In this document: positions 1 to 40,021 of the stretch, in pieces
Layout: every line of letters starts with the position of its first letter
Position numbering within the stretch: position 1 is the stretch's first letter
NCBI GenBank assembly: GCA_014359475.1
Contig: JACIZI010000031.1
Location: 1-40,021 of the forward strand
From: Marinobacter sp.
Lineage (GTDB): Bacteria > Pseudomonadota > Gammaproteobacteria > Pseudomonadales > Oleiphilaceae
DNA length: 40,021 nt
Direction of reading: 5' to 3'
Position numbers and translations under genes: made by a program
The notes under the pieces: generated by a model
Databases searched by the model: none
Seen by the model: only the letters and a program-made list of their open reading frames with translations
Told to the model about the DNA's origin: nothing

Positions 1-24
1 TGCAACGAAAAAGCCGGGAAATAT

Positions 25-118
25 GAGCCGTTTTCCCACCGGCGCAGTAGATTAGCCTTAAGTCCGACAGGCTGCTAGCAGCCTGTCGGACTTAAGCAAT
101 CGTCTCGAGCAAGGTGAG
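25..118. repeat. palindromic intergenic repeat, copy 1 (REP/REPIN-like)
   Basis: Positions 57-96 form a perfect 40-bp palindrome with two 20-bp arms meeting at 76/77. The flanks GGCGCAGTAGATTA (41-54) and GAGCAAGGTG (107-116) recur around the related element at 25763-25848, but there the two halves are in the opposite order. The element lies downstream of typA outside any gene. The repeat relationship is seen directly; calling it REP/REPIN-like is inference. It could also act as an RNA hairpin or terminator. Confidence 0.7.
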
Positions 119-133
119 ATAAGAAGGTAAATA

Positions 134-150
134 GCCGCGGAATCCGCGGC
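134..150 (-). terminator. possible typA terminator hairpin
   Basis: A 7-bp GC-only stem (GCCGCGG / CCGCGGC, loop of 3) lies 9 bases beyond the typA stop codon. On the minus strand it is followed by TATTTACCTT, which is only a weak U-tract, so termination here is plausible but not certain. Confidence 0.45.
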
Positions 151-159
151 AATTCAGCC

Positions 160-1971
160 TTACTTCTTGTTCGCCCGCTTGCGCTCGTTTTCAGTGAGCA
201 GCTTTTTGCGCAGGCGGATCGACTTGGGCGTGACCTCTACCAGTTCGTCATCGTCGATAAACTCCAGGGCCTGCTCCAGGGTGAACTTGATGGGCGGCAC
301 CAGGCCGATCACTTCGTCCTTGCCGGAGGCACGCATGTTGTCCAGCTTTTTGCCCTTGGTCGGGTTGATCACCAGATCGTTCTCGCGACTGTGGATACCG
401 CACAATTGTCCTTCATACACTTCCTGACCCGGCTCAAGGAACAGCTTGCCACGGCTTTGCAGGGTTTCCAGAGAGTAGGTCAGCGCCGTGCCATTGGCCA
501 TGGAGACCAGCACGCCATTCTGACGGCTGCCCATGGTACCTTCCTTGATCGGTCCGTAATGGCTGAAGGTGGAAGTCAGGATACCGGTACCGGATGTCAT
601 GGTCAGGAATGTGTTACGGAAGCCGATCAGGCCACGGGCCGGGATGGTGTAATCCAGGCGCAGGCGACCCTTGCCATCCGGCACCATATTGGTCATTTCG
701 CCCTTGCGCAGACCCAGTTGCTCCATCACAGGCCCCTGGTGCTGCTCCTCGATATCAACGATCAGGTTCTCGTAGGGCTCCTGTCTGACACCGTCGACCT
801 CACGGATCACCACTTCCGGGCGACCTACCGCCAGCTCGAAGTTTTCCCGGCGCATGTTCTCGATCAGTACGGAGAGGTGCAGTTCACCCCGGCCGGAAAC
901 CTTGAACTTGTCTGCTGAACCGCCTTCTTCCACGCGCAATGCCACGTTATGAAGCAGTTCCTTCTCCAGGCGTTCCCTGATATTACGGCTGGTGATGTAC
1001 TTGCCTTCCTTGCCGGCGAACGGCGAGTCATTCACCTGGAAGGTCATGGATACCGTAGGCTCGTCCACGGTCAGGGGCGGCAGGGCTTCGACATTGTTCT
1101 GGTCACAGAGAGTGTCAGAGATGAACAGCTGGTCCAGGCCACTGACACACACAATATCCCCTGCCTGGGCTTCATCCACTTCCACACGTTGCAGACCGGA
1201 ATGGCCCATAATCTTCAGGATACGACCGTTGCGTTTCTTGCTGTCGGCACCGATCGCGGTCACCGGTGTGTTTGTTTTCACCTTGCCACGCAGGATGCGG
1301 CCGATGCCGATCACACCCAGGAAGCTGCTGTAGTCCAACTGGGAAATCTGCATCTGGAAGGGGCCTTCCGGGTCAACCGCAGGAGCCGGCACGTGATCCA
1401 CAATCGCCTGGAACACCGCATTCATGTTGTCGTCCATGGCTTCGTGGTCCATGCCGGCAATGCCGTTCAGGGCGCTGGCAAACACAATCGGGAAATCCAG
1501 CTGTTCGTCGGTGGCACCCAGGTTGTCAAACAGATCGAACACCTGATCCACCACCCAGTCCGGCCGGGCACCTGGGCGGTCAATCTTGTTGACCACCACA
1601 ATCGGGCGCAGGCCGGCATCAAAAGCCTTCTGGGTTACAAAGCGGGTCTGGGGCATGGGGCCGTCTATGGAATCGACCACCAGCAGCACACTGTCAACCA
1701 TGCTCATTACCCGCTCGACTTCCCCGCCGAAGTCCGCGTGGCCCGGGGTGTCTACGATATTGATATTGTAGTCATGCCACTTCAGAGCGGTATTCTTCGC
1801 CAGAATGGTGATACCGCGCTCTTTCTCCTGGTCATTGGAGTCCATAACGCGCTCATTTTCGAGCTCTTTACGGTCCAGGGTGCCGGACTGACGCAGCAAC
1901 TGGTCGACCAGGGTCGTTTTACCGTGGTCTACGTGGGCAATAATGGCGACATTTCTGAGCTTTTCTATCAC
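160..1971 (-). CDS. typA: ribosome-associated GTPase TypA/BipA
   Basis: Translational GTPase of the EF-G family that binds the 70S ribosome and is used in ribosome assembly and stress or cold adaptation. The product is 603 aa, the usual family length. The G1 motif AHVDHGKT is at residues 12-19, followed by G2 with RGITI, G3 [11 protein letters not shown] and G4 NKID. Domains II, III and V and the TypA-specific C-terminal domain follow. The start codon is GTG (CAC on the plus strand at 1969-1971), preceded by an AGGA-type ribosome site, and gives the family N-terminus [20 protein letters not shown]. The gene is divergent from glnA across a 440-bp region. I could not find a convincing sigma-70 promoter for it. 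Confidence 0.97.
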
Positions 1972-2099
1972 AACTGTATCCTGGGGGTATGCAAACGCCT
2001 GAGCATTTTCTGATCAGACAAAATTTAAGTGGCGCGAAGTATATAGCAAAGTCCGACTGGTTAATATGAAGATTAACGCCTATCCTGAAAAACCCGGAA

Positions 2100-2116
2100 A
2101 GCACCATTGCCGTGCA
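2100..2116. promoter_or_regulatory. NtrC-like binding site 1 upstream of glnA
   Basis: The sequence AGCACCATTGCCGTGCA matches the 17-bp NtrC dyad TGCACC-N5-GGTGCA with two mismatches. Its centre is 30 bp (about three helical turns) from site 2, the spacing expected for cooperative NtrC dimers. Confidence 0.6.
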
Positions 2117-2129
2117 TTTCAGGCGGTCG

Positions 2130-2146
2130 CGCACCATAATGATGCA
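2130..2146. promoter_or_regulatory. NtrC-like binding site 2 upstream of glnA
   Basis: The sequence CGCACCATAATGATGCA matches TGCACC-N5-GGTGCA with two mismatches. It overlaps site 3 by 4 bp and lies about 130 bp upstream of the start point predicted from the -24/-12 element. Confidence 0.6.
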
Positions 2147-2159
2147 CTTCTGTAGTGCA
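2143..2159. promoter_or_regulatory. NtrC-like binding site 3 upstream of glnA
   Basis: TGCACTTCTGTAGTGCA is a perfectly symmetric 6-5-6 dyad. It differs from the NtrC consensus only by a symmetric C-to-T / G-to-A change. It is about 120 bp upstream of the predicted start point, in enhancer range for a sigma-54 promoter. Confidence 0.6.
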
Positions 2160-2243
2160 CACCCCGGCCTTCGACCGGGCCGGTCGCGCCAAAAAAGCCC
2201 GTACGCCCTGATATTGCGCACTCCGGCTTAAAGACAGGAAATC

Positions 2244-2259
2244 TGGCAAGACTATTGCT
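2244..2259 (+). promoter_or_regulatory. sigma-54 (RpoN) promoter of glnA
   Basis: TGGCAAGACTATTGCT fits the -24/-12 consensus TGGCACR-N4-TTGCW, with exactly 10 bases between the invariant GG and GC. The predicted start point is near 2270, which gives a leader of about 140 nt before glnA. Together with the three NtrC-like dyads upstream this is the classic nitrogen-regulated glnA promoter layout. The motif is seen; its activity is inferred. Confidence 0.8.
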
Positions 2260-2411
2260 TAAACCCAGGCAGCCGATTTTGCAGGTAAGCCTATTCGGCA
2301 TCTGTTAAGCTGCCGGAACCCGGAAAGACGGCTGGCATTCAGCAAACTACCAGCCCGGCAAAACGAACACAGTCATAACCCGCCCAGCGGGCAAATTACG
2401 GAGCATGCATA

Positions 2412-3815
2412 ATGTCCAAGACCCTTGATCTGATCAAAGAACACGATGCCAAATGGATTGACCTTCGGTTTACCGACAGCCGCGGCAAGGAGCAGCACGT
2501 CACCCTGCCGGCCACCGAAGTAGACGACGACTTCTTCGCCGAGGGCAAGATGTTCGACGGCTCATCCATTTCCGGCTGGAAAGGCATCAACGAATCCGAC
2601 ATGATCCTGATGCCGGACGACGAGACCTGTGTCCTGGATCCGTTCACCGAAGAAACCACCGTCAACATCACCTGTGACATCGTGGAGCCCTCCACCATGC
2701 AGGGCTACGAGCGTGACCCCCGCTCCGTGGCCAAGCGTGCCGAGGAATATCTGAAGTCCACTGGCATCGCCGAAGGCGCCCTGTTTGGCCCCGAGCCGGA
2801 ATTCTTTGTATTCGATTCCGCCAAGTGGAAGGTCGACATGCAGGGCGCGATGTACGAACTCTACTCCGAGGAAGCGGCCTGGGTATCCGGCGAAGACTTC
2901 GACCGCAACAACATCGGTCACCGCCCGGGCGTAAAAGGCGGCTACTTCCCGGTTCCGCCGGTAGACAGCCTGCACGACCTGCGTGGTGCCATGTGTGCCG
3001 CGATGGAGTCCATGGGCCTGGAAATCGAAGTTCACCACCATGAGGTGGGTACCGCCGGCCAGTGCGAAATCGGTGTGGGTGCCAATACCCTGACCCGCAA
3101 GGCCGACGAAGTTCAGATCCTCAAGTACTGCGTACACAACGTGGCGCATGCCTATGGCAAGACGGCCACCTTCATGCCCAAGCCGGTGGTTGGTGACAAC
3201 GGTTCCGGCATGCACGTACACATGTCCCTGAACAAGGACGGCAAGAACCTGTTCGCCGGCGATGGCTATGCAGGTCTGAGCGAAATGGCTCTGTACTACA
3301 TTGGCGGTATCATCAAGCACGCCAAGTCCATTAACGCCTTCACCAACGCCTCCACCAACAGCTTCAAGCGTCTGGTGCCGGGTTTTGAGGCACCGGTCAT
3401 GCTGGCCTATTCGGCCCGCAACCGCTCCGCGTCGATCCGTATTCCGTACGTCAACAGCCCGAAGGCTCGCCGTATCGAAGTTCGCTTCCCGGACCCGGCC
3501 GCCAACCCTTACCTGGCCTTTGCAGCCCTGATGATGGCAGGCCTGGACGGCATCCAGAACAAGATCCACCCGGGCGATGCCATGGACAAGGACCTGTACG
3601 ACCTGCCGAAGGAAGAAGCATTGAACATTCCGACCGTTGCAGGAACATTCCAGGAAGCCCTGGACTGCCTGGAAGCAGACCACGAGTTCCTGACCCGTGG
3701 CGGCGTGTTCACCGAAGACATGATCGCCGGCTACATTGACCTGAAGCGCGGTGAAGTGGAAAAGCTGAACATGACCACCCACCCGGTCGAGTTCCAGCTG
3801 TACTACTCCGTATAA
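2412..3815 (+). CDS. glnA: glutamine synthetase type I (GSI-beta)
   Basis: Forms glutamine from glutamate, ammonia and ATP in the cytoplasm, the central step of ammonia assimilation. The product is 467 aa, the usual length. Visible family motifs include [11 protein letters not shown] at residues 46-56, GPEPEFF at 126-132, the ATP-binding stretch [14 protein letters not shown] at 257-270, and NRSASIRIP at 337-345. The NLYDLP-type adenylylation site is DLYDLP at 394-399 with the target Tyr at 396, so regulation by GlnE is expected. The ATG at 2412 follows ACGGAG. An earlier ATG at 2406 is out of frame. The gene is preceded by a sigma-54/NtrC promoter and followed by a strong terminator, so it appears monocistronic. 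Confidence 0.98.
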
Positions 3816-3838
3816 GGCACCAGCTTTGCCGGAACCTG

Positions 3839-3866
3839 AGCCCCGCCCCGTGCGGGGCTTTTTTTG
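3839..3866 (+). terminator. Rho-independent terminator of glnA
   Basis: An 8-bp stem AGCCCCGC / GCGGGGCT with a 5-base loop is followed by seven T residues, 24 bp past the glnA stop codon. It is a textbook intrinsic terminator. Confidence 0.93.
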
Positions 3867-3954
3867 ATCCTTGACGAACGGTAAGGTGCGGAGATTGAAA
3901 AGCGCGTTGTCGCAGTCGATAATCAGGTGAAACAACTACTCGGGCTGATTCTCC

Positions 3955-4479
3955 ATGACTTCCAGGATTCTTGTGCTCACCGGCATGATCACACTGGCCT
4001 CCATCACCGCTCACGGGGAGGTTTATCGGCATGTGGATGCCCAGGGCAATGTCACTTTCTCGGACGAGCCAATGGAGGGTGGCGAAGCCGTCCAGCTCAA
4101 ACCCGTTACTACCATCACCCTGCCGAAGCCGGAGGACGTGCGGGATGCGCCTGAAGTAATCGAGGAGGCCCGGGAGCAAGGCGAGCGCTATACCAGTGTC
4201 TCCATTGTTTCTCCATCCGATGGCGAGGCATTCCATAGCGGAAGTGGTAACATTCAGATTCAGGTTACCAGCACACCGGCACTGCAGCCGGGCCACCGTT
4301 ACGAGGTCACACTGGACGGCCAACCTGTGGGCCAGAGCACCTCCGGGTCGGTAATGATCAAGCATATTGACCGCGGCACCCACGAAGCGACAGCGCACAT
4401 TATCAATCGGAACGGTATCCGTATTCGCAGCGGCAATACCATTTCCTTTACCGTTCACCGACCGTCCCGCCTTAACTGA
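3955..4479 (+). CDS. secreted DUF4124 domain protein
   Basis: A 174-aa exported protein. Residues 1-21 look like a signal peptide, with cleavage likely near AHG-EVY. It is followed by a DUF4124-type motif, VYRHVDAQGNVTFSDEP (about 23-39), and a C-terminal half rich in beta strands (about 80-170, with VSIVSPSDGEAF and HRYEVTLDGQPVG) that resembles an Ig-like fold. Proteins of this type are often found between glnA and glnL in pseudomonad relatives, but their function is unknown. The start is uncertain: ATG 3955 has a weak ribosome site, and an in-frame ATG lies about 27 bases downstream within the signal peptide. It has no cysteine typical of a lipobox. It lies downstream of the glnA terminator, so it needs its own promoter, which I could not locate. 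Confidence 0.85.
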   Translation: MTSRILVLTGMITLASITAHGEVYRHVDAQGNVTFSDEPMEGGEAVQLKPVTTITLPKPEDVRDAPEVIEEAREQGERYTSVSIVSPSDGEAFHSGSGNIQIQVTSTPALQPGHRYEVTLDGQPVGQSTSGSVMIKHIDRGTHEATAHIINRNGIRIRSGNTISFTVHRPSRLN

Positions 4480-4481
4480 TT

Positions 4482-4498
4482 CGCACCATGCTGGTGCA
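4482..4498. promoter_or_regulatory. NtrC-like binding site upstream of glnL
   Basis: CGCACCATGCTGGTGCA matches TGCACC-N5-GGTGCA with a single mismatch, the best NtrC dyad in the window. A further half site, CGCACC, follows at 4501-4506. The dyad starts 3 bp after the DUF4124 gene and is about 190 bp upstream of the predicted glnL start point, a workable enhancer distance. Confidence 0.65.
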
Positions 4499-4656
4499 TT
4501 CGCACCACAAAAAAGCCATACTCTGACCAGATCCGGGGCGCAAAGGCCGGATCCGGCGGACACTTCCGTTCCCTCTGCACCAATCCATAGCGCCCCGGCA
4601 AGGCGTACCAGCCCATGCCCGGCAACAGCGCATTATTTACGCTCCTGATTACAAAC

Positions 4657-4672
4657 TGGTTCGCTTCTTGCT
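4657..4672 (+). promoter_or_regulatory. possible sigma-54 promoter of glnL-glnG
   Basis: TGGTTCGCTTCTTGCT has the invariant GG-N10-GC spacing and the TTGCT -12 box. It has two mismatches in the -24 box (TGGTT instead of TGGCA). The predicted start point near 4684 leaves about 19 nt to the glnL ATG, with the ribosome site AAGGGAG inside. Confidence 0.5.
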
Positions 4673-4702
4673 AATCAATCCACGACATGTAAGGGAGCAT
4701 CC

Positions 4703-5772
4703 ATGGCCACACCCGCGGAATACAAAAATATCCTCGACAGCCTGACCACGGCCGTTCTGGTACTCGGTGAGGGACTCGCCATCAAATACCTGAACCCGGC
4801 GGCGGAAAGCCTGTTCGAAACCAGTATCACCCGCAGCCAGGGAAACCCCTTCAGCGACGTGCTGGTGGATTCCCGGGATGCCCTGAAAACCCTTCATGCC
4901 GCTGCCGAGAATGGCCAGTCCTACACCCGCCGCGAAGCAGAGTTCTGCCTGCTCAGCGGATCCCGGCTGATGGTGGATTACTCCGTATCGCCAGTAGGCA
5001 TTGACCCCAATGAAATGCTGGTGGAAATCCAGCCAAGGGACCGGCTACTGCGAATCAGCCGGGAAGAAGACCTGATCGCCCAGCAGGAGACCACGCGCAT
5101 TCTGGTTCGCGGCATGGCCCATGAGATCAAGAACCCGCTGGGAGGCATCCGCGGGGCCGCCCAGTTGCTGGACCGGGAACTGGCAGGCGATGACCAGCGG
5201 GAATACACCCGGGTCATTATTGACGAGGCCGACCGGTTACGCTCACTGGTGGACCGCATGCTGGGGCCGAACAAGGCCCTCAAGCTGGCCAGCACCAACA
5301 TCCACGAAGTGCTGGAGCGGGTGAAGACGCTACTGGAAGCGGAAAGCCGCGGGCGCATCAAGTTCTGCCGGGACTACGACATCAGCCTGCCGGAACTGCA
5401 GGGGGACAAGGAGCAACTGATTCAGGCCTTTCTGAACATTGCCCGCAACGCCATGGAGGCTGCCTTTGAGAACAACCACCCCGGAGAGCCGCCGATGATT
5501 ACTTTCCGCACCCGGGTACTGCGCCAGTTCACCATTGGCCATATCCGTTACCGGCTGGCCTGTCGGGTGGACGTTATCGACAACGGACCGGGCATCCCCC
5601 AGGACCTGCTGCAAAACATCTTCTACCCGATGATCAGCGGCCGGGCCAGTGGCACCGGCCTGGGCCTGTCCATCACCCAGAGCATCATCGGCCAGCACCA
5701 CGGGCTGGTGGAGTGCGAGAGCGAGCCCGGCAAAACCGATTTCACCGTCTTCCTGCCCCTGGAGGAGAACAA

Positions 5773-5776
<4 letters not shown>
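4703..5776 (+). CDS. glnL: nitrogen regulation sensor histidine kinase NtrB (GlnL)
   Basis: Cytoplasmic two-component kinase that, together with PII, phosphorylates or dephosphorylates NtrC according to nitrogen status. The product is 357 aa. It has a PAS domain at about 5-110 and no transmembrane segment, as expected for NtrB. The H-box GMAHEIKNPLGGIRGAAQLL has the phospho-acceptor His140. The N-box is ARNAMEAA, the G1-box DNGPGIP, and the G2-box GTGLGLS near the C-terminus. The start ATG at 4703 follows AAGGGAGC. Its stop overlaps the glnG start by 4 bp (ATGA), indicating translational coupling. Its promoter region carries an NtrC dyad, suggesting autoregulation. Confidence 0.96.
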
Positions 5777-7200
<1,424 letters not shown>

Positions 7201-7500
7201 TCCGTTGGCCTCCCGCACCGGATGTCGGCCAATTCCGTTGCGAACCGGGGCCAGGCGGCTCACTACACTTGCAAGCTCACTCCCCAGTGTGAGCCAATAC
7301 AAAACGATAGACAAAGCCGATGGACACAACAACCTTCGATTTTCAACCTGGCCGTTTGAAGGAACGAGTTCAAGGGACCGCCTCAGCATGTGAATAACAG
7401 GAACTGACACCGGGCTTAAGGGTTTTCAGAGGAAAATCTCGCAGCAAGGTTTTTATATCGGGATAAACTAGCTGCCAATCAGTATAGAAAATAGCATCGA
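7201..7500. other. intergenic region without recognised features
   Basis: About 300 bp between the end of glnG and the ssb terminator. A 63-codon open frame at 7205-7393 has no ribosome site or recognisable sequence, and no clear promoter or strong hairpin was found. Confidence 0.5.
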
Positions 7501-7538
7501 TAAAAAGCCTCCAAGCCCAAAATCAAGGGGCTTGAAGG
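7501..7538 (-). terminator. Rho-independent terminator of ssb
   Basis: On the minus strand an 11-bp stem CCTTCAAGCCC / GGGCTTGGAGG (one wobble pair) with a 9-base loop is followed by CTTTTTA. It lies about 45 bp beyond the ssb stop. Confidence 0.88.
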
Positions 7539-7583
7539 TCATTTCCCGGATTATAAATCAGGCTTCCCTTTATCAGGTAAACG

Positions 7584-8108
7584 CTAGAAGGGAATGTCGT
7601 CGTCAAAATCATCCACCGGTTCCGGCATACCACCGCCCTGCTGGCCCTGGTTGTAGCCACCGGCCGGGGCGTTCTGGTTCTGACCACCCTGCTGGGAGGG
7701 TTGCGGCTGCGACTGGGGCGCCCCGGCGGGCTGTTGGGACTGATAGTTGTTGTCGCCACTACCCCGGCTGTCGAGCATCTGCATCTGGCCGTTGATGTCG
7801 ACCACCACTTCCGTGGTGTAACGGTCCTGACCGTCCTGGCCCTGCCATTTACGGGTCTGCAGTTTGCCTTCGATATAGACCTTGGAGCCTTTACGCAGGT
7901 ACTGGCCCGCCACCTCGGCAATTTTCCCGAACATGACAATGCGGTGCCATTCGGTCTTGGGAACCATCTGACCGGTCTGCCGGTCCTTGTAGCTCTCATC
8001 GGTTGCCAGACTGAGGTTGACCACCGCATTACCGTTGGGGGTATAGCGGGTTTCCGGGTCCTGCCCCAGGTTGCCGATCAGAATTACCTTGTTTACGCCT
8101 CGTGCCAT
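7584..8108 (-). CDS. ssb: single-stranded DNA-binding protein
   Basis: Binds single-stranded DNA in replication, recombination and repair and recruits partner proteins through its C-terminal tip. The product is 174 aa. The OB fold spans about 1-110, beginning [20 protein letters not shown] low-complexity Gln/Gly/Pro/Asn linker spans about 115-160. The acidic tip DDFDDDIPF at the end is the conserved protein-interaction peptide. The start was set at the ATG on 8106-8108 because residues before it in the longer open frame are not SSB-like. The ribosome site is AGGAGC. It lies 55 bp downstream of the MFS gene on the same strand and is probably co-transcribed with it, with uvrA divergent beyond. 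Confidence 0.97.
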
Positions 8109-8163
8109 GATTTGCTCCTGACTCACTTGCTCATTGACCCCGGACTTCCCTGCCGGGATCGGG

Positions 8164-9531
8164 TTAACCGGTACCAGCCTGCCGGACAAACGACATGTCC
8201 GCAAGCTGCTGCTCATCAAATTGCTGCTTGTCGACTTTGAGATAGGCGGTGCGTGCCTCCCCGACAATCACTACGTCCCGCACGCCGGGCAACCGGCGCA
8301 AGGCAAGATCCACCTCATCAAAGCTCTGCCAGCCCTGTTGCAACTGTACCACGAAACTCCTGGTGTAACCCGGGCTGGGCATGGTCAGTGCCACCAGCAG
8401 CCAGACGGCAATCACCGCCACCATAAACCACATGACGCCGTTCGCGCCCTGGGTTTCCAGCAGCAGGCCACCGATGCTGCCACCCAGAAACGCACCACTG
8501 AACTGAGAAGTGGAATACACGCCCATGGCGGTGCCCTTGCTGGCTGCCGGGGCTTCCTTGCTGACCAGTGACGGAAGCGATGCTTCCAGCAGGTTAAACG
8601 CCATGAAAAAGAAGAACAGCGCCCCCCAGGCCAGCCAGAAGCTGGAGCCGACTCCGGTCAGCCCGGCCACGGAAAGCCCCAGCAGCAATACCGCTCCGGC
8701 GAAGACCGGCTTCATCCTGCGGTACTTCTCGCCAATGATAATGAACGGCACCATGGCGAAAAAAGAGGTGACCATCACGGTCAGGTAGAACCACCAGTGA
8801 TGGGCCGATGGCATGGACAGCTGGTTCTGCAGCAGCGAGGGAACCACCAGGAATACCGCGGTCAGCACCAGATGCAGGGCGAAGATGCCGAAATCCAGAC
8901 GCAACAGGCGGCCGTTGCGCAGCACCTGGCCCAGCATCCTGCCGGCAGGATGAGTGTCAGCGCTGATCACCCGGCGTTGCGGATCTGGCACAAGGCGCCA
9001 CACCACCAGCATCGCCAGACCACCGAGGATGGCAGTCGCGAAGAAGATGCCGGAGAGACCAAACAGGGAACCCAGCAACGGCCCCAGTACCAGGGACAGG
9101 GAAAAGGACAGGCCGATGGATATGCCGATGGTCGCCATGGCCTTGGTGCGCTGCTCTTCCCTCGTCAGATCACTGAGCAGTGCCATCAACACGCTGGCCA
9201 CCGCCCCGGCCCCCTGAAGAATCCGACCGAGAATCACAACGTATATGGAATCGGCGGCTCCTGCCAACAGGCTGCCGGCACAGAACAGCGCCAGACCAAT
9301 GTAGATCATCCGCTTGCGGCCAACGCGGTCTGACAAGAGCCCGAACGGGATCTGCAGCAGGGCCTGGCTCAGCCCGTAGGCTCCGATCGCGAAACCCAGC
9401 AGAGCAGGCGTAGCCCCGACCAGGTCTTCTCCGAGCAGCACGAACACGGGCAACACCATGAACAAACCCAGCATGCGAGTGGCATAGACGGATGCCAGAG
9501 CAGCTACTGAGCGCCTTTCCAGTGTGTTCAT
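8164..9531 (-). CDS. MFS transporter with C-terminal YAM domain (YajR-like)
   Basis: Inner-membrane major facilitator of about 12 transmembrane helices, 455 aa, almost exactly the length of E. coli YajR. Motif A is visible as [12 protein letters not shown] in the loop after helix 2. After the last helix an extra soluble segment of about 65 residues starts near [10 protein letters not shown] and runs through [23 protein letters not shown]. It resembles the ferredoxin-like YAM domain that marks YajR. Substrate unknown, probably drug or proton antiport. The start is ATG 9531 (MNTLERRS), preceded by GAGGTAG. The longer open frame to 9597 adds a non-conserved tail without a ribosome site. Placement between ssb and uvrA matches the pseudomonad order. 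Confidence 0.9.
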
Positions 9532-9597
9532 AGCAGGAACTACCTCGGGTTGCCGGGCACCATGGGCCGGAACAATGAAACTTGAAAACGGCGACAT

Positions 9598-9606
9598 ATT
9601 GTATCA
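9598..9606 (-). promoter_or_regulatory. possible extended -10 promoter for the MFS-ssb unit
   Basis: On the minus strand TGATACAAT is a good extended -10 (TG-N-TACAAT), about 67 bp upstream of the MFS start codon. No matching -35 box was found, which extended -10 promoters tolerate. Confidence 0.35.
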
Positions 9607-9644
9607 GATGCCCTCGGGGCATGGGCATACGCACTGCCAACTCT

Positions 9645-9674
9645 TTCACGCCCCGGGGCATTAGCCGGTATACT
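9645..9674 (+). promoter_or_regulatory. possible sigma-70 promoter of uvrA
   Basis: TTCACG (9645-9650) and TATACT (9669-9674) are separated by 18 bp and lie 30 bp upstream of the uvrA ATG. I found no LexA box (CTGT-N8-ACAG) here, unlike E. coli uvrA. Confidence 0.35.
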
Positions 9675-9704
9675 GGGCGTTTCTATTCTCCGAGCGAGGT
9701 TTTA

Positions 9705-12536
9705 ATGGATCATATCCAGATCAAGGGCGCACGCACGCACAACCTGAAAAACTTCGACCTGGATATGCCCAGGGACAAGCTGATCGTGATTACCGGCCTG
9801 TCCGGTTCCGGCAAGTCCTCCCTGGCCTTTGACACACTCTACGCCGAGGGTCAACGCCGTTACGTGGAATCTCTCTCCACCTACGCCCGGCAATTCCTCT
9901 CCATGATGGAGAAGCCGGACGTGGACCATATCGAGGGGCTGTCACCGGCCATCTCCATCGAACAGAAGTCCACCTCCCACAACCCCCGCTCCACCGTGGG
10001 CACCATCACCGAAATCTATGATTACCTGCGGCTGCTGTTCGCCCGCGCCGGCGAGCCCCGCTGCCCGGACCACGACGAGCCCCTGGAAGCCCAGACCGTG
10101 AGCCAGATGGTGGACCAGGTTCTGGCCATGCCCGAAGGCAGCAAGCTGATGATTCTCGCGCCGGTGATCCGTGACCGTAAAGGCGAGCATGTGCAGGTGA
10201 TCGAGAACATGCGCAGCCAGGGTTTTATCCGGCTACGCATCGACGGTCGGGTCTATGACATCGACGACCTGCCGGACCTGGACAAGAAGCGCAAGCACCA
10301 GATCGACGTGGTGGTGGACCGGTTCAAGGTCAAGGAAGGGCTGGAGCAACGCCTTGCAGAGAGCTTTGAAACCGCTTTGGCCCTGGCGGACGGCATCGCG
10401 CTGGTAGCCCCGATGGACGGTGAAGGCGAAGAAACCACCTTTTCTTCACGCTATGCCTGTACCCACTGCGGCTATTCCCTGAGCGAACTCGAGCCCCGGA
10501 TCTTCTCCTTTAACAACCCCGCCGGAGCCTGCCCCACCTGTGATGGTCTGGGGGTAAAACAGTTTTTTGATGCGGAGAAAATCATCCAGCACCCGGAGGC
10601 CAATCTTGCCGCCGGCGCCATCAAAGGCTGGGATCGCCGTGCTGTTTACTACTTCCAGATGCTTAACAGCGTCGCAGCCCACTATGGCATCGACCTGGAT
10701 ACACCCTGGCGCGACCTGCCCGAAGATTTCCGCCAGACACTCCTGTACGGATCCGGCGGCGAGGACATCACCTTCAGTTATGTCAATTCCCGTGGGCACA
10801 TTATGGAGAAGTCCCATCCGTTCGAGGGGATTATTCCGAACCTGGAGCGGCGCTACCGGGAAACCGAATCCCAGAGCATGCGCGAGGAGCTGGCCCGCAA
10901 CCTGAGCCAGCAACCCTGCACCGCCTGCCACGGTACGAGGCTGCGAAAGAGCGCTCGGCATGTATTTATCGAGGAACGAAATCTGCCGGCGATCACCCAC
11001 CTGCCGGTAGGCGAAGCCCATGATTACTTCGAAAAACTGACCCTGCCGGGGCGGCGCGGCGAAATCGCAGAAAAGATCCTCAAGGAGGTCCGCCAGCGCC
11101 TCCAGTTTCTGGTGAATGTGGGGCTGGAATACCTGACCCTGGAGCGCAGTGCTGACACCCTCTCCGGCGGTGAAGCTCAGCGCATTCGCCTGGCCAGCCA
11201 GATCGGTGCCGGGCTGGTGGGGGTGATGTACATTCTTGATGAGCCCTCCATCGGCTTGCACCAGAGGGATAACGACCGGTTGCTGGCCACCCTCACCCAT
11301 TTGCGGGATCTGGGCAATACCGTCATTGTGGTGGAGCATGACGAGGATGCCATCCGGGCCGCCGACCATGTCATTGATATTGGGCCGGGCGCAGGCGTAC
11401 ATGGCGGTCAGATAATTGCCCAGGGCACCCCGCAACAGATCATCGACACACCCGACTCCCTGACCGGCCAGTATCTGAGCGGCGCGAAGAAAATCGCCGT
11501 ACCTGAAAAAAGGCACACTGGCAACGGCAAGCAACTGGTGTTGACCGGCGCCCGGGGCAACAACCTGCAGGATGTCACCCTGACCCTGCCATTGGGCGTG
11601 ATGACCTGTGTGACCGGCGTATCCGGCTCCGGCAAATCCACCCTGATCAACAGCACACTCTATCCGGTCGCCGCCGCCAGACTGAACAAGGCCACCAGCC
11701 TGAACCATGCCCCCTACGATAAGCTCACGGGGCTGGAGCATCTGGACAAAGTGATCGACATAGATCAAAGCCCGATCGGGCGGACCCCGCGTTCCAATCC
11801 TGCGACCTATACCGGCATCTTCACCCCGATCCGGGAACTGTTCGCCGGCACCCAGGAAGCCCGTTCACGGGGCTACAAGCCCGGGCGCTTCAGCTTCAAT
11901 GTCAAGGGCGGCCGCTGTGAGGCCTGCCAGGGTGATGGCATGATCAAGGTGGAAATGCACTTCCTGCCGGACGTCTATGTCCCCTGCGATGTATGCAAGG
12001 GCAAGCGTTACAACCGGGAAACCCTGGAAGTACGCTACAAGGGCCTGAACATTCATGAAGTGCTGTCAATGACTGTGGAAGAAGCCCGGGAGTTTTTCGA
12101 CCCGGTACCGTTCCTTGCCCGCAAACTCCAGACCCTGATGGACGTGGGCCTCTCCTATATACGCCTGGGCCAAAGCGCAATCACCCTTTCCGGCGGTGAG
12201 GCCCAGCGAGTGAAGCTGTCGAGAGAACTGTCCAAGCGGGATACCGGCAAGACGCTCTACATCCTCGACGAGCCCACCACCGGCCTGCATTTCTACGATA
12301 TCCAGCAGCTGTTGAACGTCCTCGAGCGGTTGCGGGACCACGGCAATACCGTGGTGGTCATCGAGCACAACCTGGATGTTATCAAGACCGCGGACTGGAT
12401 TGTCGATCTCGGGCCGGAGGGTGGTTCCGGTGGCGGTCAGATTATTGCAACGGGGACACCAGAGCAGGTTGCTGAGGTGAGCGTGTCGCATACCGGGCAG
12501 TACTTGAAGGGAGTCTTAGCTAAGGACCGGAAGTGA
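9705..12536 (+). CDS. uvrA: excinuclease ABC subunit A
   Basis: Damage-recognition ATPase of nucleotide excision repair that loads UvrB. The product is 943 aa, the usual length. It carries two ABC modules. The first Walker A is GLSGSGKS at 31-38 and the second GVSGSGKST, with two LSGGEAQR signatures and two D-loop regions ([13 protein letters not shown] and [13 protein letters not shown]). Two zinc modules are present: CTHC...CPTC in the N-terminal half, and CEAC...CDVC in the C-terminal half with the spacing typical of UvrA. The start was set at ATG 9705 after CGAGCGAGG. The open frame extends upstream to 9582, but those 41 residues are not UvrA-like. Confidence 0.98.
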
Positions 12537-12571
12537 CAGCGGGAGAGACCTCAGTCGAATGGCAATTGAGT

Positions 12572-12595
12572 CTGGTGCGAGTGGCCCTGCACCAG
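12572..12595. other. hairpin downstream of uvrA
   Basis: A perfect 7-bp inverted repeat CTGGTGC / GCACCAG encloses 10 bases, 35 bp past the uvrA stop. There is no T-tract, so it is not a typical intrinsic terminator. It marks the edge between housekeeping genes and the exopolysaccharide locus. Confidence 0.45.
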
Positions 12596-12646
12596 AATGC
12601 ACAAAAAAAGGGCGCGTGCTTTATTTAGGTCATCGTTTTTAATCGG

Positions 12647-12659
12647 CCTGTTTTACAGG
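12647..12659 (+). promoter_or_regulatory. inverted repeat upstream of the priming transferase promoter
   Basis: CCTGTTTTACAGG is a 5-3-5 inverted repeat centred about 60 bp before the predicted start point. The related sequence CCAGATTTACAGG, with 11 of 13 bases the same, occurs at 25617-25629 (minus strand) upstream of the other EPS promoter. It may bind a shared regulator. Confidence 0.35.
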
Positions 12660-12685
12660 ATATTGTTTTTAAAGGTGTATTCTTT

Positions 12686-12701
12686 TGGCAAGCAGCTTGC
12701 T
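12686..12701 (+). promoter_or_regulatory. sigma-54 promoter of the priming transferase/EpsL unit
   Basis: TGGCAAGCAGCTTGCT carries both conserved blocks, TGGCA and TTGCT, with exactly 10 bases between GG and GC. The predicted start point near 12712 leaves about 27 nt, containing the ribosome site AAAGGAG, before the ATG at 12739. The region is AT-rich compared with its surroundings. Confidence 0.75.
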
Positions 12702-12738
12702 TCTTATTTGGTAGTTATGACACCAAAGGAGCAAGCCG

Positions 12739-14196
12739 ATGGACTGGAATTCGGTCACAGGAAACAGCATTCGCTCCACTTCAGCGTTTCGCCCTGTTAT
12801 CAAACGGCCGAAACGGCTGCTGCAGAATCACGACAATCTTCTGCACTATATCCAGATCGGCTTGAGCATCCTGATTTCGACCGTAATGATGTTCGCGCTC
12901 GCCTGGTGGCGGGATGGGTTGATTCTCGAACATTACCGTTCACTGGCGGTCATCTCTGGTCTGCTGATCCTGGTGATTTACGAGTGGCGCGGCGTCTATC
13001 GCAGATTCTCCGGTCGTATTGATACCTGCCTGCGTCTGGCGCGATCCTGGCTTCTGGTAACGGCCTTGACCATTGTGGCCACCTTTCTTACGAAGACCGG
13101 CAACGATTTCTCACGCATGGTCATCCTTGGCTGGGGTGCGGCAGGTTACATCGCGCAGGTCATTGCCTACCTGTTGTCGTTCAAACTGTCGCAACGCTAT
13201 CGCTATCATCGCAAGCAGCCAATCCGTGCGGTCGTACTCGGGTCTTACTGGCTGGCCGAACATCTTGTTGAAAGCATCACCAGCAACGAATGGATGCCCG
13301 ACCGGGTTATCGGTGTCATAGACGACAATAGAGACGGTCTGAAAGGATGGACACGTGACCCGGTTCCCTACTTGGGAGACTTTGACGAACTGGGCTCCAC
13401 CCTTCAATCTAGGGAGATAACCCGCGTTTACATCGCGCTGCCCATCACCTGCTCTGCCACCATTGAAGAAATTTGCAGAAAGCTGGCTGACATTCCCGTA
13501 GATGTGGTCTGGGTGCCGGATATTTTTGCCATGCGCCTGCTCAACCATTCCGTGAAAGAGCTCAACGGCCTGCCGCTGATATCACTGTCAGAAAGCCCCC
13601 TGGTCTCCCAGTCCCAGGCTCTCGCCAAAAGTGTTGTTGACAAGGTGTTCGCCTTGCTTGCTCTGGTCCTTCTCAGCCCATTCATGATGGTGATTGCTTT
13701 CCTGGTGAGGCACGAATCACCCGGGCCAATACTCTTCAAGCAAAAACGCCACGGCTGGGATGGCAGGATCATCGAAGTCTGGAAATTCCGGTCCATGTAT
13801 ATGCACGTTGATGACCGTGTTCGTCAGGCCACCAAGAACGATGAACGGATTACCCGGATCGGACGCTTCATTCGGCGCACCAGCATTGACGAGTTACCCC
13901 AGTTATTCAATGTGCTTCAGGGCACCATGTCCCTGGTGGGACCGCGCCCCCACGCCATTGCCCACAATGATCTCTATACCAAAAAGATCCAGTCCTACAT
14001 GCTGCGCCACCGCATCAAACCGGGAATGACGGGTTTGGCCCAGATCAACGGCCTGCGGGGCGAAACCGATACGCTCGAGAAGATGCTGCGGCGGGTGGAA
14101 CTGGACCTGGAATACATCAATACCTGGTCCATATGGGCGGATATCAAGATCCTGGTCAAGACGCCCTTCTCGCTGTTCTCGGACACAGCCTATTGA
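12739..14196 (+). CDS. undecaprenyl-phosphate glucose phosphotransferase (GumD/WcaJ type)
   Basis: Starts EPS repeat-unit synthesis by moving sugar-1-phosphate, most likely glucose, from a UDP-sugar onto undecaprenyl phosphate at the inner membrane. The product is 485 aa, close to GumD. Four hydrophobic segments occupy about 35-150, followed by a CoA-binding-like (Rossmann-type) domain with VLGSYWLAEHLVE. A further membrane segment is near 300-320, leading into the C-terminal bacterial sugar transferase domain with KQKRHGWDG, KFRSMYMHVDD, and DELPQLFNVLQGTMSLVGPRPH. The start follows AAAGGAG with ideal spacing. Its stop overlaps the next gene by one base (TGATG). Glucose specificity is inferred from similarity and neighbours. 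Confidence 0.9.
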   Translation: MDWNSVTGNSIRSTSAFRPVIKRPKRLLQNHDNLLHYIQIGLSILISTVMMFALAWWRDGLILEHYRSLAVISGLLILVIYEWRGVYRRFSGRIDTCLRLARSWLLVTALTIVATFLTKTGNDFSRMVILGWGAAGYIAQVIAYLLSFKLSQRYRYHRKQPIRAVVLGSYWLAEHLVESITSNEWMPDRVIGVIDDNRDGLKGWTRDPVPYLGDFDELGSTLQSREITRVYIALPITCSATIEEICRKLADIPVDVVWVPDIFAMRLLNHSVKELNGLPLISLSESPLVSQSQALAKSVVDKVFALLALVLLSPFMMVIAFLVRHESPGPILFKQKRHGWDGRIIEVWKFRSMYMHVDDRVRQATKNDERITRIGRFIRRTSIDELPQLFNVLQGTMSLVGPRPHAIAHNDLYTKKIQSYMLRHRIKPGMTGLAQINGLRGETDTLEKMLRRVELDLEYINTWSIWADIKILVKTPFSLFSDTAY

Positions 14197-15344
14197 TGTG
14201 GCGGTCACCGATTCCTCTATTGCTCTGCCTGATGGTTAAAACACTGGCCGCCGAGGCGGATGATAACCTATCGGCAAGGGCCAGTATCAATCACACTTGG
14301 GACAGCAACTATGACCGCTCCCCAGACGCCTTCTCCGAGCAAATCACCGAGGCCAGCCTGGGTGCCGGTATCAGAAAGTCCATTCGTCGTCAGACCCTGA
14401 GCGCCGGTATCGGCGCTTCTCGCTACCGCCACCGGCATAGGGATTTTCTGGACGCAACACTTTATCGCGGCAGTCTTCGTTGGCAGGGGGAGTTTGGCAG
14501 CCGGATCTCGTTCACTTTGCTATGGGACTACCGCGACCGGTTGGCGGACCGGTTGGACTTTGCCGGCAGAGACATCATTAATCGTGACGAGAAAAAAGCG
14601 TCCTTTAACTACGCGGTTTACGCCGGATGGTCATTGGTCGGTGGTGTTCGGGATGCCGAACAGACGCACTCGAATGAAGATCGTCAGTCTCTGGACTTTG
14701 AAGAATATGACTTCAACGCCGGAGTACAGTACCGGTCCGGTCGAGGGTCGAGGGTCACGCTCCGGTATACTGGTGGCGAGCGCCACTTCTCCAATCCCGC
14801 TAGCGATAGTTTGTCTGCCACTGGCGCACGAGGAGACCTGGATTATGATTACCAGCGCCTGGACTTTGAGACTGAATGGCAGGTCACCGGCAAAACCCGG
14901 GTAACCGGCACTATCGGTCATTTTGACCGGGATGGCGAGATCAACTCCGGTAAAGGCCTTAAGGCGAGCCTCCAGACCGACTGGCAGGCCACTGAAAAAA
15001 CCATATTAAATCTGACGTTCGGATACGACGAGCCCGCCGTGGGTGAGGACTCAACCAACCCCAGCGAAATCCGGCGCCTGGGTGCTTCCGCATCCTGGCA
15101 GTGGACCGAAAAGATCACCCTCAATACCTCAGCAAAAGTGGAGCTAAAGCAATTCAATGATCGCTTCGCGCGCGTTCCCCGGGACGAAGAAATTTACTAC
15201 TGGCGACCGGTGGTGCTCAACTACACCATAACCGATATGATCAGCATGCGCTTGGCCAGCGGCTTTCAGCAACGCAAATCACCAATCGAAAGCCTCAACT
15301 ACACTGCGCGGGAACTTTCGCTCGGTCTCTCTGGCCAATTTTAG
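14196..15344 (+). CDS. outer membrane beta-barrel protein of EPS export (EpsL type)
   Basis: A 382-aa protein starting at the ATG that overlaps the preceding stop (TGATG). The signal peptide is MWRSPIPLLLCLMVKTLAAEA. It is followed by alternating amphipathic strands rich in Tyr, Trp, Arg and Asp, and ends in Phe (LSLGLSGQF), the outer membrane barrel insertion signature. Length, repeats and context fit the EpsL family found with EpsE/EpsF/EpsG export systems, where it is thought to help the polymer cross the outer membrane. The sequence is fast-evolving, so family assignment rests mainly on topology and neighbours. Confidence 0.72.
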   Translation: MWRSPIPLLLCLMVKTLAAEADDNLSARASINHTWDSNYDRSPDAFSEQITEASLGAGIRKSIRRQTLSAGIGASRYRHRHRDFLDATLYRGSLRWQGEFGSRISFTLLWDYRDRLADRLDFAGRDIINRDEKKASFNYAVYAGWSLVGGVRDAEQTHSNEDRQSLDFEEYDFNAGVQYRSGRGSRVTLRYTGGERHFSNPASDSLSATGARGDLDYDYQRLDFETEWQVTGKTRVTGTIGHFDRDGEINSGKGLKASLQTDWQATEKTILNLTFGYDEPAVGEDSTNPSEIRRLGASASWQWTEKITLNTSAKVELKQFNDRFARVPRDEEIYYWRPVVLNYTITDMISMRLASGFQQRKSPIESLNYTARELSLGLSGQF

Positions 15345-15532
15345 GGAGCAAGTAGCAGATCATGCCCACCAGGCTCAGCGCCGGCACGCTGAGATATTCA
15401 GGCACGTCGTCCGGGTAGCGGGTCGCCCCCGGCCATCATCTATGGTTATTGAGGCAATAAAAGCGGGGATGACCGGGATAATGACGCGGCGGCCCCGCTC
15501 TGCGAAAACCCGCCTGGCTCAGGTAAACAGGT
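15345..15532. other. decayed or non-coding stretch between convergent EPS units
   Basis: About 190 bp with no intact gene. On the minus strand, fragments read as protein-like in two different frames, for example FAERGRRVIIPVIPAFIAS and YPDDVPEYLSVPALSLVGM, but stops and frame changes separate them. A CTCAGCG/CGCTGAG hairpin at 15374-15393 has no T-tract. The stretch may be the eroded 3' part of the adjacent flippase gene. Confidence 0.4.
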
Positions 15533-15799
15533 TCAGGTAGAAACAGGTAGATGCAAAGGTCTCAGATCCTGAACAATCGCCTTGTCCGGCCCTGCATTGG
15601 TGATGAGCTTGCCGATATCCACCGGTATTAGGGCAAACCCAACCAGCCCGATCTCAACGGGACTGAGCAGTCTCGAAATCATCACGAAAACGATGACGCC
15701 GGTGATACTGGTGGCGGTGGCACCAATGCTCATCCAGAGTGTGCTGGAGCCCAACCGCTTTTTAAGCGCTCATTTCCTTTCAGCCTCCGGGCGACTCAT
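15533..15799 (-). pseudogene. remnant of a Wzx/GumJ-type polysaccharide flippase
   Basis: On the minus strand an ATG at 15797-15799 opens MSRPEAERK and is followed by an in-frame TGA at 15770-15772. The same frame then continues through ALKKRLGSSTLWMSIGAT and VFVMISRLLSPVEIGLVGFA up to AGPDKAIVQ. This is the characteristic N-terminus of lipopolysaccharide/EPS flippases of the MOP superfamily. After AIVQ the frame turns into unrelated residues and stops at 15533. Only about 60 of the usual roughly 450-500 residues remain. The gene therefore has a nonsense codon and a large 3' loss. It lies immediately downstream of the GT25 gene, in the operon position where a flippase would fit. Confidence 0.72.
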
Positions 15800-15829
15800 C
15801 GTGTTCGGTTTGACCCGAAACAACTGGCG

Positions 15830-16603
15830 TTAGCGATATTTCACCCGTTGATAGTTGAGTAGCGTCCTTCGACCAGCACCAAAAATACTTTTTGGGGACA
15901 GCCGACTCGGTGCAACGCCGCCGGTGCCGGGTTTTATTTCATTGTGTTCGATATTGCTGCTGAAACGCTGGTTATCCGGATTCAGAAACTTGTCCTGAAT
16001 GCACGGGGCAGGCGAACACTGAGCGATATTCAGTGGTGGAGATAATACCGGCTCCTCAACACAGTAAAGCATAACATCAACGGGCTGATGACGCTCTGGA
16101 GGAACGTCAACAAGTCTCTGGGCTGCTTCACGGGTGATCAGGTAGGCGCCGGCACACCAGGTGGTCGATAGTACGGTATTGAAATCGCGCTCCTCGAACG
16201 ATGCCAACTTGTGCTTGCCCAGTCTCACCCGATTTGTGGAGGGTTCAAGGCGAATGAGGTCGGTACCCGCCGGCACCCAGGAGTCGGTTCTTAGAAGTGA
16301 CTGCAACCCATCGGAAATATGCAGATCATCCTCGAAGACGGCGCAGACCGGTTGATCGCCGCTGGCAATGGCCTCCCAGGCCAGCCGATGGCTAAGCAGA
16401 CAGCCCATCTGACCCCGCATCCATCCTTTTTTGTGATCCCGGGGACGGGCGTTCTTGAACGCCTCATAGTCGGTTTCCGGCATCTGATGGCCATCTACCC
16501 CCGGAATCCGCTCGTATTCGAGCCCCAGCCTGTCGAACTGTTTTTTAAAGGATTGCAGACGATCACTGTCTTTACTCATATTAATAACATAAGACTTAAT
16601 CAC
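15830..16603 (-). CDS. glycosyltransferase family 25 protein
   Basis: A 257-aa cytoplasmic transferase of the LPS-biosynthesis GT25 family, which moves a sugar (often galactose or glucose) from a nucleotide donor. The N-terminus IKSYVINMSKDSDRL matches the family's opening strand. GCLLSHRLAWE is at 68-77 and the metal/nucleotide motif FEDD at 90-93. The start is GTG (16601-16603) with the strong ribosome site GGAGGG. The longer open frame to 16630 starts before that site. It is the last intact gene of the minus-strand EPS unit. The sugar it adds is unknown; it could extend the side chain where xanthan uses GumI. Confidence 0.85.
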   Translation of the reverse strand: MIKSYVINMSKDSDRLQSFKKQFDRLGLEYERIPGVDGHQMPETDYEAFKNARPRDHKKGWMRGQMGCLLSHRLAWEAIASGDQPVCAVFEDDLHISDGLQSLLRTDSWVPAGTDLIRLEPSTNRVRLGKHKLASFEERDFNTVLSTTWCAGAYLITREAAQRLVDVPPERHQPVDVMLYCVEEPVLSPPLNIAQCSPAPCIQDKFLNPDNQRFSSNIEHNEIKPGTGGVAPSRLSPKSIFGAGRRTLLNYQRVKYR

Positions 16604-16681
16604 GGGCTCCCTCCTTCTTCTACAGGTCAAATCATATGCTGGCCAGATCTGTCAGGGACGCCAGCCAGGTGGTCTTTCCAT

Positions 16682-17425
16682 TTACGAACGAAGACGACTG
16701 ACGCAGCGCGCCAAGAAAAGAGCCATATCCAGTGTGTAGCGACGCATCAGGCGAGTGGGTTCGAGACTCAACCGGAACGCCCATTCCAGGTGCATGCGAC
16801 GAAGAAACCGGGGCGCGCGGGGCACATTGCCCGCAAGAAAGTCCAGTAACGCGCCCACACCGATCAATAGCCGGGCCTGCAGTCGGCCCCGGTACGCCAG
16901 CACCCACTGCTCCTGCAAAGGATTCCCCAGAGCCACCAGCACCACGTCTGCCCCGGATTCATTGATGGATCGAATTAGCGCATCGTTATCCCGGCTGTAT
17001 CCGTCACAGGTACCAACGACTCGGACGTGTTTTTCCCTGAGCTTGTCTGCTGCCCGTTCCGCAATGCCAGGTTTGCTGCCAAACAGATAGACGCCCCAGG
17101 GCCGGTCACTGACTCGGGCATTATGAGCGAGTAAGGCGGGAGTGTAATCCGTACCATTGAGATTTTCGGGGAAACTGCGGCGGTGAATCAGCCAACTGGC
17201 AATATTCATGGCAATGCCATCGTTGACCAGGATCACATCCGGACCATTCAACTCGTCTCTAAAGCTGTCGCATTTATTCACCAGATTGCTGTTCACGAAA
17301 AAAAGCGAGATCTGCCTGTCCGTCTCCACGGCAGTAGAAATACGGCGCGTAAGGGAACGGTATGTCAGCGCCCTGACCCTCAGGCCACCGAGGGGGAGCA
17401 TCGTCTTGTCGTCTGCTACAGCCAT
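16682..17425 (-). CDS. GT26 (WecG/TagA/CpsF family) glycosyltransferase, GumM-type
   Basis: A 247-aa transferase. Family hallmarks are VNSNLVN near 44-50, DVILVNDGIAM at 63-73, VVLVALGNPLQEQW at 161-174 and the C-terminal GVGALLDFLAGNVPRAPRF. In xanthan synthesis the GT26 member GumM adds the second backbone glucose (beta-1,4) to Glc-PP-undecaprenol. The same role is inferred here from the company of GumH- and GumK-like proteins. The start was chosen as ATG 17423-17425, 7-8 bases after AAGGGG. A GTG two codons upstream is possible. It begins 2 bp after the GumK-like gene stops. Confidence 0.88.
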   Translation of the reverse strand: MAVADDKTMLPLGGLRVRALTYRSLTRRISTAVETDRQISLFFVNSNLVNKCDSFRDELNGPDVILVNDGIAMNIASWLIHRRSFPENLNGTDYTPALLAHNARVSDRPWGVYLFGSKPGIAERAADKLREKHVRVVGTCDGYSRDNDALIRSINESGADVVLVALGNPLQEQWVLAYRGRLQARLLIGVGALLDFLAGNVPRAPRFLRRMHLEWAFRLSLEPTRLMRRYTLDMALFLARCVSRLRS

Positions 17426-17427
17426 GC

Positions 17428-18621
17428 TCACACCCCTTCCCGCATGCGGGTATCATCATACTTCTGAGGATGAAGAATTCGATCCGTTACCGCCCCCCAG
17501 TCCAGATGCCGGCAGGAAGGCCGGTGGGGCGCTTCCATCGCCTGGAGAATCGCCCGCTCAATAGACGCACCATCACCCGGGGTGTAGCCAATGCGGCTGT
17601 TGTAGTCCCCGACCACCGCCCAGGGACACACCGCCGGAAGCCCCAGAAAATCGTATTGCATGAGTTTCATGGAGGTGTCCGCCAGATAATCGGGAACCTC
17701 TGCGCCTCTATAAGGTGCGATACCGAAGGTGGCATGCTTGAGATAGCGGATGGTGTCGCTGTGGGGCATTTCCTCATACAGGGTAACGTTAGGGCCAAAG
17801 GCATCAGACATGGGCTGACCACATCCAATGATATGGAAATGGATGTAGGGAAACTGCCTGGATGCGACGACAAAAAAGTCCGCATCAAACAGCATCGAGC
17901 CCACCGATACCGCATGGATCCCCGGTCCATACGGAGAGGCGCCAGCATTAGTCGCCAGGGAGCGATCGATGCCATGGGGAATAAAGCGAAGATTGGCCCC
18001 CCCGGGCATCGTTTTCTGCAGTGCTTTTGAGGGCAGGCAGATGGTCGTCATCGCCGGTGCTACGCGCTGGAACGTCTGTTTGATATAGTCAGCGGCGTTG
18101 ATGGTATCGAGTGCGTCAGAGGCGATATAAACGGTCTGTGCTGATGGATTTAGATATTTCGCCATGTCAAAGAAGATGGGTGCGATACCGCTTTCAAACA
18201 GGATAACATCGGCTTGAGCCATCCATTTCCGTAGGGTCGCGCCTGCACTGCTGATATACCACCGAAAAAACAGGGCTTCCGCGGGGCGCAGAAATGGCTT
18301 GCGTATGTTGATCGGATGCAGCAGCGTCTTCCACAGGTAGCAGTCCACACCCTCATGCTGCTCGACCCGGTTGGCCCGGGCGTCGAGGCTCAGGCGCGGA
18401 TCGCCGGTGTATCGTGACAAGCGGCTGTAACGCAGGGAAAAAAAACGGGCGTTGCCCTGCTTTGCCAATTCGCGGGTGATGAAATGAACACGGGCTTTGC
18501 GCGGTGAACGATAGTCATGGGCAGATAACATAAGGTAGTTCGGCACCCCGTCACCTGTCTCAGCATTTGACCGCTCTGGCGTCGAACTTGTGCCCTGCGT
18601 TGCCGGTTTCTCTGGTATCAT
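17428..18621 (-). CDS. gumK: GumK-like glucuronosyltransferase (GT70)
   Basis: A 397-aa membrane-associated transferase predicted to move glucuronic acid from UDP-GlcA onto the side-chain mannose of a lipid-linked EPS repeat. I recognise strong GumK similarity from memory: LMLSAHDYRSPRKA at about 30-43, HFITRELA, RFFSLRYSRLSRYTGDPRL, FESGIAPIFF, IHAVSVGSMLFDADFFVVAS, and SSMKL-like DTSMKLMQYDFLGLPAVCP near the C-terminus. Residues 1-27 are a variable Ser/Thr/Glu-rich leader. The start ATG 18621 follows GAGGGT. It lies 32 bp downstream of the GH5 gene and 2 bp upstream of the GT26 gene, clearly one operon. Confidence 0.9.
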   Translation of the reverse strand: MIPEKPATQGTSSTPERSNAETGDGVPNYLMLSAHDYRSPRKARVHFITRELAKQGNARFFSLRYSRLSRYTGDPRLSLDARANRVEQHEGVDCYLWKTLLHPINIRKPFLRPAEALFFRWYISSAGATLRKWMAQADVILFESGIAPIFFDMAKYLNPSAQTVYIASDALDTINAADYIKQTFQRVAPAMTTICLPSKALQKTMPGGANLRFIPHGIDRSLATNAGASPYGPGIHAVSVGSMLFDADFFVVASRQFPYIHFHIIGCGQPMSDAFGPNVTLYEEMPHSDTIRYLKHATFGIAPYRGAEVPDYLADTSMKLMQYDFLGLPAVCPWAVVGDYNSRIGYTPGDGASIERAILQAMEAPHRPSCRHLDWGAVTDRILHPQKYDDTRMREGV

Positions 18622-18653
18622 CGTTGTACCCTCGGGTCAATTCATCAGTCTGG

Positions 18654-19772
18654 TTAACCATCTATCTTTAAATTACCTGGCGGCATCGGAGGACAGTCTT
18701 CCTGCCTTCTTTCCCCGCATTGTTTCGCGCTCAGATACGGTGCCACGACCTCCATTTGAGCAGCATCAGAGCCGTTTTTCGGCGCAATGGACAGAGGATA
18801 GCCCCCCCACCAGGCGCCACCGGCCCAGTAGGTCCAGCCCCGCCATACGTTGCTGTCTTCCATCAGTGACAGCATTCTGTCCAGGGAGGCAAGACATGTA
18901 TCACTTTTTGGTACGCCGAACTCACCGAGGAATAATTGTTGGTCATTGTCCTGGGCCCACTTTTCGATCGATGCAAACATGCCATTGAAATGGGCAGGTT
19001 CGTGGCAGGTATTTTTGGTGCCGGAATAGTATTGATCCGCATACTGATGAACCTGCAGTACCGTGCGCCCGAGGGGATCACTGAAATCAGCGAAGGTTCC
19101 GGAATTACTGGCTCCCGAGATGGTCTTGCTCCATTCGTGCACGCCGCTCCAGCGACCGCCTGAAACAAATATAAGCTGGTCAGCACCGGCCTCGCGCAGG
19201 GCGTTCACCGTACTCTGGGCAACCTGTCCCCAGAAGGCGATGTCCAGCGTGAACGGCTCGTTCATCAGGTCGAGAACCAGATACCGGGGATTATCAAGGG
19301 CATCAGCAATGCGCAGCCACAGATCGTGAAAAGCCTCGACCGGCACTTCAGCTGAACCAATAGGCATGTCGTTATACGTGCCGTAATTGTGGATATCGAG
19401 GATCAGACAGATTCCACGCTCTCTTGCTGCGGCCAGTGTTTTGCCTATGGCTGCCATTTCCTGCTCATTGAGTTCTGCGAACAGCTCTCGCTGCACGCGC
19501 TCCCAGCGCACCGGCAGACGAATTGCGTTGACACCTTTATTGGCGTAGTAATCCATTTCACCGTTACTGGGATAGGTGTAGTCCTTGTACATGACACCGG
19601 GCCGCTTAGCGCCATTGAATTCCGCGCCCGCCAGGTTCACGCCGCGCAGATCCTGATTCTCGAGGCAGACCGCGAAGACCGGCAGGCTGCATAGTGACAG
19701 CATTAACCCCGCCAGCCGGCTGGTAATCTTTAGGCGGCCCAACTGCGCCCGCTTACTCTCATTTTCGTACAT
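18654..19772 (-). CDS. secreted glycoside hydrolase family 5 endoglucanase
   Basis: A 372-aa predicted beta-1,4-glucan-cleaving enzyme. A charged N-region of 19 residues leads into the hydrophobic LAGLMLSLCSLPVFA, so it is exported to the periplasm or beyond. GH5 motifs: RLPVRWERVQ at 85-94, DIHNYG at 126-131, the acid/base Glu172 in LMNEPF, VHQYAD at 241-246 and the nucleophile Glu284 in LGEFGV. Six or so cysteines may form disulfides. It sits 2 bp after the GumH-like gene, inside the operon. A cellulase here fits a polymer with a cellulosic backbone, acting in length control, release or clearing of mislocalised chains. That role is inference. Confidence 0.92.
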   Translation of the reverse strand: MYENESKRAQLGRLKITSRLAGLMLSLCSLPVFAVCLENQDLRGVNLAGAEFNGAKRPGVMYKDYTYPSNGEMDYYANKGVNAIRLPVRWERVQRELFAELNEQEMAAIGKTLAAARERGICLILDIHNYGTYNDMPIGSAEVPVEAFHDLWLRIADALDNPRYLVLDLMNEPFTLDIAFWGQVAQSTVNALREAGADQLIFVSGGRWSGVHEWSKTISGASNSGTFADFSDPLGRTVLQVHQYADQYYSGTKNTCHEPAHFNGMFASIEKWAQDNDQQLFLGEFGVPKSDTCLASLDRMLSLMEDSNVWRGWTYWAGGAWWGGYPLSIAPKNGSDAAQMEVVAPYLSAKQCGERRQEDCPPMPPGNLKIDG

Positions 19773-19774
19773 AG

Positions 19775-20893
19775 TCAGTCACCCAGTTGCCGGTATATAT
19801 CGAAGTAATCCTGCACAATTCGCGGCCAGCCGTAGCGATCCGCAAAGGCCTCTGCTGCCGAGCGACGTGCGCTCGCCGAATCCTGCCCGTGTTTGTGGAG
19901 ATCAATCAGGTTGCCGGCGCCAGTGTTCACTGCCGTCCGGTCCACCATCAGCCCGATGCCGCTTTCTTCCAGGAGCCGGCGAAACGGCGGAATATCGCTC
20001 AACACGGGTGTGAGCCCCGCACTCAGCGCCTCGATAGCTGCCAGGCCGAAGCCCTCATGGCGGGACAGGCAGAGAAAGTAACTGGCGTTGCCAATCAACG
20101 CCCGCAGCCGTTCATTGGATGGATTCGGGGCGATGATGACCGAATTGGCAAGACCCCGGTCCTGGGCTTCCCGCTCAAGATCCCGCGCACTGTAATCATA
20201 TTCGCGTCCGGCGATAATGAGTCGCCAGCCTTCATCCCCGCCGTTTAGCGCCCGCAGGAAATCCAGTGATTCCAGCAGCCCCTTATTGGATGACCATCGC
20301 CCGAAATAGATCAACGTCCTGCGCAATGCCGTGCTGGCACAATCAGCATACTTGCCCGTGTCGACACCATTCTCGATCACAGTGAGCCGCGACGGCGCCA
20401 CCACGCGACCGAACAATTTGCCGTCGTTCTCACTGGTGGCAATAATCCGGTCGTAAGCAATTGACGAGGCGCGGGTTATCGTCTGGAACCAAAGCTGCTT
20501 GAGCCGGCTGGCAAACGCCGTGTGAAAAAAACCACCGTGGGTCGATAGCAACAGGGGTCGACGGTGAAGGCATTTTGTGGCTGCCAGAAAGTCGTAGAAA
20601 AAGTCGACACCATGAACATGGATGGCATCCGCGGCCCTGACTTCACGCAGGATGCGCGGACAGAGCGGATACCGGCTGGAGCCAAAATAAGGCAGCCGAG
20701 TGACATGCACGCCCTCCATTTCCTCTTCATAAGGAAGCGGGCTCTCTCCTTGGCGAAAAAGTCTGTCCAGGGTGATGACTCTTGGCTTTACACCCGATTG
20801 CGCCAACTGATTCGCCGCAATATTGCGCACGACATCTTCCATTCCACCCACCGAAGGCGAGTACTGCCGCACCACATGAGTAACGTTGATCAT
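19775..20893 (-). CDS. gumH: GumH-like alpha-1,3-mannosyltransferase (GT4)
   Basis: A 372-aa GT4 transferase expected to move mannose from GDP-mannose onto the lipid-linked cellobiose of the repeat unit. Similarity to xanthan GumH and acetan AceC is strong as I remember them: HVVRQYSPSVGGMEDVVRN at 6-24, GSSRYP at 71-76, HVHGVDFFYDFLA at 92-104, STHGGFFHTAFASRLKQLWFQ at 117-137 (differing little from GumH), IATSENDGKLF, and the EX7E motif with Glu280 and Glu288 in RHEGFGLAAIEAL. The start overlaps the polymerase stop by 4 bp (ATGA). Linkage and sugar are inferred from the homologue. Confidence 0.92.
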   Translation of the reverse strand: MINVTHVVRQYSPSVGGMEDVVRNIAANQLAQSGVKPRVITLDRLFRQGESPLPYEEEMEGVHVTRLPYFGSSRYPLCPRILREVRAADAIHVHGVDFFYDFLAATKCLHRRPLLLSTHGGFFHTAFASRLKQLWFQTITRASSIAYDRIIATSENDGKLFGRVVAPSRLTVIENGVDTGKYADCASTALRRTLIYFGRWSSNKGLLESLDFLRALNGGDEGWRLIIAGREYDYSARDLEREAQDRGLANSVIIAPNPSNERLRALIGNASYFLCLSRHEGFGLAAIEALSAGLTPVLSDIPPFRRLLEESGIGLMVDRTAVNTGAGNLIDLHKHGQDSASARRSAAEAFADRYGWPRIVQDYFDIYRQLGD

Positions 20894-22179
20894 CGTGGGT
20901 TAACCTCCGACTGCATGAAAGGGGACACGGAGGCGATGCCGTGTCGCTTACGGGCCCGGACTCCCAGGGATGCCCACGCCGTCTCACGGCTCTCCATCGG
21001 GTGCTTCATGACCACACCAAACAGAAACCACAACGGCCCTGCGGTTTTCATGGCAAACAGCGAACTGCCGCTGACGCACAGGATCAGGGCGATATAGATA
21101 CCGGCGTAGCAACGAAAACGACGGGCCTGGTCGTCGGGGGCGGGAATCAACCAGAAAACCAGCCAGAGAGCCATTACCAGGACCAGCCCGAATCGGGCAA
21201 ACGAATAGGCATAGCCCTGGTCCGGGAAACCGTCGCGGTTGCCGAAACCCAGCAACGTATCAACATCAAAATCGACCAGACTGCGACCACTGGATGCCAG
21301 CCGGCCAAGATAGTCGTCCCCCTGGATACTGAGTCCAAAAACGCCAAGCCCCACCAGAACCCCAACCAGAAGCAGTGGCAGCAGGGCTGGCAGGTATGCG
21401 GCCCAGCCATTCAACAGCAGGCGAGCCACCACCAGAGCCCCCACCGAAAGCAGTGCGAAGCGTGAGTCGGCGAGCACAATCAGTACCACCGCAGCGCCGA
21501 TAAATAACAGGGTGAGATTGAGCTGACTTCGATCCTTGGCCAGGCCCCAAGCTGCGATGATCGTTGCAAAATTACCCATGGACACCGGCTCCAGGAATAC
21601 CGACGATACACGGTGGCTGTCGAGGAGCCCCGGCAACAGGGTCCGGCCAATGCCCGGAGGCCGGATACCGTTCATCTGCAGGCGGCTGTCCCGCTGGTAT
21701 TCAGTGATTTCCTGAAGGCCCCCGGTATTGACGTAATAGGCGAAAATATTGAAGACCCGGGTGTACAGATTAAGGGCAAGGAGTTCCAGGAAGGCAAAGA
21801 ACAGCACAACCCCAACAATGACCGCTATTGCCTTGTCGATCCCGCCAGGATTGCCAGCGTTACGACCCGCCCAGTAGAAACACAACGGAATCAGCAAATC
21901 GCGGAAGGCCTTGACGTCCAGGCCACCGCCCAGAAGGGCCAGCAGGCATAGCATCCCGCCGCTTAACGCTGCCAGGATCACCACACCGGGCAAGACCCGC
22001 GGCAGAATCAGGGGCAGGCAGGCAATTAGTATCAGAAACTCCGACGCCGCAATAAGCGCTCTGGAGACAGGCAATCCCAACGTGTTAAGCGCACACAGGA
22101 CCGCTTGATAAACGACGGTACTGCCAAGCACCAGGAGAATCAGTCGGAACTGCCGCGAGTCCTCCACCGTGTTCTGCAT
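20890..22179 (-). CDS. EPS polymerase, Wzy/GumE type
   Basis: A 429-aa inner-membrane protein with about 10-12 hydrophobic segments and a long periplasmic stretch (about 150-200) containing RPPGIGRTLLPGLLDSHRVSSVFLEPVSMGNF. This is the kind of loop seen in O-antigen ligase/polymerase proteins. It is expected to join lipid-linked repeats in the periplasm. Length matches GumE. The start was set at ATG 22179 (MQNTVEDSRQFRL), preceded by AAGAGGTG. The open frame extends 13 codons further to a TTG but with no ribosome site. A short basic C-terminus (RARKRHG) lies in the cytoplasm. Confidence 0.8.
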   Translation of the reverse strand: MQNTVEDSRQFRLILLVLGSTVVYQAVLCALNTLGLPVSRALIAASEFLILIACLPLILPRVLPGVVILAALSGGMLCLLALLGGGLDVKAFRDLLIPLCFYWAGRNAGNPGGIDKAIAVIVGVVLFFAFLELLALNLYTRVFNIFAYYVNTGGLQEITEYQRDSRLQMNGIRPPGIGRTLLPGLLDSHRVSSVFLEPVSMGNFATIIAAWGLAKDRSQLNLTLLFIGAAVVLIVLADSRFALLSVGALVVARLLLNGWAAYLPALLPLLLVGVLVGLGVFGLSIQGDDYLGRLASSGRSLVDFDVDTLLGFGNRDGFPDQGYAYSFARFGLVLVMALWLVFWLIPAPDDQARRFRCYAGIYIALILCVSGSSLFAMKTAGPLWFLFGVVMKHPMESRETAWASLGVRARKRHGIASVSPFMQSEVNPR

Positions 22180-22242
22180 TGATCGAGCACCTCTTTCAAG
22201 TTGCAGGGTGATCCCCAATCATTCGTCCATGGTCGCACCGGC

Positions 22243-23139
22243 TCACTGAGAAAGCGTCACCCCCAACACGCTGACCCCCACGTCCTGCAGGCGACGGCAG
22301 GCGGCATCCAGCTTACGCATTGACGTGACGTTTTCCTGGGCCACGAGCAAGGCAGCTCCAGCGCGGTTAGCCACCAGTTGCGCGTCCAGATTGGTATCGA
22401 GAGACGGTGTGCTGGCAAGAATCACGTCAAACTGATCGGCCAGTGTCGCCGTCAGGTCCCGGTAGCGATTGTTTGCCAGCAACTCCTGGGGATTGGGGGC
22501 CGTCGTGCCCGCATTCAGTAGCCACAATGAATCAAGCGGGGCACAAAGCTGCGGATGAAACTCGGCCCGTGCTGCCAGGATGTCGGATAAGCCTAGACGA
22601 TTGGCACGGCCAAAAAGACGATGCAGGGAGGGTACGCGCAGGTTACAGTCCATCAGGAGTGTCTTGGCACCGAGCTGGGAGAACACGATCGCCAGATTGG
22701 CAACCAACGCGCCCGATTGATCCGCATCATCGGTGCTGACAAGCGGCAGAATACGCCTGTCCGGCCGGTCGAAATAGCGCAGCATGAGCTCACTGCGCAA
22801 CCCGCGCAATGCCTCTGCCCGCCGACTCTGCGGTCGCAGAGCTGCGGTCAGCGAACGGTCCAGTCTAGTGCCGGATAGCGGGGCGACGGGATAGGAAAAC
22901 TGCTCCGCAAGTGCCATTTTGACATCGTCAGCAGAAACCAGTCGCAACTTGATGGCCGCTTCTCCGAAACGCAGCTTTAGCTTTTCCTGAAGCCGGACCA
23001 CGCGGTCAATATCGTCGGCCGAGAGCTTACCGTTGCTATAGAGTACTCGCCCGATCTGGCCACTTTTTGCCAGGGTACGCCTGGTTGCCTCAGAAGTATC
23101 ATGGTTTTCAAACGCAAATGGAGGCTGGTACTCGTTCAT
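22243..23139 (-). CDS. EpsG-type chain-length tyrosine kinase homologue with degenerate ATP site
   Basis: A 298-aa cytoplasmic protein, normally the kinase partner of the EpsF/Wzc-type co-polymerase. The N-terminal part (about 25-90) resembles the MshEN-like domain of EpsG, with GKLSADDIDRVVRLQEKLKLRFGEAAI. The C-terminal part has the ParA/BY-kinase fold with ANLAIVFSQLGAKTLLMD. However, the P-loop position reads VSTDDADQSGALVANLA (134-150) with no Gly-Lys-Ser/Thr. Walker A' is LLMDCNLR rather than DADLR, and the Walker B region is VILASTPS rather than the usual DTP. No Tyr cluster ends the protein. It may be a regulatory pseudokinase. The start ATG 23137-23139 follows GAGGGA. Confidence 0.82.
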   Translation of the reverse strand: MNEYQPPFAFENHDTSEATRRTLAKSGQIGRVLYSNGKLSADDIDRVVRLQEKLKLRFGEAAIKLRLVSADDVKMALAEQFSYPVAPLSGTRLDRSLTAALRPQSRRAEALRGLRSELMLRYFDRPDRRILPLVSTDDADQSGALVANLAIVFSQLGAKTLLMDCNLRVPSLHRLFGRANRLGLSDILAARAEFHPQLCAPLDSLWLLNAGTTAPNPQELLANNRYRDLTATLADQFDVILASTPSLDTNLDAQLVANRAGAALLVAQENVTSMRKLDAACRRLQDVGVSVLGVTLSQ

Positions 23140-23153
23140 GGTATCCCTCAATT

Positions 23154-24512
23154 CTAGATCCAATGCCTTCGATCAGTGGGCAGGTAAGCCAGCACGGGGA
23201 GTCCCAGCGCATCCTCCAGGTCAGACCCGCTACGCACGCGACGGTTCACCAACTCCAGTATGAGGGCAAGCCCAATGCCCATAAGCAGACCCAGGGCGGC
23301 AGCGATTACCAGATTGAGCTTGACGTTCGGACCAGAGGGAGTTGAGGGCACGGTAGCGGCATTCAGGACAGCAATGCGGGTTTCGGCAAGTCGACTCTCC
23401 AGACGACTGGATGACGCCTGGTTCGCCGCCGCATTGTAGGCCTTTTGGGCCATGTCGGCCTCATGTTGCAGATAAGAGAGCTCATCCCGCTGGGAGGTCA
23501 ATTCGAGTACCTTCTGTTTCTGCTCGGCAACAGCTGCCGCCAGTTCCTTTTCCCGACTCATGGACAACTTCGCTGCTGAGCGGAGACTGCTACCCACGAC
23601 CGACGTTTCCCGGGCAATACGGGAGCGTAACGTAACAACTTCCGCGCGGGCCTGGATGTATAGGGGATGATTGGAGCCAAGTCGAGTGGACAACTCCTCA
23701 AGACGAGCTTCCGCTTCAGCGAGGTCAGAACGCAGCCTCTGCAGTACCGGACTGTTGATCACATCGGAGCCGGATGTACGCCATTCTTCACCCTCGCTAC
23801 TGTTCCTTTTGGTCTCGTCCTGCAGTCGCTGCCCCTGTGCCTCCACCAACATGGACGATAGCTCCCGGAGCTTGCTGTTCTCTACATCCAGACGCTCATC
23901 CACTGCCACGATGCCTTTTTCTCGCTGGTAGGACGACAGTGCTTCGCGCGCTTCCCGGAGATTTTTTCGCAGCACATTCAACTGGGTTTCGTACCATTTC
24001 GTGAACCGTCGCGCCGGCTCGGTACGCAATTCCAGACTGGCGCGAATGTAAGCCACGGCAACGGCATTCGCCAGCATAGCAGCAAATTCCGGTTTCTCAC
24101 TATCGACGCTAACCCGGATCACATTGCTATCGCGCCGCGGTGACGCTTTCACGTTTTTGATGATGTAATTGCCGATAAGACGATCCACCGCCATGCTGTC
24201 GAGCTCTTCCTGGCTGAACTGGCGTTTAGACAAAGCCTTGCCTTCATCAGACAGAAGCGCCCAGACCCGGTCGGCCACATTACGGCTGGTAATGATGTCC
24301 ACCTGGGTGGCGAGATAGCCCTTGCCCGAAGGCAGGTATTGACCGCTAAGTGGATCCTGGGCGTTGTCGTCCACGATCAGCTCGGTCGAAGCGGTGTAGG
24401 TCTTTGGCAGCATGATGGATATGGCAAGTACCGCGCCCACGCACAGCACAAAGCACCCAAAAACAAGCTTCCAGCGCGCGAGCAGTACGCGAAAAAACGT
24501 GTCGAACGTCAT
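23154..24512 (-). CDS. EPS chain-length determinant, EpsF/GumC (Wzz/PCP) type
   Basis: A 452-aa inner-membrane co-polymerase. An N-terminal Wzz domain with transmembrane segment 1 is at about 14-35 (WKLVFGCFVLCVGAVLAISIML). A long periplasmic coiled-coil-rich region (about 170-390, many Glu/Leu/Arg heptads) follows. Transmembrane segment 2 is at about 405-427 (LVIAAALGLLMGIGLALIL), with a short cytoplasmic tail (NRRVRSGSDLEDALGLPVLAYLPTDRR) that ends before any kinase domain. The partner kinase homologue is encoded separately 14 bp downstream. The start is ATG 24512 after GGAGGT. Like GumC, it should set chain length and link polymerase to the outer membrane exporter. Confidence 0.92.
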   Translation of the reverse strand: MTFDTFFRVLLARWKLVFGCFVLCVGAVLAISIMLPKTYTASTELIVDDNAQDPLSGQYLPSGKGYLATQVDIITSRNVADRVWALLSDEGKALSKRQFSQEELDSMAVDRLIGNYIIKNVKASPRRDSNVIRVSVDSEKPEFAAMLANAVAVAYIRASLELRTEPARRFTKWYETQLNVLRKNLREAREALSSYQREKGIVAVDERLDVENSKLRELSSMLVEAQGQRLQDETKRNSSEGEEWRTSGSDVINSPVLQRLRSDLAEAEARLEELSTRLGSNHPLYIQARAEVVTLRSRIARETSVVGSSLRSAAKLSMSREKELAAAVAEQKQKVLELTSQRDELSYLQHEADMAQKAYNAAANQASSSRLESRLAETRIAVLNAATVPSTPSGPNVKLNLVIAAALGLLMGIGLALILELVNRRVRSGSDLEDALGLPVLAYLPTDRRHWI

Positions 24513-24661
24513 GCGGCACCTCCCTCAATCGACAGCAGCAAGCCAACTGTCTCCGGGCGCTTTTGACACTCCGGCAAAGAGGCTCCTGCCCTGCCTCCTA
24601 TGGGCCCGCCTGGCAAACACGATTGCTTAATCAATGGTTTGACCCGCTTGCAGCACATCCA
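24513..24661 (-). other. 149-bp gap inside the EPS unit
   Basis: This is the largest gap inside the minus-strand EPS unit. I see no T-tailed terminator and no convincing promoter. An 11-codon frame overlaps the upstream stop as TGATG but has no ribosome site or family resemblance. Confidence 0.4.
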
Positions 24662-25474
24662 TCAGAACAGACTCTCCTTAACGAACAACACGTCCCCATC
24701 CTCAATTTTTTTATAAAGACCGACATCCTGTTTTTCCACACTGCCGTCTTTACGTTGCCGGTAGAGCACAACAGAGTCCTTGCTGGCTCGCTGGTTCATT
24801 CCCCCGCTGAGGCTCAGCGCCTGCATAACATTGAGCGGACGATTCAGGGCATAGGTGCCGGGATTGCGAACCTGCCCATTCACGTAAAAATGATCCACCA
24901 AGGGCACGTACAGAGTGTCACCACTCATCAGCCTCACGGCCTCCCGGCTTGCAGCATGACGATCAAGCAGTTCGGGCAGGTAAAATTCACGCCGCGACTG
25001 CTGTCCTTCGCTGTCAGTGCGAATCAGGACTATGCGCTCGCTTCCACGCTCGTTGATGCCGCCCGCCATAGCCAGTGCTTCCGTGAGTGTTATTGGCCCC
25101 CTGAGTGTGATGCGGCCTGGCTGATTAACCTGGCCCAATACTGCAATGGATTGACTGTGATATTCGGTCACCAGCACATTGACATGGGCTTTTTGCAGGT
25201 ACCCCCCAACTTCCAGCAGTTTCTCAATTTTCCGCGCTGCAAGCCTTGCGCTAAGACCGGCAACCTCAACCGAACCCAACAATGGCATCGCAACCACTCC
25301 GTAAACATCGATCTCAGTTTCCGTGGCCAGCTCTTCCTGCCCGTAGACGTGAATGCTGATACGATCCCCAGTACCCAGGATATAGGCGTTAGCTTCCTGC
25401 GCCTGGACAGATCCTGCGCAATTCAAGGCGGCTAATAACAGCACAATGGTGAATCGGCGCAGATACAATTCCAT
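24662..25474 (-). CDS. polysaccharide export protein, EpsE/GumB (Wza) type
   Basis: A 270-aa outer membrane export protein of the Wza family. The signal peptide is at residues 1-27 (MELYLRRFTIVLLLAALNC, cleavage near VQA-QEA). The Poly_export domain begins at ILGTGDRISIHVYGQEEL, and SLBB domains contain VLGQVNQPGRITLRGPITLTEALAMAGGI and FYVNGQVRNPGTYALNRPLNVMQALSLSGG. A Cys at 19 or so may be a lipobox, but LAALNCAG fits only loosely. The start was set at ATG 25474. The open frame continues upstream 61 codons but crosses the sigma-54 promoter and lacks export-signal sense. First gene of the long minus-strand EPS operon. Confidence 0.92.
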   Translation of the reverse strand: MELYLRRFTIVLLLAALNCAGSVQAQEANAYILGTGDRISIHVYGQEELATETEIDVYGVVAMPLLGSVEVAGLSARLAARKIEKLLEVGGYLQKAHVNVLVTEYHSQSIAVLGQVNQPGRITLRGPITLTEALAMAGGINERGSERIVLIRTDSEGQQSRREFYLPELLDRHAASREAVRLMSGDTLYVPLVDHFYVNGQVRNPGTYALNRPLNVMQALSLSGGMNQRASKDSVVLYRQRKDGSVEKQDVGLYKKIEDGDVLFVKESLF

Positions 25475-25525
25475 ACGGCGGTTATTCCCCTTTTTAAGCG
25501 CGACGGCAATAGAAGAAGGAGGCCG

Positions 25526-25541
25526 AGCAACATGATTGCCA
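25526..25541 (-). promoter_or_regulatory. sigma-54 promoter of the main EPS operon
   Basis: On the minus strand TGGCAATCATGTTGCT carries TGGCA and TTGCT with exactly 10 bases between GG and GC. The predicted start point is near 25515, 41 nt before the export gene's ATG. This is the second EPS promoter of this class in the window. Confidence 0.75.
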
Positions 25542-25616
25542 TCAGGTTTCAAAGTTGAGAGCGGCGCGCTCTTTGTCAGAGGAGTCCTGCAAAAAACGGC
25601 CCAGATGGAGGAAAAA

Positions 25617-25629
25617 CCTGTAAATCTGG
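25617..25629 (-). promoter_or_regulatory. motif shared with the other EPS promoter region
   Basis: CCAGATTTACAGG on the minus strand is identical at 11 of 13 positions to CCTGTTTTACAGG at 12647-12659. Its centre is about 108 bp upstream of the predicted start point, a usual place for an enhancer-binding protein. Chance cannot be excluded for a 13-mer. Confidence 0.35.
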
Positions 25630-25723
25630 AAAAGTAAGGGCAGGAAGGACGGGCCAAGACCGAGACACCCGCTGCTTCAGGCTTGCATCATCGGTCTCCA
25701 CGGCGACAACTCCGCACCAAGAA

Positions 25724-25742
25724 GTGACAGGTAAGCTGTCGC
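25724..25742. promoter_or_regulatory. inverted repeat upstream of the EPS operon
   Basis: GACAG-GTAAG-CTGTC is a perfect 5-5-5 dyad at 25726-25740 with partly matching flanks (GTGACAG / CTGTCGC). It lies about 218 bp upstream of the predicted sigma-54 start point and could be a distal activator site. Confidence 0.3.
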
Positions 25743-25762
25743 TCGCCCTATTACCAAGCACC

Positions 25763-25848
25763 AGCAGCCTGTCAGACTTGAGCGATCGTCATGAGCAAGG
25801 TGGGGAAAACGGCGCAGTAGATTACTGCCTTAAGTCCGAGAGGTTGCA
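25763..25848. repeat. palindromic intergenic repeat, copy 2
   Basis: An 86-bp element with imperfect 20-bp terminal inverted repeats (15 of 20 pairs), AGCAGCCTGTCAGACTTGAG at 25763-25782 and its partner at 25829-25848. The arms and the inner blocks GAGCAAGGTG and GGCGCAGTAGATTA also occur at 25-118, there in the reverse half-order. It lies between the EPS locus and the ribosomal cluster. Confidence 0.68.
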
Positions 25849-25879
25849 GTGTCCCGTCTGGTTAATTCGCTCACCTACT

Positions 25880-25915
25880 GAGCCACTGGGAGCCTTGAAA
25901 GGCTCTCAGTGGCTC
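25880..25915. other. long 15-bp hairpin downstream of rplQ
   Basis: GAGCCACTGGGAGCC pairs with GGCTCTCAGTGGCTC (one G-T pair) around a 6-base loop. A second hairpin, GTTTGCC/GGCAAAC, lies at 25948-25973, so three hairpins including the rplQ terminator stand in a row. Neither of these two has a T-tract; they may block read-through from the ribosomal operon into the EPS locus. Confidence 0.5.
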
Positions 25916-25973
25916 CCGAGGGGCGCGGCGCTGAGGTCCCTGGCCGGGTTTGCCGGCTTTTCGCCGGGCAAAC

Positions 25974-26007
25974 AAAAAAGCCGGACACCTCTCGGCACCC
26001 GGCTTTT
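25974..26007 (-). terminator. Rho-independent terminator of the alpha operon
   Basis: On the minus strand AAAAGCCGG pairs with CCGGCTTTT around a 14-base loop and runs into TTTTTT, 20 bp after the rplQ stop. Confidence 0.88.
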
Positions 26008-26027
26008 CAGCGACGCTTCGGAAGATT

Positions 26028-26426
26028 TTACTCTTCGTCGTCGTCCATCTCTTCTGCTTCCACCTCGATCGGACGACCAACCAGTTCGACAAATGCCATC
26101 GGGGCATTGTCGCCGGCGCGGAAGCCGCATTTGAGGATACGCAGGTACCCACCCGGACGCTCGCTATAACGGGGGCCAAGCTCATCAAACAGCTTGGCAA
26201 CCGCTGCATCGTCACGCAGGCGAGAAAACGCCAGACGACGATTCGCGACCGAATCATTTTTTGCGAGCGTAATCAAAGGCTCGGCTACCCGACGAAGCTC
26301 TTTGGCTTTCGGCAGCGTTGTCTTGATCAGCTCGTGCTCTACCAGCGACGCAGTCATGTTACGGAACATGGCTTTGCGATGCGCGCTGGTCCTGCTGAAC
26401 TTACGACCACTCTTACGATGACGCAT
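26028..26426 (-). CDS. rplQ: 50S ribosomal protein L17
   Basis: Large-subunit protein lying near the peptide exit tunnel. The product is 132 aa with the signature [17 protein letters not shown] at the start. The C-terminus carries an acidic tail ([11 protein letters not shown]). It is the last gene of the alpha operon and is followed by an intrinsic terminator. Confidence 0.97.
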
Positions 26427-26459
26427 TGCTCTGATTCCTTACCTTAAACCAATCAGCGA

Positions 26460-27467
26460 TTAACCGCCCAGTATCCGGTCGTCGCCACGAAGGCTAGCCG
26501 GTGGCCAGTTATCAAGACGCATACCCAGGGACAGACCACGGGACGCAAGTACATCCTTGATCTCGGTCAGCGACTTTTTACCCAGGTTAGGCGTCTTCAA
26601 CAGCTCAACTTCCGTGCGCTGGATCAGATCGCCGATGTAGTAAATATTTTCTGCCTTCAGACAGTTCGCCGAACGCACCGTTAACTCCAGATCATCCACC
26701 GGGCGCAGCAGAATCGGATCAATTTCTTCCTCTTCCTCTACTCGCTCAGGCTCCTTCTCATGATCGAAGTCCACGAACACAGACAACTGCTGCTGAAGAA
26801 TGGTAGCCGCCCGACGAATTGCTTCTTCCGGGTCGATGGTACCGTTGGTCTCCAGGTCAATAACCAGCTTGTCCAGGTCAGTGCGCTGCTCGACCCGTGC
26901 GCTTTCCACGGCATAGGCAACACGGCGAACCGGGCTGAAGGTGGCGTCGAGCTGCAGACGTCCGATGGCACGAGTTTCGTCCTCGTCCAGACCACGCTGG
27001 TCCGCCGGCTCGTAACCACGACCGCGCGCCACTTTCAGACGCATGTTGATTTCACCCTTGTCACTCAAGTGACAGATCACATGACCAGGGTTGGTGATCT
27101 CAGCGTCGTGATCAAGCTTGATATCGCCGGCAGTCACTGCCCCCGGGCCCTTCTTGTTCAGGGTCAATTCGGCTTCATCACGACTGCCACCCATCTTGAT
27201 GGCTACGCCCTTGAGGTTCAGGAGAATCTCAATGACGTCTTCCTGGACACCCTCAATAGCACTGTACTCGTGCAGAACACCGTCGATCTGTGCCTCGGTA
27301 ACGGCACATCCCGGCATGGACGACAACAGGATCCGGCGCAGCGCGCTGCCCAAGGTATGCCCGAAGCCCCGCTCAAGCGGCTCCAGAGTTACCTTGGCGC
27401 GGGTAATGCTGGATTCTTTCACGTCGATGGTACGAGGTGTCAATAACTCATGTACTGAACGCTGCAT
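26460..27467 (-). CDS. rpoA: DNA-directed RNA polymerase subunit alpha
   Basis: Scaffold subunit of RNA polymerase: the N-terminal domain (about 1-235) dimerises and binds beta/beta', and the C-terminal domain binds UP elements and activators. The product is 335 aa. Visible signatures are [20 protein letters not shown] at 34-53 and the C-terminal domain with [21 protein letters not shown] and [17 protein letters not shown] linker of Glu/Asp ([12 protein letters not shown]) joins them. It lies between rpsD and rplQ, the standard alpha-operon place. Confidence 0.98.
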
Positions 27468-27501
27468 AGACGCCCCTATCTACTCTCGTTATAAATGTGC
27501 C

Positions 27502-28122
27502 TTACTTGGAGTAAAGCTCGACGATGAGGTTTTCGTTGATGTCCGCCGGAAGTTCAGTGCGCTCGGGCACAGACCTGTAGGTACCGGACATCTTGTTGGC
27601 GTCAACCTCTACCCAGCTCACCGGCGCACGGCTAGAAGCAAGATCCAGAGCGCCTTTAACGCGCAGCTGGTTCCTGGACTTTTCCCGCACACTGATGACA
27701 TCGCCGGGACGGACCTGGTAGGAAGGAATGTTCACTACCTTGTCATTCACCAGGATCGCCTTGTGGGAAACGAGCTGACGGGACTCGGCACGGGTTGAAC
27801 CAAACCCCATGCGATATACCACGTTATCGAGACGCCCTTCCAGCAGTTGCAACAGGTTTTCACCTGTTGCGCCTTTGATGCGGGCGGCTTCCTTGTAGTA
27901 ATTACGGAACTGCTTCTCCAGCACTCCGTAAATACGACGGACTTTCTGTTTTTCGCGAAGCTGTACGCCATATTCGGACAGACGACCGCGACGAGCGCCG
28001 TGCATTCCCGGAGGGGTTTCGATCTTGCACTTGGTATCCAGTGCGCGAACGCCACTCTTCAGAAATAGATCTGTCCCTTCACGACGAGACAGCTTACATT
28101 TTGGACCTATGTAACGAGCCAT
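27502..28122 (-). CDS. rpsD: 30S ribosomal protein S4
   Basis: Primary 16S rRNA-binding protein that starts small-subunit assembly. In many bacteria it is also the translational repressor of this operon. The product is 206 aa, beginning [19 protein letters not shown], with the S4 RNA-binding domain around residues 95-160 ([30 protein letters not shown]). It lacks the zinc cysteines, as in the C-minus type. Located between rpsK and rpoA. Confidence 0.98.
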
Positions 28123-28140
28123 ACTTCACTGTCTCCTGTG

Positions 28141-28530
28141 TTAAACGCGACGCTTCTTGGGCGGACGACAGCCGTTATGTGGAATCGGCGTAACATCTGT
28201 GATGTTGGTGATCTTATAGCCGCACGCATTCAGCGCACGAACTGCGGATTCACGTCCGGGCCCAGGACCCTTAACCTCTACGTCCAGGTTTTTAAGGCCG
28301 TATTCAGCAGCCGCATTACCGGCTCTTTCAGCTGCTACCTGCGCAGCAAAAGGTGTGCTCTTGCGCGACCCACGAAAACCGGAACCACCAGAAGTGGCCC
28401 AGGACAGGACGTTGCCCTGACGGTCAGAAATGGTCACGATAGTGTTGTTGAAGGACGCGTGAATGTGCGCGACGCCATCAACAACCGTCTTTTTCACCTT
28501 TTTACGGGTACGTGTACCTGGCTTTGCCAT
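28141..28530 (-). CDS. rpsK: 30S ribosomal protein S11
   Basis: Protein of the small-subunit platform that contacts mRNA near the E site. The product is 129 aa with signatures [14 protein letters not shown] and [16 protein letters not shown] and the C-terminal [17 protein letters not shown]. Located 13 bp after rpsM. Confidence 0.98.
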
Positions 28531-28543
28531 GTTTGCCTACCTG

Positions 28544-28900
28544 TTACTTGCGAATCGGTTTGCGAGGACCTTTCCGGGTGCGGGCATTGGTCTTGGTGCG
28601 CTGGCCGCGTAGGGGAAGCCCGTGGCGGTGGCGCAGACCACGGTAGCAACCGAGATCCTTCAAACGCTTGATGTTCATCTGTACTTCACGACGCAGATCG
28701 CCTTCGACAACCACCTTGCCCACTTCACTACGAAGGGATTCAAGCTGCTCGTCGGACAGGTCCTTGACCTTGACGTCCGGCTTGACGCCGGTTGCATCGC
28801 AAAGCTTCTGGGCTGTTGTCTTGCCGACACCAAAGATGTAGGTCAGCGAGATAACAGCATGTTTGTGATCGGGTATATTGACACCGGCTATACGTGCCAT
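28544..28900 (-). CDS. rpsM: 30S ribosomal protein S13
   Basis: Head protein of the small subunit, contacting the P-site tRNA and forming inter-subunit bridges. The product is 118 aa, starting [20 protein letters not shown], with the basic C-terminal tail [21 protein letters not shown]. First gene of the alpha operon proper, with its own upstream promoter in the 139-bp gap after rpmJ. Confidence 0.98.
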
Positions 28901-28948
28901 CCAAATTACTCCGCGTTCAAAGCTTTGCTGTGTGAATGTTCCGCCACA

Positions 28949-29014
28949 AAAAGGGCGCGAAATAATAGCGCCTGACCCCCTGGGGAGTCAAGCGCTACTA
29001 TTCCGGCCCCTTTT
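28949..29014 (-). terminator. long hairpin between rpmJ and rpsM
   Basis: On the minus strand, AAAAGGGGC and AATAGTAGCGC on one side pair imperfectly with GCGCTATTATT and GCGCCCTTTTT on the other, ending in five T residues. It could terminate the spc operon, yet the stem contains the rpsM promoter itself. Confidence 0.5.
28962..28991 (-). promoter_or_regulatory. sigma-70 promoter of the alpha operon (rpsM)
   Basis: On the minus strand TTGACT (28986-28991) and TATTAT (28962-28967) are 18 bp apart. The predicted start point near 28955 gives a 55-nt leader before the rpsM ATG. Confidence 0.7.
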
Positions 29015-29039
29015 GCGTCGTCAGTCTGTTCCCGAGGGA

Positions 29040-29153
29040 TCAGCCCTGACGCTGCTTGTGGCGAGGCTCCGAGCAAATGACCCTTACCGAGCCATTGCGA
29101 CGAATTACTTTGCAGTTACGGCAAATTTTCTTTACCGAAGCGCGTACTTTCAT
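29040..29153 (-). CDS. rpmJ: 50S ribosomal protein L36
   Basis: A 37-aa large-subunit protein. It reads [20 protein letters not shown] and ends with RHKQRQG. It has the zinc-binding set Cys11, Cys14, Cys27 and His32, so it is the C-plus (zinc-containing) form. It lies between secY and rpsM. Confidence 0.95.
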
Positions 29154-29182
29154 TGTCGACTCCAGTTTTATCGGGGAACGGT

Positions 29183-30505
29183 TTAACCGTTCCGTCCATA
29201 GCCCTTGAGATTGGATTTCTTCATCAGTGATTCATACTGATGGGACATCAGGTGCGACTGGACCTGCGCCATGAAATCCATCACTACGACTACCACAATC
29301 AGCAGCGATGTACCCCCCAGGTAGAAAGGTACGTTTCCAAACACCATCAGGAACTGAGGGAACAGGGAAACCGCTGCGATGTACATGGCACCAAAGAGCG
29401 TCAGGCGGGTCAGCACGCCATCAATGTACTTGGCAGTCTGTTCACCCGGACGGATACCCGGGATAAAGGCGCCCGATCTCTTCAGGTTATCCGCCACTTC
29501 ACGCGGGTTGTACATCAACGCCGTGTAGAAGAAGCAGAAGAATACCACAGCTGCTGCGAACAGAATAATGTACAGCGGCTGACTTGGTGCCAGAATCTGC
29601 GACAGGCTGCCCAGCCACTCCATGCCTTCACCCTGGCCGAACCATTGACCCAGAGAGGCCGGGAACAGCAGGATAGATGACGCGAAGATGGGAGGGATAA
29701 CACCCGCCATGTTCACTTTCAGGGGCAGGTGGCTCGATTGCTGGGCATACATTCGCCGGCCTTGCTGGCGCTTGGCATAGTTGATGGTCAGCCTTCGCTG
29801 GCCACGCTCCATGAACACCACAAACCCGACGACGGCCACCGCCAGCACACCGATACCAAGCACAACAAGGAGACTCATCTCGCCGTTGCGCGCCTGCTCC
29901 AGGGTCTGACCGATCGCGCCGGGCAAGCCCGCCACGATACCGGCAAAGATCAACAGCGAAATGCCGTTACCGACCCCCCGCTCGGTGATCTGCTCACCAA
30001 GCCACATCATAAAGACGGCACCACACACGAAGGACACAACCGCCACAAAGTGGAAGCTGAAGCTATCGTTAAATGTGACACCCTGGGAAGCAAGGCCTAC
30101 CGAAATGCCCATACCCTGGACCAACGCCAGGATCACCGTGCCGTAGCGCGTGTACTGACTGATCTTGCGGCGGCCCGCCTCACCTTCTTTTTTCAGCTGC
30201 TCAAGCTGCGGACTGACCGCCGTCATAAGCTGCATAATAATAGAAGCCGAGATGTAAGGCATGATACCCAGAGCGAAAATACTCATCCGCTCAAGTGCAC
30301 CACCGGAAAACATGTTGAACATGCTCAGGATGGTACCCTGGTTCTGTTCAAACAGTGCCGCCAACCGGTCCGGGTTAATACCCGGTACCGGAATGTGCGC
30401 ACCGATCCGGTACACCAGCAATGCCAGAAAGACGAACCAGAGTCGCGAACGCAGCTCTGCAAGTCCTTTTCCCGCGCCCTGAGGCAACGATGCTGTCTTG
30501 GCCAT
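29183..30505 (-). CDS. secY: preprotein translocase subunit SecY
   Basis: Channel subunit of the Sec translocon in the inner membrane. The product is 440 aa with ten hydrophobic segments. Family signatures are [16 protein letters not shown] near 32-47 and GITYEY-equivalent loops with [24 protein letters not shown] at 67-90. The cytoplasmic loop ends [19 protein letters not shown]. Located last in the spc operon before rpmJ. Confidence 0.98.
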
Positions 30506-30522
30506 TTGGTCCTCGACTCGCC

Positions 30523-30957
30523 TTAGTCTTCGACTTTACCGCCCGCGGCTGTAATTGCCTCGCGCGCGCCTTTGGTCACCTTGAGACCTTTCACAGTCAC
30601 AGCCCTGTCCAGTTCACCGGACAGAATAACCTTCGCCACACGAATTTCTTCGCGCACGATATCCGCCTTCTTCAGCGCGTCCAGGTCGGCAACATCGCCT
30701 TCTACCCTGGACAGCTCATTGAGGCGGATTTCCGCCACGTAACGTTGCTGGCGAGAGGTAAAGCCGTACTTCGGCAGACGCCGGGCCAAAGGCATCTGAC
30801 CACCCTCGAAGCCCCGCGCAATGCGGCCGCCGGAACGGGAAGTCTGACCTTTGTGACCACGGCCGCCGGTCTTGCCGAGACCGCTACCGATACCACGACC
30901 TACCCGCTTGGCGGCAGGACGTGAACCGGGCTCCGGACTAAGTTCGTTCAGACGCAT
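30523..30957 (-). CDS. rplO: 50S ribosomal protein L15
   Basis: Late-assembly protein of the large subunit. The product is 144 aa from ATG 30957 ([20 protein letters not shown]). The longer open frame adds five residues from within the rpmD end and is not used. The glycine-rich motif [25 protein letters not shown] follows in two halves. It begins 1 bp after the rpmD stop. Confidence 0.97.
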
Positions 30958-30958
30958 C

Positions 30959-31147
30959 TTAGTTCTCCTCAACCCGTACCAGGTAATTTACCCGGTTGAT
31001 CATGCCGCGAACGGAAGGCGTATCCTCCAGCTCTACGGTGTGACCGATTTTACGAAGACCCAGGCCCTTTACGCACAGCTTGTGCTTGGGCTGGCAGCCG
31101 ATCGGGCTGCGGGTCAGTGTTACCTTGACAGTTTTTGCATTCGCCAT
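30959..31147 (-). CDS. rpmD: 50S ribosomal protein L30
   Basis: A 62-aa large-subunit protein from ATG 31147: [17 protein letters not shown], then [26 protein letters not shown] in two parts, typical of bacterial L30. The longer open frame (83 aa) starts within rpsE and was rejected. Confidence 0.96.
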
Positions 31148-31151
31148 GACA

Positions 31152-31652
31152 TCAACCCAGAATTTCGTCCACGGTCTTGCCGCGTTTGGCTGCAACATCT
31201 TCAGGCGCACGAGTAGCCTGGAGACCCTTGATGGTGGAACGCACCACGTTTACCGGGTTGGTAGACCCGTAACACTTGGACAGCACGTTCTGCACACCCG
31301 CTACTTCCAGTACGGCACGCATGGCGCCGCCGGCAATGATACCGGTACCTTCAGAAGCCGGCTGCATGTATACCTTGGAACCACCGTGCTGCGCCCTGAC
31401 AGCAAACTGAAGAGTGGTACCATCCAGCGGCACATCAACCATGTTCTTGCGTGCGGCTTCCATCGCCTTCTGGATCGCAACCGGCACTTCACGCGCCTTG
31501 CCACGACCGAATCCAACGCGACCCTTGCCATCACCCACTACAGTCAGTGCAGTGAAGGCAAAGATACGGCCGCCCTTGACCACCTTGGCGACGCGATTGA
31601 CCTGGACCAGCTTCTCCTGGAGCTCAGGCGCCTTCTGTTCGTTAACGCTCAT
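31152..31652 (-). CDS. rpsE: 30S ribosomal protein S5
   Basis: Small-subunit protein important for decoding accuracy and mRNA entry. The product is 166 aa. The double-stranded RNA-binding domain has [20 protein letters not shown] and [19 protein letters not shown]; the second domain has [19 protein letters not shown]. The start was set at ATG 31652, 6 bases after GAGGTG. A GTG three codons upstream is inside that ribosome site. Confidence 0.97.
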
Positions 31653-31664
31653 CTTCTCCACCTC

Positions 31665-32012
31665 TTAGAATTGCAAACCAGCTTCACGGGCTGCGTCGGC
31701 AAGCGCCTGGACGCGACCGTGGTAGCGGAAACCGGACCGGTCAAAAGCGACCTTCTCGACACCTGCGGCCTTGGCACGCTCGGCAATCAGTTGACCCACC
31801 TTTTTGGCAGCATCAACGTTACCGGTGGCACCCTGACGCAGGTCCTTGTCCAACGTAGAGGCAGAGGCAATCACCTTACTGCCGTCTGCAGTGGTAACCT
31901 GGGCATACATGTGACGCGGTGTGCGGTGTACGCACAGACGGTCGGTGCCCAGTTTACGGATCTTCATGCGCACTTTCCGTGCGCGACGCATTCTTTCAGT
32001 ATTCGCGCTCAT
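31665..32012 (-). CDS. rplR: 50S ribosomal protein L18
   Basis: 5S rRNA-binding protein, 115 aa, with the basic start [20 protein letters not shown] and the family sequences [15 protein letters not shown] and [26 protein letters not shown] in two parts. Confidence 0.98.
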
Positions 32013-32021
32013 AGTCCCGCC

Positions 32022-32555
32022 TTATTTCTTCTTGGCTTCTTTGCGTCTGACCTGCTCATCCGCATAACGAACACCCTTACCCTTATAAGGCTCGGGCGGA
32101 CGGAACGCGCGGATTTCCGCAGCGACCTGGCCAACCTGTTGCTTGTCGATACCGCGAATCACAACCTCCGTATTGGACGGAGTTTCAGCGGTAACACCCT
32201 CGGGCAGCTCGTACTCAACCGGGTGAGAAAAACCCAGTGTCAGGTTGAGCTTCTTACCTTGCGCCTGGGCACGATAGCCGACACCCGTCAGCTGTAGCTT
32301 ACGCTCCCAGCCGGAAGTGACACCGGTGACCATGTTGTTGACCAGCGCACGGGTAGTACCGGCAAGAGCACGGGACTGTTTGGCACCATTGCGGGGAGCG
32401 AAGCGCAGGACGCTGTCCTCTTGCTTGACCTCTACCGCCTGGTGAATGGTGATTTGAAGCGCTCCCTTGGAGCCCTTCACATTGATTTCCTGTCCGTTCA
32501 GCTTGACCTCAACACCGGAAGGCAGCACGACAGGATTATTGGCAACCCTGGACAT
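32022..32555 (-). CDS. rplF: 50S ribosomal protein L6
   Basis: Large-subunit protein near the factor-binding site. The product is 177 aa with two repeated domains. It starts [17 protein letters not shown] and ends with the signature [26 protein letters not shown] (in parts). Confidence 0.98.
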
Positions 32556-32564
32556 GTGAATCTC

Positions 32565-32957
32565 CTAGAATACGGTGCAGATGACTTCGCCACCCACGCC
32601 TGCAGCTCGTGCGGCGCGGTCTGTCATAACGCCCCTGGACGTTGACACAATCGCGACTCCCAGACCACCGGATACTTTCGGCAGCTCTCCTGCGCCTTTG
32701 TACTGGCGCAGACTCGGACGACTGACCCGCTGAATCTCTTCAATAACGGGCTTGCCACCAAAATACTTGAGGGTGATGGTCAGCTCGGGTTTGGCATCAG
32801 CTGAAACGGAAAAATCCTCCACGTAACCTTCATCCTTAAGGACCTGGGCTACGGAGATCTTCATTTTTGAAGACGGCATGGCCACACTGGCCTTCTCTGC
32901 CATCTGTGCATTACGAATACGCGTAAACATATCCGCAAGCGTATCTTGCATACTCAT
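32565..32957 (-). CDS. rpsH: 30S ribosomal protein S8
   Basis: 16S rRNA-binding protein; in E. coli it also represses the spc operon. The product is 130 aa from ATG 32957 ([18 protein letters not shown]). The longer open frame adds 19 non-conserved residues. The C-terminus is [22 protein letters not shown]. Confidence 0.97.
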
Positions 32958-33045
32958 CGGTATGAGGCTCCTGATCTTTTTAGTTGTGCAGCGGCGCGCC
33001 GCACCGCTTACCAACAGGCGCCCGGCTCACTGGCCGGACACCCAC

Positions 33046-33351
33046 CTACCAGCTTGACTTGGTCAGGCCCGGAACGTCGCCACGCATGCCGTATTCACGG
33101 AGTTTGATCCGTGAAAGCTCGAACTTGCGCAGTACGCCGTGAGGGCGACCTGTTACCTGGCAACGGTTACGAAGACGCGAAGGACTGGCATCGCGAGGAA
33201 GCTGTTGCAGCTTCATCTGAGCATCCCAACGGTCATCATCGCTGGTATTGGGGTTCTTGATAATCGCCTTGAGCTCTGCGCGCTTCGCTGCAAACTTCGC
33301 AACGGTCTTTTCACGCTTGAGCTCACGGTTCTTCATGGACACCTTAGCCAT
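33046..33351 (-). CDS. rpsN: 30S ribosomal protein S14
   Basis: Small-subunit head protein, 101 aa, the long form without zinc cysteines. It begins [20 protein letters not shown] and has the conserved [20 protein letters not shown] at about 65-84. Confidence 0.98.
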
Positions 33352-33363
33352 TACATTCGTTCC

Positions 33364-33903
33364 TTATTTCTTGAACGGAAAGCCGAAGGCTTTCAGCAAT
33401 TCACGGCCTTCATCATCGGTACCGGCTGAGGTCGTGATGGTGATATCCAGACCGCGGATCTTGTCGACTCGGTCGTACTCGATCTCGGGAAAGATAATCT
33501 GTTCACGGACACCCATGCTGTAGTTACCACGACCGTCGAACGACTTGGGGTTCAGACCGCGGAAGTCACGCACGCGAGGAATCGCGATGTGCACCAGGCG
33601 ATCAAAGAAATCCCACATACGCTCGCCGCGCAGTGTAACCTTGCAACCGATCGGCCATCCCTCACGGATCTTGAAGCCCGCCACAGATTTACGCGCCAGG
33701 GTCACTACCGCTTTCTGGCCAGCAAGTTTTTCGAGGTCTGCAACCGCATTCTCGATCAGCTTCTTGTCACCGACGGCTTCACCGACACCCATGTTCAGGG
33801 TGATCTTCTCGATACGCGGCACCTGCATGACGTTCTTGTAGCTGAACTCCTTCTGCAGGGCGGGTACCACTTCCTTACCGTACTTTTCTTTCATGTTAAG
33901 CAT
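33364..33903 (-). CDS. rplE: 50S ribosomal protein L5
   Basis: 5S rRNA-binding protein at the central protuberance, contacting the P-site tRNA. The product is 179 aa from ATG 33903 ([16 protein letters not shown]). Four extra upstream codons of the open frame lie in the ribosome site (GGTGG). Signature [21 protein letters not shown]. Confidence 0.97.
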
Positions 33904-33918
33904 CGTAACCACCACCGC

Positions 33919-34239
33919 TTACTGGTTATCGACAGCTTCTTGCGTGGACTTGAAAATCCGCATCTTGGCGCCGTCTTCCTTGATCTGGAAGCCAACACGA
34001 TCGGCCTTGCCGGTCTGCGGATTAAAAATAGCCACGTTGGAAGCCTGGATAGGTGCTTCTTTTTCGACGATACCACCCGGGGTGCCCAGCATCGGGTTCG
34101 GCTTGGTGTGCTTCTTGATCATGTTGATACCAGAAACAATCACACGGCCATCGTCCTGAACCTTCAGGACCTTACCACGTTTGCCTTTGTCTTTGCCCGT
34201 GGTGACGATTACTTCGTCATCTCGTTTGATCTTTTTCAT
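33919..34239 (-). CDS. rplX: 50S ribosomal protein L24
   Basis: Assembly initiator of the large subunit, 106 aa, with the KOW motif [21 protein letters not shown] at about 7-27 (two overlapping parts) and [20 protein letters not shown] further on. Confidence 0.98.
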
Positions 34240-34255
34240 AACCGGCCTCTGGTCC

Positions 34256-34624
34256 TTAAAGTACTTCGGGTGCCAGTGAAATAATTTTCATGAACTTTTC
34301 GTTACGCAGTTCACGGGTAACCGGTCCGAAGATACGGGTACCAATGGGAGCGTCCTGATTGTTCAGAAGTACTGCCGCATTTCCATCGAACCGGATAAGG
34401 GATCCGTCGGGACGACGAACACCTTTCCGGGTCCGCACGACAACTGCGTTCAGGACCTGGCCTTTTTTCACTTTACCGCGGGGAATGGCTTCCTTGACGG
34501 TCACCTTGATGATATCCCCCACGCCGGCGTAACGCCGATGTGAACCGCCCAGGACCTTGATGCACTGAACCTGACGTGCACCACTGTTGTCCGCGACTTC
34601 AAGCATTGTTTGAGTCTGAATCAT
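34256..34624 (-). CDS. rplN: 50S ribosomal protein L14
   Basis: Large-subunit protein at the subunit interface, 122 aa, with [20 protein letters not shown] and [15 protein letters not shown], and the C-terminal [12 protein letters not shown]. All are conserved in bacteria. Confidence 0.98.
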
Positions 34625-34682
34625 GGTTGTTCTCCAGCAGAAACCACTTTGCCGTTACGACAAGACTCACCGTCCGGGCGAG

Positions 34683-34949
34683 TTACACCTTCGATGCAGC
34701 TTCGGTGACTTCCACCAGAGCCCAGCTTTTGGTCTTGGAGACCGGCCGGGTTTCCTGGATGGTAACCTTGTCACCGATGTTGCACTGATTGCTCTCGTCG
34801 TGAGCGTGAATTTTAGTTGAACGCTTCATGTACTTACCGTACAGCGGGTGTTTAACCTGGCGCTCAACCAGAACCACAATGGACTTGTCCATTTTGTTGC
34901 TCACGACCTTGCCGCTCAGGGTTCTGGCAGTTTTGGTAGCTTCAGTCAT
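34683..34949 (-). CDS. rpsQ: 30S ribosomal protein S17
   Basis: 16S rRNA-binding protein, 88 aa from ATG 34949 ([20 protein letters not shown]). The ORF could extend seven codons into rpmC but the ATG beside the rpmC stop is the family start. Signature [18 protein letters not shown]. Confidence 0.97.
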
Positions 34950-34950
34950 G

Positions 34951-35142
34951 TTACTGTCCTGCCTTTTCATTCATAACCGTTTTCACGCGAGCAATGTCAC
35001 GCTTCACCCCGCCGAGAAGGTGAGACTGATTCAGCTGTCCTGTCGCCTTGCGCATGCGCAGGTTGAACTGCTCCTTCAGGAGGTCGATCAGCTCCTTGTT
35101 CAGCTCCTCGACTGACTTTTCACGCAGCTCTGTTGCTTTCAT
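34951..35142 (-). CDS. rpmC: 50S ribosomal protein L29
   Basis: A 63-aa large-subunit protein near the exit tunnel and a docking site for trigger factor and SRP. It begins [18 protein letters not shown]. Its ATG overlaps the rplP stop by one base (TGATG). A GTG just upstream is not used. Confidence 0.97.
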
Positions 35143-35555
35143 CACATCACCGTCCTCGTTACAAAGGTGGTCTGTACAGGCAGTTTGGCCGCTGCGAGAG
35201 TGAAGGCATCACGAGCAATTTCCTCGGATACACCTTCCATCTCGTAAAGCATGCGGCCTGGCTGAATCTCAGCTACCCAATACTCTACAGAACCCTTACC
35301 TTTACCCATTCGTACTTCCAGCGGCTTGCTGGAGATCGGCTTGTCCGGGAAGATCCGGATCCAGATTTTACCACCCCGCTTGATGCGGCGGGTCATGGTA
35401 CGACGAGCCGCCTCAATCTGGCGCGCAGTTATACGCCCTCGGCTGGTCGCTTTCAATCCGTATTCACCGAAGCTCACCTTGTTTGCACGGTGCGCGAGAC
35501 CGGTGTTACGGCCTTTCATTACCTTGCGGAATTTGGTGCGTTTTGGTTGCAGCAT
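35142..35555 (-). CDS. rplP: 50S ribosomal protein L16
   Basis: Large-subunit protein near the A-site tRNA elbow, 137 aa, with [25 protein letters not shown] and [20 protein letters not shown], followed by [13 protein letters not shown]. These are standard L16 signatures. Confidence 0.98.
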
Positions 35556-35567
35556 AAGAGTGCCCCT

Positions 35568-36251
35568 TTACTTAGAACCTTTCTTCCCAGAGGCTTTCTT
35601 GTCAGCACGGACCTGCTCCATACCACCAAGAATCTCACCTTTGAAGATCCATACCTTGACGCCGATAATGCCGTAGGTGGTTTTCGCTTCGTAGGTTGCG
35701 TAATCAATATCTGCACGCAGTGTGTGCAGAGGTACACGACCTTCGCGATACCACTCGGACCGGGCAATCTCAGCGCCCCCGAGACGACCGCCTACCTGGA
35801 TCTTGATGCCCTTGGCGCCCTGGCGCATGGCGTTCTGTACCGCACGCTTCATGGCGCGACGGAACATTACACGACGCTCCAGCTGACCGGCAACATTCTG
35901 CGCTACCAGGCGGGCATCCAGGTCCGGCTTGCGGACTTCTTCAATGTTGATGTGCACAGGCACGCCCATCATGCCGCTCACTTCGCGACGCAGACGGTCA
36001 ACATCTTCACCCTTCTTACCGATAACAATACCGGGACGGGCAGTATGAATCGTGATACGGGCGTTCTGAGCCGGGCGCTCGATCACAATTTTGCTGACAG
36101 ACGCCTTTTCCAGACGCTTGTCCAGGAATTCACGAACCTGAATATCATTCAGCAGGTTATTCGCGTATTCCTTCTTCTCGGCATACCAGACTGAGTTGTG
36201 CTCTTTGATCACACCCAGGCGAATGCCGGTTGGATTTACTTTATGACCCAT
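35568..36251 (-). CDS. rpsC: 30S ribosomal protein S3
   Basis: Small-subunit head protein that forms part of the mRNA entry channel. The product is 227 aa. A KH domain contains [15 protein letters not shown] at about 74-88, and the C-terminal domain has [21 protein letters not shown] basic tail ([10 protein letters not shown]) ends it. Confidence 0.98.
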
Positions 36252-36262
36252 CTGAGCATCTC

Positions 36263-36595
36263 CTACTTGTCGGCGACCTTGACGGTGATATGGCAGGTGC
36301 GCTTCAAAATGCGATCAGCGCGACCCTTGGCACGGGCTTTGATCCGCTTCATGGTCGGACCTTCGTCAACCATGATGGTGGAAACCCGCAGTTCATCAAC
36401 GTCCAGACCTTCGTTGTGCTCAGCATTGGCAATGGCAGACTCAAGAGCTTTCTTGATCACAACCGATGCCTTTTTCGGGCTGAAAGTCAGAATATTCAGG
36501 GCGTCCTCAACAGCCTTGCCGCGTACCTGGTCAGCCACAAGACGTGCTTTCTGAGCAGAGAGGCGAGCGCCCTTATACTTGGCTGCTACTTCCAT
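36263..36595 (-). CDS. rplV: 50S ribosomal protein L22
   Basis: Lines the peptide exit tunnel and is a site of macrolide resistance mutations. The product is 110 aa from ATG 36595 ([20 protein letters not shown]). The ORF upstream extension uses a GTG without support. The tunnel-loop region contains [19 protein letters not shown]. Confidence 0.97.
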
Positions 36596-36612
36596 TTCTA
36601 TTCCCCTCACAA

Positions 36613-36888
36613 TCAGCGTTTAGCTTTCTTGTCGGCCGCATGACCACGGTAGTTACGCGTTGCCGCGAACTCACCCAGCTTGTGACCAACCATGTCTTCG
36701 GTGACATAAACAGGCACGTGTTGCTTGCCGTTATGGACAGCAATGGTCAGACCAACAAACTCCGGAAAGATTGTGGAACGACGCGACCAGGTCTTGATCG
36801 GTCGCTTGTCGTTCGCTTCCAGAGCTGTTTCGACCTTCTTCAACAGATGCAGGTCTATAAAAGGACCTTTCTTCAAAGAACGTGGCAC
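36613..36888 (-). CDS. rpsS: 30S ribosomal protein S19
   Basis: Small-subunit head protein forming a complex with S13. The product is 91 aa, starting [20 protein letters not shown], with the conserved [20 protein letters not shown] and [16 protein letters not shown]. Confidence 0.98.
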
Positions 36889-36911
36889 AGCAATTACCTC
36901 TATGTAGTCGT

Positions 36912-37739
36912 TTACTTGGCTGAACGACGACGTACTATCATCTTGTCAGTACGTTTGTTCTTACGAGTTTTATGCCCTTTGGTCGGAACACCCCACGGAG
37001 TAACCGGGTGACGCCCGCCAGAGGTACGCCCTTCACCACCACCATGCGGGTGGTCAACTGGGTTCATAGCAACACCACGTACTGTTGGACGTTTACCGCG
37101 CCAACGTGATGCACCCGCTTTACCAAGCTGCTTGAGGCTGTGCTCGCTGTTGGATACTTCCCCCAGCGTGGCACGGCAATCCACAAGCACCTTACGCATT
37201 TCACCTGAGCGCAGGCGGATGGTGGCATAAGCACCTTCCCGAGCAACCAGCTGTACGGATGCGCCCGCGGAGCGAGCCAGCTGGGCACCTTTGCCAGGCT
37301 TGAGTTCGACGCAGTGGATCACGGAACCTACCGGAATATTCCGGAGCGGCAGCGTAGAACCCACCTTGATCGGCGCGTCGATACCGGAACGCACAGGATC
37401 ACCGATCTTCATGCCCTTGGGCGCAATGATGTAGCGGCGCTCCCCGTCGGCATACTTGAGCAGTGCAATGTGCGCAGAGCGGTTCGGATCGTATTCCAGG
37501 CGCTCAATGATCGCCGGGATACCATCTTTGATCCGCTTGAAATCAATAACGCGGTAGTGCTGTTTGTGACCACCACCAACATGACGAGTGGTAATCCGGC
37601 CCGCGTTGTTACGGCCACCAGATTTACTCTTTGTTTCTACCAACGGCTGGTAAGGACGTCCTTTGTGCAGATCCGGGTTGTAAAGCTTTACAACGTGGCG
37701 GCGTCCGGCAGATGTTGGTTTGGTTTTGACGATCGGCAT
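36912..37739 (-). CDS. rplB: 50S ribosomal protein L2
   Basis: Large-subunit protein next to the peptidyl transferase centre, 275 aa. It begins [19 protein letters not shown] and has the C-terminal signature [20 protein letters not shown], whose His (HPHGGG) is needed for peptide bond formation. Confidence 0.98.
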
Positions 37740-37756
37740 ATTACGACCCCTTTACC

Positions 37757-38050
37757 TTATTCCACATCCAGAAAATCAATGTCCTGACCTTCCGCAAGCT
37801 TCACATAAGCCTTACGAATGTCAGAGCGCTTGCCGAAGCCGCGAACGGTACGCTTGAGCTTACCCTTACGGTTCAGAACCTGAACACCTTCGACGGTGAC
37901 GTTGAACAACTGCTCAACGGCTTTTTTGATCTCGGGCTTGGTGGCATCAGGGGCAACCCGGAACACTACCTGGCCGTGCTCGGCCACCAGGGATGCTTTT
38001 TCTGATACGTGAGGTCCGAGAAGAACCTGATAAATACGTTCCTGATTCAT
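37757..38050 (-). CDS. rplW: 50S ribosomal protein L23
   Basis: Exit-tunnel protein and docking site for trigger factor and SRP. The product is 97 aa, starting [19 protein letters not shown], with [20 protein letters not shown]. It overlaps the rplD stop by 4 bp, so the two are translationally coupled. Confidence 0.98.
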
Positions 38051-38652
38051 GCCAGCATCTCCTCGATCTTCTTCAGAGCGGGAACGGTGACCACGACCTT
38101 TTCGTAGGCAACCAGACTGACCGGATCCAGGCCGACAATATCGCGCACATCAACGTGCGGAATGTTGCGCGATGCCAGGTGCAGGTTCTGCTCGACGTTG
38201 TCGGACAGAATCAGCGCGTTGGTTACACCGAGATCCTTCAGTTTGGCGTTGAACACCTTGGTCTTCGGGCTGTCGACGCTGATATCGTCCACAACGACCA
38301 GACGTTCCTGGCGAACCAGCTCGGAAAAAATGGAGCGCATCGCTGCGCGGTACATCTTGCGGTTTACCTTCTGCTCAAAGCCGCGGGGCTTGGCAGCAAA
38401 GGTAACACCACCGGACCGCCAGATCGGGCTACGAATAGTACCCGCACGGGCACGGCCAGTACCCTTCTGACGCCACGGCTTCTTGCCGCCACCGCTTACT
38501 TCAGCACGAGTCTTCTGAGCCTTGGTTCCCTGACGACCACCAGCCATATAGGCGGTAACAACCTGGTGAACCAGCGACTCGTTAAAATCTTTCGCGAATG
38601 CAGCGTCGGAAACCGAAATCCCCTTGCCGCTGCCTGTGATTGTCAATTCCAT
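38047..38652 (-). CDS. rplD: 50S ribosomal protein L4
   Basis: Large-subunit protein with a loop reaching into the exit tunnel. The product is 201 aa, with [21 protein letters not shown] and [20 protein letters not shown], and the C-terminal ARNIPHVDV-like [12 protein letters not shown]. In E. coli L4 represses the S10 operon through a long leader; the leader here is only about 55 nt, so that mechanism may be absent. Confidence 0.98.
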
Positions 38653-38663
38653 CGCACCGCTCC

Positions 38664-39302
38664 TCAGGCTTTAACTGCAGGCTTGATGACAACGTTGCCA
38701 CCGGTAGCGCCGGGAACGGCACCACGAATCAGCAGCAGGTTGCGCTCGGCATCGACGCGAACAACCTGAAGGTTCTGAACAGTCACCTGCTCATTACCCA
38801 TCTGGCCCGCCATCTTCTTGCCCTTGAATACCTTGCCCGGCGTCTGGTTCTGACCGATAGAACCAGGGGCACGATGAGACAGGGAGTTACCGTGGGTGGC
38901 GTCCTGCATAGAGAAATTCCAGCGCTTCACGCCGCCCTGAAAGCCTTTACCCTTGGACTGACCGGTTGCGTCAACCACCTGACCATCCTCAAAGATGGTG
39001 GCAGCGATCTCACCGCCTGCGGACAGATCCTCACCCTCGCCATCGGCGAGACGGAATTCCCACAGACCGCGACCAGCTTCCACGCCTGCTTTGGCATAGT
39101 GGCCAGCCTCGCTTTTGGTCACACGAGAAGAACGACGCTTGCCTACCGTAACCTGAACTGCACGGTAGCCATCGCTTTCCAGAGTTTTCAGCTGGGTAAT
39201 GCGGTTGGGCTCAACCTCGATTACCGTTACGGGCAGAGACTGCCCGTCTTCCGTAAAAATACGGGTCATACCGGCCTTCCGGCCGACAACACCAATTGCC
39301 AT
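38664..39302 (-). CDS. rplC: 50S ribosomal protein L3
   Basis: Early-assembly 23S rRNA-binding protein reaching the peptidyl transferase centre. The product is 212 aa, starting [20 protein letters not shown], with [20 protein letters not shown] and [20 protein letters not shown]. The Gln in the family's methylated GNS..HR-GSIGQ stretch is present. Confidence 0.98.
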
Positions 39303-39378
39303 GTTTCACCTCTTCAGTGTACGGGGCTCGCACCCTCTATGGCCTTATGACAGTTACACAGACTAATACCGGGCGGTA

Positions 39379-39690
39379 TTAGCCGAGGCTGATCTGAACG
39401 TCTACACCTGCTGCCAGGTCCAGCTTCATCAACGCATCTACTGTCTTTTCCGTCGGCTCAACAATGTCGAGCAGACGCTTGTGAGTACGAATTTCATACT
39501 GATCGCGCGCGTCCTTGTTGACGTGCGGGGAAATCAGAATCGTGTACTTTTCCTTCCGCGTCGGCAGAGGGATAGGTCCGCGCACCTGAGCGCCGGTCCG
39601 CTTGGCGGTATCGACGATCTCCTGCGTGGACTGGTCGATCAGGCGATAATCAAACGCCTTCAACCGGATTCGAATCTTTTGGCTTTGCAT
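39379..39690 (-). CDS. rpsJ: 30S ribosomal protein S10
   Basis: Small-subunit protein that also serves as NusE in transcription antitermination. The product is 103 aa, with [20 protein letters not shown] and [20 protein letters not shown]. First gene of the S10 operon, preceded by a consensus promoter. Confidence 0.98.
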
Positions 39691-39751
39691 GATGCACCAA
39701 ACTCCACTCGTAGCAGCTACTTGTTAGCCGACCTTCAAAAAAAGGAGCCGC

Positions 39752-39780
39752 ATTGTATGCATAATACCCAGCCATGTCAA
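39752..39780 (-). promoter_or_regulatory. consensus sigma-70 promoter of the S10 operon
   Basis: On the minus strand TTGACA (39775-39780), a 17-bp spacer and TACAAT (39752-39757) form a near-perfect promoter. The predicted start point near 39745 leaves a leader of about 55 nt before rpsJ. Confidence 0.9.
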
Positions 39781-39795
39781 CTGACCTTCAGTTGA
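39777..39795. promoter_or_regulatory. inverted repeat overlapping the S10 promoter -35
   Basis: TCAACTGA-CCT-TCAGTTGA is a perfect 8-3-8 inverted repeat. Its edge overlaps four bases of the -35 box and it extends into the upstream (UP-element) zone. It may be an operator or only a local hairpin. Confidence 0.5.
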
Positions 39796-39821
39796 TCGCG
39801 ACCAGGCATGATTGTGCGACT

Positions 39822-39856
39822 TAAACAGAAAGAGGGGCTGGTGACAGCCCCTCTTT
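39822..39856 (-). terminator. Rho-independent terminator of tuf
   Basis: AAAGAGGGGCTG and CAGCCCCTCTTT form a perfect 12-bp stem with loop GTGA at 39829-39856, 20 bp beyond the tuf stop on the minus strand. The following bases CTGTTTAA give a short T-rich run. Confidence 0.85.
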
Positions 39857-39876
39857 CCGGAAGATCAAGCGAATAC

Positions 39877-40021
39877 TTACTCGATGATCTTGGATACCAC
39901 ACCGGCACCTACGGTACGGCCGCCTTCACGAATCGCGAAGCGCAGGCCATCTTCCATGGCGATCGGCGCAATCAGGGTAACCGTCATCTTCACGTTATCA
40001 CCCGGCATCACCATTTCCACA
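39877..40021 (-). CDS. tuf: elongation factor Tu, C-terminal end (partial)
   Basis: The last 47 codons and stop of EF-Tu, the GTPase that brings aminoacyl-tRNA to the ribosome. The visible part reads [20 protein letters not shown] and ends [13 protein letters not shown], the typical domain III end. The gene continues past the window edge. It is the usual neighbour upstream of rpsJ, separated by its own terminator. Confidence 0.97.

What the first reader, a model, noticed from the sequence alone, without database searches (positions are those of the whole stretch)
12686..25541. Xanthan/acetan-like exopolysaccharide locus outside the xanthomonads and acetic acid bacteria
The set GumD-type primer, GT26 (GumM-type), GumH-like GT4, GumK-like GT70, GumE-type polymerase, GumC/EpsF and GumB/EpsE exporters predicts a repeat of Glc-Glc backbone with a Man-GlcA side chain. 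GumH- and GumK-like similarity is strong by eye. GumF, GumG, GumI and GumL counterparts (acetyl, outer mannose, pyruvyl) are missing, and GT25 and GH5 genes are present instead. The polymer is therefore probably a truncated or differently decorated xanthan-like chain in a gammaproteobacterium with a marine-type gene order.
Basis: partly seen in the sequence, partly recalled or inferred. Interest (0 to 1): 0.8.

Follow-up and report, generated by a model that had tools for sequence, protein, structure and literature searches.

The report
Marine xanthan-like polymer locus, broken flippase
A marine bacterium carries a probably transferred gene set that should make the core of a xanthan-like slime polymer, a known kind of gene set in a new host and arrangement, but the gene that should flip the sugar unit across the membrane is a wreck.

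Summary
The gene set is real. GT70 is a true GumK relative (PDB 2HY7, 450 bits), GT4 is its partner in 11 of 14 loci read, and GT26 and a GumD-type glucose-1-P primer are present. A Glc-Glc-Man-GlcA core is the best prediction; no chemistry was tested. Missing GumF, G, I, L and an endoglucanase are also published for Kozakia and acetan-type clusters, so they are not new.

What differs: (1) export genes of EpsE/F/G/L type. (3) The ~13.4 kb block splits uvrA from rplQ, which lie within about 1.5 kb of each other in 28 of 29 other genomes checked. GumK is in 4 of 124 genomes of the genus, and the closest GT70s are in another genus, so horizontal gain is likely.

The other genes are open with dN/dS 0.04-0.20 where measurable, so a flippase in trans (contig 1) is my preferred reading, with a dead locus as main rival. 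In sister loci a MurA-MurB-GT2 cassette, absent here, hints at a lactyl-ether sugar. New variant of a known kind.

The parts
12739..14196 (+). polyprenyl-phosphate glucose-1-phosphate transferase (WcaJ/GumD type), 485 aa; first step of the repeat unit
   Evidence: TIGR03023 476.5 bits (cut-off 410.75), PF02397, PF13727; 85% and 81% identical to the primers of L015/L016, only 38-44% to those of L017-L019
14196..15344 (+). EpsL-like outer-membrane beta-barrel, the likely outer-membrane pore
   Evidence: TIGR03014 164 bits, below its cut-off of 275; 57-60% identical to L015/L016; start chosen by eye
15346..15770 (-). Wzx flippase pseudogene: frame broken just after the start, frame broken near codon 70, about 300 internal codons missing, C-terminal end missing, several stops
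   Evidence: tblastn with intact L015 Wzx: codons 3-69 (78% identical), 74-86, 392-423, 435-457 in different frames; three-frame reading; 73-aa piece hits PF01943/PF13440 below their cut-offs
15830..16630 (-). GT25 glycosyltransferase, accessory; possible side-chain sugar (galactose or glucose, inferred)
   Evidence: PF01755 91 bits; 49% identical over 257 residues to L016 GT25; present in L016 and L017, no match in L015, L018, L019
16682..17431 (-). GT26 (WecG/TagA/GumM type), predicted second backbone glucose
   Evidence: PF03808 174.8 bits; 52-72% identical in five related loci
17428..18621 (-). GT70, GumK orthologue, predicted beta-1,2-glucuronosyltransferase
   Evidence: GumK_N 210.6 bits; PDB 2HY7 450 bits over residues 23-393; the Asp that the 3CUY chain has as Ala is Asp here
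18654..19772 (-). GH5 endoglucanase with signal-like N-terminus (by eye), likely periplasmic or secreted
   Evidence: PF00150 154 bits; PDB cellulase 5HPC 279 bits, NEP and GEF motifs shared in the alignment (catalytic roles recalled)
19775..20893 (-). GT4, GumH/AceC-like, predicted alpha-1,3-mannosyltransferase
   Evidence: PF00534, PF13439; 33-76% identical over its length to the GT4 of eight other GT70 loci, and at most 30% to nine other glycosyltransferase-like proteins of this genome, stretches of 14 and 38 residues aside
20890..22218 (-). Wzy-type polymerase (GumE position)
   Evidence: no Pfam or NCBIfam match; 57-75% to five related loci, 33% to the Acidomonas locus
22243..23163 (-). 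EpsG-like protein, probably not an active tyrosine kinase
   Evidence: TIGR03029 266 bits, below its cut-off of 313.8; no GK[ST] and no tyrosine in the last 25 residues here or in five relatives
23154..24512 (-). EpsF-type polysaccharide co-polymerase
   Evidence: TIGR03017 452.6 bits (cut-off 422.75)
24662..25474 (-). OPX exporter (EpsE/GumB type); start chosen by eye at an ATG before a signal-like segment (ORF opens at 25657)
   Evidence: PF02563, PF10531, PF22461; similarity to Wza chains stops at residue 305 of the ORF
12510..25971 (.). approximate extent of the inserted block between uvrA and rplQ
   Evidence: homology to seven junctions of the genus ends at 12472-12509 and resumes at 25963-25974

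Best explanation
A gum/acetan-like Wzx/Wzy-type exopolysaccharide locus, gained by horizontal transfer between uvrA and rplQ. The primer puts Glc-1-P on the lipid carrier, GT26 adds Glc, GT4 adds Man, GT70 adds GlcA, and GT25 may add one more sugar. The Wzy polymerase with EpsF/EpsG makes the chain, the OPX and EpsL export it, and GH5 trims the glucan backbone. The locus' own flippase has decayed, so the lipid-linked unit is most likely flipped by another flippase of the cell, the best candidate being the one on contig 1. Shown: gene families, the block's position between uvrA and rplQ, the pseudogene. Inferred: sugars, linkages, order of addition, transfer, flippase in trans.
For: Family and structure matches. 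GT4 and GH5 with GT70 in 11 of 14 loci read. GDP-mannose supply: GMP/PMI gene, 701 bits. UDP-GlcA supply: NDP-sugar dehydrogenase, 481 bits. Position: uvrA within about 1.5 kb of rplQ in 28 of 29 other genus loci fetched, boundaries. GumK in 4 of 124 genus genomes; best GT70 relatives 76-77% in another genus against 59-60% within the genus. Ten genes free of stops, dN/dS 0.04-0.20 in 23 of 30 comparisons, dS saturated in 7. Strong flippase elsewhere: C1, 292 bits, in a polysaccharide-type locus; the genome's three PF02397 primers are all on other contigs. The two same-genus genomes in whose loci I found no flippase (G094, G100) have two and three strong flippases elsewhere, 172-264 bits.
Against: No expression or chemistry. 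The contig-1 flippase is only 28-29% identical to the in-locus flippases of relatives, and flippases are often selective (recalled). dS is too saturated to see a recent relaxation of selection. Side-chain sugar of GT25 unknown. Polymerase assigned by position and similarity to untested relatives. Primers of the other kind (WecA type) were not searched. No housekeeping yardstick between the two genera was computed for the transfer claim.
Confidence: 0.6

Rival explanations
1. The locus is dead or dying: loss of the flippase came first and the other genes have not yet decayed; no polymer is made.
For: Flippase wrecked by several lesions; the primer-MurA-MurB-GT2-EpsL order of L015/L016 is reduced to primer-EpsL here; acetan-type loci are reported as unstable, with aceA disrupted by an insertion sequence or transposase (PMC7961339 section 5); the window branch carries more unique amino-acid changes than L015 or L016 (150 against 78 and 71), though that is also expected from the tree.
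Against: Ten genes compared have no stop and low dN/dS where measurable; GT25 is full length; most Acetobacter acetan loci are also reported without the flippase gene aceE.
Confidence: 0.3
2. The locus works but makes a different core, for instance with another second sugar from GT26 or another hexose from the GT4, so the xanthan likeness is limited to the GlcA step.
For: GT26 is placed only in the WecG/TagA superfamily by model, and the GT4 passes no specific NCBIfam model; the G. diazotrophicus PAl5 polymer is reported without GlcA (PMC7961339) although a gumK is annotated there (PMC5050591).
Against: GumK acts on the lipid-linked Man-Glc-Glc unit in Xanthomonas (PMC6801904, passages); GT4 and GT26 lie with GT70 in the related loci; the GH5 is endoglucanase-like.
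Confidence: 0.15
3. The flippase lesion is an assembly or sequencing error and the locus is whole.
For: Draft assembly of 85 contigs; no reads could be examined.
Against: Several separate lesions including loss of about 300 codons within one continuous contig.
Confidence: 0.05

Closest known systems
Kozakia baliensis gum-like cluster (PMC5050591, passages seen)
   Same: gumB,C,D,E,H,J,K,M-like set, gumF/G/I/L missing, endoglucanase in the cluster
   Different: gumJ flippase present, own ugd in the cluster, 722-aa GumC, acetic acid bacterium; here EpsE/F/G/L-type export, a GT25 and a wrecked flippase
Acetan cluster of Komagataeibacter xylinus (PMC7961339, abstract and two sections read)
   Same: AceA/B/C plus GumK-type core, Eg hydrolase, beta-barrel AceG; flippase gene missing in most Acetobacter versions; lateral spread described
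   Different: no gene left here for AceP/Q/R, GumF or AceI; a GT25 instead
Xanthan gum operon of Xanthomonas campestris
   Same: GumD, M, H, K steps and Wzx/Wzy logic; GumK 450 bits
   Different: no GumF, G, I, L in the locus; GH5 present; different export proteins (recalled for Xanthomonas). Gum proteins other than GumK were not compared directly
EpsE/EpsF/EpsG/EpsL export set (XrtB/PEP-CTERM loci by NCBIfam models; methanolan recalled)
   Same: EpsF over its cut-off, EpsG and EpsL models matched below theirs
   Different: joined here to xanthan-type glycosyltransferases

Membership tests
gum/acetan-like cluster | GumK (GT70) orthologue with catalytic Asp | tested here: met
   that the kept Asp is the catalytic one is recalled
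gum/acetan-like cluster | GumD/AceA-type glucose-1-phosphate primer | tested here: met
   TIGR03023 over cut-off
gum/acetan-like cluster | GT26 (GumM/AceB) and GT4 (GumH/AceC) next to GT70 | tested here: met
   Xanthomonas GumH and GumM were not available, so met through relatives only
gum/acetan-like cluster | intact Wzx flippase (GumJ/AceE) in the cluster | tested here: not met
   pseudogene at 15346-15770; aceE is reported missing from most Acetobacter loci too
gum/acetan-like cluster | polymer with beta-1,4-glucan backbone and Man-GlcA branch | not testable with these tools
   needs sugar and linkage analysis
xanthan proper | GumI outer mannosyltransferase, GumF/GumG acetylases, GumL pyruvyltransferase in the operon | tested here: not met
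   every gene of 12.7-25.5 kb is otherwise assigned; elsewhere in the genome not tested
EpsE/F/G/L export set | EpsF, EpsG and EpsL models over their cut-offs | tested here: inconclusive
   EpsF over, EpsG 266 of 313.8, EpsL 164 of 275; OPX was not run against NCBIfam

The most novel reading that the evidence does not exclude
A marine branch of gum-like loci makes a xanthan-type core that is further decorated with a lactyl-ether sugar (MurNAc-like, or 3-O-lactyl-glucuronate as in nosturonic acid) built by a dedicated MurA-MurB pair and placed by the GT2; the window strain carries a reduced form that lacks the cassette, has lost its flippase, and now borrows a flippase from another polysaccharide locus.
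Probability: 0.25. Interest if true: 0.7.

Novelty: new variant of a known kind. Interest (0 to 1): 0.38.

Why it matters
It extends gum-like polymers, used as thickeners, to a marine genus with a different export machine, and gives a natural test of whether such a locus can work with a flippase from elsewhere. The MurA-MurB-GT2 cassette of the sister loci offers candidate genes for lactyl-ether sugars such as nosturonic acid. My searches showed no paper that names such genes; of the papers listed I looked at passages of only three (PMC5983295, PMC8657804, PMC6801904), so this is not proof that none exists.

Tried and rejected
Considered and rejected: GH5 as a substitute for missing gum genes (it accompanies GT70 in 11 of 14 loci read, and is reported in Kozakia and acetan clusters). 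GT4 as an ordinary LPS enzyme of this genome (at most 30% to nine other glycosyltransferase-like proteins, stretches of 14 and 38 residues aside). A hidden MurA-MurB-GT2 cassette in the window or a second MurA in the genome (no window match better than E 0.5; only two EPSP-family genes in the genome). Mobile-element scars at the two borders: the repeat finder gave no direct repeats and one imperfect 29-nt inverted repeat at 25868-25927, inconclusive.

Led nowhere: direct comparison with Xanthomonas Gum proteins other than GumK. The one genome-contig scan returned six loci, no Xanthomonas, and the class and phylum samples hit GumK_N in 2 of 369 and 4 of 398 genomes, own genome included (one of the four below cut-off). 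Paper searches for Marinobacter with gumK, GumK with GT70 and marine, and Marinobacter with glucuronosyltransferase and exopolysaccharide gave 0 papers each; Marinobacter with xanthan, exopolysaccharide and gene cluster gave 8, of which I looked at passages of one, which spoke of alginate genes in a Marinobacter and of no gum cluster. Lactyl-ether gene searches; no relevant genetics seen in listings or in the passages.

Dropped before counts: the two weak hits G019 and G025 (24% identity, E 5e-4 to 6e-4) are not counted as GumK; L027 (4.4 kb contig) was left out of the 14 loci; L023 and L017 are the same place and counted once. The 14 are the window, L015-L019, L024-L026, L028, L050 (all with GH5 and the GT4) and L049, L051, L127 (neither). 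Other GT70 hits (G894, G521, the 14 plasmid hits other than H1) were not read for partners. Of the 57 other genus genomes with an rplQ match, the 29 best-scoring were fetched and checked.
Full report
What is there. Between uvrA (ends 12536) and rplQ (minus strand, 26028-26426) lies a block of eleven open genes and one wrecked gene. Two run on the plus strand (primer, EpsL) and the rest on the minus strand, in the order of transcription OPX, EpsF, EpsG, polymerase, GT4, GH5, GT70, GT26, GT25, flippase remnant. Models name most of them: primer TIGR03023 476.5 bits over a cut-off of 410.75; EpsL TIGR03014 164 bits, below 275; GT25 PF01755; GT26 PF03808; GT70 GumK_N 210.6 bits; GH5 PF00150; GT4 PF00534 and PF13439; EpsG TIGR03029 266 bits, below 313.8; EpsF TIGR03017 452.6 bits, over 422.75; OPX PF02563 and SLBB. 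The polymerase has no Pfam or NCBIfam match and rests on similarity to its counterparts in related loci.

GumK is the firmest call. The GT70 aligns with Xanthomonas GumK (2HY7) over residues 23-393 at 450 bits; one deposited variant (3CUY) differs from 2HY7 in the printed alignment by Ala for Asp at a position where the window has Asp (that this is the catalytic Asp157 is recalled). The GT4 is 33-76% identical over its length to the GT4 of eight other GT70 loci and at most 30% to nine other glycosyltransferase-like proteins of this genome, apart from stretches of 14 and 38 residues. Kozakia GumH is reported as 44% identical to X. campestris GumH (PMC5050591, passages); the window GT4 is 43% identical to a GT4 of another acetic acid bacterium, Acidomonas. 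That supports the mannosyltransferase reading at two removes. I could not get Xanthomonas GumH itself.

Supply of precursors is present: one GMP/PMI gene of 701 bits and an NDP-sugar dehydrogenase of 481 bits on contig 78, with a second of 389 bits on contig 27. Both could serve other polymers.

An intact Wzx lies after GT26/GT25 in L015 and L016. With L015 Wzx as query, the window shows codons 3-69 at 78% identity, then 74-86, 392-423 and 435-457, in changing frames within 15346-15766. Reading the stretch in three frames shows a frame break just after the start codon, further stops, and an end cut next to the EpsL stop. That is several lesions, so I take it as a true pseudogene, though reads were not available.

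Other flippases. The genome has three PF13440 matches: contig 1 (292 bits), contig 27 (56 bits, in a locus with its own primer) and contig 85 (30 bits, probably MurJ by inference). Contig 1 carries a polysaccharide-type locus; the three PF02397 primers of the genome are on contigs 25 (this locus), 14 and 27. Primers of the WecA type were not searched. In six genomes with GumK loci compared, the two same-genus relatives in whose loci I found no flippase (G094, G100) have two and three strong ones elsewhere (172-264 bits), while G041 and G044 have only the in-locus one as a strong match and G015 has a weakly matching one (23 bits) in the locus. This fits a flippase in trans, but six genomes are few, and the contig-1 protein is only 28-29% identical to the in-locus ones of L015/L016.

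Selection. Ten genes compared with L015 and L016 have no internal stops; dN/dS (NG86) is 0.04-0.20 in 23 of 30 comparisons, dS being saturated in the other 7. The window branch has more unique amino-acid changes (150 against 78 and 71, L017 as outgroup, nine genes), which is expected if L015 and L016 are sisters and neither shows nor excludes decay.

Horizontal gain. GumK is in 4 of 124 genomes of the genus (one of them 62% complete), in 6 of 151 of the family sample when two 24%-identity hits are set aside, in 2 of 369 of the class sample and in 4 of 398 of the phylum sample, one below cut-off; the own genome is in every count and the samples overlap. In rplQ loci of 29 other genomes of the genus (the best-scoring of 57 with a match), uvrA is within about 1.5 kb in 28; the exception is G100. 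Alignments of seven of those junctions place the inserted block at about 12.51-25.97 kb. The GT70 is 76-77% identical to two genomes of another genus and 59-60% to two of the same genus; a housekeeping yardstick between those genera was not computed, so transfer is inferred.

Compared with what is known. Kozakia baliensis has gumB, C, D, E, H, J, K, M-like genes, lacks F, G, I, L, and has an endoglucanase in the cluster (PMC5050591, passages). Acetan clusters have AceA, AceB, AceC, GumK, an Eg hydrolase and a beta-barrel AceG; most Acetobacter versions lack the flippase gene aceE, and lateral transfer is described (PMC7961339, sections 4 and 5). GumI and GumL are said to have no homologues elsewhere (PMC6801904, passages). 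So the reduced gum set, the GH5, the missing flippase and the mobility each have precedent in acetic acid bacteria; what I did not see there is the EpsE/F/G/L-type export set joined to these transferases, the GT25, and this host group. GH5 and the GT4 accompany GT70 in 11 of 14 loci I read; the three without are G197, G803 and a Sphingomonas paucimobilis plasmid.

A lead outside the window. In L015, L016 and L017 the same locus also holds a MurA-like and a MurB gene plus a GT2. The two MurA-like proteins scanned (L016, L017) pass the broader NF006873 model (350-353 of 297 bits) but not the MurA equivalog TIGR01072 (337 of 392.7); the MurB proteins pass TIGR00179. So the family assignment is good, but a divergent substrate is only a guess. 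A Cys, Asp, Arg and Lys of MurA and a Ser of MurB are kept in the printed alignments (residue roles recalled except the Cys). L018 has MurB and GT2 only; L019 and the window have none. A close MurA copy (83-100%) is in 4 of 151 family genomes, three with GumK; the fourth, G109, has MurA and MurB without GumK and with no evident polysaccharide genes in the 20 kb read. More distant MurA-MurB pairs lie in loci with a primer in G094 (contig 33), G099 and G082, while a further MurA-like gene of G094 (contig 66) stands alone. Plasmids of Haematobacter massiliensis (near a UDP-glucose/GDP-mannose dehydrogenase gene) and Qingshengfaniella alkalisoli (MurA-MurB-GT2 in a row, among catabolic genes) carry them too. 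A lactyl-ether sugar is the natural product of such a pair; UDP-MurNAc for the cell wall or its recycling remains possible. 3-O-lactyl-glucuronate (nosturonic acid) is reported in Vibrio alginolyticus and Nostoc polymers (PMC5983295, passages); the words gene and biosynthe- do not occur in that text. This is a lead, not a result.

Verdict. I rate it a new variant of a known kind, interest 0.38.

Noticed in passing
L016:14543-17941 (also L015, L017; L018 in part): MurA-like, MurB and GT2 genes form a cassette inside sister gum-like loci; similar pairs lie in other polysaccharide loci (L118, L120, L121) and on two alphaproteobacterial plasmids (L125, L126). Candidate genes for lactyl-ether sugars.
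   Followed up: partly
window 22243-23163: The EpsG-like protein has no GK[ST] Walker A and no tyrosine in its last 25 residues, here and in five relatives; residues 36-88 match a c-di-GMP-binding MshE-type model below its cut-off (29.8 of 38 bits), so it may sense c-di-GMP rather than act as a kinase.
   Followed up: partly
G000 contig 1, L020:663-17098: Polysaccharide-type locus with several glycosyltransferase-like and sulfotransferase-like genes (by eye) and a strong flippase but no PF02397 primer.
   Followed up: partly
G000:C78:66965-67039: Short GMP_PMI-like fragment with a stop (25 bits), about 3.6 kb from a UDP-sugar dehydrogenase gene; possibly a remnant or chance.
   Followed up: no
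window 25868-25927: Imperfect 29-nt inverted repeat (79%) near the rplQ-side border of the inserted block; terminator, repeat element or border scar not decided.
   Followed up: no
L018:2007-3083: A gene beside the GumK locus of G094 looks by eye like an acyltransferase (possible GumF/G counterpart), but no NCBIfam model matched it and Pfam was not run.
   Followed up: no
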